Source of the DNA: Flagellimonas pacifica | GTDB lineage: Bacteria > Bacteroidota > Bacteroidia > Flavobacteriales > Flavobacteriaceae | Assembly (NCBI RefSeq): GCF_900215465.1 | Contig: NZ_OBEH01000003.1 | Coordinates: 310,001-374,000 of the forward strand | Direction of reading: 5' to 3' | Length of the DNA stretch: 64,000 nucleotides | Shown: positions 1-64,000 of the stretch, in pieces | Position numbering within the stretch: position 1 is the stretch's first letter | Layout of the letters: the number at the start of each line of letters is the position of its first letter | The notes under the pieces: generated by a model | Seen by the model: only the letters and a program-made list of their open reading frames with translations | Told to the model about the DNA's origin: nothing | Databases searched by the model: none | Position numbers and translations under genes: made by a program

Positions 1-906
1 TTTGGCGTATACTTCATCGGTAAAGTTGGGTTTTCTTTGTTGGTTCAACGTTTTTAACTCGCTTTCTTTTTCTGAAAAACGTGCCTGCAGAACAGAATCA
101 AAATGGACGTTGGAAATAATTAGTTTTTCTTGTTCCCAGGAATATTCGGGAAAAATAAAAGTTTGTGAAATCAAAAAAGATTTTGATTCTCCTTTAGATA
201 AAACCAATGGACTGCCCTTAACAATATAAGATGTGCTATCTGATACAATTTCATGGACATTTGTATTTGCAAATTGTATGTGTCCAACTGCATTACTTTT
301 TGATGACAACAACTTAATGCCGTTTTCTTCTTTTGAAATTTGAACTCCAGTATGAAACAAGTTCCCTTTGAAAATGGGAGATAAGACAATCTCCTCCGAT
401 GTTTGATTGATGATACTTGTCTTTTGCAATGCCGTATGCCCCGACATATAGACCAATTGTTGTTTTATTTTTAGGTATTTGTTTTCATATTCTTGCTCCA
501 AATGGCTAGCATAACTATTCTGGTTTGCAGTATTTTTCCAATTAAAGATTTTGTTGTCCTTACTGTTGATTAGTTCTATCTCAGTTAGTGTAGGGCTAAG
601 CCATACTCCATTTTCCTGTGTCATTAAAAATGGACCTGAAAAACCAACGCTAGAGCTTTCAGAATTTGGTAGACTATAAGCAAACCATGCACCTTGATCA
701 GAAAACATAAGCATTTCTCGATCATCTTTGGTATTTGGAGTGCCCACATAATTCTGAATACTGTTTGAATGTTCAAGATGTTTTGTTACTGTATATGATA
801 ATTGTTTTTTTGTTTTTTTGCTGGTACATGCTATACTCAAGTTTAGAATACATAAAGATGCCAAAAAGATTTTATTGCACATAATCCGTAGGTATTTAAT
901 GCCCAT
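1..906 (-). CDS. GH63 (YgjK-like) glycosidase, N-terminal part, cut by window edge
   Basis: An open frame runs leftward from the ATG at 904-906 to the window edge without a stop, so only about 302 N-terminal residues are visible. The protein starts with a lipoprotein signal peptide (LSIAC lipobox); the ATG at 880-882 (MCNKIFLA) is an equally good start. The section NYVGTPNTKDD...DQGAWFAYSLP...GFSGPFLMTQENGVWL resembles the N-terminal beta-sandwich of E. coli YgjK, a GH63 alpha-glucosidase, which has a GAP.., DLGAWHG, GGFPGVALLTEEYINF order. The catalytic (alpha/alpha)6 domain would lie outside the window, so activity cannot be judged. It is divergent from the sigma-factor gene at 1149 and is probably the first gene of the leftward arm of the same glycan locus. 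Family assignment is from recalled similarity, moderately sure. Confidence 0.68.
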   Translation of the reverse strand, partial: MGIKYLRIMCNKIFLASLCILNLSIACTSKKTKKQLSYTVTKHLEHSNSIQNYVGTPNTKDDREMLMFSDQGAWFAYSLPNSESSSVGFSGPFLMTQENGVWLSPTLTEIELINSKDNKIFNWKNTANQNSYASHLEQEYENKYLKIKQQLVYMSGHTALQKTSIINQTSEEIVLSPIFKGNLFHTGVQISKEENGIKLLSSKSNAVGHIQFANTNVHEIVSDSTSYIVKGSPLVLSKGESKSFLISQTFIFPEYSWEQEKLIISNVHFDSVLQARFSEKESELKTLNQQRKPNFTDEVYAK

Positions 907-1148
907 AATGAACAGGCCTTATTTGTTTATAAAACAGTTTTTATGAATAATAAATAATGTGAAAAGCAACAAGGGAATATTTTGTTGCTAGATCTTTGGA
1001 CGCTGCCAATTTACAACAAAAAGTGAATTTTTTAATAATTAGGTAAGAATTATCCTAAAAATTGAGGAAATATTAGTTTTTTTTAGGTTGTTTTGATAAT
1101 ATCATAGTTGCTACTTTTGTATATCCATATGGATAACGCCAAACTAAA
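907..1148. promoter_or_regulatory. Divergent intergenic region between GH63 gene and sigma factor
   Basis: No gene fits here. It must hold the promoters of both divergent genes. An imperfect inverted repeat, TTAGGTAAGAATTATCCTAA, lies at 1039-1058 and could bind a regulator; that is only inferred from symmetry. The rightward promoter is listed separately. Confidence 0.45.
1088..1119 (+). promoter_or_regulatory. Bacteroidota-type promoter for the sigma-factor gene
   Basis: TTG at 1088-1090 and TACTTTTG at 1112-1119 are separated by 21 bases, matching the Bacteroidota housekeeping consensus TTG-N19-21-TAnnTTTG. The expected transcription start is a few bases downstream, leaving a leader of about 20-25 bases before the TTG start codon at 1149. 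Confidence 0.6.
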
Positions 1149-1727
1149 TTGGATTCTATCTCGATTTTAGAAGAAATACAAAACCAAAACAGGTTTGTTT
1201 ATAAAAAGCTTTTCGATGATTTTTATGAGGAACTTGTGCTATATGCTAATGGATATCTTTTTGATAAGAGTCCAAGTGAAGATATAGTACAGGAGGTTTT
1301 TATTTATCTATGGGAGAAAAGTGATTCTATAATTATTCAAACCTCATTAAAAGGCTATATGTACGCGATGGTCAGAAATCGATGTTTGAATTTTTTGAAA
1401 TCCATTAAGATTACAGATGATGTCAATATTTTAGAATTACGGGCGGCAGTTTCAGAGGAATACAATCTAGATGCCTTTTCCGATTCAGATAAAAAGGCCA
1501 TACATGCCCAGGTAATAGAAATTATAGAAGCCCTGCCCTCAAGAATGCAAGCCATTGTTAGATTACGTTTTGTGAGCAATTACCGATACTCGGAGATTGC
1601 TGATGAGCTTGGGGTTTCTGTAAATACTGTAAAAACCCAATTAAAAAGGGCCAAAATTAAAATTGGAGAGTTGATTGTTTCAATTATTGTATTTCTATCC
1701 ACGTATTTATCTCTTTTTTACTCATGA
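1149..1727 (+). CDS. ECF (FecI-like) RNA polymerase sigma factor
   Basis: 192 residues. Region 2 is seen around residues 25-75 (YANGYLF..SPSEDIVQEVFIYLW, then SLKGYMYAMVRNRCLNFLK) and region 4 around 115-170 (LPSRMQAIVRLRFVSNYRYSEIADELGVSVNTVKTQLKRA, a helix-turn-helix). The C-terminus is a hydrophobic tail, common in Bacteroidota ECF factors. The start must be TTG at 1149: an in-frame stop at 1134-1136 excludes an earlier ATG and the next ATG (within MYAMVRN) would remove region 2. It is followed by a FecR anti-sigma gene and a SusC with an STN domain, so the expected role is trans-envelope signalling that switches on the SusCD operon when the substrate is bound. Family certain, target inferred from position. 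Confidence 0.92.
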   Translation: MDSISILEEIQNQNRFVYKKLFDDFYEELVLYANGYLFDKSPSEDIVQEVFIYLWEKSDSIIIQTSLKGYMYAMVRNRCLNFLKSIKITDDVNILELRAAVSEEYNLDAFSDSDKKAIHAQVIEIIEALPSRMQAIVRLRFVSNYRYSEIADELGVSVNTVKTQLKRAKIKIGELIVSIIVFLSTYLSLFYS

Positions 1728-1863
1728 TTACCTTTCATCTCACCAAAAACCTGCTTTGAGTATTGGAAATGCTGTGATGAGGACCCTGCTATAGAGTTGT
1801 CGGTTTCGTATATAATCCATAAAAAATAATGGTTAATGTCAATAAAAGAGATCATATTTTATG

Positions 1864-1889
1864 AATCTTATCAAGATTTTATTTTTTTT
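1864..1889 (+). terminator. Possible weak terminator or attenuator after the sigma gene
   Basis: AATCTT (1864-1869) and AAGATT (1873-1878) form a 6-bp stem with a 3-base loop, followed by an interrupted run of T ending at 1889. It lies in the 236-base gap between the sigma and anti-sigma genes and could reduce read-through. The stem is short and AT-rich, so this is weak. Confidence 0.3.
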
Positions 1890-1963
1890 CTGCATTTTTT
1901 GTCACCCATTTTAACTCTGCAATTGTCTTATTAATGATTGCGCCCCTAAACTGATATGCAATA

Positions 1964-3100
1964 ATGGAATTTAAACTTATTCTTAAAAAGATAAATAACA
2001 CGCTTACCAAGGCGGAAGTTGTAATATTTAATGAATGGTATTCGGAATCTGAGGACCATAGAACCTACTTTGAATTAGTAAAGGAAAAGTATGATAGTGA
2101 AAAAGAATCAGTAGACCTCGAAGAGGGATGGGAGACGGTTTTGCGAAGTATCGATTACAAGAAAAGGAAAAAAGTGTTATGGAAGTACGCTGCAGCCGCG
2201 GCGATTGTAATTGCTGGATCTTTGACTTTATTGATTTTGAACAATACACAAGAATTGAGTACGGACCTTCCTACGGTCGTAGAAAAAGTTGAAACCATTG
2301 AAGTTGGAAGTGATAAGGCAACTTTGACCTTGGAGGATGGATCCAATATTTTCCTAAAAAAAGGAGAATCTTATGAAACTGGTCGTATAAAAAGTAATGG
2401 CGAGCAGTTGGTCTATGAGGACAATTCTGAACAAGAGAACAATGAAATAGCCTTTAACTATTTAACCATTCCACGTGGCGGACAATTTTTTATTGAGTTG
2501 TCAGATGGGACAAAAGTTTGGCTGAATTCGGATACAAAGTTAAAATATCCGGTTTCATTTAGACCTAATTCATCCCGAAGGGTAGAGTTAATTTATGGAG
2601 AGGCATATTTTGATGTTTCACCAAGCGGTGAAAATAATGGTTCAAATTTTATTGTTACAACCCAAAATCAAGAAGTTGAAGTTTTAGGAACCGAGTTCAA
2701 TGTTAAAGCATACAAGGAAGAAGATATAATCTCTACCACCTTGGTAGAAGGCAAAGTATCTGTAAACAACAATAATTCTAAAACTGACTTGGCAGTTGGA
2801 CACCAATCTAAGTTTAACAAGCTGACCAATGAAATAGAAACCTTTAAGGTGAATATTTATAATGAGGTTTCATGGAAAAGCGGATTCTTCAGTTTTCAGA
2901 ATATGCCTTTAAAGGATATTATGACAGTATTATCCAGATGGTATGATATCGATGTGTTTTTTGAGAATGACCGAATCCAAAATGTGACATTTAATGGGGT
3001 TTTCAGTAAGAAACAGGGTATTGAGGAAATACTGTCCATCATTGAGAATACAAATGAAACAACATATAAAATAAACGGAAAAGCAGTGCTTATGAAGTAA
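1964..3100 (+). CDS. FecR-family anti-sigma factor
   Basis: 378 residues. A cytoplasmic N-terminal part (1-70) would bind the sigma factor encoded upstream. One membrane helix follows at about 73-92 (WKYAAAAAIVIAGSLTLLIL). The periplasmic FecR domain is at about 160-270 (TIPRGGQFFIELSDGTKVWLNSDTKL, YGEAYFDVS, VEVLGTEFNVKAY), and a C-terminal DUF4974 domain at about 310-378 would contact the STN domain of the outer-membrane transporter. ATG start at 1964. It is placed between the sigma gene and the STN-bearing SusC, the standard order for carbohydrate-responsive ECF circuits in Bacteroidota. Length and domain order are normal for the family. Confidence 0.93.
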   Translation: MEFKLILKKINNTLTKAEVVIFNEWYSESEDHRTYFELVKEKYDSEKESVDLEEGWETVLRSIDYKKRKKVLWKYAAAAAIVIAGSLTLLILNNTQELSTDLPTVVEKVETIEVGSDKATLTLEDGSNIFLKKGESYETGRIKSNGEQLVYEDNSEQENNEIAFNYLTIPRGGQFFIELSDGTKVWLNSDTKLKYPVSFRPNSSRRVELIYGEAYFDVSPSGENNGSNFIVTTQNQEVEVLGTEFNVKAYKEEDIISTTLVEGKVSVNNNNSKTDLAVGHQSKFNKLTNEIETFKVNIYNEVSWKSGFFSFQNMPLKDIMTVLSRWYDIDVFFENDRIQNVTFNGVFSKKQGIEEILSIIENTNETTYKINGKAVLMK

Positions 3101-3114
3101 AAAAATAAAAAAAA

Positions 3115-3156
3115 GGGAATGGAATTTAGACTTGGACAATTTAAACCTCCATTCCC
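3115..3156 (+). promoter_or_regulatory. Hairpin in the leader between fecR and susC
   Basis: GGGAATGGA (3115-3123) is perfectly complementary to TCCATTCCC (3148-3156); the loop is 24 bases. No T run follows, so it is not a classic terminator. It sits in the untranslated stretch before the SusC gene. A comparable hairpin lies between the second fecR and susC at 44643-44668. It could be a processing or stability element that raises susCD expression relative to the sigma/anti-sigma genes; that is inference. Confidence 0.5.
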
Positions 3157-3206
3157 AAGTACCATTAATTAATCAATTAAATATTAACTAACTAACGCAC
3201 AAATTT

Positions 3207-6200
3207 ATGAAAACTAAATTTAGCAGAACTCCTATATATTGTAGGAAAAAGATTTCTATTGCAATTATGAGAGCATTTATTTTCTTATTCTGTATGGTGG
3301 CTTTTGGTTTTGGCCCAAAAACAGGTTTTTCTCAAAACACCAAGATTAAAATCGATGCTGATGACCTAATTACCGTAGAGCAAGTTTTTGAACTGATACG
3401 CCAACAAACCGACCACACTTTTATCTACAGGTCAGACTTGTTCGTAGATGCGCCTAAAGTAGCCGTAAAGAAAGGAAAGATAAGAGCAAATGAACTTTTG
3501 CAAAAAAGCCTTTCCTTTGGAAATTTTGATTTTCAATTTTCGGATAGCGGTTCTATTCTATTAGAAAGAAAACCGACCACACCAAAAATTGAAGTACAAC
3601 AATCCGTTAGCGGGACTGTTGTGGACAGTAATGGAGCACCCTTGCCTGGAGCCAATGTTTTAGAAAAAGGGACTACAAATGGAACGCAATCTGATTTTGA
3701 TGGAAATTTCACCATAAATGTTGCTGATGAAGATGCTGTTCTAGTTGTTTCCTATATTGGATTTTCTACAAAAGAAGTTTCAGTTGCGGGACAGAGCAAT
3801 ATTAGAGTTGCTTTACAAGAAGATGCGGAAAGCCTTGCTGAAGTAGTTCTTGTTGGGTATGGTACTCAGCGTAAGGAAGAGCTAACCGCTGCAATTACAT
3901 CGGTAGATGTAGAAGAAATTCAAAAAATTCCAACAGCTGATATCGCCACAGCGATGCAAGGACAAGTTGCAGGTTTAAATGTAGCTATCGCAAGTGGGGT
4001 TCCTGGAAGCGATCCAGTTATCCGAATAAGAGGTTTGGGAACTATTGGGAACAATAATCCTCTATTTGTAATTGATGGTATTCCTGGCGACCTGTCCTAT
4101 GTAAACCCTGCCGATATTAAAAACATCAGTATTTTAAAAGATGCATCTGCAGCAACCATTTATGGTTCCCGAGCCTCCAATGGTGTTGTTATCGTAACTA
4201 CAAAAAGAGGTAGGTCTGGTGAGCCAAGAGTAACGGTTAATTCCTTTATTAGCACCCATACAATTACCAATGACCTGGATGTGGCTAGTAGAGACCAGCA
4301 TAACCAAATAAAGTTGGAATCTTATGCGAATGCAGGTGAAACACCGGCGCCGTATATTACCAACGGAACGCAATATGCAGATAGTGATTGGTCTGACGCT
4401 TATTTGAAAAGTGGTTTTGAGCAAAAACACGATGTAAGTATCTCAGGAGGTACAGAGCAAATGAACTATAATTTTTCCGGAGGGTATTATTCAAACACTG
4501 GAACCATTATAAAAACAGATTACAATCGAATCAATACACGATTGAACATGGATTTTAAATTGTTTGATGATCGTTTAAAAGTTTCTCCTGGAATTGGTTT
4601 TTCAAGAAAGAACAGAGAAAATTTCTCAGAGAACCTTGGAGGTGGGAATGCAGGTTTTTCACCACTTTTAAGTGTGTACACGCAATTACCACATAAATCA
4701 ATTTATGATGCAAATACTTTGAATGGTTTTGCTACCCCACCACCAGAATTGGGTTCTGAGAACCCCGTGGGATTACGATCTATAATCGATAATAAAAACC
4801 AAGATGATTATTTACAGTTCACGTTGTCTGCCGAGCTTCAATTGTTTGATGGGTTAAGCTATCAATTTCAATATGGAGGTAATGTGGAAAACGTACACCG
4901 CGCCGTATTTGTGCCACTTTATGATTTTGGACCACAATCCAATAACGACAGACCTTCTTTGTTTGAACGCAGATCACGGACCAACGAATGGACGTTGAAC
5001 AACATGTTGAACTACCAAAAACAATTTGGGAATCATGATTTAGGAGTTTTATTGGGAGCCTCTCGTGAAGAAAGTCATTTCAGGTCTATTCAAGGTGAAA
5101 ACAATGAATTGTCTTCTGATCAATTGGATGCATTATCCGCTGGAATTGGAGATCAATCTATAGCTGGATTTAATTCAACCAGTACGCTACAATCGTTATT
5201 TGGACGTCTAAATTATAATTTTGCAAATAAGTATTACTTGCAATCCAGTGTTCGCCGTGACGGGTCATCTCGTTTTGGTCCAGATAACAAGTACGGTACT
5301 TTTTACTCTGTATCCCTGGGATGGGCAGTTCATAACGAAGATTTTTTCAATTCGGAAATCATAAGTCAACTAAAACCAAGGTTTAGCTATGGTATTTTAG
5401 GAAATCAACTAATTGGAGATCATCTTTTCTTAACAAGGATTGGTTCTGGAGGTCAACGATTGAACTATCCATTTGGAGAAGGAGTTAGCCAAGCCGTATT
5501 GGTTGGTGCACTTAGTACTACATTGCCTACACCTGATATTCAGTGGGAAGAGACTGCTACTACTAACTTTGGTGTTGATCTAGGAATTTTGGATAACAAA
5601 TTTAGATTCACTTTTGATTACTTTACTTCTGAAACGGATGGTATGTTGGTAAATGTACCTATTCCTGCCAGTTCAGGTATTACCATTTTTCCATTGACCA
5701 ATGGAGGTAATATGGAAAACAAAGGTTGGGAAGTATCCGCAGCTTACAGTAAAAATGAAGGGGATTTCAATTTTGATGTTACTGCTAATTTTAGCGGATC
5801 AAAAAATGAGATCACTAAATTAGGTATTGCGGACGAAGCCTTTACTGATGGATTTATAGAGTTTAACAACTTCCCAACAACCCGCACAGAAGTTGGCGGT
5901 GAGGTTGGTAGATTTTATTTGTTCCAAGCTGATGGTATTTTCCAGAACCAAGCAGAGATCGATGCTCATGGTGTACAACCAGATGCTGCTCCTGGTGATT
6001 TAAGGTTTACAGATACCAATGGAGATGGTGTTCTAGGTGATGATGATAAACAGTATTTTGGCAGTGGGTTGCCAAAACTGGAGTATGGTCTTACTTTCAA
6101 TGCTGAATACAAGAATTTTGACCTGAGTTTGTTTTTCCAAGGAGTATCAGGCAATAAAATTTACAATGGAGTTAAAATGTGGTTGTACCGCACAGATCGT

Positions 6201-6563
6201 AACAACATGTCTGCGGACTTGGTCAATGCATGGTCAACGAGCAATACGGGAAGTGGAATTCCACGGAATGTATTTGGTGATCCAAATAACAATATCCGTC
6301 CATCAAGCTACTTCTTAGAGGATGGGGATTATCTCCGGTTGAAGAACTTGCAAATTGGTTATACACTTCCTGAATCAATAGTTGATAAAACTTTTATCTC
6401 AAGTGCTAGACTGTATTTTACAGCCAACAATCTATTGACATTGACCAATTATTCTGGTTTTGACCCAGGATTAGGAAATGGTGGAACCTTTACCAGAGGT
6501 GTGGATAGAGGATATTACCCTCTAACCAAGTCCTTTGTGTTAGGTATTAATGTATCCTTATAG
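3207..6563 (+). CDS. SusC/RagA-type TonB-dependent outer-membrane transporter with STN domain
   Basis: 1118 residues. Order: signal peptide (hydrophobic AFIFLFCMVAFGFG, cleavage near FSQ at about 43); STN (secretin/TonB short N-terminal) domain at about 44-121; carboxypeptidase-regulatory-like beta-sandwich at about 130-210 (VSGTVVDSNGAPLPGANVLE, GFSTKEVSVAGQ); plug at about 215-335 (VVLVGYGTQRKEELTAAI, IYGSRASNGVVIVTTKRG); then the 22-strand barrel ending in LTKSFVLGINVSL with a terminal aromatic-rich strand. It imports oligosaccharides across the outer membrane together with the SusD lipoprotein encoded 30 bases downstream. The STN domain indicates that it also signals to the FecR protein encoded directly upstream. 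Start ATG at 3207; an internal Met at residue 22 could also begin the signal peptide. Confidence 0.95.
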   Translation: MKTKFSRTPIYCRKKISIAIMRAFIFLFCMVAFGFGPKTGFSQNTKIKIDADDLITVEQVFELIRQQTDHTFIYRSDLFVDAPKVAVKKGKIRANELLQKSLSFGNFDFQFSDSGSILLERKPTTPKIEVQQSVSGTVVDSNGAPLPGANVLEKGTTNGTQSDFDGNFTINVADEDAVLVVSYIGFSTKEVSVAGQSNIRVALQEDAESLAEVVLVGYGTQRKEELTAAITSVDVEEIQKIPTADIATAMQGQVAGLNVAIASGVPGSDPVIRIRGLGTIGNNNPLFVIDGIPGDLSYVNPADIKNISILKDASAATIYGSRASNGVVIVTTKRGRSGEPRVTVNSFISTHTITNDLDVASRDQHNQIKLESYANAGETPAPYITNGTQYADSDWSDAYLKSGFEQKHDVSISGGTEQMNYNFSGGYYSNTGTIIKTDYNRINTRLNMDFKLFDDRLKVSPGIGFSRKNRENFSENLGGGNAGFSPLLSVYTQLPHKSIYDANTLNGFATPPPELGSENPVGLRSIIDNKNQDDYLQFTLSAELQLFDGLSYQFQYGGNVENVHRAVFVPLYDFGPQSNNDRPSLFERRSRTNEWTLNNMLNYQKQFGNHDLGVLLGASREESHFRSIQGENNELSSDQLDALSAGIGDQSIAGFNSTSTLQSLFGRLNYNFANKYYLQSSVRRDGSSRFGPDNKYGTFYSVSLGWAVHNEDFFNSEIISQLKPRFSYGILGNQLIGDHLFLTRIGSGGQRLNYPFGEGVSQAVLVGALSTTLPTPDIQWEETATTNFGVDLGILDNKFRFTFDYFTSETDGMLVNVPIPASSGITIFPLTNGGNMENKGWEVSAAYSKNEGDFNFDVTANFSGSKNEITKLGIADEAFTDGFIEFNNFPTTRTEVGGEVGRFYLFQADGIFQNQAEIDAHGVQPDAAPGDLRFTDTNGDGVLGDDDKQYFGSGLPKLEYGLTFNAEYKNFDLSLFFQGVSGNKIYNGVKMWLYRTDRNNMSADLVNAWSTSNTGSGIPRNVFGDPNNNIRPSSYFLEDGDYLRLKNLQIGYTLPESIVDKTFISSARLYFTANNLLTLTNYSGFDPGLGNGGTFTRGVDRGYYPLTKSFVLGINVSL

Positions 6564-6593
6564 GATTGGTGTTTAATTATAATAAGACAAACA

Positions 6594-8114
6594 ATGAAAA
6601 AATATAAATATTTAGTATTGATAGGTTTAGTTATAGGTTTTACATATTCCTGTAGCGATGATTTTGTTGATGTTCCCAATAAAGAGGTATTAACGGAGGC
6701 AAGCTTTTGGCAAACAGAGCAGCATGCCTTGCAGGCCTTAACGGGAACCTATGCGGCTATGCATAGTTCCAGTGGGAGCAAGTGGGCCTTTTTTGAAGAA
6801 ATGTATACCGCATTGGCATATCGTGGTGATGACGTTACCAATAATACTGCCGAGATTTATGGTAGATCGGTAGCAAGTTTTAACAATACTACGGAAGACA
6901 GTGGACCATTTAATATTTGGAGAGCCAGTTATGCAGGAATTGGAAGGGCCAATCAGGTGATACAAAATGTACCATCAATTGAAGCCTTATCAGAGGCGGA
7001 TATAAAAGTTATTGTAGCTGAAGCGAAGTTTTTAAGAGCTTTCTACTATTTCTGGTTGGTAACTGGTTTTGAAAATGTTCCATTAGTGACCACTTTTGAC
7101 ACTGATCCTGAAAAGCTTTTTCCAGGTCAAGCATCTCCTGCTGAGGTTTGGGCACAAATAGAAACAGATTTGCAAGAAGCAGAAGCTGATATGGCAACAA
7201 GTCATACAGGTGAATGGAAGGGAAGAGCTACAGTAGGTTCTGCAAAAGCCTTGTTAGGCAAAGTCTATTTGTTCCAAGAAAAGTGGGCAGAAGCCGAGAC
7301 AAAATTAGCCGAGGTGGTCGCCATGGATTATTCGTTGTTGCCAAACTTTGCGGATAACTTTAATGGGAGTTCAGAAAATGGCCCAGAAAGTGTATTTGAG
7401 ATACAATTTACCGGAGACCGTTCCAATGACAATGATGAACGTCAGGTACTTAATTTCCAGGTTTCTCCCTATGAATTTGGTGGATGGGAGTTATTCTACC
7501 CTTCACAATGGCTAGTAGATGAAATGAAGACAGATGTAGATGGAGGCGGAAACATAAGTGAAAGAGTATATGAGAGTATTTTCTTTGACGACCCCAATTC
7601 TGAAATGTATAGTAGGGCAGATGATGCTGTGCGACCTTATAGTGATGTTGCAGATGCATTAAACCACCCTAAGTATTTCAAAAAGTATTCGTTTAATGAA
7701 GATACCAACTTCTATAACGGGACCAATATTACAGTGATTCGGTTTGCTGATGTCTTGTTAATGTATGCAGAAGCGCTCAATGAGAATAATAAGACCACAG
7801 AAGCTATCGCTGAGGTCAACAAAGTTCGTGAAAGAGGTGGAGCAGTTTCTTTAGGTGCTTTGTCAAAAGATGAACTCAGAACACAAATACGTCATCATGA
7901 AAGACCTGTTGAATTAGCTATGGAATATGGTATTCGCTGGTTTGATTTATATAGATGGCAGAGAGGAAGTACAGCGACAGAATCTATAAAAGCAACGCTG
8001 GAAGCCCATAACAAGCCTTTTGCAGATAATTTTCAAGATAAACACATAGTGTTCCCAATTCCTCTACAGGAGTTGAACATTAACGAAAATCTCAATCAGA
8101 ATACTGGATGGTAA
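6594..8114 (+). CDS. SusD/RagB-family outer-membrane glycan-binding lipoprotein
   Basis: 506 residues. Lipoprotein signal peptide with the cysteine in FTYSCSDDFVDVPN at about 20, followed by the typical SusD N-terminal section and tetratricopeptide-like helices (ALTGTYAAMHSS, EAKFLRAFYYFWLVTGFENVPLV, LLGKVYLFQEKWAEAETKL). The C-terminal RagB signature is clear (VIRFADVLLMYAEALNEN, AIAEVNKVRERGG, ELAMEYGIRWFDLYRW, and the closing LNINENLNQNTGW). It forms the lid of the SusC channel and captures glycan at the cell surface. The gene lies 30 bases after susC and is followed by a TTTAGTTTGAGTTAG-type element and a terminator. Confidence 0.95.
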   Translation: MKKYKYLVLIGLVIGFTYSCSDDFVDVPNKEVLTEASFWQTEQHALQALTGTYAAMHSSSGSKWAFFEEMYTALAYRGDDVTNNTAEIYGRSVASFNNTTEDSGPFNIWRASYAGIGRANQVIQNVPSIEALSEADIKVIVAEAKFLRAFYYFWLVTGFENVPLVTTFDTDPEKLFPGQASPAEVWAQIETDLQEAEADMATSHTGEWKGRATVGSAKALLGKVYLFQEKWAEAETKLAEVVAMDYSLLPNFADNFNGSSENGPESVFEIQFTGDRSNDNDERQVLNFQVSPYEFGGWELFYPSQWLVDEMKTDVDGGGNISERVYESIFFDDPNSEMYSRADDAVRPYSDVADALNHPKYFKKYSFNEDTNFYNGTNITVIRFADVLLMYAEALNENNKTTEAIAEVNKVRERGGAVSLGALSKDELRTQIRHHERPVELAMEYGIRWFDLYRWQRGSTATESIKATLEAHNKPFADNFQDKHIVFPIPLQELNINENLNQNTGW

Positions 8115-8120
8115 CTATAA

Positions 8121-8165
8121 TTGAGTTACGAATTAGTTTGAGTTAGTTTGAGTTATTTTTAGTTT
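8121..8165 (+). repeat. TTTGAGTTA-type 3' untranslated element after susD (copy A)
   Basis: Three close copies of the word TTGAGTTA occur here, starting at 8121, 8138 and 8148, the middle one within TTAGTTTGAGTTAG (8133-8146). The same words follow the SusD gene at 49996-50028 and the LamG gene at 23748-23767 on the minus strand. In all three cases a terminator hairpin comes next. Confidence 0.6.
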
Positions 8166-8168
8166 AAA

Positions 8169-8208
8169 ATGCCCAAAGCTGATATGTTTCTTCTTTGGGT
8201 ATTTTTTT
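8169..8208 (+). terminator. Rho-independent terminator of the first susCD operon
   Basis: ATGCCCAAAG (8169-8178) pairs with CTTTGGGTAT (8193-8202) with one G-T pair, followed by a T run to 8208. It ends the sigma/fecR/susC/susD transcript, so the M14 gene at 8255 probably has its own promoter or depends on read-through. Confidence 0.75.
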
Positions 8209-8254
8209 ATCTTTCAATTAGAGTTAAAAGTACTTTGAACCCTAACTTTTTAAA

Positions 8255-9946
8255 ATGCAGAAAATGAAAAAAACTTGGATCATTTGTTGTTGTCTTCTAT
8301 GTGCTTTAAGCCTTTCCGCTCAAGATAAAACTTATTGGGGGAACGAAGTGCCCGAAAATTGGAATGGGAAATGGCCTAAAGAACTAATGACTAAAACAGA
8401 ACTATCCAGTTTTGCCCATACGGCCAATTACAATGATATTTTGGAGTATTTTTCTCAGATTGTTTGGGAAAGTGAATATGTCCATGTGTTTAACATGTTT
8501 ACCAGTGATTTAGGACGTACCAGTCCTACTTTGGTAATGTCCAACCCTAGAGTAACGTCTGCAGAAGAGGCAAAAAAAACAGGGAAAACTATTATTTATT
8601 TACAAGGAGGTATTCACCCTTCAGAATGTGAAGGTAAAGAAGCCTTACTAATGGTTATACGGGATATCCTCTTTGGAGATAAAAAATATCTCCTAGACGA
8701 ACTTATCATATTAATAAACCCAAACTTTAATGTAGATGGAAATGAGGCGAGGGTGGTAAACAATGGTAATCCAAGATTGACGGGCACCCGAAGAAATGGG
8801 GCAGGATATGATGTAAACAGAGATGGTATCAAACTGCAGACAAAAAACATGCGAGGTGCTTTAAAAAATGTGTTGAATACTTGGGATCCAATACTTATTT
8901 ACGATACTCATCGCATGGGAGATACACGTCATGGTTATGCCATTGCACAGGCTGGGTCAAATGTGGTTACGGCACACTCATCTCCACGAGATTATGTGAC
9001 CTATAAAATATTCCCGGAGATTGTTAAAAAAGCTCGTGAAAAAAGCAAGATTGAAGTGGGAATGCACTGTGGATTAAATCAAGGTTGGCCACCAACTGAA
9101 TTTACCCATGATAATTCAATATGGTCTACAGAAGCTAAATTTATGGTTAACGCTTATGGACTTAGAAATAGAATGGCCATTTTGGTTGAGACTCCCGGGG
9201 GAGAAGCTTTTGAAAAAGCTATATATTCCTCCTATGCTTACACCAATGCTTTGTTGGAATATTGTTATGAGCACGGTAAAGAAATGCAGGAAATTTGCCA
9301 TAATGCGGAGAAAGAGGTAGTTCAGTTGATTAAGGATAAAGCTGCTTCAGGAAATCTAACCAATTATGTATCAGGGAAATACATTCTTGAGGGAAATATT
9401 ACCATGCCAGCTTATCGCAATACAAAGACAAAAACAATTCCAGGTACAAGTATTGAAGAATTGGATAGGCCAAATCCTCCTGAATGGATTGATAATGTAA
9501 CATTGATAACTAAACCTATTGGTGTTCAAGAAGCAAAAGTGCCAAGGGGATATCTGATTCCGGAACAATTTAAACACTTAGCTGATAAACTTAAACTTCA
9601 CGGTGTACAAGTAAAACAATTAAAACATGATTTCACCATTAGTGGAGAGAGCTATCTCATTGATAAAATGGAGTATAAACCGATGGGATTTGCAAACTAT
9701 CAGATGACAACCTTGCATGGAGAATATGTGGATGTTTCAAACAAGAAAATTCCTGCAGGAACTTATGAGATTGACATGGCACAACCATTGGCCAATCTCA
9801 TTTTTTACGCACTGGAACCGCAAGTAAGAGATGGATTTATTGGTTGGAATCTTCTTGATAAAGAATTAGTTGAGATGGGAGTGAACCAAAAACCCGTGTT
9901 ACTTCCAATTGTAAAGTATTATTCAAAAAAAACAAATTTCAAATAA
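8255..9946 (+). CDS. M14-family zinc carboxypeptidase-like secreted enzyme
   Basis: 563 residues with an N-terminal signal peptide (WIICCCLLCALSLSAQ). The M14 fold is shown by the zinc motif HPSE (His121, Glu124) in IYLQGGIHPSECEGKEALL, by NPNFNVDGNEARVVNNGNPRLTGTRRN, by a third zinc ligand candidate His219 in YDTHRMGDTRHG, and by a possible catalytic Glu312 in VETPGGEAF. The C-terminal 200 residues are an added region without a motif I recognise. It should act in the periplasm or outside the cell on peptide or amide bonds. Its place between SusCD and a GH31 enzyme suggests that it trims the peptide part of a glycoconjugate, or has been recruited to another amide substrate; which one is inference. 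Family fairly sure, substrate unknown. Confidence 0.82.
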   Translation: MQKMKKTWIICCCLLCALSLSAQDKTYWGNEVPENWNGKWPKELMTKTELSSFAHTANYNDILEYFSQIVWESEYVHVFNMFTSDLGRTSPTLVMSNPRVTSAEEAKKTGKTIIYLQGGIHPSECEGKEALLMVIRDILFGDKKYLLDELIILINPNFNVDGNEARVVNNGNPRLTGTRRNGAGYDVNRDGIKLQTKNMRGALKNVLNTWDPILIYDTHRMGDTRHGYAIAQAGSNVVTAHSSPRDYVTYKIFPEIVKKAREKSKIEVGMHCGLNQGWPPTEFTHDNSIWSTEAKFMVNAYGLRNRMAILVETPGGEAFEKAIYSSYAYTNALLEYCYEHGKEMQEICHNAEKEVVQLIKDKAASGNLTNYVSGKYILEGNITMPAYRNTKTKTIPGTSIEELDRPNPPEWIDNVTLITKPIGVQEAKVPRGYLIPEQFKHLADKLKLHGVQVKQLKHDFTISGESYLIDKMEYKPMGFANYQMTTLHGEYVDVSNKKIPAGTYEIDMAQPLANLIFYALEPQVRDGFIGWNLLDKELVEMGVNQKPVLLPIVKYYSKKTNFK

Positions 9947-10012
9947 CCCCTATTTGAAGTAATAATAATTTAAGATAAATAAATTGAATTTGTCTCTCTT
10001 TTTTAGACATAT

Positions 10013-12304
10013 ATGATACAGATTAAAAGATTGATTTTGTGCATTATACTAACAACCATGTTTTTTTTAAGTTGTATACCCTCTGATGGTGTTAGTAAGG
10101 TAAAGTATGATGGTTATGCTACAAAGGTATATTTAGCAGACTCCATTGAAGTTTCCTTTTATTCCCCAACAATGTTTCGTTTTAGAGTTTCTGCGTTGGA
10201 CAGTATAAAGTTTCCTGACAAATATGAACTTCCATTTTTAATTGGTCATTTGGATTCATGGGATAAAGTGGAATGCAGTTTTGAAGAAAATGAGGATAAA
10301 TATGAAATACAAACTTCAAAAATTAAATTGGTAGTTGATAAGGAATCTTTGGATTGGACTATTTTCGATAACAACTCAAAAAAAATATATCCTACAGATG
10401 GCCCGATCTATGGAATGTTCAAAGATGGCTATACCCGTTTTGACAATGCCAGCGCATTTAATGAGACCAACTTGAATAGCAGATATACGCATTGGTTCTA
10501 CAACAAGGAAACAAGAAGTTACACAGACACTTTTTTAGAGGAGGGCTTGATAATGGATAATTATTTTATCTATGGTCCCAATTATCCAAGTCTTTTCAAG
10601 CAATTCAATGATTTAGTGGGCCCAGAACCCTTACTTCCCAAAAAAGGTTACGGTTTTTTTCAAACACAGCATTTAAGCTGTACTGGAAATCAGAAAGATT
10701 TTATGGAAGTTGCCCAAGAGTTTAGGGATAGGGACATACCCTGTGACAACCTTATTCTTGATTTTGGATGGGGGGATGCTTGTGTTGGTGGTAAAGAGAT
10801 AACTTGGGGAAGTAGTATGGAGTGGTCCGAAAATTATACAAGCCCACTCACACCCAAACAGATGATAGATTCCTTAAAAACTAGCGATTTTGATTTAATG
10901 CTTATCCACCACAATGCACCAGATCATGCAAACAGGGTAAACCATGGCTGGACAGAAACGATAATTGATGAAAAGACATGGTGGGAGAATTATAAAAAAG
11001 AATTGGATATGGGTATCGTTGGAACTTGGCAAGATACCAGAAGAAATAACATCTCTGATGCAGAAATATGGAATGGTACACAGGAATATATTGGAAAAGA
11101 AAGCAGGGTAATGTTTTTGGGGTGTAGAAGAATGCAAGAAACCAATCCTTGGGATGATGGATTGACACAAATTCCTTTGAATGCTATGATTGGTCAAAGA
11201 AGATACCCATTTAGATGGGTGGGGGATTCGGATTTTACCTGGTCGGAGATGAAGTGGCAAATAAATGGTATTACCAATACCCATGGTTCAATGAAAGGAA
11301 TGTCATACCTTACTTGGGATGTGTATGGAAAAACTCCTTTAATACAGGCAAGAATGAACCAATTTGTGGATTTCTTAGGAGTATCTAGATCACATAACCT
11401 AAAACCTTGGGCCATTAGCTCAGATATTGACCTTTGGAAAGAGCGAATTGTAATTGAGCGAGATCAGGTTAAAAGTTCAACACAAGAAAATGCCGAAAGA
11501 TTGGCAAAAGAAGGCGAATATACTGCGGAGAAAAGTATAAGACGTCATAGAAAACTAAGATACCGCCTTCTGCCTTACATTTATTCCCTCGGATATGAAA
11601 ACTATCTGGAAGGAATGCCAATGAGCAGGCCTATGCTGTTGCAATATCCATATGATGATGGTTGCAACAAGGACCAATGGCCGTATCAATACATGTTTGG
11701 TAAATCAATATTGGTTGCTCCTGTATACCATGCATTGAGCATTCATGAGATTTATCTGCCCTCAGGTTCTGGTTGGTTTGATTACTGGTCCAAAGAAAAA
11801 TTGCAAGGAGGCCAAGTATTAAAATATGATACAAGTGATTCTGATAAACTTCCATTATTTGTACCTGAAGGCGGAATACTTTGCTATGGAAAAGAACGCA
11901 ATTGGATTATTCCAGGTGAACAGGAAGAAACAATTTGGTTAGAGGTATATCCTGGAACAAATGGAGAAATAGCTTTTTATGAAGATGACGCTCAATCCAT
12001 TGCATACCAAAATGGGAAATACGCCAAGACAGTTGTTCAGCAGCGTAAAGGACAAAATGATCAATTAATTGTAGAGATTGGAAAAGCAGAAGGTCAGTTT
12101 AAAAATAAGTTAACCAAGAGAACTTGGAAGATTAGGATATTGGATTTGAATAACGAATACGAATCAGTTAAAGTTAATGGCAAGAAGGCTACTTTCAGTC
12201 CAACCTCAAAAATTGATGCTTCAGGATTGGCGGAAGAAACCACATTTAAGGAAGTCAGTATAACCACAACACTGGATGCTAGTACAATTGTCATTTTTGA
12301 TTAA
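10013..12304 (+). CDS. GH31-family alpha-glycosidase, lipoprotein
   Basis: 763 residues. Lipoprotein signal with cysteine in FFLSCIPSDG at about 22, then an N-terminal beta-sandwich, the (beta/alpha)8 barrel and C-terminal beta domains. Barrel landmarks are visible: IPCDNLILDFGWGD, the nucleophile candidate Asp341 in VGTWQDTRRNN, and the acid/base candidate Asp405 in FRWVGDSDFTW, followed by RYRLLPYIYSLGYENYLEGMPMSRPML and FGKSILVAPV, which are typical of GH31. The nucleophile motif is unusual: the common form is W.D.NE or W.D.TEP, whereas here the acidic residue after the nucleophile is replaced by arginines. This points to a less common GH31 subgroup. The gene is 66 bases after the M14 gene and 11 bases before the VCBS gene, so the three are likely co-transcribed. 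Confidence 0.88.
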   Translation: MIQIKRLILCIILTTMFFLSCIPSDGVSKVKYDGYATKVYLADSIEVSFYSPTMFRFRVSALDSIKFPDKYELPFLIGHLDSWDKVECSFEENEDKYEIQTSKIKLVVDKESLDWTIFDNNSKKIYPTDGPIYGMFKDGYTRFDNASAFNETNLNSRYTHWFYNKETRSYTDTFLEEGLIMDNYFIYGPNYPSLFKQFNDLVGPEPLLPKKGYGFFQTQHLSCTGNQKDFMEVAQEFRDRDIPCDNLILDFGWGDACVGGKEITWGSSMEWSENYTSPLTPKQMIDSLKTSDFDLMLIHHNAPDHANRVNHGWTETIIDEKTWWENYKKELDMGIVGTWQDTRRNNISDAEIWNGTQEYIGKESRVMFLGCRRMQETNPWDDGLTQIPLNAMIGQRRYPFRWVGDSDFTWSEMKWQINGITNTHGSMKGMSYLTWDVYGKTPLIQARMNQFVDFLGVSRSHNLKPWAISSDIDLWKERIVIERDQVKSSTQENAERLAKEGEYTAEKSIRRHRKLRYRLLPYIYSLGYENYLEGMPMSRPMLLQYPYDDGCNKDQWPYQYMFGKSILVAPVYHALSIHEIYLPSGSGWFDYWSKEKLQGGQVLKYDTSDSDKLPLFVPEGGILCYGKERNWIIPGEQEETIWLEVYPGTNGEIAFYEDDAQSIAYQNGKYAKTVVQQRKGQNDQLIVEIGKAEGQFKNKLTKRTWKIRILDLNNEYESVKVNGKKATFSPTSKIDASGLAEETTFKEVSITTTLDASTIVIFD

Positions 12305-12315
12305 AAGTAAATTCC

Positions 12316-15300
12316 ATGATTAAAAACTTCAAAAATATCATGTTTTATGGGGTTGTTGGCAGCCTTTTGGTTATCTCATGTTATGAAAAACCATCTTCAA
12401 GAATCAAAAAAAATGAACCGGTAACCTCAACACTTTTTACAACCATTCCTTCATCTGAAACAGGGATATATTTTGCCAACGAAATACCCGAGAGCAGTGC
12501 TATGAACAGTATGGTCTATGAATATTTTTATAATGGGGGAGGGGTTGCTGTTGGTGATGTTGACAATGATGGATTGCCGGATGTTTACTTTACATCTAAC
12601 CTGAAGAGCAATAAATTATATAGAAACAAAGGAGATTTTAAATTTGAGGATATTACAGAAACTGCCCATGTGAAAGGCTCTTTTGGTTGGACAACCGGTG
12701 TGACCATGGTAGATATCAATGCAGATGGTTGGTTGGATATTTATGTATGTAAATCCGGAAAAGGAAAAATAAAGAACAGGGAAAACGAACTTTTTATTAA
12801 TAATAAAAATGGAACGTTTACTGAAGCTGCGGCCCAATATGGACTTAATTTTTCCGGGTATAGTACCCAAGCCTCTTTTTTTGATTATGACAAAGATGGC
12901 GATTTGGACATGTTTTTACTGAACCATAATGTCACTCCAATAAATACCAATAATCCTGAAGAATTTAAGATGAAGGAAAATGAACTGGTAGGGGACAAAT
13001 TGTATAGAAATGATAATAAAAAATTTACTGACGTATCTAGAAAAGCTGGAATTATTGGCAATTCATTGGGATTTGGACTAGGAGTTTCTGTAGGTGACCT
13101 TAATCAAGATGGATGGCCAGATGTTTATGTAGCCAATGACTATGTGGAACAAGATTATCTGTACTACAACAATGGTGATGGAACATTTTCAGAACAATTG
13201 AGGTCATCTATTCCCCATATTTCCAATTTTTCCATGGGAACGGATATAGCCGATTTTAATAATGATGGACTGCTCGATATTATGACTCTGGATATGGTGG
13301 CCGAAGATAATTTTGGAATCAAAACCAGTATGAGCGGTATGAATCCCAAAGCCTTTGGACATGCTGTGGAACATGGATTTCATTACCAATACATGTTCAA
13401 TGCCCTGCAGATGAATAATGGCAATGGTACTTTTGGAGATATTGCACAACTGGCAGGCGTGTCCAACACGGATTGGAGTTGGGGACCTCTTTTTGCCGAT
13501 TTTGACAATGATGGATTCAAAGATCTTCTGATTACCAACGGGCTTAAAAGAGACTTTCGGAACAATGATTTCAGAAATCATAAGTTAAACCGACTGGAAG
13601 AGGCAAAAAGGAATGGAGAAAAAATTTCCCAAGTGGTAGAAGAATTGGTCAGGGAAACCCCCCAAAGAAAAACACAGAACTATTTGTTCAGGAATAATGG
13701 TGATTTAACGTTCACTAAAAGTTCAAAAGAATGGGGAGTTGGTGCATCCTCATTTTCAAATGGTGCGGCATACGCAGATTTAGATGCTGACGGAGATTTG
13801 GACATCATTATAAATAACATAGATGAAAAAGTTACCGTACTAAAAAATAATACGGAGAAAAACTACCTTCAATTCCAATTTAGGGGAAGTAAGGAAAACC
13901 CTTTAGGGATTGGTACACGCATTGAAATACAAACTAAGGAAGATAACCAAATAGTTGAAAATTACATGACCCGAGGGTATCAATCATCCGTAGAACCATT
14001 GGTGCATTTGGGTCTATCTACAAATAAAAAAGTTGATGTAGTCACAATAACTTGGCCTGACGGAAAACAACAAATGCTAAATGATGTTCCGGTCAATCAA
14101 AGGCTTACTGCTGATTATGAAAATGCAATGAACTTTGATAACTCTACAAACAAAACAAAACATAGAGTATTTAAGGACATCACAAGGCAACTGGGCATTG
14201 ATTATATTCATGAAGAAAACAACCATAATGATTTTGCCAAAGAAAGCCTTTTGCCCCATAAAATGTCTCAATTTGGGCCCGCTTTGGCGGTTGGAGATAT
14301 CAACAATGATGGCTTACAAGATTTTTTTATTGGAGGAGCAAAAGGCTATTCAGCTATGATTTACAATCAAAATAAAGATGGCGCTTTCATTCCTTCAAAC
14401 AGTTTAATATGGCAACAGGACAAAGAGTTCGAAGATATTGATGCGGTTTTTTTTGATGCTGACAATGATCAAGATTTGGATTTGTACGTCGTAAGTGGTG
14501 GAAACGAGTGGGAACCAAATCACAGTAGGTACCAGGATAGATTGTACATAAACTCCAATGGTAAATTTGCAAAAGCCGTCCAAAAGCTTCCCAAGAGTCA
14601 TTTAAGTGGAAGTTGTGTAAAGCCTTTTGACTTTGATCAAGATGGCGATTTGGATTTATTTGTAGGGAGCAGATTGTTTCCACAAAAATATCCTCATGCC
14701 CAGTCGAGTAGATTATTAGAGAATCTTGGAGGAGAGTTCAAGGACGTAACTGCTAAGGTTGCCCCAGAACTTTTGCAAGCTGGAATGGTTACTGATGCCA
14801 TTTGGACAGATTTTAACCAAGATGGTTTTAAAGATTTGATCGTGGTAGGAGAGTGGATGAAAATCACTTTTTTTAAGAATACAGATGGAAACTTAACCAA
14901 AGATGATTCCATATTACCCAATACATATGGCTGGTGGAATAGCATTCAAGAGGTGGATTTGGATGAAGATGGAGATCTAGATTATATAGTGGGCAATCTT
15001 GGTTTGAATTACAAGTACAAAGCCACGGAGAGTGAACCTTTTGAAATATATTCCCATGACTTTGATGAAAACGGAACCAATGATATAGTTCTGGGCTATT
15101 ACAATCAAGGTAATTTATTCCCGCTTCGAGGAAGGGAGTGCTCTTCCCAGCAGATGCCATTTATTAAAAAGAAATTTCCAACATATGCCAGTTTTGGCTC
15201 AGCAGACCTTGTACAAGTATATGGAAAGGAAAAATTGGAAAATGCACTACATCTTAAAGCAAATATGTTTGCTTCGGTTTATTTGGAAAACAAAGGTGGT

Positions 15301-15639
15301 AGGTTTGAACTGCATGCCTTACCCAATGAGGTGCAGTTATCTTCAATAAATGATATCTGTATAGCCGATTTTGACAAGGACGGTTCTAAAGATATTCTTG
15401 TAGCGGGGAACTTGTACCAGTCTGAAGTGGAAACGCCGAGGAATGATGCCAGTATTGGTGCACTATTGAAATTGGGGACAGATTCTCAATTGGAGGTTAT
15501 CCCATATAAACGGAGTGGGGTGTTCCTCAATGGTGATGTAAAGAAAATGCGCTTAATTAAATTGGGGAATACAGATTTTACGGCGATTTTGGTAGCTAAA
15601 AATAATGACAAACTAATGGTTATTGCTCCATCTGAATAA
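12316..15639 (+). CDS. FG-GAP/VCBS repeat lipoprotein with ASPIC/UnbV domain
   Basis: 1107 residues. Lipoprotein signal (LLVISCYEKPSS). Fourteen calcium-binding repeats of the form D.(D/N).DG..D are visible in two groups of seven, for example DVDNDGLPDVYF, DINADGWLDIYV, DLNQDGWPDVYV, DINNDGLQDFFI, DFDQDGDLDLFV and DFDKDGSKDILV. They would build two beta-propellers. Between them, at about residues 520-600, lies an ASPIC/UnbV-type domain (GTRIEIQTKEDN, TRGYQSSVEPLVHLGL, VVTITWPDGKQQ). No catalytic motif is seen. Such proteins are frequent at the ends of Flavobacteriaceae glycan operons and are thought to bind glycan at the surface or serve as scaffolds. Starts 11 bases after the GH31 stop and ends facing the leftward sulfatase gene. 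Confidence 0.85.
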   Translation: MIKNFKNIMFYGVVGSLLVISCYEKPSSRIKKNEPVTSTLFTTIPSSETGIYFANEIPESSAMNSMVYEYFYNGGGVAVGDVDNDGLPDVYFTSNLKSNKLYRNKGDFKFEDITETAHVKGSFGWTTGVTMVDINADGWLDIYVCKSGKGKIKNRENELFINNKNGTFTEAAAQYGLNFSGYSTQASFFDYDKDGDLDMFLLNHNVTPINTNNPEEFKMKENELVGDKLYRNDNKKFTDVSRKAGIIGNSLGFGLGVSVGDLNQDGWPDVYVANDYVEQDYLYYNNGDGTFSEQLRSSIPHISNFSMGTDIADFNNDGLLDIMTLDMVAEDNFGIKTSMSGMNPKAFGHAVEHGFHYQYMFNALQMNNGNGTFGDIAQLAGVSNTDWSWGPLFADFDNDGFKDLLITNGLKRDFRNNDFRNHKLNRLEEAKRNGEKISQVVEELVRETPQRKTQNYLFRNNGDLTFTKSSKEWGVGASSFSNGAAYADLDADGDLDIIINNIDEKVTVLKNNTEKNYLQFQFRGSKENPLGIGTRIEIQTKEDNQIVENYMTRGYQSSVEPLVHLGLSTNKKVDVVTITWPDGKQQMLNDVPVNQRLTADYENAMNFDNSTNKTKHRVFKDITRQLGIDYIHEENNHNDFAKESLLPHKMSQFGPALAVGDINNDGLQDFFIGGAKGYSAMIYNQNKDGAFIPSNSLIWQQDKEFEDIDAVFFDADNDQDLDLYVVSGGNEWEPNHSRYQDRLYINSNGKFAKAVQKLPKSHLSGSCVKPFDFDQDGDLDLFVGSRLFPQKYPHAQSSRLLENLGGEFKDVTAKVAPELLQAGMVTDAIWTDFNQDGFKDLIVVGEWMKITFFKNTDGNLTKDDSILPNTYGWWNSIQEVDLDEDGDLDYIVGNLGLNYKYKATESEPFEIYSHDFDENGTNDIVLGYYNQGNLFPLRGRECSSQQMPFIKKKFPTYASFGSADLVQVYGKEKLENALHLKANMFASVYLENKGGRFELHALPNEVQLSSINDICIADFDKDGSKDILVAGNLYQSEVETPRNDASIGALLKLGTDSQLEVIPYKRSGVFLNGDVKKMRLIKLGNTDFTAILVAKNNDKLMVIAPSE

Positions 15640-15683
15640 GTTTTGCCCCATAGAATGGAAGCCATAGCAGCATGTTTGGTTTG

Positions 15684-17147
15684 CTAGGGAGTCTTGGAAT
15701 TGGAATATGACATTTCCAAATCGTTGGTTCTTACCTCCTTTAATTTCTGTTTTAGTTTTTCCTGGAAATTTTTTACTTCCTCTGCATACTCTGGAAGTTG
15801 AGCTAAATTGGTATACTGGCCTGGATCTTTTTTCATATCGAACAGTTCTATTCCCAAAGAAGCATCCTCGCCATATTGTATATAAGCCCTATCGTTTGTT
15901 CTTAATAGAAAGGTGTTGCCATTTTGGGTTACAGAAAATGCGATGTCCCTAACCTTATGATTTGGGTCATCCAATGTTTTGATCAAACTTTTTCCCTGAA
16001 GGTGTTCGGAATAGGAAAGGCCTGCCAATTCAGCAATGGTTGGATATAGATCTAACAACTCTACAAAAGAGTTGCATACTGCCGGAGCTTTGCCAGGCAT
16101 TTTGATGATTAACGGTACACGAGCTGATTCTTCTTTTAGACTGACTTTCATCCAAAATTCATGCTCGCCTAGGTGGAAACCATGATCAGAAGTAAAAATG
16201 ACAACCGTATCATCCTCCAATCCCTCCTCTTTCAAAGTTGTTAAGACCTTTCCTAATTGGTTATCCATATAAGAAACGGATGCATAGTAAGCAGCAATGG
16301 CCTTCTTTTTCTGGATGCTATCCATTTGGGCGTTCTTGCTGGTCACATAATTGATTCCTTTTTCAGGAATGTCATCCCAATCACCTTCAAAATTATAAGG
16401 AAGGCTGATGTCTTCGTAAGGATATGGAGCGAAATAATCTTTAGGAGCTACAAAAGGTACATGGGGCCTAACAAAACCAATGGCCATAAAAAAAGGCTCG
16501 TTTTTATGTGCTCGGATAAGTTCTGAAGCTTTGGCCGCGGTTTTTCCGTCAGAATGAATTAGATCATCGCCTTCTGCTTTTACGATGGTCATTACATTCC
16601 CTCCTTGAATGGGTTTGGACCCATCTGGATTTCCCTGCACCAACTCGCCATCACCTTTTGCTTTCCATTCTGGCCCTTGACTGTTGTATCTCTCTGTCCA
16701 AGATGCTTCATCATCCTTTCCATGAGATCCTGTTTCAATATCAATAGGGACTCCCATATGGTATATTTTACTCACTCGAGTAGTATAATATCCATTGTTT
16801 TTGAACAATTGAGGCCACGTAATACGGTTAGGACCTATATTTTCCCTTCCGCTAGTGTATCCAAAGGTTTTGGTGGCACTTGGATAATATCCGGATAAAA
16901 AGGATGCTCGGGAGGGACCACATACTGGGTATTGACAGTAGGCTTTGGTATATCTTGTTCCTTGGGCGGCCAACAAATCAATATTAGGAGTTTTAGATAT
17001 CTTGTTTCCATAGGAAGAAACAGCCGTAGCGGTCAAGTCATCGGCAATGATAAAAAGAACATTTAGTTTTTTTTTGACCTGTTCCTGTGTCTTACAAGAA
17101 ACCAACGCCACACATAGCATTAGATAAATGAACTTTCCTCGTATCAT
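15684..17147 (-). CDS. S1 sulfatase, iduronate-2-sulfatase-like
   Basis: 487 residues, lipoprotein (VALVSCKT, Cys18). Metal-binding Asp36-Asp37 in LFIIADDL and the sulfatase signature CGPSR at 76-80, where Cys76 must be oxidised to formylglycine. Further S1 markers are HGKDDEASW, the metal site TSDHGFHLGEHEFWMK and KVSLKEESARVPLIIKMPG. The sequence around the active site (YCQYPVCGPSRASFLSGYYP) and SDHGFHLGEH are characteristic of iduronate-2-sulfatase-like members (probably subfamily S1_7). It removes sulfate esters from uronic or similar sugars; the real substrate is unknown. It is the last gene of the leftward cluster, 56 bases after the sulfatase upstream. The activating formylglycine enzyme is not in the window. 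Confidence 0.92.
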   Translation of the reverse strand: MIRGKFIYLMLCVALVSCKTQEQVKKKLNVLFIIADDLTATAVSSYGNKISKTPNIDLLAAQGTRYTKAYCQYPVCGPSRASFLSGYYPSATKTFGYTSGRENIGPNRITWPQLFKNNGYYTTRVSKIYHMGVPIDIETGSHGKDDEASWTERYNSQGPEWKAKGDGELVQGNPDGSKPIQGGNVMTIVKAEGDDLIHSDGKTAAKASELIRAHKNEPFFMAIGFVRPHVPFVAPKDYFAPYPYEDISLPYNFEGDWDDIPEKGINYVTSKNAQMDSIQKKKAIAAYYASVSYMDNQLGKVLTTLKEEGLEDDTVVIFTSDHGFHLGEHEFWMKVSLKEESARVPLIIKMPGKAPAVCNSFVELLDLYPTIAELAGLSYSEHLQGKSLIKTLDDPNHKVRDIAFSVTQNGNTFLLRTNDRAYIQYGEDASLGIELFDMKKDPGQYTNLAQLPEYAEEVKNFQEKLKQKLKEVRTNDLEMSYSNSKTP

Positions 17148-17203
17148 CTATTAAAATTGATAGACCAATATAAGCTAAATACCTAAATAGAAACTGTTTG
17201 AGG

Positions 17204-18790
17204 TTATTCCTCGTTTTGCTTACTAGATAATAATCCATTTTCAACTATGGGTATTCTGAACCTTTCCACTTCTGCATTGTTATGCTCTTCTGCAAAGATT
17301 TTGGCTGCGTTGGCAATTATTTCTGGATGCTCATCGGCTACATTGTTTTGCTCCGCTGGGTCTTTAACGAGATTATAAAGTTCTAAAGTAGATTCTTTTT
17401 TGGGGTTTTTAAGATTCTGTCGTACCACTTTCCAATCTCCCATTCGTATGGCAACTTGCCCTCCATATTCAGGATATTCCCAAAACAGAAAATCGTGTTG
17501 CGCCTGATCTTGTTCACCCAATAATGTGGGTAAAAAACTGATGCCGTCTGTTTGTTCTGGGTTGTCAATGTTGTTAAGGTCAAGTAATGTTGCCATTACA
17601 TCGTAATGAGCCGAAATATGATCTGTTTTGCTACCGGGTTTTATGTGATTTGGCCATGTGGCAATCATAGGAACTCTTATTCCACCTTCATATACAAAAC
17701 CTTTGCCTCTACCGTATTCCTCACCAAAAACTCCTGAGCTGTTGAAAAATTCTCCATCAGTTCCACCAGAAAAAGTTACTCCGTTATCTGAGGTGAACAT
17801 GATGATGGTATTTTCGTATAATCCATTCTTTTTTAAATAATCCACAAGTTTGCCCACATTTTCATCCAAATAAGAAATCATGGCTGCATACCCGGCTTTT
17901 GGATTTTGATGTGGATAATATCCTGCGCCTCCTAAATATGGTTCCTCCTCGCCAAATTTCCCCTTATAATAATCCACCCATTTTTGTGGAGCCTGAATTG
18001 GGTTATGTGGTATAGGTGATGCCCAATAGAAAAAGAACGGGTTTTCTTTGTTTTCGGAAATGAAACCTAACATTTCATCAAACATTAAATCTGGAGTATA
18101 ATCATTCAAATTATATTCCCTATAACTTTCGGGGTCATTGGGGTCGGCCCCTTTTGGAAATTTTTTGCTTGGAGGAATGGTGTCATTGTTAAGGTGAACC
18201 CTATTTTCATTTTTATACAAATGAACGGGGTAATAAGTGTGTGCCTGTCGCTGACAATTATATCCATAGAAAAAATCAAAGCCCATTTTTGTTGGAATAG
18301 CATCAGTATGTGGTGCTCCAAGACCCCATTTTCCAACCATTCCGGTGGCATAGCCTTGATTTTTCAACAATTGAGGGAAAAGTACGGTTGATGAAGGAAT
18401 AGGTCTTTGCCCTTCCAAGGTAGAATCTAAAATTGCAGCTTTGTAGTCCCAAACATCCCCTCTTTCCCTCCATTCATCATTTCCCCGGATATAGGCATGA
18501 CCAGCATGCTTGCCTGTCATTAACATGTACCTTGCTGGGGCGCAAACTGGAGCCCCTGTATAGTGTTGTGTAAACAACATCCCATTTTGGGCAAGAGCAT
18601 CAATATTGGGAGTTTCAATCTTTTCTTGGCCATAGATGCCCAATTCACCATAGCCCAAATCATCTGCCAAAATGTAGATGATATTTGGACTTTGGACCGT
18701 CACATTTTCCTTTTCTGCTTCTGGCTTTGTTTTGCAAGAAAACACAAGAAAAGACAAAAGAATTATTAAAGTCGATTTGGAATGTTGCAT
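17204..18790 (-). CDS. S1 sulfatase, arylsulfatase-like
   Basis: 528 residues from the ATG at 18790, which gives a clean lipoprotein signal (MQHSKSTLIILLSFLVFSCK). A longer frame opening at 18859 would overlap the end of the upstream gene and add 23 residues ahead of the signal peptide, so it was rejected. Asp43-Asp44 in ILADDLGYGELG bind metal; the signature is CAPAR at 83-87, with Cys83 as the formylglycine precursor. The fourth position is Ala instead of the usual Ser, still allowed in the family pattern. GKWGLGAPHTDAIPTKMGFDFFYGYNCQRQAHTYYP is a subfamily-specific stretch. Exo- or endo-action and substrate are not known. 32 bases follow the DUF3472 gene, suggesting one operon. Confidence 0.9.
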   Translation of the reverse strand: MQHSKSTLIILLSFLVFSCKTKPEAEKENVTVQSPNIIYILADDLGYGELGIYGQEKIETPNIDALAQNGMLFTQHYTGAPVCAPARYMLMTGKHAGHAYIRGNDEWRERGDVWDYKAAILDSTLEGQRPIPSSTVLFPQLLKNQGYATGMVGKWGLGAPHTDAIPTKMGFDFFYGYNCQRQAHTYYPVHLYKNENRVHLNNDTIPPSKKFPKGADPNDPESYREYNLNDYTPDLMFDEMLGFISENKENPFFFYWASPIPHNPIQAPQKWVDYYKGKFGEEEPYLGGAGYYPHQNPKAGYAAMISYLDENVGKLVDYLKKNGLYENTIIMFTSDNGVTFSGGTDGEFFNSSGVFGEEYGRGKGFVYEGGIRVPMIATWPNHIKPGSKTDHISAHYDVMATLLDLNNIDNPEQTDGISFLPTLLGEQDQAQHDFLFWEYPEYGGQVAIRMGDWKVVRQNLKNPKKESTLELYNLVKDPAEQNNVADEHPEIIANAAKIFAEEHNNAEVERFRIPIVENGLLSSKQNEE

Positions 18791-18822
18791 ATTCTGTTGA
18801 ATTGGTTGTTTATGTGAAAAAA

Positions 18823-20541
18823 TTACAAAGTCGTGAATCTTTGGGTTTCTAATGACCATAATATACCTTGATCGTTGGTAATTCTAATTCTATACATATA
18901 TTCTATAGCCGCCGACAAGTTTTCCAAAGTTATAGTATTTGCTCCATCAGAAACAGGAATTTCCATGTTATTTTGCCATTTTACTTCCTTAGTTAGCCCT
19001 TCTTCGTTGCCCCAAAAAATATGGGCAGTGGCATTGGTTCCTAAATTTGATATGGAAAAATTGATTTTTGCAGAACTTGATGTAATATCGGTAGTTTTTT
19101 CATGTTCAAAATCAGCAGGCATTTTAAATAATTCTTTAATATATTCCCCTTGAAGATAATTTGGAATAGGGTCAGCAGAGTTCAAAGTCAACGTTTCTTT
19201 AGGTGTACCTGTTTCTTTCCAACCTCCCATTTGCATAGAAAACTTGTTATCTAACACATCCCAATCCCTTGCACTAAGATCAGTTACATTGGAGGTTCCC
19301 CTCATGGTAGTGATAGGATGCCAATTGCCTGAAACATCACGTTGCCACCCTCTATAATGTGTTTCACAAACCTGATGACCGCTCCTTACCTTATGTGCTC
19401 CACCCGGAACTTCTACAAAAGCCCCAGTGGTTAAGTATTTCAGCTGTCCACTTTTATTGTATTTTTTACCACAGCCATAAAGCTTCCAGTGTCCATCGAT
19501 GGGGCTTAGGTAATAGCTCCAAAATGTATTATAAGTTTCACCAGGTTCCATTCGTACGGCAATAATTTGCGTATTGGTGTCCTGCCCAATATACGGATGG
19601 GGACCTCTAGGTTTTACGCCGGTACCTTCATGCCCGTAAGAGCCAAATTCCAACCCTGGACCTACCGCAACTAAATGACTTTCCTGATAAATAGGAGGGA
19701 TAGGGTCGTTTGCACCATAGGACCAAAGTGAAAAATTATACCCTCCAAATGTTTGCGTATCCTTATCCCATGTAGATCCTGTATACCCAAACGGTGTAGT
19801 AATCGGCTGATAAAAGTCCACATTTTTACTGGCTATGGTAAGTTCATGGACACTGATTTCAATTTGTGCATCAGCATCGGCGATTTCCCATTTACAGTGA
19901 ACCGCTTTGGCACGATAACGGCGCATTACATTTTCTGAGTTTTTTGCAGCAATGCCAGAAATATGCAGATTCTTCAAACGCCCAACATCTTGGCCAGTAT
20001 TGGCCAACGATTTCAGCTGTAATTTGATGATGTGGAATCCAGTGGTGACATTTTGGAAAACCACTTCATCCTGTATTTGATAGGTATCTTCAGAGCCAGT
20101 TGCAGTTAAAGAGGTTACTTTACCTTCATTGTCAAGATAAACTAACAATTCTGAGCCATCTTGACTTGCTTGAATGGCCATTTCAGGTTTAATAGTTAAA
20201 TCCCCAACAGTTTTAATATCTATCCCAAAAATAATAGTGTCAGTAAGAGCCTTCCATTCATAAATGTAATCATAGTACTCGTTTTTATTATATTCATTTC
20301 CTGTGGTTTTGTCTCTGAGGTTTGCCTTTAAGGTGCCCACAGGTGAAAAAAAACTCTCGTTGGGAGTGAACACTAAGGTTGTCAGGTCAATATCTTGATT
20401 ATCATTATCTGTTGATTGTGGAGGGAGTTCTTCTGTGTTGTTGGATACTACAACACTTTCTTGATCCGCAGAACATGATAAAAACATGAAATGAAATAAT
20501 AACATTAAATATATCTTCACTAATTTCTTCTCTTTTTTCAT
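18823..20541 (-). CDS. DUF3472 lipoprotein with N-terminal DUF5077-like and C-terminal Fn3-like domain
   Basis: 572 residues. Lipoprotein signal (MFLSCSADQ). The central part matches what I know of DUF3472: [69 protein letters not shown], and a closing [17 protein letters not shown]. Residues about 60-190 form a beta-sandwich of the DUF5077 type often joined to it. Residues about 480-572 ([36 protein letters not shown]) look like a fibronectin type III module. No enzyme motif is seen. These proteins recur in glycan loci and may bind carbohydrate at the surface. 15 bases separate it from the metalloprotease-like gene upstream. Confidence 0.75.
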
Positions 20542-20556
20542 AGTGAAATGTCCTTC

Positions 20557-22224
20557 TTAGTAGATAAAATCAATTTCGTTCAGGATAAGATTTTCTTCTG
20601 AACCGGATGATATATGAACCTCACTTACCAATATTTTTAAATATCTCGTGGTTATTGGAGTATCAAAAGACAGTTGATTTTCGGGAATGTTTTCTAAATC
20701 AAATTCCTTGACTTCCACATACGTGTTTCCATCTGCGCTTTCTTGGACGATAACATGTTTTGGTCGAAAATTTATGCCTCCTCTATCCGAGTGCAGGTAT
20801 ATACCGTTAAATTTGTTTTCAGTGCCCATATCAATTGTCAATTCGTGATTTCCATTTGTTGAAATATCATATGGGTAATTGCTGTGCCAATATGAAGAAA
20901 GGTCCCCATCTAAAGTTGTAACTATATTTCTGGCACTGTTAGGGCTTGTGGTATTTGCCGTAATAGTCCAACTGGAACGATCTGAAAAGGTAAAGATTTC
21001 ATAGGTTTTATTTACGTCATCATTCGGCGTTTTGGTGGATAAATCGATGGTGTAATTGTATTTGTAAAGTTCGTGCCTGTTTCCTTGTATTGTCAGTCCC
21101 TTTATGGATAGGAGCATATCGTTCTTAAACTCATCTTTATAATTGTTGAATAGCTCTTGATATGGCATTTTGACACTGAAACTATATCTATTGTCTCCTA
21201 GGTCTGTAAAACCTGTAACGAAGGTCACATCATCATAATTATTATTTGCCTGACCACTTGGAGCGCCGTCATTGCTAATATAGAGATGGGTTGGTGTAGT
21301 ATCTGAAGATATGATTCCTTGGACATCTATGCTATTGTTGGCATCATTTTTCTCAATTTCCAACATTTGCATCTCCATGCTATCTTGTGAATAATATACA
21401 ATACCATTGTTGATTTTATTAAAAGCCTCATTTACATTTAGGATGGCTGCAGTGGTTTTGGTCATAAAAACCATATCTTCTTGCCCATTCTCGTATGTAT
21501 GATTGCCAAAAGACATTAATGATATTTTGGGGAGCTCTGAGTTTTTATGACAGTTGTGAGGCACATTTAGGCCATGTGCTAATTCGTGCATGATTCCACC
21601 AAGACCTGCAGACTTCATTAACTCAAAGTCTCCAAAATATTTGCCAGTAGGTTCAAGGCTAAAATTGGAGGATCTTGCATAAGCATTCTTTCCAGAGCCC
21701 ACAAACCTAATCAAGGTTTCTTCATTAGAGAGAATTAAAGAATGTGCACTAGCCTTAAAGCCGGCATTGGAACCAAAATAGTTGTTCACAGCTGCATTTA
21801 ATTCTTGAAGGGTAGAGTATGGGTCTTGCTCTTCTTTATCATGATAGTAAGAACTTGGGTTGCTACTTTCAATTACATGCACTCGCACCTTCCCATGTTG
21901 ATTTGTGATCAATCCGAAGGTTTTTTCGCCATAACCATTGAGTTCCATCTGTACTTCGTACCATTTTTGTATGTACAAAGCCATGTCACTTATTTTATTG
22001 ATAACATCATCTGTGGCATTAAAATCTGAAGGTTTATAGAAAATAATATTTACCGCATATTGGTCAGATTTATTGACATTCCAAATATCCTCTTCCGGAG
22101 TTTCTGGCTCTTCTGGTTCTTTTGGTTTTTCGGTAGTTTTTGGGTCTGGTATTTCTGCACTATCTGAGGAGCATGAACATAAGAAGACCATCAAAAGAGC
22201 TAATACAAGATATTTTGATTTCAT
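20557..22224 (-). CDS. Metzincin-like zinc metalloprotease with C-terminal discoidin (F5/8C, CBM32-like) domain, lipoprotein
   Basis: 555 residues. Lipoprotein signal (VFLCSCSSD, Cys18) and a Pro/Glu-rich linker at about 25-46. The zinc motif HELAHGLNVPH places His213, Glu214, His217 and His223 as in metzincins, but Asn220 replaces the usual Gly. A Met-turn candidate follows (ISLMSFGNH, Met237). The C-terminus, about 430-555, is a discoidin-type beta-sandwich (GDLSSYWHSNYPY, HELTIDMGTENKFNGIYLHSDR, RYLKILVSEVH, LNEIDFIY), usually a carbohydrate-binding module. The design suggests a surface-anchored protease directed to glycosylated protein. It starts 5 bases after a sulfatase stop, so it belongs to the same transcript. 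Protease class is well supported by motifs; substrate is inference. Confidence 0.8.
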   Translation of the reverse strand: MKSKYLVLALLMVFLCSCSSDSAEIPDPKTTEKPKEPEEPETPEEDIWNVNKSDQYAVNIIFYKPSDFNATDDVINKISDMALYIQKWYEVQMELNGYGEKTFGLITNQHGKVRVHVIESSNPSSYYHDKEEQDPYSTLQELNAAVNNYFGSNAGFKASAHSLILSNEETLIRFVGSGKNAYARSSNFSLEPTGKYFGDFELMKSAGLGGIMHELAHGLNVPHNCHKNSELPKISLMSFGNHTYENGQEDMVFMTKTTAAILNVNEAFNKINNGIVYYSQDSMEMQMLEIEKNDANNSIDVQGIISSDTTPTHLYISNDGAPSGQANNNYDDVTFVTGFTDLGDNRYSFSVKMPYQELFNNYKDEFKNDMLLSIKGLTIQGNRHELYKYNYTIDLSTKTPNDDVNKTYEIFTFSDRSSWTITANTTSPNSARNIVTTLDGDLSSYWHSNYPYDISTNGNHELTIDMGTENKFNGIYLHSDRGGINFRPKHVIVQESADGNTYVEVKEFDLENIPENQLSFDTPITTRYLKILVSEVHISSGSEENLILNEIDFIY

Positions 22225-22229
22225 AATTT

Positions 22230-23642
22230 CTATTTTGGAGATTGTAGGTACTCGGGATTAAGTTTATTTGGAACAGGAGCATTGGTGTCTGCTCGCCATT
22301 GCTCTAAGAGATTGAACAATTCCTTGGTTTTTTCAGGTAGAGAATCAACCAAATTATTTTTTTCACCAAGATCGTCTTCCAAGTTATAAAGCTCAATAGC
22401 GTCATCTTCAAAATAATGGTGCAATTTCCATTTGCCATATCGAATTACCGAACCAGGACGTGTCCTAAACTTAGAATCTCTATTCTCGTTTTCTTTTGCA
22501 ACGGCCTGTAAATACACTGGAAAATGCCAGAATAGAGGCCTTTCTTCAATTTTTTTCTTTTTTGTTAGGACTGGATATAGACTATTTCCATCCAAAATTA
22601 GATCCCTTGGTGCATCAATATTGGCAATCTCGAGCAAGGTGGGGTAAATATCTATATTGGAAATAGGAGTATTATTCCTGATGCCATTATCTATTTTATC
22701 CTTCCAAACAATAAAGAAAGGAACCCTAATTCCCCCTTCATAATAACTTCCTTTTCCAGCCCTTAGTGGGTGCTGGTTACTAACAAAAAATAAACCCCCA
22801 TTATCTGAAGTGAATATAATGACTGTGTTTTTGAATTGATTTGTTTGTTTTAAGTGTGAAATGAGTTTTCCAATATTGGCATCCACATCTTCTATCATGG
22901 TTGCATAACTAGGATTGCTTTTACCAGGAATTTTTTCTTTTGTATGATATTTTGCCAATAAGGAATCTACAGGCTGTATTGGGGTATGCACCGCATAAGG
23001 AGCATAATTTACAAAAAAGGGTTCTTTATTTGTCTCCAAAACTTGGATAAGCTCATCCATAATTAAACCTGTCAATCTCTCTCCTTTTTCTGCTTTAAGG
23101 TCTATATTTTTAAACGGGGCATGGTAACTGGATGGATGCCCTGCATGACTTCCTCCAATATTAATGGCAAATCCGTTTTGTAAAGGGTCATTTGATAAAT
23201 GCCACTTTCCCGCATGGATAGTATGATATCCACCTTTTTTTAGCAATTCTGGAATGAGTAGAAACTTCTCATCAATTTCCGTCTTGTTCGCAGTGGGAAT
23301 TAATTTCCTATCCTCAGATTTTCCTCTTTCAGAGCTTCCTACGGTAAGAATACCATGTCTTTGCGTCCATTTCCCTGTCATTAAACTTGCTCGACTTGGT
23401 GCACAATTGGCGGCAGCGGCATAAGCATTTGTGAAAATTACGGACTGCATCGACAAATCATCTATTACGGGAGTTTCGTAAAAAGTACTACCCATGAAAG
23501 ATGGTTCTCCCCAACCTAAATCATCTATATTGATGAGAATAATGTTGGGTTTGATTGGAGTTGAGGTGTTAGAGGATTGTTTGGTTTCACAACTCAACAT
23601 GCCAAGAACCATAATAGTATGTAATGCAAACCTAATTTTCAT
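22230..23642 (-). CDS. S1 sulfatase
   Basis: 470 residues, lipoprotein (LGMLSCETK, Cys18). Metal-binding IDDLGWGEPSFMG and signature CAPSR at 80-84 (Cys80 becomes formylglycine). GKWHLSNDPLQNGFAINIGGSHAGHPSSY and FTSDNGGLF provide the other conserved blocks. The NIGG..AG.P..Y stretch is one I associate with subfamily S1_16, not certain. It is the first gene after the terminator at 23685-23733, and the metzincin gene follows 5 bases later. This makes it the likely head of a five-gene unit (sulfatase, metzincin, DUF3472, sulfatase, sulfatase). Confidence 0.92.
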   Translation of the reverse strand: MKIRFALHTIMVLGMLSCETKQSSNTSTPIKPNIILINIDDLGWGEPSFMGSTFYETPVIDDLSMQSVIFTNAYAAAANCAPSRASLMTGKWTQRHGILTVGSSERGKSEDRKLIPTANKTEIDEKFLLIPELLKKGGYHTIHAGKWHLSNDPLQNGFAINIGGSHAGHPSSYHAPFKNIDLKAEKGERLTGLIMDELIQVLETNKEPFFVNYAPYAVHTPIQPVDSLLAKYHTKEKIPGKSNPSYATMIEDVDANIGKLISHLKQTNQFKNTVIIFTSDNGGLFFVSNQHPLRAGKGSYYEGGIRVPFFIVWKDKIDNGIRNNTPISNIDIYPTLLEIANIDAPRDLILDGNSLYPVLTKKKKIEERPLFWHFPVYLQAVAKENENRDSKFRTRPGSVIRYGKWKLHHYFEDDAIELYNLEDDLGEKNNLVDSLPEKTKELFNLLEQWRADTNAPVPNKLNPEYLQSPK

Positions 23643-23684
23643 AAAGTCGTATAAACTACCGTTAAAAGAATAACTAAATTATTG

Positions 23685-23733
23685 AAAAGAAAGAATGCCC
23701 GAACAACCAACCCATAAATCGAATGTTTCGGGC
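23685..23733 (-). terminator. Terminator between the LamG gene and the sulfatase unit
   Basis: On the minus strand TTCGGGC-type arms (23727-23733 and 23697-23703) pair as GCCCGAA/TTCGGGC around a 23-base loop and are followed by a T-rich run (CATTCTTTCTTTTC). It divides the leftward cluster into GH109-SusCD-LamG and the sulfatase unit. Confidence 0.65.
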
Positions 23734-23747
23734 ACCTTCTTCTCAAG

Positions 23748-23767
23748 AACTAACTCAAACTAAACTT
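23748..23767 (-). repeat. TTTAGTTTGAGTTAG-type 3' untranslated element (copy C)
   Basis: Read on the minus strand, AAGTTTAGTTTGAGTTAGTT begins 14 bases after the stop of the LamG gene and precedes the terminator at 23685-23733. It repeats the word found after the SusD genes at 8121-8165 and 49996-50028. Confidence 0.6.
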
Positions 23768-23781
23768 ATTTTTTTACATGA

Positions 23782-25359
23782 TTATGATTGTGACAAAAGC
23801 ATTATGGCCTCAGGAGAAAGGGAAGTCGAGTAAATCCTAAAATCGTCCATGGCCCCATTGAATATCCTGGCCCCGGACTGTGCTCCTATCTCGACATCGG
23901 TCTCTCCTGCGTTTCCTGTATCTATTGTTGTAGTTGGCAATGATGCACTTTCGACACCATCAACATAGACCGTGAGTATGGCCCCATCATAGCTATAGGC
24001 CACATGGTGCCACTCGCCGTCGTTTACGGCTGCAACGCTGTTCAGGCCACCGCCCTGGAACTCTGAACGTATGGTGCCGTCAGGGTTTATAGCAAAAGTT
24101 GCCCTACTGCCGGTTCCCGACTCGCCCCAATGGGAAATTGTAATTCTCTCAGTGGTAGTGGTCTTCACCCATGCCGACACGGTCCTTGAATTGGGCCCGT
24201 TCACTCCAGTATACCCAGATAAGGTGACTGCATTGCTGCCATCAAAGGTGTATGCGTTTTCACCAACTATCCCAGTTTCATAGGCAGGTGCTCCTGTGGA
24301 AGCGCCTGCTCCGCCGGCAGATCCTTCATTTAAAAGGCTACCTTCAAAGTTTAACTGGGTTTCAATTGTTGGTTGCGCAGCCAATAAGCCAATACTTCCG
24401 GCATCCAAGGCAATGTCATAAATCCTAAAATCATCCATGGCTCCATTGAAAATCCTGGCTCCGAACTGTGCTCCAATTTCAACATCGGTCTCTCCGGCGT
24501 TTCCTGTATCTATTGTTGTAGTGGGCAATGATGCACTTGCGACACCATCGACATAGACCGTGAGTATGGCCCCGTCATAGGTATGGGCCACATGATGCCA
24601 CTCGCCGTCGTTTACGGCTGCAGTGCTGTTCAGTCCACCGCCCTGGAACTCTGAACGTATGGTCCCATCAGGGTTTACTGCAAAGGTTGCCCTGCTTCCG
24701 GTTCCAGACTCGCCCCAATGAGAAATTGTAATTCTCTCAGTGGTAGTGGTCTTCACCCATGCCGACACGGTCCTTGAATTGGGTCCGTTCACCCCTTTGT
24801 ATCCAGTTAACGTAACCGCATTGCTACCATCAAAACTGTATGCATTTTCACCAATTATCCCGGTTTCGTAGGCAGGTGCCCCTGTAGAAGCGCCTGCTCC
24901 ACCGGCAGAACCTTCGTTCAATAAACTTTCCTCATAGTTCATTCGAACAGTTATTGCTGGATCTAAGGGTTCAGCGGTGCTCTCTACAATAATGAACCCT
25001 TCTTTGATGACTTCATCAACGCCAAATTCGTTACGAACCTTTAGGCTGACATTAAATTCTCCGGAAATAGGGTACTCAACTGTAGGGCTTGCTTCAGTGC
25101 TAGAGGGAGGGTTTCCACCGTCAAATTTCCATGTATACAAGATAGGAGTATTTGTGGATGCATCTGTAAACGTTATTGTTCCATCTTGATCAACCGTAGT
25201 TTGTGATGCAGTAAAATCTGCCTCAGGCAACAACGCTGAATCAACATTGGATTCTCTCAGATAGCCATCATCATTTCTAGCGCAAGATCCAAAAATTAAG
25301 GCCATAATGACCATTAGGCCCAGTGTCTTTGTTTTTATATATATAGTATTACTTTTCAT
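23782..25359 (-). CDS. Surface glycan-binding lipoprotein: PKD domain plus two nearly identical LamG (ConA-like) domains
   Basis: 525 residues. Lipoprotein signal (LIFGSCARN, Cys26). A PKD domain covers about 46-127 (ADFTASQTTVDQDGTITFTDAST, YTWKFDGG). Two concanavalin A-like LamG/LamG-like domains follow at about 136-331 and 332-525. They are repeats with a 196-residue period and differ at few positions; the hallmark NDGEWHHVA..YDGAILTVYVDGV occurs in both. No catalytic motif. The gene lies 21 bases after susD, the usual place of a surface glycan-binding protein that helps SusD capture substrate. The repeat region is visibly richer in G+C than its neighbours, suggesting recent acquisition or conversion. 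Function is inferred from domains and position. Confidence 0.88.
   Translation of the reverse strand: MKSNTIYIKTKTLGLMVIMALIFGSCARNDDGYLRESNVDSALLPEADFTASQTTVDQDGTITFTDASTNTPILYTWKFDGGNPPSSTEASPTVEYPISGEFNVSLKVRNEFGVDEVIKEGFIIVESTAEPLDPAITVRMNYEESLLNEGSAGGAGASTGAPAYETGIIGENAYSFDGSNAVTLTGYKGVNGPNSRTVSAWVKTTTTERITISHWGESGTGSRATFAVNPDGTIRSEFQGGGLNSTAAVNDGEWHHVAHTYDGAILTVYVDGVASASLPTTTIDTGNAGETDVEIGAQFGARIFNGAMDDFRIYDIALDAGSIGLLAAQPTIETQLNFEGSLLNEGSAGGAGASTGAPAYETGIVGENAYTFDGSNAVTLSGYTGVNGPNSRTVSAWVKTTTTERITISHWGESGTGSRATFAINPDGTIRSEFQGGGLNSVAAVNDGEWHHVAYSYDGAILTVYVDGVESASLPTTTIDTGNAGETDVEIGAQSGARIFNGAMDDFRIYSTSLSPEAIMLLSQS
23785..24366 (-). repeat. Direct repeat copy 2 (588-bp period) encoding the second LamG domain
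   Basis: This stretch matches 24367-24954 over nearly its whole length, with few differences at base or residue level. It encodes residues 332-525 of the PKD-LamG lipoprotein. Confidence 0.85.
24367..24954 (-). repeat. Direct repeat copy 1 (588-bp period) encoding the first LamG domain
   Basis: It encodes residues 136-331 (NYEESLLNEGSAGGAG to AAQPT). The period from Asn141 to Asn337 is 196 residues, or 588 bases. High identity with copy 2 indicates a recent tandem duplication or ongoing conversion. Confidence 0.85.
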
Positions 25360-25380
25360 ACTCTTTAATTTTTAGTGTGG

Positions 25381-27165
25381 TTACCATCCTGGGTTTTGTT
25401 CAATATTTGGGTTGAGCACCAGCTGATCTGCAGGTAAAGGGAAAAGGTAGTAATGGTCTGGAAATGCTGGTGGAGCAAGTGGGATTAATTGTACATACCC
25501 TTCAGGTGCATCGCCTTGAATTGGGATGTTCTGGGCATAATCGGCTTGGGTAATCCATCTACCTAATTTCACTTCTGTGGCATAATTCATCTTTTTCCAT
25601 CTTCTTAGATCATCCCTTCGAACACCTTCTCCCATCATTTCTACAGCTCTTTCCCGTCTAATTTCAAAAAGTACAGGATCTACCCCAGGGTCTCTGGTTG
25701 GATCAAAATCTGACGTGATCTGTGCAATGGTCATTGGTGCTACACCTCCACGTTGCCTCAGTTTATTGATGGTTATATCCGCCACGGATTGATTAAAATC
25801 TCCTACTTCAAATTTGGCTTCAGCATGTATGAGAAGAATCTCTCCCATTCTAAATAGGGGGTCATCGTTTAAATCCTGGCCTGAATTCCCTTCGTTATGT
25901 TCATTCCATATTTTCCAAAAACGATACCCGTTTCCGGTTTGGGTGGGAACAAGCTTGTCGAAATTGGGTACTTCTCCAGTAACTCTTTTTGACCAGTTAC
26001 GATCTGGTAATTGTTTGTTTGGGAACCCTCCGGTAATGGCCTCAAGAATTGGGAAAAATTCTTCATCCGCAGGATTTCCTGTAGATGTCCAATTCTGACT
26101 TCCATCCCCATTCACCTTATAGGGCGGTGGGCTCAAAATCAACAATCGATTGTCTCTATCTCTAAACTCCGCATAAAAATCCTTGTCCCCCTGAAATTGG
26201 GTGTTGGTCGGATTGGTTACTGGAAGTCCGTTTTTGGTTAAAAATTTATCAATTCCTTTTCGGGTAATATCATATTTGTTGTTTGTAGATCTTGTATTTG
26301 TAGATGTCCAATGTGTCAATTCGTCTATAACATAATGTTTGTAGAGCAATATTCCTTCTATAGGCCCAAGGTCTATACTGTTAAAAACGTGATCGTAATT
26401 AGGGTGAATATCAGGATATTTATCAATCAATTCCGCTGATGTCTGTATTGCTGCGTTCAAAAATTTGTCGTGGTCACTAAGCCCGTGATACTTACGCCAT
26501 GTACCTTCAAACAGCGCAAAGCGTGCCAAAAGCGCCTTGGCCACATCCGGATTAACGGTATTTGGGCCATCGCCATCTTCCTTAATAATTCCAATGGCTT
26601 CTTGTAAATCTCTTAATATATTATTTGCTACCAAGTCACGGGAATCCCGTGGGGCATATAGAACGTCGGTATCCGTATCGGTCAATTCATTTTCCAACCA
26701 GGTCACGCCTCCATATCTGTTTAAAAGATTAAAATATTGATGTGCCCTAAAAAAGAGGCCTATTCCACGCCAATGTGCAATCTCTTCTTCAGTCATTTCA
26801 GAGCCCGCAATTCGGTCCAACATGATATTGACCCTACGGATATTCTCATAAGAAATTCCGTATACGGTTCCTCCACTTTCAGCAGGTACATTAATGTTCT
26901 GTGCAATATATGGTCGTGATACGCTACTCCCTCCATTTTGCATTAAGTCTGCATCGAGGTCACGAGTGGCAACCCAAGAAAGTGCTCTGGGATATGCGTC
27001 AAAAAATTCATAGAAGCTCCATGCATAGGTGCGTACATTGTTATAGGTGCTAAATATTGTTGCTTCTGATAGCTCTTGTTGTGGAACAAGGTCTAGGTCA
27101 TCGTCACAACTAGAAGTTAGGACGGTGAAGCATATCAAAGTTAAAAGGTGTTTAAAATTTTTCAT
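25381..27165 (-). CDS. SusD/RagB-family outer-membrane glycan-binding lipoprotein
   Basis: 594 residues. Lipoprotein signal (VLTSSCDDDLDLVPQQ). SusD helices are recognisable (NNVRTYAWSFYEFFDAYP, FFRAHQYFNLLNRYGGV, DVAKALLARFALFEGTWRKY) and the C-terminal RagB part is intact (RMGEILLIHAEAKFEVGDFNQ, INKLRQRGG, EIRRERAVEMMGEGVRRDDLRRW, LNPNIEQNPGW). It partners the SusC encoded 11 bases upstream. The length is at the long end of the family. It is followed after 21 bases by the LamG surface protein. Confidence 0.95.
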   Translation of the reverse strand: MKNFKHLLTLICFTVLTSSCDDDLDLVPQQELSEATIFSTYNNVRTYAWSFYEFFDAYPRALSWVATRDLDADLMQNGGSSVSRPYIAQNINVPAESGGTVYGISYENIRRVNIMLDRIAGSEMTEEEIAHWRGIGLFFRAHQYFNLLNRYGGVTWLENELTDTDTDVLYAPRDSRDLVANNILRDLQEAIGIIKEDGDGPNTVNPDVAKALLARFALFEGTWRKYHGLSDHDKFLNAAIQTSAELIDKYPDIHPNYDHVFNSIDLGPIEGILLYKHYVIDELTHWTSTNTRSTNNKYDITRKGIDKFLTKNGLPVTNPTNTQFQGDKDFYAEFRDRDNRLLILSPPPYKVNGDGSQNWTSTGNPADEEFFPILEAITGGFPNKQLPDRNWSKRVTGEVPNFDKLVPTQTGNGYRFWKIWNEHNEGNSGQDLNDDPLFRMGEILLIHAEAKFEVGDFNQSVADITINKLRQRGGVAPMTIAQITSDFDPTRDPGVDPVLFEIRRERAVEMMGEGVRRDDLRRWKKMNYATEVKLGRWITQADYAQNIPIQGDAPEGYVQLIPLAPPAFPDHYYLFPLPADQLVLNPNIEQNPGW

Positions 27166-27176
27166 TTCAATTTTTT

Positions 27177-30100
27177 TTAGAATGATACATTAAGTCCTAC
27201 TGAATATTGAGCTAAAATGGGATACCTTCTAGCAATATTGGTGGTTGTCTGATCGGGATCTAACCCTCTTTGCAAATTGTCAAAAATAAAGGGGTTGTTT
27301 GCCGAGACAAACACACGTAATTTGTTTAATCTTAAACGTTCCAACAGGTTATCATTAAAGGAATAACCAAGAGTGATGTTCTGAACTCTAAGATAGCTTT
27401 CATCACTTAGGTATTTGGTCTGTACAAATCGACTTCTGTCATAGTTACTATCATTATTTCCAGTACTTGCATCTCCATAAATTCTTGGATAGAAAGCATC
27501 TTGATTATCAGGGGTCCAATAGTCCAATTGATGCGCGTAGATATGATCAAATACAGAGGGGTAGGGGAAAATCAAATCTACATCTTGACTTCTAGTATCT
27601 TCACCTACAGTTGTAAACCCTCTCCAACGATCACGTTTACCTACACCACTTAGTACAAAAGAAAGGTCAAAGCCTTTGTATGCCATATTGCCATTGACAC
27701 CAAATTGATACCTTCTTGTACTATTACCGATACGTTTACGGTCGCCTGGGCCTGTTTCTGGAATGACATTTCCATTTTCATCAAATTGAGGTTCTGCCGT
27801 TCCATTGCCATCGGTGATTTGGCCATCACCATTAAGATCTCTATATTTTATATCTCCAGGGTAGGGCACAGGAGCGTTCTCTGGAAAAGGGACCCCATCC
27901 TTTAATTCTCTATTGGGACCAGAAAGGTCGGCATTCAATGTACCTTCCACAAAATCATCTACCGTGTAATATCCATCGGTAACGTAGCCCCATATCTCAC
28001 CAATCTCTTTTCCTTCATAAAATGCGGCAGGATTAATTGATTTTTGAGCAGATTCAAAACGTGTAATTTTGGAATGGTTATCGAAGACGTTTACATTGAT
28101 GCCATAACTGAATTCTCCAATTTTATCGTTCCAGCCAATTTCTATGTCCCAACCTTTAGTTTCTAAATCTGCGTCATTTTGCAAAGGCGCTTCAGTACCT
28201 AAAATAGCGGGTAGTGGGAGCGCAGCCTTTAACATTCCAAGGGTTTCCCTGGTGTAAATGTCAAAAGATGTGCTCAAACGGTTTTTAAAGAAATTGGCAT
28301 CAATCCCCAAATTCTTTGTCACCACTTCTTCCCATGTAAAGGTATCACTTACCAATTGTGCAGGATTAAAGCTAATGAATCGTTGATCAGTACTAAGATT
28401 GATCCAGTTGGCTAAAAAATCTTCGTAACCGGGAATAGATGGATAGTACTCTTGTTGGTTATTGTCAGGTCTTCTGTATTCTTGGTTTCCAATTTTCCCC
28501 CAAGAAGCTCTTGGCTTTAAAAGGGAAATAAAATCTACATTTTCCATGAAAGGTTCTTCGCTAATGTCCCAGCCCACAGAAACTGAGGGCAACCAGGCAT
28601 ATCGGCTGCCTTCGGCAAATCTTGATGAACCATCGTAACGCAAATTGGCTTCAATAAAATAGCGATCAAGTAGTGTATAGTTCAATCTGCCAAAATATCC
28701 AACCACGGCCCAGTCATAAAAAGAATCGGTAATGGTAAAATTCTCGCCTTGGGCCAGATTAAAAGTAGGAGTATCTGGATCTATCAAATCATTCCTAAAT
28801 GCACTAAAAACATCTTGTTTTTCATCTTCTTTATTGAATCCCAATAGAAAATTGAAATTATGGTCTCCAAATGTCACATTATACTTGCCATAAATATTAA
28901 ATCCATTGTAAATCCTTGTGGTCTGGGTTTTTCGAAGACTAGAATTTCTTAGTGCATCTTCTTCAGAAACCGTTGGATTAAATCTAAACGTACTGTAATA
29001 CCGCTGTGCATTCCTAACGGCGACAGTATTAATGTATTTTTTCTCAAAAGTATATTCCCCAGTCAAGGAGAAATCCTTGAAAGGTTTCCATTCTAAGCGT
29101 TGGAACAATCTTATGTTGTCTTCGTCCCTTTTTGTAGGCACAGAAAAGCGAACAACATTTCCAGGGCTGTTGAAGGGCAGTACGTCTCCAGTTCCATCAT
29201 CAAAGAATCCGGTGGGATCATACATCCTCTGCTGTAAAGCCTGGTTGTATTGTGCATTGGGAACAGATTGGATACTGGAACGGAAAAATATATTGGATGA
29301 GGAGGTCAGTTGTGGAGTAATATCCGCATCAACCTGCGCATTGACATTATATTTTTTAAAGGAATCCTTATCGGTTACCATGACCCCATCTTCAAAGGCG
29401 TATCCTGTACTTAAACGATATCCTACTTTTTCACCTCCCCCGGAGACGGAAAAATTATGAATGGTGGAGTACCCAAAGTTCTTGATAAAGTCATCAATAA
29501 TGTCAGAGTCTGTCAAAGGATAATATTGACTGCTACTTTCTTCAAAGTGAATAGGGTATGTGGTATTGTTGATAGGGTCGCTTACCAGATTAAGCTGACC
29601 TAATTGGTTTGCATCATAAAGATCCAAAAGCTCAATCCACCTATCTACGTTTTGACCTGCAAAGTAAGCGTTTACACCAAAGGTGTCAAGAGATTCAGCA
29701 AATTGGCGAGTAGTGGCCTTTTCTGGTTGATCAACCGCGCGAGAAACACTGGTGGTAACATCATAGCTAAATGAAACTTTTTGATTTCTTCCTGCACTTT
29801 TTGTAGTAATCAATACCACACCAAATGCCGCCCGAGCACCATAGATTGATGAAGCTGCCGCATCTTTAAGTACGGAAATGGATTCAATATCTCTGGGGTT
29901 TAAATCCTCGATGTCACCTGGAACATTATTGATTAAAATCAATGGGGAACCACCATTTATGGAAGTAAATCCTCTAATGTTTATGGAGGTGCTTGTATCA
30001 CCAGGCTGTCCTGAACTTTGGACAATTTGAAGACCAGCGGCGGCACCTTGTAGTGCTTGCGTAGCATCTACAATAGGACGGTCGTTAATAATCTCGTCCA

Positions 30101-30482
30101 TTTGCACATATGAAGCCGCTCCGGTAACGTTTTCCCTCTTTTGGGTACCAAAACCAACCACGACCACCTCGTCCAATTGTGAGACATCTGGTGATAGGGA
30201 GACATTCACTGTGGTTTGCCCATTTAACGAAATCGTTTGCGAAAGGAAACCAATTGAACTTATTACCAATGAGGCGTTAGGGGGAACGGTTATTTCATAA
30301 TTTCCGTCAAAATCTGCGGCTACACCATTGGTAGTGCCTCCTTCTATGACGCTTGCGCCAGGAATGGGCATTCCAGTTTCAACATCGGTTACATTTCCAG
30401 TCACCTTGATGTTTTGGGCAAACAGCGAGCCACAAAACGCAAGTGATAATAGAAATACGAGTTTAGTTTTCAGTTTTTGCAT
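27177..30482 (-). CDS. SusC/RagA-type TonB-dependent transporter without STN domain
   Basis: 1101 residues. Signal peptide (LVFLLSLAFCGSLFAQ), then immediately the carboxypeptidase-regulatory-like domain (VTGNVTDVETGMPIPGASVIEGG), plug (DEVVVVGFGTQKRENVTGAAS, SSIYGARAAFGVVLITTKSAG) and barrel ending AQYSVGLNVSF. Unlike the SusC proteins at 3207 and 44724, it has no STN domain, so it should not signal through a FecR protein. This agrees with its neighbourhood: no sigma/anti-sigma pair, but a hybrid two-component regulator and a LacI-type site upstream. Forms a complex with the SusD encoded 11 bases downstream. Confidence 0.95.
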   Translation of the reverse strand: MQKLKTKLVFLLSLAFCGSLFAQNIKVTGNVTDVETGMPIPGASVIEGGTTNGVAADFDGNYEITVPPNASLVISSIGFLSQTISLNGQTTVNVSLSPDVSQLDEVVVVGFGTQKRENVTGAASYVQMDEIINDRPIVDATQALQGAAAGLQIVQSSGQPGDTSTSINIRGFTSINGGSPLILINNVPGDIEDLNPRDIESISVLKDAAASSIYGARAAFGVVLITTKSAGRNQKVSFSYDVTTSVSRAVDQPEKATTRQFAESLDTFGVNAYFAGQNVDRWIELLDLYDANQLGQLNLVSDPINNTTYPIHFEESSSQYYPLTDSDIIDDFIKNFGYSTIHNFSVSGGGEKVGYRLSTGYAFEDGVMVTDKDSFKKYNVNAQVDADITPQLTSSSNIFFRSSIQSVPNAQYNQALQQRMYDPTGFFDDGTGDVLPFNSPGNVVRFSVPTKRDEDNIRLFQRLEWKPFKDFSLTGEYTFEKKYINTVAVRNAQRYYSTFRFNPTVSEEDALRNSSLRKTQTTRIYNGFNIYGKYNVTFGDHNFNFLLGFNKEDEKQDVFSAFRNDLIDPDTPTFNLAQGENFTITDSFYDWAVVGYFGRLNYTLLDRYFIEANLRYDGSSRFAEGSRYAWLPSVSVGWDISEEPFMENVDFISLLKPRASWGKIGNQEYRRPDNNQQEYYPSIPGYEDFLANWINLSTDQRFISFNPAQLVSDTFTWEEVVTKNLGIDANFFKNRLSTSFDIYTRETLGMLKAALPLPAILGTEAPLQNDADLETKGWDIEIGWNDKIGEFSYGINVNVFDNHSKITRFESAQKSINPAAFYEGKEIGEIWGYVTDGYYTVDDFVEGTLNADLSGPNRELKDGVPFPENAPVPYPGDIKYRDLNGDGQITDGNGTAEPQFDENGNVIPETGPGDRKRIGNSTRRYQFGVNGNMAYKGFDLSFVLSGVGKRDRWRGFTTVGEDTRSQDVDLIFPYPSVFDHIYAHQLDYWTPDNQDAFYPRIYGDASTGNNDSNYDRSRFVQTKYLSDESYLRVQNITLGYSFNDNLLERLRLNKLRVFVSANNPFIFDNLQRGLDPDQTTTNIARRYPILAQYSVGLNVSF

Positions 30483-30543
30483 TAATCATTTGATTTTAGT
30501 TAGTAAACAGTTTTTGGTTATTCAATTTGCTTGCATTATTCTT

Positions 30544-31902
30544 TTAATATGTGTCCTTAATCCAATTGTAAGGTTTTCTTTTTATCCAGTTTCCGCGAGT
30601 AAAATCTGGAAAATCCTGTGGTTCTCCGTTGTTTGCAATAGATTGCTCGGAAAGTGGGGTAATTGCACTCCAAGCGGCGGCATCATATGCATCCATGGGA
30701 GGGGCAATATTTTGTAGTGCCGATTGTACAAAGGCATTGATTACAAAGAAATCCATTCCACCGTGGCCAGCGCCTTTGGCATAAACACCATATTTCTGCC
30801 ATAAAGGATGATCATATTTTTCCAACCATTCTTTGGCTTCATCCCAACGATGTGGTTTGGACTTTCCTTCAATATAAATACGTCGGCCATCTACTTCCCA
30901 TAAACCTTTGGCTCCTTGTACACGGAACCCAAGTGAATATGGTCTAGGAAGATTACAATCATGGGTGATGACAATGGTTTCACCCATAGAAGTCTCAATA
31001 GTGCTTGTTATGACATCACCTTGTTTCCAGTTTAATTTTGCATTTGGATGTTCCTCCCCACCTTGTTTTACAATGTAATCTTTGAAACCAATGGCTTTGG
31101 AGGCATGCGAAGTAATAGAGGAAAAACGATTGCCTCTATTTATATTAGCCATTGCCGCTATAGGTCCAACGCCGTGGGTTGGATAAAAATCCCCATTTCT
31201 ATAAAGTGAATGTTGTGTACGCCACTTAGATTCGGAAATTCCCTTATCCCCGAATTCAGCTCCTTTTCCGTAGGCTGTTTTTCCATCATTAAAAAGTACA
31301 CCTCTAAGATCGTGTTGATATCCACATCTGTAATGTACCATTTCTCCAAAGACATTTTGTTTTACCATATTGAGTATAGCCAAAACATCTCTTCGGTAAT
31401 TTACATTTTCCAAAATCATTAAATGTGTCCCGGTCTGCTCGTGGGTATTTACCAAATCCCAACACTCTTCAAGCGTATTGGCGGCAGATACTTCCAACCC
31501 TGTATATTTTCCAGCGAGCATGGAATCTTTTGCCATACGCGTGTGCCATAGCCATGGTGTGGCTATTATTACAGCATCCAACTCCTTTAACTCAAGTAGA
31601 TTGCGATAATCATATTCATCTTTGCCAAAGGTTTTTGGCTTTCCCTTTCCTTTTTTGGTTATGATATCCAGAGCCAATCGTATTCTTGAATCGTCCACAT
31701 CGCAAATTGCTCCTACATTGACATCATCCCTTAGTAAAAGGTTGTTCAAATGATTGGTCCCACGCAAACCAACACCAATCAGTCCAACATTTAATTTGGT
31801 CGACAATTTGTCTTTTACCGCACCTAATGAAATACTTGGAGCAAGAGCCAAACCTGCCCCTGCTATTGCAGTTTTTTTAACAAAACTTCTTCTTGAGCTC
31901 AT
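30544..31902 (-). CDS. Gfo/Idh/MocA-type protein, GH109-like glycosidase
   Basis: 452 residues. Twin-arginine-like signal (SSRRSFVKKTAIAGAGLALAPS). Rossmann NAD-binding motif GLIGVGLRGTNHLNNLL at about 40-56, IICDVDD-type strand (GAICDVDDSR) and IIATPWLWHTRMAKDSMLAGK. The conserved C-terminal stretch GAGHGGMDFFVINAF and the HDLRG motif are as in GH109 enzymes, which cleave alpha-N-acetylgalactosaminides by an NAD-dependent elimination mechanism. Other Gfo/Idh/MocA functions cannot be excluded, but export and length fit GH109. It is the first gene of the leftward SusCD unit, 61 bases before susC, and is divergent from the hybrid regulator. Confidence 0.8.
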   Translation of the reverse strand: MSSRRSFVKKTAIAGAGLALAPSISLGAVKDKLSTKLNVGLIGVGLRGTNHLNNLLLRDDVNVGAICDVDDSRIRLALDIITKKGKGKPKTFGKDEYDYRNLLELKELDAVIIATPWLWHTRMAKDSMLAGKYTGLEVSAANTLEECWDLVNTHEQTGTHLMILENVNYRRDVLAILNMVKQNVFGEMVHYRCGYQHDLRGVLFNDGKTAYGKGAEFGDKGISESKWRTQHSLYRNGDFYPTHGVGPIAAMANINRGNRFSSITSHASKAIGFKDYIVKQGGEEHPNAKLNWKQGDVITSTIETSMGETIVITHDCNLPRPYSLGFRVQGAKGLWEVDGRRIYIEGKSKPHRWDEAKEWLEKYDHPLWQKYGVYAKGAGHGGMDFFVINAFVQSALQNIAPPMDAYDAAAWSAITPLSEQSIANNGEPQDFPDFTRGNWIKRKPYNWIKDTY

Positions 31903-32218
31903 AATTGGATTTTGAGATATTCTTTTATTAGTTCGATGTTAAATTTCCTCTCTCCAAATATTGGTATTGTGCTTTGCTCAAGGGGTATGTATTTTAGTCT
32001 AAAACCACCTCATTTTTCAGTTTTAGGTTCTTTTTAGACTGAAAATCCGTAATTTGAAGTGTATTTAAGGTTTAGCAAGCATTAAAATGTGTACGACAAC
32101 ATTGGTTGTTTACTTGATTTTAAAAGTTGTTGTTGGCTGAAAAAATGTAATTTGAATAAGATTTGTTAATTGGAACAAGTTTAACGGTTAGTTATGGTTC
32201 CAAAATATATTATGGAAA
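31903..32218. promoter_or_regulatory. Divergent control region between GH109/susCD unit and hybrid regulator
   Basis: 316 bases without a gene. It contains the LacI-type sequence at 32087-32103. It also has an imperfect inverted repeat, ATTTTAGTCTAAAA at 31991-32004 against TTTTTAGACTGAAAA at 32031-32045, that could serve another regulator. I could not pick out a convincing TAnnTTTG promoter element. Confidence 0.55.
32087..32103 (+). promoter_or_regulatory. Putative LacI-family operator
   Basis: ATGTGTACGACAACATT. It matches 40149-40165, upstream of the LacI gene, at 16 of 17 positions. The form TGT...CG...ACA with a central CG is what LacI-family proteins usually bind. It lies 185 bases upstream of GH109 and 116 bases upstream of the hybrid regulator. 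Confidence 0.6.
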
Positions 32219-35200
32219 ATGACAGAAGAGGGCAGGGAAGTTGGAATAATAAAAAAAATGAAGATGCTTTTTATGCATTGTTTGTTCATGCCTAAAAAAA
32301 GGATTAACCCACAAGCTGGTCTTTTTTACTTTTTGATTGTTTTTTCATGCTTCCAAATGGTCAAAAGTCAAGAACTCCAAAACTTCATTCATTTCGAAAA
32401 GGGATTTCATCCATCCACAACAATTGAAAATGACAGTTTGGGGAATGTACTAATTTCTTCTACTAAAGGTATATATAAGTATAATGGGTATGATTTTGAC
32501 TTTAAGTCGTATACCACCATTTTTGGCTATGAGTTTATCAACAAAAGAAGAGTTTATTTTAAAAAGGACGGAAGGAATAACTATTGGTTGGCCACTTATA
32601 ATGGTGAACTTACTATGTTGGGTAAAAATGGGAGGTATACCCACTTTAGAGATAGTTTGTCTAAAGGGGAAACATCTTTTAAAATCAACGCTATAATACC
32701 TCATGGCGATTTGGTTTGGTTTGGTTCTGAAGAGGGTTCCTTGTATAAATATGATTATTCCAAGTCCCAGATATCCCGGGTAGCCACATTGCCCAATATT
32801 CAAAATCATTCCCAAGCAATCAATAATCTGGCAGTTACAGACTCAAATCAAATATGGATAAGTACCAAAGGAGGTAGGGTTTATGGTTTTAAAGAGACAA
32901 TAAAACAACTTCAAGAGCTAAAAATGCCTTTTGATGATAAAATTTTGCATTCACTACTTTTAGTAGCAGACAAAAAAGGCAAGTTATGGATAGCTTCTGA
33001 ACTTTACGGACTTTATCAGTATGAGCCAAGTTCTCAAAAACTAGAACCATTCCACCTTTCAGAGCATCAAGTAAAATCCAGTGGCGGCATTCCAGCATTT
33101 TATGTTTTGTTTTGTGATAAAAGCGGGGATATTTGGGCAGGTACGGATGGTGAGGGATTGTTTAAAATTGATAAAGACAACTATAAGGTTTCCCGATTTA
33201 GACATCAAGACAATAATCGGTTTTCCATTAGCAACAATAGCGTAACTGGCATCTCTGAGGATAACCATGGCAATCTTTGGATAGTTTATAAAAAAGGGTC
33301 GATTGACATTCTGCCCAATTACAACAGCAGTGTACAATATTTTACAGGATCAGAGAACAATGTTCCTTCGCCAATACTTTGTATGCTTAAAGCTACTGAT
33401 GGTTCACTTTGGATTGGAACTGATGGAAAAGGGCTGAATAGGGTATTCCCCAATGGAAAAGGTGTGCAATATGGAAATAAAACAAGCAATTCTTCAATTT
33501 TTAAAGGGAGATATATCCAACGTATTGTTGAAGCTTCAAATAATAATATTTGGATTGCAACTTATAAAAATGGACTTTTTGTTTACAATCCAAGGCTTAA
33601 TAGGTTTAAAAGGGTTAAGATTTCTGGAATTTCAGAAAAGTCTGCTGCGGATGTTCGCTTTCTTTATAAGGATACAAAGAACCGTATATGGGCAACAACC
33701 ACAGAAGGCATTCACATTTTTAATGAAAACCAGAAGCAACTGGCTTTTTTCAACTATCGTTCTTATGGGGTGTCTGGAGTAATATCAGAAAGTATATATG
33801 AAACTAAGAAAGGTTCAATATGGGTTGGTGTGAACCGCGGAGGATTGTTCAAGTTTGAAGAGAATGAGGATTCCATTCAGAATTCGGCGTTCAGAAAAGT
33901 TGAATATTATCAAAAAACACATAGTGAGGATACCAATAATTATGATCCAGCCTTTATGGTCAATGATGATGAAGATAACCTTTGGATAGGGACACTATCT
34001 GGCTCATTAATGTATTTGAACACAAAAGATTATTCCTATAAATCATTCTTGAATCATGACAGTTTTAAAGATTTGACTATTTGTGCAATGTTTTTTGATG
34101 ACTATAATAAATTATGGTTAAGTAGCAGAAATGGACTGCATCATTATGATGTGGAAAAGGATTCCCTAAGTTCTTATTACAGCATAGATGGTTTGCAAAG
34201 TGACAGGTTTACTCGGAAAAGCTCTTTTAAGGGAAAGGATGGGATGCTCTATTTTGGTGGGGATGATGGTGTGAGTGCGTTTTATCCACATTTGATGAAA
34301 AAAAATGAACTTATTCCCAACTTGGCCATTAGTCAAATTGATATTTTGAACAAGCCAGCTTGGGATTTGGTTCCTGATCAGATTGAGAAAGGGGTTGAGT
34401 ATGTTGAATCTTTAAATTTGAAATCGAACCAATCGTCGTTCTCTTTTCAATTTGCGGCTATTGGAGATGTCCTCAAACCAGAATACCATTATGCATACAG
34501 GTTAAGAGGTTTTAACGAAGAATGGATAACTCCGAGAGGGGAGCGGGTAGCTACCTATACCAATATTCCTCCAGGCAAATATATTTTTGAGGTAAAAGCT
34601 GGTACCCAAAAGGGCATTTGGAATATTCCTACCAAGCAAATTTCAATTTTTATTAGTCCGCCTTGGTGGTCAGGTAATATAGCATATTCAGCATATGTAT
34701 TGTTCACAGGGTTGTTAATTCTTGGAATTGTTTTTTGGGTAAGACTCAGGAATAAATTGCATAGGGAAGAGTTTCAATTTAATAAGGAAAAGGAACTTTA
34801 TGCCTTAAAGATGAATTTCTTTGCCAAAATGTCACATGAAATTCAAACACCTTTAACACTGATTACCGGTCCAATTGATGATATGTTACATCGTGCTACA
34901 TCCAATGGCAATCAATTATTGCGTCAAAGGCTTTCATTGATCAAAAACAATGCGCAAAGACTTTCCAGAATTTCAAAAGGTTTAATGACTGTAAGAGATA
35001 GGGAATTGGATAAGTTGCGCGTTTATGCTTTGAGAAAGAATATTGTGGATGATCTTAGGAAAATAGCCAGTTCATTTTCAGAACAAGCTAGATTTAAGGA
35101 TATTGATTTTGTTCAGGACTATCCTAAAGAAGAAGTATTTCTATGGTATGATGCGGAAAAATTGGAACATATTTTTTACAATTTATTGTCCAATGCTTTT

Positions 35201-36415
35201 AAGTTTACCCCTCGCGGGGGACAAATTGTGTTAAGGTTAAAAGAAGGTAAAAAAAGACTTAAAATCTGTGTTATTGATTCTGGTCCTGGAATACCACAAG
35301 AGGAACGTGAACATATTTTTGAAATGTTCTACCAATCTGAAATTGGAAAAAATGTAAAAGGATTGGGTATTGGATTGGCGCTTACCAAAGAGTTGGTAGA
35401 CCTTCATCATGGTAAGATAAAAGTTTCCTCATCAGGTGAGGGAACCTGCTTTACTGTGAGCTTAAAAACCGGCAATATTTTCTCAAAGGAGGAAAAAGGA
35501 ACCAACATGGGTGTAAACTCATTGAATATGCCATCATTGGCAGAAATAGATTTGCTCAAAGAATTGGATATTGTTTATGAGGATAGGATAGATAAACGCG
35601 CTACTATTCTTATAGTTGAGGACAATGTGGATATGCAAATATTTCTTAGAGATTTGTTTTATGAAAAATATTATGTGCAAATAGCGGACAATGGCGAGGA
35701 AGGATTGAAATTGGCTAAAAAGAAACTGCCCGATCTTATTGTTAGTGATATAATGATGCCTTCTATGGATGGAATAACAATGAGTAAAATTTTGATAAAA
35801 TCAAAAGCTACATCGCATATTCCCATTGTATTGTTAACAGCTAAAGATGCTGCCAAAACTAAATTGACAGGGTTGCAAACTGGCGCTTTGGCATATATTC
35901 AGAAACCTTTTAACCCCAATGAACTATTGGTTAAGGTGAACAATATCCTTGACAATAAAGAAAAAACTATCAACAAGCATAAAACAGATGTAATCAGCGA
36001 CCCTCAAATGGAAAAATTCAAATCCAAGGATGATCTGTTCATGGAAAGATTGGTGAACGAACTGAACAATAAGTTGGAAAGCTCGGAATTTAAATTGGAA
36101 GATTTGGCAAGTAGTATGCGCATGAGCTATTCTGTAATTTACAGGAGGTGTCAGGAAATTACCGGTAAAACCCTGATTGATTTTCACAAGACTCTAAAAT
36201 TGAAGCATGCAGCTTTACTTTTCTTGGAAAATGGTTATAATGTTTCGGAAGCTGGATATATGGTTGGCTATAAAAATTCAAAGTATTTCACGAAGTGCTT
36301 TAAAGACGAATTTGGAAAACCCCCAATGGCCATTAAAAATGAATGCAAGGAAATTGGAATAGCACAATTGATAAAAAAATACAATATTGTGGCATTACAA
36401 TCTATAGAATCATAG
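32219..36415 (+). CDS. Hybrid two-component system regulator (sensor kinase-receiver-AraC)
   Basis: 1398 residues. A signal anchor (LFYFLIVFSCFQMV) is followed by a periplasmic beta-propeller sensor with many reg_prop repeats (such as IWIGTDGKGLNRV, IWIATYKNGLFVY, LWIGTLSGSLMYL) and a Y_Y_Y domain (YAYRLRGFNEEWITPRG, IPPGKYIFEVKAG). A membrane helix is at about 822-841. The kinase part has phospho-acceptor His873 in MSHEIQTPL (Gln replaces the usual Arg), N-box NLLSNAFKFT, DSGPGIP and GLGIGLALTKEL. The receiver carries Asp1177 in IVSDIMMPSMDG. The C-terminal AraC-type DNA-binding domain (about 1290-1398) ends in FKDEFGKPP. It senses an oligosaccharide and activates nearby genes, most likely the divergent GH109/SusCD unit. 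A start at 32255 is also possible. Confidence 0.95.
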   Translation: MTEEGREVGIIKKMKMLFMHCLFMPKKRINPQAGLFYFLIVFSCFQMVKSQELQNFIHFEKGFHPSTTIENDSLGNVLISSTKGIYKYNGYDFDFKSYTTIFGYEFINKRRVYFKKDGRNNYWLATYNGELTMLGKNGRYTHFRDSLSKGETSFKINAIIPHGDLVWFGSEEGSLYKYDYSKSQISRVATLPNIQNHSQAINNLAVTDSNQIWISTKGGRVYGFKETIKQLQELKMPFDDKILHSLLLVADKKGKLWIASELYGLYQYEPSSQKLEPFHLSEHQVKSSGGIPAFYVLFCDKSGDIWAGTDGEGLFKIDKDNYKVSRFRHQDNNRFSISNNSVTGISEDNHGNLWIVYKKGSIDILPNYNSSVQYFTGSENNVPSPILCMLKATDGSLWIGTDGKGLNRVFPNGKGVQYGNKTSNSSIFKGRYIQRIVEASNNNIWIATYKNGLFVYNPRLNRFKRVKISGISEKSAADVRFLYKDTKNRIWATTTEGIHIFNENQKQLAFFNYRSYGVSGVISESIYETKKGSIWVGVNRGGLFKFEENEDSIQNSAFRKVEYYQKTHSEDTNNYDPAFMVNDDEDNLWIGTLSGSLMYLNTKDYSYKSFLNHDSFKDLTICAMFFDDYNKLWLSSRNGLHHYDVEKDSLSSYYSIDGLQSDRFTRKSSFKGKDGMLYFGGDDGVSAFYPHLMKKNELIPNLAISQIDILNKPAWDLVPDQIEKGVEYVESLNLKSNQSSFSFQFAAIGDVLKPEYHYAYRLRGFNEEWITPRGERVATYTNIPPGKYIFEVKAGTQKGIWNIPTKQISIFISPPWWSGNIAYSAYVLFTGLLILGIVFWVRLRNKLHREEFQFNKEKELYALKMNFFAKMSHEIQTPLTLITGPIDDMLHRATSNGNQLLRQRLSLIKNNAQRLSRISKGLMTVRDRELDKLRVYALRKNIVDDLRKIASSFSEQARFKDIDFVQDYPKEEVFLWYDAEKLEHIFYNLLSNAFKFTPRGGQIVLRLKEGKKRLKICVIDSGPGIPQEEREHIFEMFYQSEIGKNVKGLGIGLALTKELVDLHHGKIKVSSSGEGTCFTVSLKTGNIFSKEEKGTNMGVNSLNMPSLAEIDLLKELDIVYEDRIDKRATILIVEDNVDMQIFLRDLFYEKYYVQIADNGEEGLKLAKKKLPDLIVSDIMMPSMDGITMSKILIKSKATSHIPIVLLTAKDAAKTKLTGLQTGALAYIQKPFNPNELLVKVNNILDNKEKTINKHKTDVISDPQMEKFKSKDDLFMERLVNELNNKLESSEFKLEDLASSMRMSYSVIYRRCQEITGKTLIDFHKTLKLKHAALLFLENGYNVSEAGYMVGYKNSKYFTKCFKDEFGKPPMAIKNECKEIGIAQLIKKYNIVALQSIES

Positions 36416-36447
36416 ATTTTAATCTTTAGATTACATTTTCAACTTCT

Positions 36448-39066
36448 CTATACAATGATTCTTATAATTTTGGTTTGTTTCTCACGAGCTTTCAGATTGT
36501 CATGGACCTTTTTGTAGCCAAGCTCTGGAATGTTGATTTCAATTTGATATTTCCCTTTTTCAAAAACTTTTGGAGTATATCCGCTGGTTTTGGTTCTTAT
36601 GGCATAGACCAATTCTCCATCCATATCAAATATTTTTAGAACGGGGTTAAAATTTCCGGTCCATTCTATTTTAGGAAGCCAAGCAACAGCTTTTCTGGGA
36701 TAATTATCTTCTTGAGTTACAGTAATTGGCCATTTTGGGTACTGACTGTTTGGTATGGTTGGGTCAACAAATCTGGGCCAACATTCGGTCTTGATGGTTC
36801 GCTTCTTTTTGTTAAATGTTACCATGCCATAACCAACCGCCCTATTGTGTAAAACTTTTGGCTCTTTACCTGTGTCATGTGGATTTGCAACAGCATGTAC
36901 GGTCATCTTGTTGCCAAATCCATCCACATGTTGTCCCAAAAACGCAGGATTCTCATAAGTATGTTGACTACTATCTACATTTGGCCAAAATCTTCTTGGC
37001 CAAATGTTATTAATTGCGGGTCCTGCAAAGGCATATCCACTATCACTATGTTCTCCAAGACCATATTGTATAAAACTGGCCAGATGTTGATCTCCTGCTA
37101 TATGGAACGCAAAGGCTTTTCTAATCGTTTTTACGGCTAGATCTCGCCCTATCGCGGGCCATCCATTAGAATCCATATCTACAGTAGGGTGGTCTCCTTT
37201 TATGTACTCACCTTTTTTAGGGATAGGAAGAGAAGGTATGACCGCTCCTGTCTTTGCGCCTTCCGGTAGGGTGGCCAAAGTTGCAAAATTGGTTTGGGAA
37301 AGCACTACCTTCATCTGGGCATTATTGCTCCAATCCAAAGTCCATTCGTCAAGGAATTCATGTTGTCTCTTTCCTAAAAGGTCTGCATCAAGATTACGAT
37401 ATTCTTTAATGTCAAAATCATCATTCATGATCCAGCCATTATTGACTTGGGCACTTTTAGGAAGCACATTTTTTGGAGCTGATTTGAATTTTCTATCCTC
37501 GAGAATGGCAAAACTGATTCCAGCATAGTTCCAATGGGTATAGTAAACACCTATACCTTGTTTTACTGGTGATGCATTGAACGCATCAGGTAAATGGCCC
37601 GTTTGAGTTCGTTGTACCATATTTACCCATTTAGCTGGCATTTTATATCCTCCACTATCTTGGGCGAAGGCACCAAAACCTTTTGATGTGTCCGCTTTTT
37701 CTCCTTCTTCTCCCCAAATATTACCGTGATATACATCATGGTCATCTGGGATAATGGCACACGGTTTATGTCTATATAGATCACGATAGGACCAACCAAA
37801 CATGTACCATTTTCTTAGGTAATCCAAGCACATTTTGTCAAATTCTCCTTTAAACATAGCTCCAAAACCTCCGGTAGCTTCATAAAACTGATCACCAAGA
37901 AATAGAATGATATCTGGATTTAGTTTGGAAACATTTTCCGGAATGTCGGCGTCGGGAAAACCATAATGGAAATTACAACTGAAAACTGCTGTCCTGATTT
38001 CATTTTTATCATGAGGTTCTTTGGTTATAGTTCCTTCATAATGGTAGGTTTCCATTTTGTGTTCCAAAGGAATGTCTACACTAATTCTAAAAGGAAGATC
38101 CTGCTCCATTTCAAAATCTGTAAATGAAAATATAACCGACCGACCTTCATAATCCATATTCCCAGATTGAAGAGTTTTCCACTTGCCAATGTCATCCTTC
38201 ACTTGAAAGTGTATGGAGTGACCATTTATCTCTTCTATTGGAGCCATCTGTGCTGTAAGCTTAAGCTTACCCTTATTCAATGTATATTGGGTAAAACAAA
38301 TGGGACCAAAAAAATGATTTTCCTTATAGGTCAAATCCTCTGAAGCAATGTGCCAATTGGAAAATGCCGCACTTGGCACTGCTGAATTCTGTTCTTTGTT
38401 GAGTTTAAAGTCTGACAGCAACGAGAAATTACCCGTAAGTTGGGCATTAGACAATGCTATGGATTCCTTTTTATAAAACAGGGCATCGTCCTGAGGATTT
38501 GTCAATGAGACGGTAACTGTATAAGAATCAATACTGGGAATCGCTTCAACTATAAGTCCAAATTGTTTTGGAATAGTGTTCAAAGAAGTATCAAAAACCT
38601 GATTGCCAACTATGAGTTTTCCTTTTGGGGTCAATCCAATTGGAGTTCCTTTTCCAAATACTGCGGCCGATCTATAATCCTCATTTGGTCCGGTCACTCC
38701 CAAACGAACTCCTAGACATCCCTCGTCAATATTTTCAATATTTGGATTAAGTACATCAATTGCGACGGAAGTGATAAAACCAACCAATTTTTCAGGTTTT
38801 TGGATCGGTAGCAAATGAAGACTTCTGTTTTTATCAGTAATATCGCAAATAACCTTGCCGTCTTTTAAAAGCCAATCTTGTAGGCGATTGCCCCAATATT
38901 CAGGTCCCACCCATTTCATATTTGGCCAATTATGCCAATTACTGTTGAAACTTAACCCGTTTTCGTAAGGCCAAGACCTAAAGGTACTATTGGCCAATAC
39001 TGAAGGAGAAATGCAAGGAGCAACCGCTCCCATTAATATGGTTTTTAGGTAGTTTCTTCTTTTCAT
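36448..39066 (-). CDS. PhoD-like metallophosphatase, exported
   Basis: 872 residues. N-terminal export signal (KRRNYLKTILMGAVAPCISPSVLA) resembling a Tat signal. Residues about 30-330 form a beta-sandwich region (VGPEYWGNRLQDWLLKDGK) seen in the long Bacteroidota PhoD-like proteins. The phosphatase domain at about 350-780 has AVFSCNFHYG, DIILFLGDQFYE, IIPDDHDVYHGNIWG and HIAGDQHLASF, the metal and active-site blocks of the PhoD family. It would hydrolyse phosphodiester or phosphomonoester bonds outside the cytoplasm. It shares an operon with the LacI gene 10 bases upstream on the coding strand. This suggests induction by a sugar and a role on phosphorylated or related glycans. The real substrate is unknown. 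Confidence 0.85.
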   Translation of the reverse strand: MKRRNYLKTILMGAVAPCISPSVLANSTFRSWPYENGLSFNSNWHNWPNMKWVGPEYWGNRLQDWLLKDGKVICDITDKNRSLHLLPIQKPEKLVGFITSVAIDVLNPNIENIDEGCLGVRLGVTGPNEDYRSAAVFGKGTPIGLTPKGKLIVGNQVFDTSLNTIPKQFGLIVEAIPSIDSYTVTVSLTNPQDDALFYKKESIALSNAQLTGNFSLLSDFKLNKEQNSAVPSAAFSNWHIASEDLTYKENHFFGPICFTQYTLNKGKLKLTAQMAPIEEINGHSIHFQVKDDIGKWKTLQSGNMDYEGRSVIFSFTDFEMEQDLPFRISVDIPLEHKMETYHYEGTITKEPHDKNEIRTAVFSCNFHYGFPDADIPENVSKLNPDIILFLGDQFYEATGGFGAMFKGEFDKMCLDYLRKWYMFGWSYRDLYRHKPCAIIPDDHDVYHGNIWGEEGEKADTSKGFGAFAQDSGGYKMPAKWVNMVQRTQTGHLPDAFNASPVKQGIGVYYTHWNYAGISFAILEDRKFKSAPKNVLPKSAQVNNGWIMNDDFDIKEYRNLDADLLGKRQHEFLDEWTLDWSNNAQMKVVLSQTNFATLATLPEGAKTGAVIPSLPIPKKGEYIKGDHPTVDMDSNGWPAIGRDLAVKTIRKAFAFHIAGDQHLASFIQYGLGEHSDSGYAFAGPAINNIWPRRFWPNVDSSQHTYENPAFLGQHVDGFGNKMTVHAVANPHDTGKEPKVLHNRAVGYGMVTFNKKKRTIKTECWPRFVDPTIPNSQYPKWPITVTQEDNYPRKAVAWLPKIEWTGNFNPVLKIFDMDGELVYAIRTKTSGYTPKVFEKGKYQIEINIPELGYKKVHDNLKAREKQTKIIRIIV

Positions 39067-39076
39067 TTGGAGTTTT

Positions 39077-40114
39077 TCAGATTAGATAACTGTCAACATT
39101 TTCTGAATTAACAATATCAATGGGTAATAACTGTTTTTTTGGGATTTCCTTTCCAAAAATCAAAGTCTCGATTAACCCTCTTAATCCAAGAGATGCCTGT
39201 GTTTTAGGACTTTGATGGATAAGAAAATCTATTTCACCAGTCTTTAGGCAAGAGACGTTCCTTGGAAGTAGATCATAGCCAACAATGCTACATTTTTTGT
39301 TCTCTTTTTTTAATGCTTTTACTATTTCATATGCTTTGGAGGTTGTTACAAAAAAAGCATCCATAGTATCGAATTGCGTCACAAAATTTGGGAATTTGAC
39401 CTCAAATTCATTGCTGTTTAAGGTCAATGTTTGAATTTGAAAAGAACCAAAGTCTTTAAAAAAGGAAATGAAGCCCTGTTCTTTTTGTTTCATATGGACT
39501 GCGTTATTGAATGCTTCATCAATATGTACAATTGCAATTTTTGAGTCTGGTTTTATTAAACTATGAATAAGTTTTGCTCCCACACGTCCACTGGAATATA
39601 AATCTTGCCCGGTGTGTTGATCTATAAGGTCGTTAGAAAGGCTGCTGTTAAATGTGGCAGATAAGATTTGTTTTTCACCAAGTTTTTTTAACAGGGCGTT
39701 ACTTTCCATTTCAAACAGCGGAACGAAGAGCAAGGCATTTAAATTTTCGGTTTGAATTAATTGTTCTCCAGTTTTTGAGAATGAACTAGGTTCAGATGGG
39801 TCATAACAATGCGTTTCTATTTCAAGGTCAAATGCACTGAACTCTTCAATTGTTTCATTTATACCTTCCATGCATCTTTTCCAATAAGGATCCATTTCAG
39901 GATCTGGGAGTAGTACTTTGATTGAATAGATGGTATTGTTTTTTAATGTACGCGCAATAGGGTTAGGTTTGTAATTCAGGTTGTTAAGTGCATCGGTGAC
40001 GGCTTTCAAAGCTTTTTCTGATACCTTGCCTCTTTTGTGAAGTACCCTGTCCACTGTACCTATAGATACGCCTGCGGCTTGTGCAATATCTTTAATAGTG
40101 TGCTTTTTCTTCAT
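39077..40114 (-). CDS. LacI-family transcriptional regulator
   Basis: 345 residues from the ATG at 40114 (MKKKHTIKDIAQAAGVSIGTVDRVLHKRGKVS), which puts the helix-turn-helix right at the N-terminus as usual. A longer frame from 40213 would add 33 residues and was rejected. The hinge region NLNYKPNPIARTLKNN is typical, followed by a periplasmic-binding-protein-like sugar sensor (DPYWKRCMEGINETIEE, IVHIDEAFNN, CSIVGYDLLPRN). It probably represses until a sugar is bound. Two matching candidate operators are visible: 40149-40165, just upstream of its own start, and 32087-32103. It is divergent from the kinase/nucleotidyltransferase pair and is followed by the PhoD-like gene. Confidence 0.93.
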   Translation of the reverse strand: MKKKHTIKDIAQAAGVSIGTVDRVLHKRGKVSEKALKAVTDALNNLNYKPNPIARTLKNNTIYSIKVLLPDPEMDPYWKRCMEGINETIEEFSAFDLEIETHCYDPSEPSSFSKTGEQLIQTENLNALLFVPLFEMESNALLKKLGEKQILSATFNSSLSNDLIDQHTGQDLYSSGRVGAKLIHSLIKPDSKIAIVHIDEAFNNAVHMKQKEQGFISFFKDFGSFQIQTLTLNSNEFEVKFPNFVTQFDTMDAFFVTTSKAYEIVKALKKENKKCSIVGYDLLPRNVSCLKTGEIDFLIHQSPKTQASLGLRGLIETLIFGKEIPKKQLLPIDIVNSENVDSYLI

Positions 40115-40148
40115 TTCATTAGCAAGATATAAAAAAGATACAGAGTTT

Positions 40149-40165
40149 ATGTGTACGATAACATT
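40149..40165 (+). promoter_or_regulatory. Putative LacI-family operator in the lacI-kinase divergent region
   Basis: ATGTGTACGATAACATT, 35 bases upstream of the LacI ATG. A TATCTTTT on the minus strand at 40133-40140 could be the -7 element of the LacI gene, so the site would overlap the -33 region and allow autorepression. A related inverted sequence, AAAAATGTTACGTA at 40216-40229, equals the reverse complement of this site's right part with one base missing. Confidence 0.6.
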
Positions 40166-40266
40166 TTTTTGTTTCTTTGCATTGTTAAAAGATTTTTGTG
40201 TAAGCAAGTACAAACAAAAATGTTACGTAAAAAGAAATAACGCTAAATAGTTAATAATTCACAATT

Positions 40267-41367
40267 TTGAAGTCAGAATTTACCAAAGAAAGAATAGTTG
40301 CACAAGCGCCTGGAAGAACCTGTTTGTTTGGTGATCATCAGGACTATTTAGGGCTTCCGGTAATTGCATGCGCCATTGACCGTCATATTAAGCTTGTAGC
40401 TACGTTAAATTCAGCCCGTAAACTGGTACTGAACAAACCGGACATCAATGAAAAAAGAATCATTGATATTGATGAGGAAATAAAGTACGTTTCAAAGGGA
40501 GATCATTTATTGGCAGCACTTAAAATTCTTCAGGAATATGAGTGCATTCCTAATAGTGGTTATGACATTACTATCTCTGGTAACGTAGCAATAAACGCGG
40601 GCATTTCCAGTTCAAGTGCCGTGGTTTTGGCATGGATCCAATTTTTAACGGAAGCTTTTGGGTGCAATGCCCCAGTAAGCAGAGAGTTGATTTCTCAAAT
40701 TGCTTATGAGGCTGAAGTGGCATTTCATGGAGCTCCGGGAGGTAAAATGGATCAATATGCAATAGGATTGGGGAATATTATCTATTTGGAAACTGGTGAT
40801 GCGTTGTCTTATGAAATGATAGAAAAACCATTACAGGGACTTATTGTTGCGGAATCTGGGATACCTAAGCAAACTACAGGTGTTTTAAGAGAGCTTAAAG
40901 AAAATGCTCTTTTGGCTATTCATAAAGTAAAAGAAAGAGTCCCAACATTTGAAGTGGGCAATATAGACGTTACGGATCTACCAAAATACCTTAATTATGT
41001 TCCAGATGACCTAAAAATCTACTTGGAGGCTGCTGTAACAAATCATGATATCACCAAACGGGCTCTAGTAGAGTTTAGAATGTCCGAACTTGATTTAGAA
41101 CATATTGGTGCTTTGATGAATGAACATCATCGTATTCTTAAAGACTATTTACATATCACGGTACCTAAAATAGATGATATGATCAATGGAGCTGTAAACG
41201 CTGGTGCTCTTGGGGCAAAAATTGTTGGATCAGGAAGAGGAGGTAGTATTGTTGTTTTGGCCAAGGACGGTGAACAGCAATTAGTTGTAGATGCACTTAT
41301 GAAAGCTGGGGCACGGGATGCCTATCCTGTTAACGTGGATAAAGGAGTTAGAATAATTGAACCTTAA
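40267..41367 (+). CDS. GHMP-family sugar kinase (galactokinase-like)
   Basis: 366 residues. The three GHMP motifs are present: APGRTCLFGDHQDYLG near the N-terminus (substrate-binding, as in galactokinase APGRVNLIGEHTDY), INAGISSSSAVVLAW (ATP-binding), and GSGRGGSIVVLA near the C-terminus. GAPGGKMDQYAIGLG is also conserved. It would phosphorylate the anomeric hydroxyl of a free sugar to a sugar 1-phosphate. The nucleotidyltransferase encoded 7 bases downstream would then make the nucleotide sugar, so the two form a salvage pathway. The start is TTG at 40267: an in-frame stop at 40255-40257 blocks any upstream ATG. Which sugar is used cannot be read from the motifs. Confidence 0.88.
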   Translation: MKSEFTKERIVAQAPGRTCLFGDHQDYLGLPVIACAIDRHIKLVATLNSARKLVLNKPDINEKRIIDIDEEIKYVSKGDHLLAALKILQEYECIPNSGYDITISGNVAINAGISSSSAVVLAWIQFLTEAFGCNAPVSRELISQIAYEAEVAFHGAPGGKMDQYAIGLGNIIYLETGDALSYEMIEKPLQGLIVAESGIPKQTTGVLRELKENALLAIHKVKERVPTFEVGNIDVTDLPKYLNYVPDDLKIYLEAAVTNHDITKRALVEFRMSELDLEHIGALMNEHHRILKDYLHITVPKIDDMINGAVNAGALGAKIVGSGRGGSIVVLAKDGEQQLVVDALMKAGARDAYPVNVDKGVRIIEP

Positions 41368-41374
41368 TAAAAAG

Positions 41375-42253
41375 ATGAGCAAACATAAAAATTTAATCAT
41401 ACTGGCGGGTGGAGCTTCGTCCAGAATGAAAAGGCCGGAGACAAGTTCAGAAGGACTTACCCAGGACGAAATTAACCAGGCCAATCAGCGTAGTAAGGGT
41501 TTAATTACAGTAGGAGCGGAGGGAAGGCCTATGATGGACTATGTTTTGTACAATGCAAAAAAAGCGGGGTATAGTCATATTTATATTGTGATAGGAGAAA
41601 ATGGAGAGCTGTTTCGAGAATATTATGGAAACGGAAGTAATAACTCTTTCCATGGCCTTAGCATTTCATTTGCCGTACAATATATTCCTAAGGGTAGAAA
41701 AAAACCATTCGGAACTGCCGATGCATTGTATCAAGCAGTTGAACAATTCCCAGAGCTTAATAATGATTATTATTCTGTATGTAATAGTGATAACCTTTAT
41801 TCTGTGGAAGCTCTTTCAGCCTTGAGAAATACCAATGTTCCCAATGCATTTATTGGTTATGACCGGGATGCTATGGATTTTCCTTCAGAACGCATTTCCA
41901 GATTTGCACTTGTTAAGGTGGATAAAGAAGGTTATTTACTGGACATTATTGAAAAACCTTCTGAAAACGAGGTAGAAGAGTATAGAGATTCTGATGGAAA
42001 GCTTAGGGTGAGTATGAACGCCTTTAAATTTGATGGACGTAAAATGTACCAATATTTAAAGGATTGTCCAATACATCCAGAACGAAACGAAAAAGAATTG
42101 CCAACTGCCCTGCTCAATATGCTCAAAGAGTATCCAAAAACTGCCATTGGAATTCCATTTTCTGAGCATGTTCCAGATTTAACCGCCAAAGAGGATATTG
42201 TTGAAGTAAAGAAATACTTAAGTTCAAAATATGCGCAATTGGATTGGGATTAA
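41375..42253 (+). CDS. Sugar-phosphate nucleotidyltransferase
   Basis: 292 residues from the ATG at 41375 (MSKHKNLIILAGGASSRMKR). A TTG at 41357 would overlap the kinase stop and adds nothing conserved. The N-terminal nucleotide-binding signature LAGGASSRM is followed, after an unusual insertion of about 25 residues (RPETSSEGLTQDEINQANQR), by SKGLITVG, which corresponds to the PK.L.P. segment. YSVCNSDNLYS is the metal-binding part and LLDIIEKPSE is typical of NDP-sugar pyrophosphorylases. With the kinase it should convert a free sugar to an NDP-sugar. The nucleotide (UTP, GTP or CTP) and sugar are not determined. Confidence 0.87.
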   Translation: MSKHKNLIILAGGASSRMKRPETSSEGLTQDEINQANQRSKGLITVGAEGRPMMDYVLYNAKKAGYSHIYIVIGENGELFREYYGNGSNNSFHGLSISFAVQYIPKGRKKPFGTADALYQAVEQFPELNNDYYSVCNSDNLYSVEALSALRNTNVPNAFIGYDRDAMDFPSERISRFALVKVDKEGYLLDIIEKPSENEVEEYRDSDGKLRVSMNAFKFDGRKMYQYLKDCPIHPERNEKELPTALLNMLKEYPKTAIGIPFSEHVPDLTAKEDIVEVKKYLSSKYAQLDWD

Positions 42254-42546
42254 TCTGTAGGCATCACATTCTAGATTTTGGGGCTTTATTGAGGTTATAC
42301 TAATATTTACTTAACTCAAAAATCACCTAAAATGTACTAATATTCCTATTATTGCAAAAAAAGTATCATTTTTTGTATAAAATAAAGTGGAGGTAGATAA
42401 AAATTAGGAATACTTTCGAAACCTTGCTATGATAGTTTATTTGATTTGGACAATAAAAATGCAGTTATTTTAGAATTGTAATTGTCTATCTGCGAAATCA
42501 TTTACAACTATATATGTAGTAATGTCTAGTAACCCAGCCTCGGAAA
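42254..42546. promoter_or_regulatory. Intergenic region before the second sigma factor
   Basis: 293 bases with no gene. It probably holds the end of the kinase operon and the promoter of the sigma gene. TACTTTCG near 42409-42416 is one base off the TAnnTTTG element, but no convincing partner was found. No strong hairpin is seen. Confidence 0.3.
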
Positions 42547-43140
42547 ATGGAAAATTTAGATAAAAATTTAGAACCACTTTTATTATCCCTTAAGAAGGGT
42601 GATAAGATTGCTTTTAAGGCTATATTCAAAATGTATAGGGTTAAGTTGTTCCATTTTGTTTTTTCATTGTCCAAATCAGACTATGTTACGGAAGAAATAC
42701 TTCAAGAGGTATTTATAACTGTTTGGACAAAAAGAGAAAATATTGATGTATCAAAATCTTTCAATTCATTTATTTATACTATAGCAAGAAATGCTACTTA
42801 TAATCATTTAAGGAGCATAGCTAATAGAGAGAGTTTGAAACAAGAACTTTGGAAGAACCTTAATAAGGCTCACGATCAAACACAAAATGCGATACTTTTG
42901 GCAGAATATCAGGATATTGTTAATGATATTCTGGAGAATATTCCAACTCAAAAGCGTAGTATTTTTGTATTATCAAAACAGCAGGGAAAAAGCAACCAAG
43001 AAATAGCTGATCTATTGGGGATATCTCCCAAAACAGTAAAAAATCATCTTTGGAAGACTTTACAGATAATTAAAGAACAACTTCAACCCCATTTGGTAGA
43101 CACTATAGGAATCATTGCTCTTTTGATTGCTTCATTTTAA
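42547..43140 (+). CDS. ECF (FecI-like) RNA polymerase sigma factor
   Basis: 197 residues, ATG start at 42547. Region 2 at about 25-90 (LFHFVFSLSKSDYVTEEILQEVFITVWTKRENID, SFNSFIYTIARNATYNHLR) and region 4 at about 130-180 (IPTQKRSIFVLSKQQGKSNQEIADLLGISPKTVKNHLWKT, a helix-turn-helix). A hydrophobic C-terminal tail (TIGIIALLIASF) is present as in the sigma factor at 1149. It should direct transcription of the SusCD locus that follows, under control of the FecR protein encoded after a 215-base gap. Confidence 0.94.
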   Translation: MENLDKNLEPLLLSLKKGDKIAFKAIFKMYRVKLFHFVFSLSKSDYVTEEILQEVFITVWTKRENIDVSKSFNSFIYTIARNATYNHLRSIANRESLKQELWKNLNKAHDQTQNAILLAEYQDIVNDILENIPTQKRSIFVLSKQQGKSNQEIADLLGISPKTVKNHLWKTLQIIKEQLQPHLVDTIGIIALLIASF

Positions 43141-43355
43141 ACAGCTTCTCTTATTTCTAATACTATTTTGTTTTAAGCATTTTATAGTGGTGAATGTTCC
43201 CATAAGTAGGGGTGGAGACTTCTTTATGCATAGTATTTGGGGAGATAATTTACCTTAAGTTAAAAAAAAGATAACTTTTATTTGGGACTTTATATGTTTC
43301 CAAGTGTATATAATATAAAAGGGGAAGTAAAACCCAGATCCAGCCAAGCCATATC

Positions 43356-44579
43356 ATGGATGACCATAATAACATAGAACAACTTTTTCAAAAATTCATT
43401 GATAATACCATTACTAAAAAAGAGTATGATATTTTAATGGATTTCATTAAATACCCCAATTCTCAAGAGAAAATAAAGGAGATGATGGATATCCATTGGA
43501 AAGGAATTGTAGCTTCTGCAAAAAAAAAGACCAGCGAAGACGAGGAGATTCTTTTTGAACTTATTATGAGTAGGGTGGATGAGATTGAAAAAACAGAAGA
43601 GCAACAAAATAGGCCCAAATCCATTTGGGGGGTTGCCCCAAACTTCCTTTATGGAATAGCGGCTTCAATAATTGTTGTAATAGGATTGTTTTATGGGTAT
43701 CAGAATGACATGTTTTTTAAGGAACAGGTTTCATCATCCAGTATGGAATTGGATCCGAATGCAATTACACTTAAATTGGATAATGGGAATGTAGAGGTTG
43801 TTTCTGTAGATCAGCAACGTAATATCTCCGATGTTCGTGGTAATGTGGTAGGTTACCAGAATGGGAAACAGATTAGTTACAATACTGGACAGCCTACTTT
43901 AAAAGAACTTGTCTACAATGAATTAACTGTGCCTTATGGTGAAAAATTTGACCTTGTTTTATCCGATGGAACCAAGGTAAAGGTAAATTCAGGAACAGTC
44001 ATAAAGTATCCTGTACAATTTATTTCCGGTGAAAAACGAAAGGTTTTTGTTAAGGGAGAGGCCTATTTTGATGTGACAGAGGATATTGCCCATCCATTTG
44101 TTGTTAATGCAAATGATATTAATGTAGAGGTTTTGGGTACGGAATTCAATGTTTCTTCATACCCTGAAGATCATAACATAAATACAGTTTTGGTTGAAGG
44201 GTCCGTTAAAATATACAATAAGTATAAAGAGCAGATTCCCGAATCGCACATCATGCTTACTCCTGGAAATATGGCTGCATGGGATAAAAGCAAGAAGAAA
44301 ATTGAAGTTAAGCCAGTGGATATAGAAATTTATACCGCTTGGAAGGATGGAGTACTATTATTCAAGAAATCCTCATTTGGAAATATTAGAAAAAAGCTGG
44401 AAAGGTATTACGATATTACCATTGAGAACAAATATGGATTTTTAGAATCCCAGGTGTATACCGCAACTTTTGACAATGAAAGTCTTGAAGAGGTGGTTGA
44501 AGCTTTTAAGGAAGATACTCCTTTTGAATATAGTATTGAAAACGACAAACTAATAATAACTGATTCATCAATTAAATAA
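43356..44579 (+). CDS. FecR-family anti-sigma factor
   Basis: 407 residues. Cytoplasmic N-terminal sigma-binding part (1-90), one membrane helix at about 97-115 (FLYGIAASIIVVIGLFYGY), periplasmic FecR domain at about 190-300 (LTVPYGEKFDLVLSDGTKVKVNSGTVIKYPVQF, KGEAYFDV, VEVLGTEFNVSSYPED), and a C-terminal DUF4974 domain (LFKKSSFGNIRKKLERYYDI, ATFDNESLEEVVEAF). ATG start at 43356. It links the STN domain of the SusC encoded next to the sigma factor encoded upstream. Domain order equals that of the FecR protein at 1964. Confidence 0.93.
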   Translation: MDDHNNIEQLFQKFIDNTITKKEYDILMDFIKYPNSQEKIKEMMDIHWKGIVASAKKKTSEDEEILFELIMSRVDEIEKTEEQQNRPKSIWGVAPNFLYGIAASIIVVIGLFYGYQNDMFFKEQVSSSSMELDPNAITLKLDNGNVEVVSVDQQRNISDVRGNVVGYQNGKQISYNTGQPTLKELVYNELTVPYGEKFDLVLSDGTKVKVNSGTVIKYPVQFISGEKRKVFVKGEAYFDVTEDIAHPFVVNANDINVEVLGTEFNVSSYPEDHNINTVLVEGSVKIYNKYKEQIPESHIMLTPGNMAAWDKSKKKIEVKPVDIEIYTAWKDGVLLFKKSSFGNIRKKLERYYDITIENKYGFLESQVYTATFDNESLEEVVEAFKEDTPFEYSIENDKLIITDSSIK

Positions 44580-44642
44580 ATAGAATGCCTATGTAGTGAA
44601 ACAATCACAAAGAGAACAATAAAGGCACTCATAAAAAAATAA

Positions 44643-44668
44643 CCGGAAAATGTTGCAGCATTTTCCGG
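44643..44668 (+). promoter_or_regulatory. Strong hairpin in the leader between fecR and susC
   Basis: CCGGAAAATG (44643-44652) and CATTTTCCGG (44659-44668) form a perfect 10-bp stem with a 6-base loop. No T run follows on the plus strand, so it is not a standard terminator. It matches in position the hairpin at 3115-3156 of the other sigma/anti-sigma/SusC locus. Confidence 0.65.
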
Positions 44669-44723
44669 CTTAAAGAGTGACTTAACCTAAAAACTAAGTT
44701 AAATCAGCAAACCATTCAAAAGT

Positions 44724-47700
44724 ATGAAAAAATTAAACCTAGGTGGTCTTTTCCGTTGGGAAAGGTTGCTTATTACTAATCTAAAGATGAAACTAACCTC
44801 GCTTTTACTGATAGTTTCACTATTTCAAATACAGGCTAGCACATATTCCCAGAATACTAGGATTACCTTAAAGTTGAAAAATGCTACTGTAGAGGAAATT
44901 TTTGATCAAATAGAATCTCTTTCGGAATTTAGATTTCTGTACAACCACGCTAAAGTGGATGTTGATAGGAGAGTTACTATTAATGCAGATGAGGAAAGGA
45001 TATTTGATATTTTGGAGACACTGTTTTCCAATACAAATATCTATTTCACGGTAAAAAAGAAGCGTATTTCCTTAAAAACAGGAAAAATAAGAGCTCCTGA
45101 GAAAACAAAAACCAATCTCAATGACTGGCAAGATCAAGCAATAACCGGTCAAGTTGTGGATGAAGATGGTCAGCCTTTACCAGGTGCCACGGTTATAGAG
45201 AAAGGAACCAACAATGGAACCCAGACCGATTTTGACGGGAATTATTCCATAAACGTTTCAAATACTTCAGGCACATTGGTATTCTCCTATATTGGATATG
45301 AAACCAAAGAAATTCCAATCAGCGGTCAGAGTACAATAAACATATCTCTTGCGGAAGACACTCAGGTTCTTGGAGAAGTTGTGGTAACTTCTTTGGGTAT
45401 TACCAGAGAAAAAAGAGCTATAGGTTACGCAACATCTACCATTAAGGCAGATGAAATTGTAAAAACAGGTACGCCTAACGTTGCTACTGCATTATATGGT
45501 AAAGCACCTGGTGTTCGTATTGCGGCTACTTCTGGAGGTTCTACAAGTGCCGTTAACATCCAAATTCGTGGTATTGGATCTATAACAGGAAGTACCCAAC
45601 CACTTATTGTGCTAGATGGTATACCAATTCGTAACAATGATGTTAGTAATGACAACTATTGGGCAGATCAACGTGTTAGGGGTAATGGCCTTTTGGACAT
45701 TAACCCAGAAGATGTTGCTAATATCTCTATTCTTAAAGGTGCTTCTGCGGCGGCCCTTTATGGGAATGAAGCCTTGAACGGTGTTGTTCTTATTACTACA
45801 AAAACAGGTAAAGGTGGAGAAAAAGGGTTAGGAGTTAGCGTTAATTCAACATACACTACTGATAAAGTAGCTTACCTCCCTAGGTTCCAAAATGTAAGAG
45901 GTCCTGGTTACCCTGTTTACCTCAATGATGCTGGTCAAGGAGAAGATATGTGGTTGGAAAGGGATGGTAATCGTATTCCTATTGGTACAACTTTGAACTA
46001 CGGACCTAAATTTGATGGTCAGCCAGCTTTGGCATGGACAGGTGATGTAATACCTTATAATGCACAAAATGGACCAGAAGGCTTGTATCAAGATGCACAC
46101 AACTTTATCAATAACATCTCTATTGTAAACAGTACGGAAAAGTCTAACCTAAGATTTTCCTATACACGTCAAGACAATGAGGGCTTAAGTAGAAATTCTG
46201 AAAATGACAAAAACATTTTTAACTTAAACACTAGCTTTCAATGGAATGATGATTTAAAGACAGATATTTTAGTTAACTATATTAACGCTAAAGTAAAAAG
46301 TAGACCATACTCTATTGATCGTTTAACAAATAATTTTGGTGGAATGATGACCCGTTTCGATAGTGGAAACTGGTATCAAGAGTACTACAAAACTAGTTTA
46401 GGCTATCGCTATGTAACAGGAGATAACACAAACACTTTTACTCCAGAAGAAAATTTAAGAATCCCTGGTTATCGTAATGATGTATTGGATTATACATGGC
46501 GTGTTAATGAAAATAGATACGAAGAAAACACTGATCGTGTTATTGCAAGTATTACACAACACTGGAATATTACTGACGAGTTAAGTTTAAGAGGTAGAAT
46601 TTCCACGGACTTTACAAGTTATCAATCTCAATCCAAGAATACCTCAACAAGACCTTTAATTTATGGTCCTTCAGGTCATTACGGCATTGAGAATTCAATA
46701 AGCAAAATCTTTTATGGTGATGTGCTTTTAACATACGCTAAAGAACTTACTCCAAATTTGGGAATGAGTTTGATGGCAGGTTATAATGCTACCAAAGAGA
46801 CCTTTTTTAGAACAAATAGAGGTGTCAATGGAGGGTTAAGTGTGGAAAACTGGTTTTCGCTAAATGCTTCTACCAATACAGCTAATTCAGGAAGTGATGA
46901 AGAAGCATTGACTAAAGATGCATTTTTGGCAACAGCAAATTTTGACTACAAGGGCTACTTGTACTTAGAAGGAACAATTAGACGTGACCGAACATCAACA
47001 ATGCACCCTGACGATAATGCATTTTATTATCCATCCGTAAATTCTGGATTTGTTTTTTCTGATGCTTTTGATATGCCAGAATTTCTGTCTTACGGAAAAC
47101 TTAGAGCATCTTGGGGTAAAGTAGGAAACTTTCCTGGAAGGTACGCGGCAAATGTTGCCTATGATCAAAATACCTTGGGGTCTCAAGGTGGAGGTTCTGT
47201 CATTTATACTACCACTCCAGGAACAGCTGGTAACGATGGCATAAAATCTGAAACGCAGAGAGAAATTGAATTTGGTTTAGATCTTAAATTTTTACAAGGT
47301 AGAATAGGTCTTGACATGGCTTATTATGACTCTAGATTAGAGGATCAGATCATACCACTCTCTTTACCAAACTCTTCAGGGGCAAGTAGTATATTGACCA
47401 ATATAGGAACCATGCGCAATAAAGGATTTGAAGTAGGTTTAAATGTAACACCGATTTCAACTGCAGATTTTACATGGGACATGAATATCAATTTTGCGAA
47501 AAATGAAAACAAGGTAGAATCATTGGCTCCTGGTTTAGAAGAATTATTGCACAGAGATTTTGATGGTGGTGGTGCTCAGCTTAGATCAGAACCTGGTTCG
47601 CCAGTTGGTGTTTTTTATACGCATCCTGTAGCAACCGATGCTAGTGGAAATAAAATTGTTGATCCTAATGGTTTATACAAAGTAGATCCTGATGAGTGGG

Positions 47701-48374
47701 TAAAAGTAGGTAGTGCACAACCAAAAGCTGTTGGTGGGGTTTCAAACTATTTTAGGTATAAAAACTTCTCATTAAGTGGCTTAGTTGACTATAGAATTGG
47801 AGGTTATGTAATGCCAACTGCTATAAACTGGATGACAGGTAGAGGTTTAACTGAAGAGAGTTTATGGGCTATGGATGCCGAAAACGGTGGATTATCTTGG
47901 TATGTAGATGCCAATACAGGAGATCGTAACTTAACAAATGCCGGAACAGCGCAGGGTCCTAATGGCGAAGTTGTCTATGACAACGGTATTGTTTTGGATG
48001 GTGTTAAAGCAGACGGATCAACCAACGATTATATTACTTCAAACCCTGAGTATTTTTGGACAGTATATAACTGGGGTGGACCTCAGTATAGTCCAAATAC
48101 ACGTTACGAATTGTATATTAAAGAGAATACATATTTCAAAATGCGTGAACTTTCTTTAGGTTATCAACTTCCTAAAGAAGTCGCCAACAAAATAGGTTTT
48201 CAAGATATACAACTATCAGTGTTTGGAAGAAACCTATTCTACTTGTATAGGAATATAAAGGATATGGATGCAGAGCAGCTTACAGCTGGTTCTAGATGGG
48301 CACAAAATGTGAGTAATGCAGGAACAAACCCTGCTAGCAGAACATTAGGATTGAGTGTACGTGCTAAACTCTAG
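44724..48374 (+). CDS. SusC/RagA-type TonB-dependent transporter with STN domain
   Basis: 1216 residues, the largest of the three SusC proteins here. Signal peptide around residues 22-43 (LTSLLLIVSLFQIQASTYSQ), STN domain at about 44-118 (RITLKLKNATVEEIFDQIESLSEFRFLYNHAKVDVD), carboxypeptidase-regulatory-like domain at about 138-220 (ITGQVVDEDGQPLPGATVIEKG), plug at about 225-360 (EVVVTSLGITREKRAIGYATS, AALYGNEALNGVVLITTKTG), then the barrel ending ASRTLGLSVRAKL. Works with the SusD encoded 35 bases downstream, and signals to the upstream FecR protein through the STN domain. The ATG at 44724 gives a long n-region; a start at Met22 is possible. Confidence 0.95.
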   Translation: MKKLNLGGLFRWERLLITNLKMKLTSLLLIVSLFQIQASTYSQNTRITLKLKNATVEEIFDQIESLSEFRFLYNHAKVDVDRRVTINADEERIFDILETLFSNTNIYFTVKKKRISLKTGKIRAPEKTKTNLNDWQDQAITGQVVDEDGQPLPGATVIEKGTNNGTQTDFDGNYSINVSNTSGTLVFSYIGYETKEIPISGQSTINISLAEDTQVLGEVVVTSLGITREKRAIGYATSTIKADEIVKTGTPNVATALYGKAPGVRIAATSGGSTSAVNIQIRGIGSITGSTQPLIVLDGIPIRNNDVSNDNYWADQRVRGNGLLDINPEDVANISILKGASAAALYGNEALNGVVLITTKTGKGGEKGLGVSVNSTYTTDKVAYLPRFQNVRGPGYPVYLNDAGQGEDMWLERDGNRIPIGTTLNYGPKFDGQPALAWTGDVIPYNAQNGPEGLYQDAHNFINNISIVNSTEKSNLRFSYTRQDNEGLSRNSENDKNIFNLNTSFQWNDDLKTDILVNYINAKVKSRPYSIDRLTNNFGGMMTRFDSGNWYQEYYKTSLGYRYVTGDNTNTFTPEENLRIPGYRNDVLDYTWRVNENRYEENTDRVIASITQHWNITDELSLRGRISTDFTSYQSQSKNTSTRPLIYGPSGHYGIENSISKIFYGDVLLTYAKELTPNLGMSLMAGYNATKETFFRTNRGVNGGLSVENWFSLNASTNTANSGSDEEALTKDAFLATANFDYKGYLYLEGTIRRDRTSTMHPDDNAFYYPSVNSGFVFSDAFDMPEFLSYGKLRASWGKVGNFPGRYAANVAYDQNTLGSQGGGSVIYTTTPGTAGNDGIKSETQREIEFGLDLKFLQGRIGLDMAYYDSRLEDQIIPLSLPNSSGASSILTNIGTMRNKGFEVGLNVTPISTADFTWDMNINFAKNENKVESLAPGLEELLHRDFDGGGAQLRSEPGSPVGVFYTHPVATDASGNKIVDPNGLYKVDPDEWVKVGSAQPKAVGGVSNYFRYKNFSLSGLVDYRIGGYVMPTAINWMTGRGLTEESLWAMDAENGGLSWYVDANTGDRNLTNAGTAQGPNGEVVYDNGIVLDGVKADGSTNDYITSNPEYFWTVYNWGGPQYSPNTRYELYIKENTYFKMRELSLGYQLPKEVANKIGFQDIQLSVFGRNLFYLYRNIKDMDAEQLTAGSRWAQNVSNAGTNPASRTLGLSVRAKL

Positions 48375-48409
48375 ATTATAAGAAAAAGAATAATAAAAAA
48401 GTTTAAAAC

Positions 48410-49996
48410 ATGAAGAAATATATATATATAATGTTGCTTGCGGTTACGGTCACATTTACGGGCTGTCAGAAAGCTGACTTTGCTGATAATTATGCTGATC
48501 CTAACAAAATTGCTGAAACAACAGTACCAAAACAATTTACTGGGATTTTAGCAACTAACAGAGATTACGTAGTTCCTAATTATAATAACTATTTTATCAT
48601 ATATAGACCTACCTTACTACCTTGGACACAAGCGGCAGGTTCTATAAATGGGCTTAGCCAATATGTTGTTGGATCAGCTAGTGTTAATGAACAGTGGAAT
48701 AGGAATTATTATAGAATGTTCCAGCAATATAGAGAGCTGGAAAAAGTTTATAATGGTTTACCAGAAGAAGAACAGGCTAATAACAGGATTTTTTGGTTAG
48801 CTGCCAATATATATGTGTTTGACCATACGCAGAAAATGGTAGACTTGTTCGGATATATTCCATTTTCTGATGCAGGAAGATTAAGTCAAAATGGAGGGGA
48901 TTATCTCTCTTCTTTACCTGCTTATGATTCTTCTCAGGAGATTTATACATCAATGCTTGATCAGCTTAAAGCATTTGCTGACGAGTTAAATACCATTTCA
49001 ATTAGCGCATCCACAAAAACAGTATTTGATACTCAAGATTACATAAATCATGGAGATATTACACTTTGGAAAAAATACTGTAATTCTTTACGCTTAAGAA
49101 TTCTAAATCGTGTTTCTGGAGTTTCAGAATTTTCTTCTCGTGCAGATTCTGAGATAAGTGATATTTTAGGGAATTCTGGTAGTTATCCAATTGTAGATGC
49201 CAATGATGAAAACATCCAGGTGGAAGTTGTTGACCTAGACTCTCCTATCAACTCTAAAGGATTTGAAAATGGATTTGGTAGTGATGGTTGGTATACCAAT
49301 TTTGCAGGAAAGAAAATGGTGGATCATATGAACGATAATACAGATCCTAGAATCCGTGTATTTTTTGAACCAGCAGAAGATGATGGAGTTTCCTATAGAG
49401 GTATCAATCCCTTAGATGACGGTACTGCTCAAACAACAGCAGCGGATAATGGGGAGATCAGTTTGTTCAATCGTTCTGCCTTTAACCAAAATGAGTTCTT
49501 CCCAGGAGTACTAATAAGTGCTGCAGAAGTAAATTTCATTAAAGCCGAATATTATTTGCGTGGAGGGAATGATGCTATGGCACAAACTGCTTATGAAACC
49601 GGTGTTGAGCAATCTACAGAATGGTACTATTGGGTAAGAACACTTTCTGCTGATGATGTATCAGGGCCTTTAACGCCCTTAGGAGCTACTGAAGTTGCTG
49701 ATTATCTTGCCAGTGCCGATGTTGTGTGGAGTGGTAGTGACGCTGATAAAATGAAATTGATCGCTACGGAAAAATGGATTCATTACGGTGTGGTTCAATT
49801 GCATGAAAGTTGGGCAGAACAACGTCGTTTAGATTTACCAGAATTGGAGTTTTTACCAGATAATGCAAATACACAATCATTACCACCTGTGAGATGGTTG
49901 TACCCTGATAATGAAAGATCTCGAAACACTGAGAATTTTCAGGCGGTTTCGTCCATGGACAATATGACCACTAAAATTTTCTGGGATATAAATTAA
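48410..49996 (+). CDS. SusD-like (SusD_2 type) outer-membrane lipoprotein
   Basis: 528 residues. Lipoprotein signal with cysteine at about 19 (VTFTGCQKADFADNYADPNK). The opening NYADPNKIAETTVPKQF and the helices SVNEQWNRNYYRMFQQYRELEKVYN, NIYVFDHTQKMVDLFGYIPFSDA and WKKYCNSLRLRILNRVSG are typical of the SusD-like_2 subgroup, distinct from the RagB-type proteins at 6594 and 25381. EVNFIKAEYYLRGGNDAMAQTAYETGVEQS and IATEKWIHYGVVQLHESWAEQRR are the C-terminal parts. Expected to bind oligosaccharide on the outer membrane as lid of the SusC at 44724. Confidence 0.92.
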   Translation: MKKYIYIMLLAVTVTFTGCQKADFADNYADPNKIAETTVPKQFTGILATNRDYVVPNYNNYFIIYRPTLLPWTQAAGSINGLSQYVVGSASVNEQWNRNYYRMFQQYRELEKVYNGLPEEEQANNRIFWLAANIYVFDHTQKMVDLFGYIPFSDAGRLSQNGGDYLSSLPAYDSSQEIYTSMLDQLKAFADELNTISISASTKTVFDTQDYINHGDITLWKKYCNSLRLRILNRVSGVSEFSSRADSEISDILGNSGSYPIVDANDENIQVEVVDLDSPINSKGFENGFGSDGWYTNFAGKKMVDHMNDNTDPRIRVFFEPAEDDGVSYRGINPLDDGTAQTTAADNGEISLFNRSAFNQNEFFPGVLISAAEVNFIKAEYYLRGGNDAMAQTAYETGVEQSTEWYYWVRTLSADDVSGPLTPLGATEVADYLASADVVWSGSDADKMKLIATEKWIHYGVVQLHESWAEQRRLDLPELEFLPDNANTQSLPPVRWLYPDNERSRNTENFQAVSSMDNMTTKIFWDIN

Positions 49997-50028
49997 TTTG
50001 AGTTAGTTTTTTGTTTAGTTTGAGTTAG
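49996..50028 (+). repeat. TTTAGTTTGAGTTAG-type 3' untranslated element after susD (copy B)
   Basis: ATTTGAGTTAGTTTT and, a few bases on, TTTAGTTTGAGTTAG lie directly after the susD stop and run into a terminator stem. Copies A (8121-8165) and C (23748-23767, minus strand) have the same arrangement. Confidence 0.6.
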
Positions 50029-50067
50029 AGGAGAGGTCGTTTGCAGGCCTCTCCTTTATATTTTTAT
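50029..50067 (+). terminator. Terminator-like hairpin after the second plus-strand susCD operon
   Basis: AGGAGAGG (50029-50036) pairs with CCTCTCCT (50048-50055) around an 11-base loop, followed by a T-rich run. It lies 22 bases before the metallophosphoesterase start, so that gene would need read-through. Confidence 0.65.
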
Positions 50068-50088
50068 TAACTTATAAAAAATGAAGTA

Positions 50089-51093
50089 ATGGAAGATAAT
50101 ACAAAGGTGAGTAGTTTTATATCCAATATGGATAGAAGAAAGTTCATTAAACGAACTAGTATGGCCGGTATGGCCTTGACTTTGCCCATTGATGTTTTTC
50201 CTTCCAATTTAAAAAGTGAGACCATACAGTTTGGCTTAATTGCAGATGTACACAAAGATGTAATGCACGATGCTGATGAACGCTTACTATCTTTTATAAC
50301 CGCTGCTAACAAGAAAAAACCAGATTTTATTCTTCAACTGGGCGATTTTTGCAGACCCTATGATTACAATAAGTCTTTTATGGACATTTGGAACAGCTTT
50401 GAAGGGGTAAAACATCATGTTCTTGGCAATCATGATATGGATGGTGGGTTTACCCGCGATCAAGCAAGAAGTTTTTGGAACATGCCAAAAAACTATTATT
50501 CCTTTGATAAAAAAGGAATTCATTTTATAATACTAGACGGTAATGACCCAAACCCAGAACCATGGTCGGGTTATAATCGCTATATCGGAAAAGAGCAGCA
50601 AGAATGGCTTAAAAACGACCTTGAACAGACCAATAAACCCACAATAATCTTTAGTCATCAATCTTTGGAATTGGAATACGATGGTGTTGCCAATATGGGG
50701 GAAATCAGAAGTATTTTGGAGAATGCTAATAAAACTGCTGGGTTTCAAAAGGTGTTGTGCTGTATCAATGGCCATACCCATACGGATTTTATGACTAAAA
50801 TAGATGGAATTTATTATGTTCAGATCAATAGTGCTTCCTACCGATGGGTTGGGGGCGATCATAAGGTTGTGAGATATAGCAAGGAAATTGACAAAAAGTA
50901 CGAATGGATCAAATATACAATTCCGTATAAAGACCCATTGTACACTTTTGTAAAGATAAAAAACAGCAAAATCATAATCGAACCCAGGAAATCGGAATTT
51001 GTTGGTCCTGGACCTGAAGAAATGAATCTCCCCAAGTCATTGCCCAATGACCCAATTGTACCTACTATTTCAAAGTTTGTCATGAAGATCTAG
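50089..51093 (+). CDS. Calcineurin-like metallophosphoesterase, exported
   Basis: 334 residues. A twin-arginine-like signal (DRRKFIKRTSMAGMALTLP) precedes the catalytic domain. All metallophosphoesterase blocks are present: GLIADVHKD (D.H), LQLGDFCRP (GD), VLGNHDMDGG (GNHD), IIFSHQSLE and CINGHTHTDFM (GH.H). ATG start at 50089; a second Met (MDRRKF) at residue 14 could be the real start, since it would place the arginine motif at the N-terminus. It hydrolyses a phosphomonoester or phosphodiester outside the cytoplasm. Its position after SusCD, and the PhoD-like gene nearby, suggest the imported glycan or a co-substrate carries phosphate. Inference from context only. Confidence 0.88.
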   Translation: MEDNTKVSSFISNMDRRKFIKRTSMAGMALTLPIDVFPSNLKSETIQFGLIADVHKDVMHDADERLLSFITAANKKKPDFILQLGDFCRPYDYNKSFMDIWNSFEGVKHHVLGNHDMDGGFTRDQARSFWNMPKNYYSFDKKGIHFIILDGNDPNPEPWSGYNRYIGKEQQEWLKNDLEQTNKPTIIFSHQSLELEYDGVANMGEIRSILENANKTAGFQKVLCCINGHTHTDFMTKIDGIYYVQINSASYRWVGGDHKVVRYSKEIDKKYEWIKYTIPYKDPLYTFVKIKNSKIIIEPRKSEFVGPGPEEMNLPKSLPNDPIVPTISKFVMKI

Positions 51094-51473
51094 GGAGCAG
51101 ATAACTGAACTCTTATTTTTCAGATTATTTACTTAACATCATGGTATTGAACCTCTTTTGAGGTTAGTTTCATGTTGTTTAATACGTATCCCAACAATTT
51201 AAGGATTAAGTCTTGGGACTATATACTTCTTGGACTTGATTCTAGCTTCACTTTTACATAACAAAATACCTGCGTAGAAAAAGTATTGATCCAAAAGGGG
51301 CATTCGTTAACGGATATAGCCCATTGATTAATTAAGACCCTACTTCTGGAGGAATCAATGGTATGTTTACTTCATAATTGTGAAGTGATTTAAGTTAAAT
51401 GCCTCTAAGAATTGAATATGGGTATTTGTGGGGTACTTTCTAAGTGTTCAATCCCAAATCGTTTTTATGAGGT

Positions 51474-51530
51474 TACCGTTGCGCCGAGGAGTTTTTTGAG
51501 GTTGAGCTCCTTGGTCGTAACGGTTTTTTT
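51474..51530 (+). terminator. Long terminator hairpin with no gene directly upstream
   Basis: TACCGTTGCGCCGAGGAG pairs with CTCCTTGGTCGTAACGGT (51507-51524) in an almost continuous stem of about 17 bp with a few mismatches. The loop is about 15 bases, and a run of T ends at 51530. It is rho-independent in form. The nearest upstream gene stops about 380 bases earlier, so it may end a small RNA or a long 3' leader. Confidence 0.65.
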
Positions 51531-51616
51531 ATGGTTCTCACCATAGAATTCTTTCATTTTTAAGTTATTCGACCCAAAGATGGAGCTGTCAACAAATCAA
51601 CATATTACTTAATGTA

Positions 51617-51643
51617 AGTTTCTGTACAAAAAACCTACTTTTG
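51617..51643 (+). promoter_or_regulatory. Promoter of trxB
   Basis: TACTTTTG at 51636-51643 is a perfect TAnnTTTG element. The -33 part (AAGTTTCTG) is weak. The element overlaps an alternative TTG start at 51641, which supports the ATG at 51674 as the true trxB start. Confidence 0.55.
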
Positions 51644-51673
51644 TATAACAAATTTATAGCGGAAGATTTAGTT

Positions 51674-52642
51674 ATGTCAGAACAGATAGAAAGAATAAAA
51701 ACATTGATTGTTGGATCTGGTCCTGCCGGATACACTGCAGCAATTTATGCTTCAAGAGCAGATTTAAAACCTGTAATGTACACAGGCATGGAGCCAGGCG
51801 GTCAGTTGACCACAACTACTGAGGTAGACAACTTTCCTGGATACCCTGAAGGGATAGATGGCCCTACAATGATGGTTCAGTTGCAAAAACAGGCAGAGCG
51901 ATTTGGAACTGAGGTTAGGATTGGGATGGTCACTGCAGTGGAATTTAGCGATGAAATAGGAGGAATCCATAAAGTTACAGTGGATGATTCTAAGTTGATT
52001 GAAGCAGAGACTGTGATAATATCAACTGGTGCTACTGCTAAATATTTGAACATTCCTAGTGAGCAACGTTTACGGGGAGGCGGTGTTTCTGCTTGTGCAG
52101 TGTGTGATGGATTTTTTTATAAAAACCAAGAAGTAGCTATTGTTGGTGCAGGCGATACTGCTGCGGAAGAAGCTTCTTATTTAGCCAATATTTGTAAAAA
52201 GGTGACCATGTTGGTACGAAAAGACCATATGAGAGCATCTAAGGCTATGCAACATAGGGTGAACAATCTTGATAACATAGAGATAAAATACAATACAGAG
52301 GTTGATGAAGTTCTTGGAGAACAAGTTGTGGAAGGCCTTAGAATGGTAAATAACCAAACAGGGGAAAAAGAAGATATTGCTATTACGGGTCTTTTTATTG
52401 CTATTGGCCATAAACCCAATACAGATATTTTTAAAGGGCAGTTGAAGATGGATGAAACTGGGTATATTATTACAGAAGGTAAGTCTACAAAAACCAACAA
52501 ACCTGGAGTTTTTGCAAGTGGCGATGTACAAGATAAAGAGTACAGACAAGCGGTTACAGCGGCAGGAACTGGTTGTATGGCGGCCTTGGATGCTGAACGA
52601 TATTTAGCTTCAATAGAAAGCGAGGAAACAGTTGTTTCTTGA
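51674..52642 (+). CDS. trxB: Thioredoxin reductase
   Basis: 322 residues from ATG 51674 (MSEQIERIKTLIVGSGPAGYTAA). FAD-binding GSGPAGYTAA at about 15-24, redox-active CAVC at 141-144 in CAVCDGFFY, NADPH-binding GAGDTAAEEAS, and the C-terminal FAD motif ASGDVQDKEYRQAVTAAGTGCMAALDAERYL. Length and motifs are those of the normal low-molecular-weight bacterial enzyme, which reduces thioredoxin with NADPH in the cytoplasm. A longer frame from a TTG at 51641 was rejected because a promoter element lies there. It is followed by a bidirectional terminator and marks the return to housekeeping chromosome. Confidence 0.97.
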   Translation: MSEQIERIKTLIVGSGPAGYTAAIYASRADLKPVMYTGMEPGGQLTTTTEVDNFPGYPEGIDGPTMMVQLQKQAERFGTEVRIGMVTAVEFSDEIGGIHKVTVDDSKLIEAETVIISTGATAKYLNIPSEQRLRGGGVSACAVCDGFFYKNQEVAIVGAGDTAAEEASYLANICKKVTMLVRKDHMRASKAMQHRVNNLDNIEIKYNTEVDEVLGEQVVEGLRMVNNQTGEKEDIAITGLFIAIGHKPNTDIFKGQLKMDETGYIITEGKSTKTNKPGVFASGDVQDKEYRQAVTAAGTGCMAALDAERYLASIESEETVVS

Positions 52643-52663
52643 ATATAATAGAAGGAGATAAAT

Positions 52664-52696
52664 AAAAAAGGCGCTGTTGTATACAGCGCCTTTTTT
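52664..52696. terminator. Bidirectional terminator between trxB and the lipocalin-like gene
   Basis: GGCGCTGT (52670-52677) and ACAGCGCC (52683-52690) form a perfect stem with a 5-base loop, flanked by six A on the left and six T on the right. It can end both converging genes. Confidence 0.9.
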
Positions 52697-52714
52697 GGTG
52701 GAGTGCTAATTCAA

Positions 52715-53164
52715 TTAATCTATACGTTTGTAATTCTCTGAAAAAGTGCGGTTTCCTTCCTCATCAAAACTTATCTGGCTGTAGGAGTCATCCGTTAGTT
52801 TTAACTCAAAATTAAATACACGGAGCGTATCCATGGCCCTCATCATTGGAGAGGATGCATATTCAAGCGTTTCAATCAGAGAATCTGACGTAATCCTATA
52901 GGTACCATATCCAAACCATTCCAAGGAATCTTGCGGAGCATATCTAGACCACATAATTTTACCATTGTAGAACATTTTAACCTGTCTATACCCATCTGCA
53001 GTTGGTACGGTGTCAGAAACGTTGATACCATCATCATAGCTATAAAAACTTTGAAGCTCCCACGTTCCTTCAATAGAATGCATTGTTATAGGTTTTGGAG
53101 ATGCAAATTTGGTAGCAGAAATCAAAATGAGCATCAAAAGAACCAATCCGAGTAATTTTTTCAT
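52715..53164 (-). CDS. Small secreted lipocalin-like protein
   Basis: 149 residues. Signal peptide (LLGLVLLMLILISATKFASP). The mature part opens with SIEGTWELQSFYSYDDG, a typical first strand of lipocalin-like beta-barrels (..G.W.L.S...), and continues with alternating strands (VKMFYNGKIMWSRY, GYGTYRITSDSLIETLEY, FNFELKLTDDSYSQISFD). No catalytic motif. Function unknown; small periplasmic or exported ligand-binding proteins of this type are common in Flavobacteriaceae. It is a single gene facing trxB across a shared terminator. Confidence 0.75.
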   Translation of the reverse strand: MKKLLGLVLLMLILISATKFASPKPITMHSIEGTWELQSFYSYDDGINVSDTVPTADGYRQVKMFYNGKIMWSRYAPQDSLEWFGYGTYRITSDSLIETLEYASSPMMRAMDTLRVFNFELKLTDDSYSQISFDEEGNRTFSENYKRID

Positions 53165-53558
53165 AAGCTGAATTTTAGGGTTAGTTGCTATTAACCCTTA
53201 ATTTACAAATAATTACGAACAAAAACACATGGATTGATTGTTAAAGATGGATATCTCTCAAAATGTCGCTTTTCAACTTTTAGGTAATTTTGAAAACAAA
53301 AAAATATCTGTTCAGTAGTGATGTAACACATAGAAAGAAGTTGGGGAATAGAAAGATAGTCATCTATTGCAACTGACAGGTTAAGGAAATATTTCTTTCG
53401 GAGAAGTATCAAAAGGTTCGAAAAACTTACAACTGGCATTTCATGATTGGAAACCTATACATGTTTCTTTAAATAATTGATTGAATGATGTTGTTACATA
53501 AGTGCTCGTTTAAAGCGATTTCGAGTTTGTTCCAATCTTACCGTGCCATAGGTTGGGT
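53165..53558. other. Intergenic region, nothing recognised
   Basis: 394 bases between two leftward genes. A 78-residue minus-strand frame (53203-53439) has no recognisable motif and an amino-acid mix unlike a real protein, so it is not called. The region probably only holds the lipocalin promoter and the 3' end of the PLP-enzyme transcript. Confidence 0.4.
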
Positions 53559-54605
53559 TTAAGAGAAAGCATTCAAATATTTGGTTAGGTGTAGGATATC
53601 CTCTTTTTTGTGGGCCGCACTCAATACAATTCTACTTTTTAAGCTTGATGTTTTATTGGGATACCTAAAATTGGTTATAATAACTCTTTTTTCTATTAAA
53701 TATTCCGCCAAGGACGCATTGGAAAAGCCAAATGTAGGATGATCGGGTATATGGATAAATTCTTGCATTCTATCAACATTGCGCTTGAACAAGTTTATAT
53801 TAGTCTTTAAAGCCTTCCTTTGTCGCTGATAAAATGCATAACTATCCATAAGTGTTGCCAAACCCACTGGTGCGGCTGGACTGGCACCTCTATAAAAATC
53901 AGTTTCCCTTAATTTGGTTATTCTTTCATAAGACCCGAAAATAGCCCCAGCCTGAATACCAAACCCTTTACCCAAGGAAGAGCAAACAATCAATTCCTTT
54001 GGGTTTAGACTTTTTAACTTATTGTACGCCCCAGTACCATGTTCCCCAACAATACCTATACCGTGCGAATCGTCGGCTACTAAAATAATTTGATGTAAGG
54101 GAAAGGATTGTAATTCCTTAAATTCTGGATAACCGTTACCAGAAAAAGTTATGGTATCCATAAAAACAACTGGTATCTTAGATTCACCAGAGTTTAGTTG
54201 ATTTCTGATTTTGGAGCCCAATTCTGCAAATGTTGTGTATGTTTTTTTTGGTTCGCTATAAAGTGCTGAATGGGTTTTTGGTGCATAGAAAACTTGATGC
54301 GTGTTTGAATTTAAGTATTGTGAAATAAATTGACCTGCCAAATAACCGGAAGATAAAGTAATACAATCTTCACTGCCTATAATAGCGGCCAAGTGCTTTT
54401 CAACTTTTTCAAAGATGCTTAATTGAACGTTGGATTTTCGCGAAGCGCCAAAATTGGTGCCATACTTCTTGAGGTTTTTAATAAAAGTATCCTGAAATTC
54501 CTTGTCCATTTGAAGTCCTAAATACGCGGTACCTCCAAAATAGAGATATTCTTTGCCACCCATTTGGATGGTTCTTTCAGGAAAAGAATCTAAAGAAAAT
54601 GCCAT
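53559..54605 (-). CDS. PLP-dependent alpha-oxoamine synthase/aminotransferase-fold enzyme (KBL/BioF-like)
   Basis: 348 residues. The fold-type I PLP site is clear: VADDSHGIGIVGEHGTG (the Asp and His that contact PLP in the KBL/AONS group) and CSSLGKGFGIQAGAIFG, where the Lys of LGKGFG forms the Schiff base. The N-terminal YFGGTAYLGLQMDKEF and GTNFGASRKSNVQLSIFEKVEKHLA also match 8-amino-7-oxononanoate synthase and 2-amino-3-ketobutyrate ligase. It is about 40 residues shorter than those enzymes, so the reaction may differ. Its ATG overlaps the stop of the dipeptide epimerase gene by one base (TAATG), so the two are translationally coupled. This hints at a shared pathway of amino-acid or peptidoglycan turnover, not biotin synthesis. 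Confidence 0.82.
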   Translation of the reverse strand: MAFSLDSFPERTIQMGGKEYLYFGGTAYLGLQMDKEFQDTFIKNLKKYGTNFGASRKSNVQLSIFEKVEKHLAAIIGSEDCITLSSGYLAGQFISQYLNSNTHQVFYAPKTHSALYSEPKKTYTTFAELGSKIRNQLNSGESKIPVVFMDTITFSGNGYPEFKELQSFPLHQIILVADDSHGIGIVGEHGTGAYNKLKSLNPKELIVCSSLGKGFGIQAGAIFGSYERITKLRETDFYRGASPAAPVGLATLMDSYAFYQRQRKALKTNINLFKRNVDRMQEFIHIPDHPTFGFSNASLAEYLIEKRVIITNFRYPNKTSSLKSRIVLSAAHKKEDILHLTKYLNAFS

Positions 54606-55615
54606 TAATTAAGTGTTACACCACTACCTGCAATCGATGGAAACAAAACTTTTCCATCGTTTTTAATGACCACGCCATCTGCAATATCTTTCTTGAGCAA
54701 CATAGCACCATCCATATCCACATAATCCAATTGCGGTAATAATTGAGCAATTGCAGAAATACCCACGGTGGATTCTGTCATACATCCAACCATGATTTTG
54801 AGTCCCATTTCCTTCCCCTGTTTTATCATACGTAGAGCAGGAGTGAGGCCTCCGCACTTAGTGAGTTTTATGTTTATACCATTGTAATGTAATCCACATT
54901 TTTCAACGTCCTCTTCAACAATGCAACTCTCATCAGCAATTACAGGTAAGACGGTATGTCGCATTACCTGTTCCATCCCATGCCAATCGTCAGCTTTTAA
55001 TGGTTGCTCTAAAAATTCTACCCCCAAATCTTTCAGTATGGGTGCATTATAAATAGTCTCCTCAGCTGTCCAGGCACAGTTGGCATCGATTCTAAAAATG
55101 GCATTGGTGTATTTCCGTAATTCACGCACGATTGCAACATCCTCGGTTGTACCTAGCTTTATTTTATAGATAGGCCAAGGCGTTTCTTTCATTTTTGAAA
55201 CCATTATGTCAATAGGCGCAATGCCAATGGTGTAATTGGTTATGGGGTAGCTAGAGGTATTGGTGTTCCATAGTTCATAAAGCGGTTTATCCTTTAGTTT
55301 TCCATATAGGTCATGGGCTGCTAAATCTAAAGCACAAATGGCAAAATTGGTTAGTCCTTTTTCCACTAGATATTTGTGAAATGACTCTGGAGTATCAAAA
55401 TCAAAAATCTCGATTTCATTTTTAATAGCCATTATTTCAGCAATCATGCTTTCAACGGTGATTTTATAATAGGGATTGGAAGTCGCCTCACCATAACCAA
55501 CTTTTCCTTTATGTGTAAGTCCAACTATTAAAGAGTTTTGGAAATCATGAGATTCCCTGGAAATCCTGAAGGTGTGTTTTAATGGGAGGGTGTATTTTTT
55601 TAAGCTTATTTGCAT
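54605..55615 (-). CDS. L-Ala-D/L-Glu (dipeptide) epimerase, enolase superfamily
   Basis: 336 residues from ATG 55615 (MQISLKKYTLPLKHTFRIS). Enolase-superfamily acid-base and metal residues are seen: YKIKLGT (K.K), RIDANCAW (Asp), LEQPLKADDW (Glu), IADESC (Asp) and IKLTKCGGL (Lys). The N-terminal capping domain with FRISRESHDFQNSLIVGL is typical of dipeptide epimerases, which act on murein peptides. A longer frame starting at 55684 was rejected because its start codon would lie in the loop of the terminator at 55658-55703. The stop codon overlaps the start of the PLP enzyme by one base. Confidence 0.9.
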   Translation of the reverse strand: MQISLKKYTLPLKHTFRISRESHDFQNSLIVGLTHKGKVGYGEATSNPYYKITVESMIAEIMAIKNEIEIFDFDTPESFHKYLVEKGLTNFAICALDLAAHDLYGKLKDKPLYELWNTNTSSYPITNYTIGIAPIDIMVSKMKETPWPIYKIKLGTTEDVAIVRELRKYTNAIFRIDANCAWTAEETIYNAPILKDLGVEFLEQPLKADDWHGMEQVMRHTVLPVIADESCIVEEDVEKCGLHYNGINIKLTKCGGLTPALRMIKQGKEMGLKIMVGCMTESTVGISAIAQLLPQLDYVDMDGAMLLKKDIADGVVIKNDGKVLFPSIAGSGVTLN

Positions 55616-55657
55616 AGAAAACAGGTTTGCACCAAGATAAGTAAATCCTAGGTGCTT

Positions 55658-55703
55658 AAAAAAAACAGCTGCTGATTCCTTCATAAGATCAGCAGCTGTT
55701 TTT
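55658..55703 (-). terminator. Terminator after the DUF2807 gene
   Basis: AACAGCTGCTGAT (55664-55676) and ATCAGCAGCTGTT (55688-55700) form a perfect 13-bp stem with an 11-base loop and A/T runs on both sides. On the minus strand it ends the PadR-PspC-DUF2807 transcript. It also fixes the start of the epimerase downstream of it. Confidence 0.9.
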
Positions 55704-55750
55704 AACAGTTTTTCAGATACAAGTAGATTGAATTCTCGGTCTGTTGGGTT

Positions 55751-56473
55751 TTAATATTTATGAACGCTACCAGAAACCGATTTTTTTGCTTGTACGCTTG
55801 CTTCACCACTATACCTGATATCTGCACCGCTGCTGGCATCTGCCACCAATGATTCTGATACATTAACTGAAATGTCTGCACCACTGCTTGCGTCGGCATT
55901 ACATCTTTTGGTCATTAGTTCACGTGCTCTTATGTCTGCACCGCTACTGGCATCTGCATATAATATATCTGCCTTTCCAGAAATCTTGATACCGGCCCCG
56001 CTACTCGCATCTGCAGAAACCTCAGAAGCCATTAATTCTATTCTTAGGTCGGATCCACTGCTTGCGTCAAGCTCTATCCTTTCAGAATTGATTGCGTTTT
56101 GCACAATAAGGTCTGCACCACTTGAGCTTTTTAAAGCTGTAATTTCTGGTAGGGAGACGTACACTTTTTTAGTGGCCCTTCCAATGTTTTCAATAGCATG
56201 TATTTTAAGCTTTCCATCTCTGATGTCGGTTCCAATAAGATCAATGATGTTTTCATCTGCTTCAACAGATATTTTGAAATCCTGATCTTGGATTACAAAT
56301 ACATCTAAACCTTCAGAGGCCGATACTACAGTAAATTCTTCTGTTACGTTTCTGGACTCTTCTACTACCTCTCCGTTTCCTTTTTTACCATCGCCAAAGC
56401 TAATGTCAAAATTACAAGAGGATGCAAAGAGGGCAAATAAAACTGCAATTGCTATTCGTGCTAGTGTTGTCAT
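55751..56473 (-). CDS. DUF2807 (head GIN domain) lipoprotein
   Basis: 240 residues. Lipoprotein signal (LFALFASSCNFDISFG). The rest is a right-handed beta-helix-like DUF2807 domain: ASEGLDVFVIQDQDFKISVEADENIIDLI at the start, then repeated turns with the consensus (D/N)ASSGADI. That word, or close variants, occurs at least six times (KSSSGADL, DASSGSDL, DASSGAGI, DASSGADI three times). These proteins are thought to be periplasmic or outer-surface adhesin-like; the molecular role is unknown. It is the third gene of a PadR-PspC-DUF2807 set, 86 bases after pspC, and ends at a strong terminator. Confidence 0.88.
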   Translation of the reverse strand: MTTLARIAIAVLFALFASSCNFDISFGDGKKGNGEVVEESRNVTEEFTVVSASEGLDVFVIQDQDFKISVEADENIIDLIGTDIRDGKLKIHAIENIGRATKKVYVSLPEITALKSSSGADLIVQNAINSERIELDASSGSDLRIELMASEVSADASSGAGIKISGKADILYADASSGADIRARELMTKRCNADASSGADISVNVSESLVADASSGADIRYSGEASVQAKKSVSGSVHKY

Positions 56474-56559
56474 GATTGTTGTTTTTAATGATTGATTAAA
56501 ATTCGTGTTTAAATTGTTTTTTATGTATTAAAGGTTTCTGAATTGTCGAAAACGATTAC

Positions 56560-58293
56560 TCAATTGTTCTTGTTCTCACCTGCTTTTATCTTGATACCGT
56601 TTTCGTCTATCTTCATTTTAAATTCGTCGTTGTTATCTTGAATATCAATATCGACCCCATTCTCGTCAATAATTATTTTGCCTCCATCTTCATTCTCATC
56701 CCTTTCTTCATCCATTGGACAATCTTGGCATTTAAGCTCACCATCTTCTCCCATTTCCCAGGTGTAACCAACTATTCCACTACGGTAGTAACCTTTGTCG
56801 TTTTTAATTCCCCTTCCAATAAACCCTCTTGTGGATTCTTCAAATTGCACTGTTTTTCCTGTTGGAATATAGATGGTTGATGTAACCTCTTGATTTCTGG
56901 CCTTGTTAGCGGTGTCGGTAGTAAGGAACTCATCCAAAATGATTTCATTTTCCAGAAGTTCGTATGCATAATTGATTTGCTTTGCTCTTTCCCTAGCCTT
57001 TAATGTGGAACTTCCGTGAGCATCTTTCCTTACATTGATTTTGATATAATCCTCATTGGATTTTCTTACTTTGATATCAATATCATCAGAAATAAGTATT
57101 CTATTATCATTTTCGTCGTAAGTAAAGGTCATACGCCCAAAATGAACGTCTTCCATGCCATAATCCAATTCTGAATCCTTCATCTTTATTACCAAAGTAT
57201 CGCTGAGGTTTACTATTGGCACCTGACCTTTTATGTTTATACTACCTACATTGGCAAACTCTGCTGCCTGACGAACGCCTAGAGCTATCAAAGCTCCTAT
57301 AGATATTAACCAAAGACCCAATAGCGAGAATTTAGCTATGTTTCCAATGGATTTTAAATTGTTCACCAAAATCTTCAACCCTAAATAAAGGAGGAAGAAA
57401 AACGGAATGCCAATGGCAAAGAACATTAGTATGGAAACGACCCAAACAGGTGCTCCCGTGGTGTTCACAATTTCATAAAAATCAATCCCAGGGAATTGTA
57501 CGGCATCAAACATACCAACAGTGAACATCGCAATGAACAATCCTATGAGTGTTGATGCACCAATAATGATCAGTAGAATTCCTATGAATTTCCCAAAGAT
57601 TTTAAATAGAAACATTATAATGTCTCCTATAGTATCAAAAAAGGTCTTGGAGCTGCTTTTGACCTTGTTGCCCACTTTTTCGTAGTCAACACTTTTAACT
57701 TTGTCCGTAACATCATCAAACCCCTCTTTAACTTTGCGTTCTATATTGCTGATGTTGATAGGCTCCCCCGTCATGTCCAATTTTTGCGAGGTTGTGGCCG
57801 CTTCTGGCACAAGAATCCACAATAAGATATAGGCAATTAACCCAAAACCTGTGAACACTCCTAAAAGGATGAATATTAATCGGATCCATAGGGCATCAAA
57901 GCCCAAATAGTACTCAAGACCTGCGCAGACACCTCCAATATATTTTTGGTCAATATCCCTGTATAATTTTTTAGTTTTTCTTGGGGTTCGAGTGTGCGCT
58001 TTTCGAGGTTCGTCCTCAAAAATATCCTCATCTACCATATAATCTTCAGGTTGCCCCATAATATTGATTACCTGATCAACTTCCTTTTGGGTTATTACCT
58101 GTCGCTCATTTTCCATCTTCTCTAAAAAGAGTTCGGCAACCCGTGCCTCAATATCTGCAATGATCTCATCGCTCCCGGCCGTACCTGAAAATGATCTTTT
58201 TATGGATTCGAGGTAACGCCTTAGCTTGTTATACGCCTCATCATCAATATGAAAGAGGGTATTCGCGAGGTTTATATTTACTGTCTTGTTCAT
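56560..58293 (-). CDS. PspC-domain membrane protein
   Basis: 577 residues. The N-terminus (NINLANTLFHIDDEAYNKLRRYLESIK, then DIEARVAELFLEKM and VITQKEVDQVINIMGQPEDY) is the cytoplasmic part common in Bacteroidota PspC proteins. The PspC domain is at about 110-165 (KLYRDIDQKYIGGVCAGLEYYLGFDALWIRLIFI) with its membrane helix. Further helices are at about 225-265, 285-310 and 325-345. A beta-rich C-terminal half ends in acidic repeats (KIIIDENGVDIDIQ, KMKIDENGIKIKAG). It is likely involved in envelope stress sensing. Lies 9 bases downstream of the PadR gene, so PadR probably controls it. Confidence 0.9.
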   Translation of the reverse strand: MNKTVNINLANTLFHIDDEAYNKLRRYLESIKRSFSGTAGSDEIIADIEARVAELFLEKMENERQVITQKEVDQVINIMGQPEDYMVDEDIFEDEPRKAHTRTPRKTKKLYRDIDQKYIGGVCAGLEYYLGFDALWIRLIFILLGVFTGFGLIAYILLWILVPEAATTSQKLDMTGEPINISNIERKVKEGFDDVTDKVKSVDYEKVGNKVKSSSKTFFDTIGDIIMFLFKIFGKFIGILLIIIGASTLIGLFIAMFTVGMFDAVQFPGIDFYEIVNTTGAPVWVVSILMFFAIGIPFFFLLYLGLKILVNNLKSIGNIAKFSLLGLWLISIGALIALGVRQAAEFANVGSINIKGQVPIVNLSDTLVIKMKDSELDYGMEDVHFGRMTFTYDENDNRILISDDIDIKVRKSNEDYIKINVRKDAHGSSTLKARERAKQINYAYELLENEIILDEFLTTDTANKARNQEVTSTIYIPTGKTVQFEESTRGFIGRGIKNDKGYYRSGIVGYTWEMGEDGELKCQDCPMDEERDENEDGGKIIIDENGVDIDIQDNNDEFKMKIDENGIKIKAGENKNN

Positions 58294-58302
58294 TTCTTGA
58301 TT

Positions 58303-58632
58303 CTATTTTGTGTTGGTTACCAGATTAACTGCATTTCTAAGCTCGTCCCAGGTGCCGTTAAGTTCATTTAGGAACAATCGACCTGTTTCTGTAAGTGCAT
58401 AATATTTGCGAGGTGGTCCAGAAGTGGATTCTTCCCAACGGTAGTTGAGCAACCCAGCATTTTTTAGCCTCGTTAAAAGAGGGTAAATAGTGCCTTCCAC
58501 CACCAGCATTTTAGCGTCTTTAAGAGCTCCCAGAATTTCAGAGGCATACTTGTCCTTATCATTTAAGATAGAAAGAATGCAATACTCTAGAACCCCTTTG
58601 CGCATTTGTGCTTTTGTGTTTTCTATGTTCAT
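58303..58632 (-). CDS. PadR-family transcriptional regulator
   Basis: 109 residues. The winged-helix domain is complete: RKGVLEYCILSILNDKDKYASEILGAL, MLVVEGTIYPLLTRLKNAGLLNYRWEES, and GPPRKYYALTETGRLFL, which is the usual PadR wing. ATG at 58632. First gene of the PadR-PspC-DUF2807 operon. The upstream region carries an array of GATTGAT repeats (58669-58726) that may influence its promoter. Confidence 0.94.
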   Translation of the reverse strand: MNIENTKAQMRKGVLEYCILSILNDKDKYASEILGALKDAKMLVVEGTIYPLLTRLKNAGLLNYRWEESTSGPPRKYYALTETGRLFLNELNGTWDELRNAVNLVTNTK

Positions 58633-58668
58633 AACTTCATGGTTCTATTAAATTAACTGTTCGTTTTT

Positions 58669-58726
58669 GATTGATGATTGATGATTGATGATTGATGATT
58701 TTTGTTTTTGATTGATTTGATTGATG
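58669..58726. repeat. GATTGAT tandem repeat upstream of padR
   Basis: Four perfect tandem 7-base units GATTGAT plus a partial fifth (58669-58700), then two more single units at 58710-58716 and 58719-58725. It lies in the 109-base gap between the DUF4870 stop and the PadR start, both on the minus strand. Such short tandem repeats can change copy number by slippage. Confidence 0.85.
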
Positions 58727-58741
58727 AATAAACTCGCTATG

Positions 58742-59224
58742 TCATTTGATGAACTTTATGGTGAATGGGTATTTAAAGGTTTCCCCTTCATTGGTCCTTA
58801 TCGTTGCCAATATGGTGTACACAACATTTACAACCACAAGGGCAGCTTGCAACAATCCTGTTATGCCTACAGGCCAGAACAATCGGCCAAACCTAAAATC
58901 ATCACTGTTTATATGAATGTTTAGGTTGTTGAGGTCGCTTAACCTGTGAAAGCCAAAAAAGTTACCGTCAAATAAATCTGGCAAAAAGCCTACAAAGAAG
59001 GGAATACTGATCAATCCGGCCACAACAGAATACAGTAACATGCTTATTTGAAAGTTAAGGGCTTGTTTTCCATTATAGTCAACAAATTTGTGTTCCTTTT
59101 TGTTAGCTGTCCATAAAATCAATGGTAAAATAAAATTACCAAAAGGAATAAAGTACTTAGAGAAAGTAGATGCATGTATAATTGCAGATAAATTTCGTTC
59201 GTGCTTGGTTAAAGATTCTGTCAT
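58742..59224 (-). CDS. DUF4870 small membrane protein
   Basis: 160 residues from ATG 59224 (MTESLTKHERNLSAIIHAS). Several membrane helices: about 20-40 (YFIPFGNFILPLILW), 60-90 (QISMLLYSVVAGLISIPFFVGFL) and 120-150 (VGITGLLQAALVVVNVVYTIL). NKKEHKFVDYNGKQALNFQIS between the first two is the hallmark of DUF4870. Function unknown. A start nine residues earlier (59251) is possible but less conserved. It is just upstream of the PadR/PspC set and may share envelope-related regulation. Confidence 0.88.
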   Translation of the reverse strand: MTESLTKHERNLSAIIHASTFSKYFIPFGNFILPLILWTANKKEHKFVDYNGKQALNFQISMLLYSVVAGLISIPFFVGFLPDLFDGNFFGFHRLSDLNNLNIHINSDDFRFGRLFWPVGITGLLQAALVVVNVVYTILATIRTNEGETFKYPFTIKFIK

Positions 59225-59344
59225 GATTTTTTGATTGATATTGTATAACAAATTAGTTTACCTATTAGCTTACAATGCAAATATATGTCCAAAAGATGGT
59301 ACTATGCAAAACAAAGTACTAAATATTAACATTTATTTAACATA

Positions 59345-59374
59345 TTGATATGGCAACTATTTTAATTACTTTTA
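59345..59374 (+). promoter_or_regulatory. Promoter of the DUF4442 gene
   Basis: TTG at 59345-59347 and TACTTTTA at 59367-59374 are separated by exactly 19 bases, close to the TTG-N19-TAnnTTTG consensus. The start codon follows 19 bases later. Confidence 0.55.
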
Positions 59375-59393
59375 GCACGGATAAATTCTTAAT

Positions 59394-59849
59394 ATGAGCC
59401 TTACAGCTAGTAAAATCAATACATTTACCTTCTTAAAACTCCCATCGGCATGGTGGTGCGGTGTTAGGTTAAAACATATTGACAGCAAAAAAGCAGTGAC
59501 CACAGTCAAACATAGATGGGTGAACCAAAACCCTTTTAAATCTATATTTTGGGCAGTACAAGGAATGGCCGCTGAACTAAGTACAGGTGCAATGGTAATG
59601 AATGAAATACAGAAAAGCGGAAGAAAAATTTCTATGTTGGTGCAGAACAACAACGCCAATTTCTCTAAAAAAGCCACTGGTAGGATCACATTTACTTGTG
59701 AGGATGGCCATTTAATAGCAGATGCGATACAAAATACTATAGAAACAGGAGAAGGTCAGACCATTTGGATGAAATCCGTTGGAGTGAACAAGGATGGGGT
59801 AGTGGTTTCCACATTTAATTTTGAATGGACTATCCGAATTAAAGGATAA
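59394..59849 (+). CDS. DUF4442 hotdog-fold protein (thioesterase-like)
   Basis: 151 residues, ATG at 59394. The sequence KINTFTFLKLPSAWWCGVRLKHIDSKKAVTTVKHRWVNQNPFKSIFWAVQGMAAELSTGAMVM follows the DUF4442 pattern, a hotdog fold related to acyl-CoA thioesterases. The N-P-F-x-S-I-F-W-A-x-Q-x-M-A-A-E segment corresponds to the central hotdog helix. Likely a cytoplasmic thioesterase or acyl-binding protein; the substrate is unknown. It stands alone with its own promoter, 74 bases before the YegP gene. Confidence 0.8.
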   Translation: MSLTASKINTFTFLKLPSAWWCGVRLKHIDSKKAVTTVKHRWVNQNPFKSIFWAVQGMAAELSTGAMVMNEIQKSGRKISMLVQNNNANFSKKATGRITFTCEDGHLIADAIQNTIETGEGQTIWMKSVGVNKDGVVVSTFNFEWTIRIKG

Positions 59850-59923
59850 ACTTCATATCTTAGGGGTATTACAATTTTTAGTAAATTCACCATTAACAGT
59901 AATTATTAGAAAACTAAACACAC

Positions 59924-60253
59924 ATGGGAAAATTTGAAATTAAGTCTACTAGCGCAGGTAAAACAATGTTCAACCTTAAAGCGGGAAATGGACAAGTAAT
60001 TTTAACAAGCCAGTCGTATGCCAGTAAAGATGGATGCAAAAATGGCATCGATTCCGTTCGTACTAATTCTCAAAATGACGATCGTTTTGAGCGCAAAACC
60101 GCCAGTGACGGAAGTCCTTTCTTTACATTGAATGCGGCAAATGGACAGGTTATTGGAAAAAGTGAAATGTATACATCTACTTCGGCCATGGAAAACGGTA
60201 TTGAATCGGTAAAGAAAAATGCACCAGATGCTGATGTAGAGGATAACTCCTAA
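59924..60253 (+). CDS. YegP-family (DUF1508) protein with two repeats
   Basis: 109 residues made of two DUF1508 units: GKFEIKSTSAGKTMFNLKAGNGQVILTSQSYASKDGCKNGIDSVRTN (2-48), then RFERKTASDGSPFFTLNAANGQVIGKSEMYTSTSAMENGIESVKKN (54-99). Each unit forms a small alpha/beta fold, as in E. coli YegP. Role unknown. ATG at 59924, followed by a strong terminator at 60301-60328. Confidence 0.93.
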   Translation: MGKFEIKSTSAGKTMFNLKAGNGQVILTSQSYASKDGCKNGIDSVRTNSQNDDRFERKTASDGSPFFTLNAANGQVIGKSEMYTSTSAMENGIESVKKNAPDADVEDNS

Positions 60254-60300
60254 ACATTTAAGAGAGTATAGCATCTATATTATAATATTGATGTAATAAG

Positions 60301-60328
60301 AAAACAGCCAACATTGGCTGTTTTTTTT
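60301..60328 (+). terminator. Terminator after the YegP gene
   Basis: AACAGCCA (60303-60310) pairs with TGGCTGTT (60315-60322) around a 4-base loop, with A before and eight T after. Confidence 0.9.
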
Positions 60329-60571
60329 GTCTTTTTTCTATGTAGCTCTCAAACCATTACTAAATTAAAGACACTTTTATTGAGATAAGGTAGTAACACA
60401 TAACTGGTAAATAATGTAGTAATCTAGTCTATAATAGTTGTTCGTCTAACTATTTTCCTATTCCTACAATAAAAGGCTATTTTTAGGTAAGAGGAATTCA
60501 TCGGATTTTCACTTAAAACATTCTTCATGTACAAAATACTTTCTTTAATAGATTGTGCGTATATTCCTAAA
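60329..60571. other. Intergenic region before the hypothetical gene
   Basis: About 240 AT-rich bases with no gene recognised. It should contain the promoter of the next operon; no clear TAnnTTTG element with a spaced TTG could be singled out. The first 45 bases of an alternative longer frame (ATG 60527) lie inside it. Confidence 0.35.
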
Positions 60572-61294
60572 ATGTCAACACTAAAAAAATACATAGGTGT
60601 TATTGTGTTTTTTAGTTTTTCAGGATGTGCATATTGCCAAACTTTAAATGAAGAAAAGGACTTTTATATATGGTTTGACGAGATGGCTGGGATAGAAAAT
60701 GCCAATTTGTATGAGGGAACGGTGCATGTACAAAAATATGCAACTTTAGACGGAGAGCATAAGTTTTACAAAACCTTCAACTATCTTAATGGACATATTG
60801 TGTACAATGGGGAGGCTTATTTCAATATTGACATGAAATATGATATTTATGAAGATGAAATATTACTTGCATTAAGAAGCAGCTCTAGAGTAATGATGCT
60901 ACAGCTCATAAAAGAAAGAATAAAGGAGTTTGTAATTGATGAGCGTAGATTTATTGGAATGGAAAACGAAAGCTCTACTACTTTTGGTTTTTACGAGGCC
61001 CTTATGGAAACCTCTTTTTTTACATTCTTAAAAAAGCATAAAAAAATTAGATATCCATCTAAGAAGAATATATTATTCCATCGTTTTGTAATCAAGAATG
61101 AGTATTATTTAAATTATAAACAACGCAACTATAATATCAGAAATAAAAAGGATATCATCAAGATTTTCCCTCAGTACAAGACAAGTTTGAACAAGTTTTC
61201 CATGGAATCTCTCCGGAAAACAGATAAAGATGAATATCTGCTCAAGCTGTTGGATGTGGTACATAATAATTTACAATCCGAAAAAACACTTTGA
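60572..61294 (+). CDS. Hypothetical secreted protein upstream of a TonB receptor
   Basis: 240 residues from ATG 60572 (MSTLKKYIGVIVFFSFSGCAYCQT), which gives a clear signal peptide. A start at 60527 would put 15 residues in front of it. The hydrophobic core ends in SGC, so it may be a lipoprotein or be cleaved after YCQ. The mature part (FYIWFDEMAGIENANLYEGTVHVQKYATLDGEHKFY, YNGEAYFNIDMKYDIYEDEILL) is beta-rich, followed by a basic helical section (LKKHKKIRYPSKKN). I do not recognise the family. It ends 4 bases before the TonB receptor start, so the two are co-transcribed and probably work together. Confidence 0.7.
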   Translation: MSTLKKYIGVIVFFSFSGCAYCQTLNEEKDFYIWFDEMAGIENANLYEGTVHVQKYATLDGEHKFYKTFNYLNGHIVYNGEAYFNIDMKYDIYEDEILLALRSSSRVMMLQLIKERIKEFVIDERRFIGMENESSTTFGFYEALMETSFFTFLKKHKKIRYPSKKNILFHRFVIKNEYYLNYKQRNYNIRNKKDIIKIFPQYKTSLNKFSMESLRKTDKDEYLLKLLDVVHNNLQSEKTL

Positions 61295-61298
61295 AAAA

Positions 61299-64000
61299 AT
61301 GAAGTTTAAATTAAGTGTTTGTCTTTTATTGAGCTTTTATTGCAGCTTTGCTCAAAATGAGAAGGATAAGATAACCTTGTCTTTTGATAATCTATCCATG
61401 AAAGAAGCTGTAGTTCATATTCAAGAAACCACAGGGTATAGATTTTTTTATGTAGATGATTGGCTTGATCTGGACCCAATATCCAAAAACTATAATCAGG
61501 TTTCTATCCTAGATCTATTGAATGACCTTTTTGAAGATTCTTCCATAAACTATTATATAATGGAGGGCAAAAAGGTAGTATTGACCAAAGGCAGTATCAT
61601 TTATGATGTACTTCCAGAAACCTTCTTTGTGTTGCCCCAAAAAGAATTCCAAGATTCTATAATGGTGGCAGAAATAGATACAGAGGATATTTTGCCAATT
61701 TTACAAGGTCAAGACCAGGAACTTGCTAAAAATAACATCGGAGTTGTTAAAATTGGAAAAGAGGATAAGAACAGTGCAAAACGATTTGCTATACTAACTG
61801 GATATGCTATTAATACAAAAACGCAAAGGCCCATATCTGATTTGGCGCTATTGATCAAAGGAACAGGTAAGGGAACAACCACTAATGCCCAAGGATTCTA
61901 TACTATTCAGGTGCCATTGGGTATTCACCAAATAGAGGTCAGTGCCCTGGGAATACAGGGGGAGCAGAAAAAAATCATTGTATATGGTGATGGGCAGTTG
62001 GATTTTGAACTTGCTGAAAGCTTTGAAGTGCTTGATGAGGTAGTAGTTGAGGGAAATAGAAATAGGAATGTGGAACAAACTATTGGGGGAGTATTGCAAA
62101 TTGAAGTAAAAGAGATAAAAACCATCCCTTTAGTGCTAGGAGAAAGAGATATTTTCAAAGTAGCTACAACTTTACCGGGAGTTACAACTGCTGGTGAGGG
62201 AGCCGCTGGGTTTAATGTAAGGGGAGGTAAAACAGATCAGAACCTTATACTTCTGGATTATGCAGTTCTGTACAATCCATCTCATTTTTTCGGGCTTTTT
62301 TCAGCTATAAACCCTTTTACTTCTAATAACGTGAATATTTATAAAGGCAATATTCCTGCTGAACACGGAGGAAGATTATCTTCTGTTTTTGATATTCATA
62401 CCAAAGATGGAAACGACCAGAAATTTTCAGGAGAGGCGTCAATAGGGCCGGTAACCGGAAATCTAACTTTGGAAACACCGGTAATCAAGGACAAATCTTC
62501 CTTGCTGGTAGGGGGGAGAGCTACATATTCAAATTGGATTTTGCGATCTCTTAAAGAAGAATCACTTAAAGATAGCGAAGCTTCTTTTTTTGATGTTATT
62601 GCCAAATACAACCATAAAATTAACAACAATAATGATGTTAAGGTTATGGGTTACTATAGTAAGGATGCCTTTAACATCACAAGAGATTCCGTATACAGTT
62701 ATAGTAATCGATCATTTTCTTTACAGTGGAATCATAAATTTAATGATAACAGTAAAGGAGCACTCATATTTGCCAATAGTCAATACAAGTTTGACATTAA
62801 TTTTGATGCCAACTCTGTTAATGACTTCGATTTGAAATATAACATTGAAGAGAGTCTGTTCAAATTCAAAATGAAATATTTAGTAGGTGCCACGCATAAT
62901 TTTGACTATGGATTCTCAGGTAAACTATACCAAGTAAAACCTGGAAGCATAGAGCCATTAAGAAATGAATCTGTTGTAGATCCCATATTTCTTCCTAGGG
63001 AAAAAGGTTTGGAAACTGCAGTATTTATTTCGGATGATTTTAAAATAAACGAAAAATTGTCCATTAACGCTGGCTTTAGGTATTCACTTTATGCAGCTCT
63101 GGGAAAGTCATCACAAAGGATTTATGAAGATGATGAACCTAAAAATGAGAATACACTTATTGAAACAAAGGTATTTGATGACAATGAGGTGATAAAGACT
63201 TATGGCGGTGCCGAGGCCAGACTTTCAGCTCGATATTTTTTGACACCCAGTCTTTCGGTCAAAGCAAGCTATAACAATACTTACCAATATGTGCATACAC
63301 TGTCCAATAACACAACCGCCTCCCCAACGGATACATGGAAGCTTTCAGACATAAATATAAAACCCCAACGAGCAGATCAATTTGCATTGGGATTTCATAA
63401 GAATGTTAATGATGGCGAGTATGAATTAAGTATTGAGAGCTATTATAAAAAGTTCAATAATATTCTAGATTATAAGACAGGTGCAGATCTTTTATTGAAT
63501 GAAGCTATTGAAACAACGGTCCTACAAGGTCAAGGGAAATCTTACGGGGTTGAACTGCTTATGAGGAAGAACAATGGAAGGCTCAATGGCTGGCTGGGGT
63601 ATACATATTCACGATCACTGATAAAATTTGATGGAACGTTTGAAGAGGAACGTATAAATGGTGGGCAATTTTTCTCTTCAAACTTTGATAAGCCACATGA
63701 TTTAAGTTTAGTGACAAACTACAAGTTCAATAGGCGTTTTAGCCTTTCAGCTAACTTTGTATATCAGACAGGGAGACCGGTCACATATCCTATTGGAAAT
63801 TATGTATATGAAGGTAAGGAGTATACATTTTATAGTGACCGAAATAAGTTTAGGATCCCAGATTATTACAGATTGGATGTCAGTTTTAATATTGAAGGAA
63901 ACCATAAGATCAAAAAATTTGCCCATAGTTTTTGGAATATTTCCATTTATAACGTTTTGGGGAGAAACAATCCCTATTCCGTTTTCTTTGTAACAGAAAA
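61299..64000 (+). CDS. TonB-dependent receptor with STN-like N-terminus, cut by window edge
   Basis: An open frame runs from ATG 61299 (MKFKLSVCLLLSFYCSFAQ, a signal peptide) to the window edge, about 900 residues, without a stop. After the signal comes an STN-like domain at about 22-95 (ITLSFDNLSMKEAVVHIQETTGYRFFYVDD), then a carboxypeptidase-regulatory-like domain at about 165-245 (AILTGYAINTKTQRPISDLALLIKG), then the plug at about 250-370 (FEVLDEVVVEGNRNRNVEQTIGG, ATTLPGVTTAGEGAAGFNVRGGKTDQNLILLDYA, AEHGGRLSSVFDI) and barrel strands. It lacks the SusC-specific plug pattern and has no SusD next to it in the window. It is therefore a general TonB receptor, possibly for an iron complex, peptide or glycan. 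Ligand unknown. Confidence 0.9.
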   Translation, partial: MKFKLSVCLLLSFYCSFAQNEKDKITLSFDNLSMKEAVVHIQETTGYRFFYVDDWLDLDPISKNYNQVSILDLLNDLFEDSSINYYIMEGKKVVLTKGSIIYDVLPETFFVLPQKEFQDSIMVAEIDTEDILPILQGQDQELAKNNIGVVKIGKEDKNSAKRFAILTGYAINTKTQRPISDLALLIKGTGKGTTTNAQGFYTIQVPLGIHQIEVSALGIQGEQKKIIVYGDGQLDFELAESFEVLDEVVVEGNRNRNVEQTIGGVLQIEVKEIKTIPLVLGERDIFKVATTLPGVTTAGEGAAGFNVRGGKTDQNLILLDYAVLYNPSHFFGLFSAINPFTSNNVNIYKGNIPAEHGGRLSSVFDIHTKDGNDQKFSGEASIGPVTGNLTLETPVIKDKSSLLVGGRATYSNWILRSLKEESLKDSEASFFDVIAKYNHKINNNNDVKVMGYYSKDAFNITRDSVYSYSNRSFSLQWNHKFNDNSKGALIFANSQYKFDINFDANSVNDFDLKYNIEESLFKFKMKYLVGATHNFDYGFSGKLYQVKPGSIEPLRNESVVDPIFLPREKGLETAVFISDDFKINEKLSINAGFRYSLYAALGKSSQRIYEDDEPKNENTLIETKVFDDNEVIKTYGGAEARLSARYFLTPSLSVKASYNNTYQYVHTLSNNTTASPTDTWKLSDINIKPQRADQFALGFHKNVNDGEYELSIESYYKKFNNILDYKTGADLLLNEAIETTVLQGQGKSYGVELLMRKNNGRLNGWLGYTYSRSLIKFDGTFEEERINGGQFFSSNFDKPHDLSLVTNYKFNRRFSLSANFVYQTGRPVTYPIGNYVYEGKEYTFYSDRNKFRIPDYYRLDVSFNIEGNHKIKKFAHSFWNISIYNVLGRNNPYSVFFVTE

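Follow-up and report, generated by a model that had tools for sequence, protein, structure and literature searches.

Probable LacI-type operators shared by a sugar kinase cassette and an HTCS/GH109-SusCD unit in a Flagellimonas glycan locus

The window examined here, a stretch of 64 kb, contains two 17-mers (32087-32103 and 40149-40165) that differ at a single base, one lying between a GH109-family gene and a hybrid two-component (HTCS) gene and the other just upstream of a lacI gene. This raises the question of whether one regulator acts on both regions. From comparison of the sequences, the two look like real sites, conserved in evolution, at which a single sugar-responsive repressor binds, and we give a probability of roughly 0.85 to the reading that both are operators of the LacI encoded at 39077-40114, which would repress the kinase, its own operon, and the HTCS and/or GH109-SusCD units. 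The features of the region are:

15684-25359, minus strand: remainder of the presumed operon, encoding a LamG/PKD protein, three sulfatases, an F5/8 type C protein and a DUF3472 protein (Pfam)
25381-27165, minus strand: SusD-like lipoprotein (Pfam)
27177-30482, minus strand: SusC-like TonB-dependent transporter (Pfam)
30544-31902, minus strand: GH109-family protein (Pfam Glyco_hydro_109_C; PDB 2ixa, an alpha-N-acetylgalactosaminidase, E 1.9e-149)
31992-32010, minus strand: conserved block with TTTAGACTAAAA, at -101 from the GH109 ATG; candidate HTCS binding site
32088-32101, plus strand: LacI-type operator TGTGTACGACAACA, in the GH109/HTCS intergenic region (20.4 bits)
32219-36415, plus strand: HTCS with Reg_prop, Y_Y_Y, HisKA, HATPase, receiver and AraC-type HTH domains (Pfam); possible alternative start at 32258
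36448-39066, minus strand: PhoD-like phosphatase, following lacI by 10 bases (Pfam, with a weak match)
39077-40114, minus strand: LacI-family regulator, 345 aa (Pfam LacI and Peripla_BP_4)
40150-40163, plus strand: LacI-type operator TGTGTACGATAACA, upstream of lacI and divergent from the GHMP kinase (23.4 bits)
40267-41367, plus strand: GHMP sugar kinase, galactokinase-like (Pfam; best PDB match a galactokinase, 5e-24)
41357-42253, plus strand: sugar-1-phosphate nucleotidyltransferase-like protein (Pfam NTP_transferase; weak match to glucose-1-phosphate adenylyltransferases)

The probable operators and their gene neighborhood

The original prediction reported agreement of the two 17-mers at 16 of 17 bases and placed both in divergent promoter regions, one of them just upstream of lacI, and this is what we find: the first operator lies in the intergenic region between the divergent GH109 and HTCS genes, and the second between lacI (ATG at 40114) and the GHMP kinase gene. 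The predicted TGT...CG...ACA form is likewise present as a palindrome with a central CG, although its extent is shorter than the 17 bases compared there, the conserved core being the 14-bp palindrome TGTNNNCGNNNACA. Standing in front of the regulator's own gene, the site at 40150-40163 is an even palindrome centred on CG, which is the form of a LacI/GalR-family operator. The regulator has an N-terminal helix-turn-helix (PF00356, 3.5e-15; VSIGTVDRV) and a periplasmic-binding-protein-like effector domain (PF13407, 2.3e-22; PDB 3gbv, 4.5e-57 with an alignment profile), and an alignment of 27 homologs fits the ATG at 40114 better than the mechanical TTG start at 40213.

A single HTCS polypeptide carries the sensor propeller, the histidine kinase, the receiver and the AraC-type HTH, and the adjacent SusC/SusD pair with its glycan-degrading genes constitutes a PUL; most of the genes in the remainder of the presumed operon also stand beside SusD in a relative, G085 (L084). 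GH109 alpha-N-acetylgalactosaminidases are NAD-dependent; the GH109 protein here belongs to the family by sequence, its match to 2ixa being nearly full-length, and its activity is putative. The PhoD-like gene follows lacI by 10 bases in F. hymeniacidonis as in the window and is apart from lacI in G085; a sequence search of PDB with its product gave no relative at E <= 0.01.

Rarity and conservation of the sites

A matrix built from 38 sites of other species, with the window's own genome excluded, ranks the two operators as the top matches in the window (23.4 and 20.4 bits, the next best scoring 3.8), and a site of at least 20.4 bits arises in 2 of 200 first-order Markov resamples of the window, a test that is not fully independent because the pattern used to pick training sites was partly shaped by the window sites and the training set includes the orthologous sites of F. 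hymeniacidonis (G009) and G085. The window alone is weak evidence (three matches to the word with up to three mismatches against 0.55 expected, a count reached in 5 of 100 shuffles), and the significance of the sites therefore rests on their rarity in the genome, the other-species matrix and conservation in relatives. In the 4.44 Mb genome TGTGTACGAYAACA has only three copies, two in the window and the third before a run of GH20, GH16 and GH5 genes, so the word is not common at random places. The window word with up to two mismatches occurs at five places in the genome, two of them within ORFs, versus one in the control. A very loose version of the motif, TGTKNWCGWNMACA, is no more frequent than chance would give, with five sites and five in the reversed control. 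Three further places were rejected as operators: C5:795926 and C13:151463, with two mismatches each, are within ORFs, and C8:447012 (TGTTTACGTACACA) is taken as coding sequence, since it lies inside an ORF and the word is shared by like-placed ORFs of similar length in G085 and in G077.

The closest LacI ortholog, in F. hymeniacidonis, is 78% identical, and there both places carry a pair of sites, TGTGTACGATAACA and TGTTATCGTACACA, 22 bp apart. The window has a single site at each place; a partner operator was sought and is absent at the HTCS/GH109 region and degraded at lacI. In G085 the window's own variant, TGTTGTCGTACACA, lies between the HTCS (78%) and GH109 (89%) genes, and TGTGTACGTTAACA lies upstream of lacI (57%), 16-17 kb from the HTCS/GH109 site in the same cluster. 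The operators found outside the window at these positions, together with the third one in the window's genome, are:

L039:9948/9970: operator pair upstream of lacI in F. hymeniacidonis
L039:18105/18127: operator pair between the HTCS and GH109 genes in F. hymeniacidonis
L128:13199: operator between the HTCS and GH109 genes in G085
C10:90222 (another contig): third target operator, TGTTATCGTACACA, before GH20, GH16 and GH5-like genes

In these two relatives, F. hymeniacidonis and G085, sites at both kinds of place are thus kept along with the LacI gene. The start of the nearer operator relative to the GH109 ATG is at -199 in the window, -200 in G085 and -202 in F. hymeniacidonis, and in a three-way alignment the partner site of the latter at HTCS/GH109 falls in a 24-column gap of the window and G085.

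Motif, LacI subtype and recognition residue

A LacI at E <= 1e-60 is present in 21 of 71 congeneric genomes, and a subtype can be defined by isoleucine at position 18 of the helix-turn-helix (Ile18) with at least 49% identity, comprising 18 loci with that of the window included. At 17 of these there is a strict site upstream of lacI; the remaining one, a paralog in the window's genome (G000:C7), has two sites, each one base off the strict motif. The kinase and nucleotidyltransferase genes neighbor lacI at 16 of the 18 loci and are absent from the G009:C1 and G067 stretches. The strict motif TGTGTACGWNMACA, partly designed on these same genomes, occurs in 14 of 55 other genomes (Fisher p 4.5e-8) but in all 16 genomes with an Ile18 LacI, where it gives 47 strand matches, corresponding to 40 sites, versus 4 in the reversed control. 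A less circular test uses the window word TGTGTACGAYAACA with its own genome left out, and finds it in 9 of 15 Ile18 genomes versus 2 of 55 others (p 3.5e-6), both exceptions being inside ORFs. Eleven of the 13 sites in those nine genomes are outside any ORF of at least 100 aa; the other two fall in a 104-aa ORF (L127) and in what is probably a GH20 ORF extended too far at its 5' end (L131). GH109 (E <= 1e-100) is found in 18 of 21 LacI-positive versus 5 of 50 LacI-negative genomes (p 1e-9); as with the other co-occurrence p values, this one overstates independence because the species are related.

Six other LacI loci have lysine at position 18, and each of the six has two or three TGTTTTCGAACACA-like sites. 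The relation between residue and site was followed over 101 loci inside and outside the genus (the window, 26 stretches from the genus, and 74 loci left from the best 80 of 581 relatives once six from the same genomes had been dropped), in which residue 18 is Ile at 36, Lys at 59 and Arg at 6. A TGTNNNCGNNNACA site is present within 260 bases upstream at 19 Ile, 43 Lys and 3 Arg loci, and at 36 of the 101 there is none. With Ile18, 39 of 50 half-sites carry A at position 6, and with Lys18, 158 of 164 carry T there; these counts are not independent events because the loci are related. All 45 neighboring site pairs are spaced by 21, 22 or 23 bp (6, 13 and 26 pairs respectively). A scan of genome contigs with the single LacI protein as query gave no matches; the 581 relatives come from the scan with the alignment. 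The way in which residue 18 varies with the half-site speaks indirectly for binding of these operators by LacI.

Regulators and promoters possibly served by the sites

At E <= 1e-300 the HTCS has at least nine matches in at least eight genomes (eight candidates scored per genome), and eight of the nine listed are divergent from GH109. Among the matches listed, these divergent units have the operator in 3 of 3 cases with lacI in the same cluster and in 0 of 5 others (p 0.018), a split confounded with relatedness because the three operator-bearing units are the closest HTCS orthologs. The operator-less units are those of G071 and G087, which are without this LacI, and those of G068, G077 and a second one on the window's own contig; the latter three lack the site though their genomes have an Ile18 LacI, which counts against the main reading. 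Whether a unit has the operator therefore tracks linkage and close relatedness rather than LacI presence alone. The operator at GH20 is also found in G031, G085 and G077, giving 4 of 4 LacI-positive genomes versus 0 of 2 LacI-negative ones (G087 and G030, with nothing operator-like within 1.5 kb of GH20), a split that alone is not significant (p 0.067); G029, whose GH20 match begins at a contig end, was left unscored. Elsewhere, G010, G063 and G064 have site pairs directly before SusC-SusD-GH109 (domains checked in G064), and the stretches fetched from these genomes contain no match to the window HTCS. G092 has a site between a sulfatase and GH109.

The HTCS/GH109 intergenic region contains a second conserved element, the block at -101 of GH109, which reads TTTAGACTAAAA in the window and CTTAGACTAAAA in F. 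hymeniacidonis and G085. It is found in the three operator-bearing HTCS/GH109 units, is absent within 450 bases upstream of 23 other GH109 genes, and has its sole exact genomic copy here; with up to three mismatches the block TTTTAGTCTAARACCACCT has 3 genome matches versus 13 in the control. It is a candidate HTCS binding site. Promoter boxes, for which TANNTTTG is the consensus, could not be placed with confidence in the intergenic regions, and none is clear for the HTCS. Bacteroides HTCS sites are direct repeats in the target promoter with about 21 bp between halves (PMC3878776); a direct repeat of this kind was sought near GH109 and nothing clear was found.

Three other explanations bear on the two sites. 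The 16 of 17 match could be a chance similarity between two unrelated sequences, as it is unremarkable from the window alone and the loosest motif form is no more frequent than expected; given the position-specific conservation across species, the co-occurrence of motif and regulator, and the covariation of residue and base, we consider this extremely improbable. A more substantial alternative is that the paralogous LacI at G000:C7:160912-161940 acts at the sites, alone or together with the window LacI, which would then not be their only regulator. This paralog (57%) has the same recognition residue, Ile18, and near-identical operators, CGTTATCGTACACA and CGTTAACGATAACA, and could therefore share or own the window sites; it also adjoins a GHMP kinase and a nucleotidyltransferase. 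However, the window word stands before the window lacI itself, the local pairing of LacI and operator is kept in F. hymeniacidonis, the paralog's own sites start with C rather than T, and the HTCS/GH109 site is retained in G085, whose only LacI at E <= 1e-60 is encoded in the same cluster. We therefore regard a role for the paralog at these sites as unlikely.

The third explanation concerns the targets, and proposes that the HTCS/GH109 site controls the HTCS promoter only, with GH109-SusCD controlled solely via the HTCS. The operator is centred 124 bases from the HTCS ATG, closer than to the GH109 ATG (192 bases, which is far for simple promoter blocking and counts against the main reading), and the -101 block in all three units offers a separate possible HTCS site. 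Against this, the distance to GH109 is kept within three bases in three species, whereas the HTCS side has gaps of 24 and 25 columns, and the better-kept distance points to an operator role on the GH109 side. Moreover, direct control of SusCD seems to occur, given the site pairs directly before SusC-SusD-GH109 in the three genomes without a window-HTCS match. Such a cascade is a possibility to be taken seriously, at somewhat less than even odds.

Under the preferred reading, in which both sites are operators of the window LacI, we infer binding, repression rather than activation, the nature of the effector and the order from LacI to HTCS. An effector-free LacI dimer would bind the site before its own gene and hold down lacI and the PhoD-like gene together with the divergent kinase-nucleotidyltransferase pair, and binding at the HTCS/GH109 site would hold down the HTCS gene and/or the GH109-SusCD-sulfatase operon. 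The effector would be a sugar or sugar-phosphate, and LacI would be released when an amino sugar from the glycan enters the cell; the HTCS, activated by a periplasmic oligosaccharide, would drive the SusCD operon via its own box nearer GH109. GH109, GH20 and the sulfatases suggest that the glycan is amino-sugar-containing and sulfated, and the kinase would therefore act on GalNAc or a like sugar. The original prediction had one repressor co-controlling the kinase, the PhoD-like phosphatase, and either GH109/SusCD or the HTCS; the conserved predicted sites agree with this, and the PhoD-like protein is included only through its adjacency to lacI. We tentatively propose a two-signal gate, in which LacI, reading an intracellular sugar, sets the supply of HTCS and the HTCS, reading a periplasmic oligosaccharide, activates the SusCD operon. 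If so, full expression would call for an oligosaccharide that is recognised outside the cell together with a monosaccharide that can be used within it, and the distant GH20-GH16-GH5 run would be tied to the same repressor.

On the best reading, LacI controls a local regulon that includes its own gene, serves a glycan containing amino sugars and probably sulfated, and reaches into an HTCS/SusCD unit. In PMC4052901, LacI-family regulators are described as having even palindromes with CG at the centre and tandem sites whose spacing peaks at 22 bp, and local regulators as often controlling themselves. The local sugar regulons there and in PMC3878776 resemble that proposed here in the palindrome, the placement of a site ahead of the regulatory gene itself, the 22-bp peak in tandem spacing, and control of neighboring catabolic genes. 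PMC4052901 treats one Bacteroides group, and the word Flavobacter is absent from its main text as available. The Bacteroides LacI regulons listed in PMC3878776 (Table 2, as accessible), UxaR, UxuR, KdgR and UxmR, serve uronate pathways, whereas the predicted targets here include an HTCS/SusCD uptake unit. HTCS-controlled PULs (PMC3878776, PMC9067506, in the portions available) likewise have SusC/SusD, glycoside hydrolase and sulfatase genes beside the HTCS, but here there is also a LacI-type operator in the HTCS/GH109 region, which probably brings in an intracellular signal. The open-access literature searched, with passages of PMC3878776, PMC4052901, PMC12125979, PMC9067506, PMC10766802 and PMC11253607, showed no HTCS gene with a LacI operator, in agreement with the expectation that LacI control over an HTCS is uncommon; a search of open-access literature for LacI with GalNAc in flavobacteria gave no match. 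The operator palindrome and tandem spacing are thus known LacI-family features, and what is unusual, and possibly new, is the likely layering of LacI over an HTCS.

Control of Bacteroidota PULs is usually described via SusR-like regulators, HTCSs and ECF sigma/anti-sigma pairs (PMC3878776, in the part available). A LacI operator conserved in the promoter region of an HTCS/SusCD unit would bring a signal from inside the cell into this control, and would tie the GHMP kinase/nucleotidyltransferase cassette to amino-sugar glycans. With the operator motif and the residue-18 rule, the regulon may be searched for across the Flavobacteriaceae.

Genes around the LacI and hybrid regulators

36448-39066, PhoD-like protein, 872 aa
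42547-49996, unit of ECF sigma factor, FecR-type anti-sigma factor, SusC and SusD

The PhoD-like protein scores just above the Pfam cut-off, and a sequence search returned no PDB relative; its gene keeps its place beside the hybrid two-component regulator (HTCS) in the congeneric genomes G009 and G085 (82%). The ECF unit begins shortly beyond the nucleotidyltransferase gene, such that three regulator types (HTCS, LacI and ECF) lie within 11 kb.

Paralogous loci in the same genome

Contig C7, 160912-161940 (L042:9412-10440), LacI paralog, 57% to the window LacI
Contig C8, 272464-278264, second divergent HTCS/GH109 unit, 43% (HTCS) and 71% (GH109) to the first

The LacI paralog is accompanied by its own kinase and nucleotidyltransferase, and has two predicted operators, CGTTAACGATAACA and CGTTATCGTACACA, spaced by 23 bp. 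Both begin with C where the window sites have T, a sequence difference that may perhaps keep the two repressors apart. The second HTCS/GH109 unit shares its contig with the first, at a distance of ~62 kb, and lacks a LacI operator.

Predicted sites in this and related genomes

L123:3305-6532 (G010), SusC gene behind a predicted operator pair
L037:5347-8169, L129:6599-9421, L131:6488-9310 and L127:9468-12281, ~940-aa conserved protein adjoining GH20

The SusC gene is two ORFs in G010 and one in G063 and G064; the split may be genuine or may come from an error in sequencing. The ~940-aa protein adjoins the GH20 gene bearing the predicted LacI site in four species, with 76-80% identity to the copy in the window genome; a Pfam scan of two of the copies gave no match. 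In three species (L138:9012, L132:7854 and L133:8113), ORFs in similar positions carry the word TGTTTACGTACACA close to their start; it is probably conserved coding sequence, or less probably an intragenic operator.

The kinase-nucleotidyltransferase pair

40267-42253, GHMP kinase and nucleotidyltransferase

This pair adjoins the LacI gene in 16 of the 18 loci with isoleucine at HTH position 18, and the same pairing is found at a number of Flavobacterium loci. The presence of both enzymes together points to a pathway that makes a nucleotide sugar, not to one that is purely catabolic.
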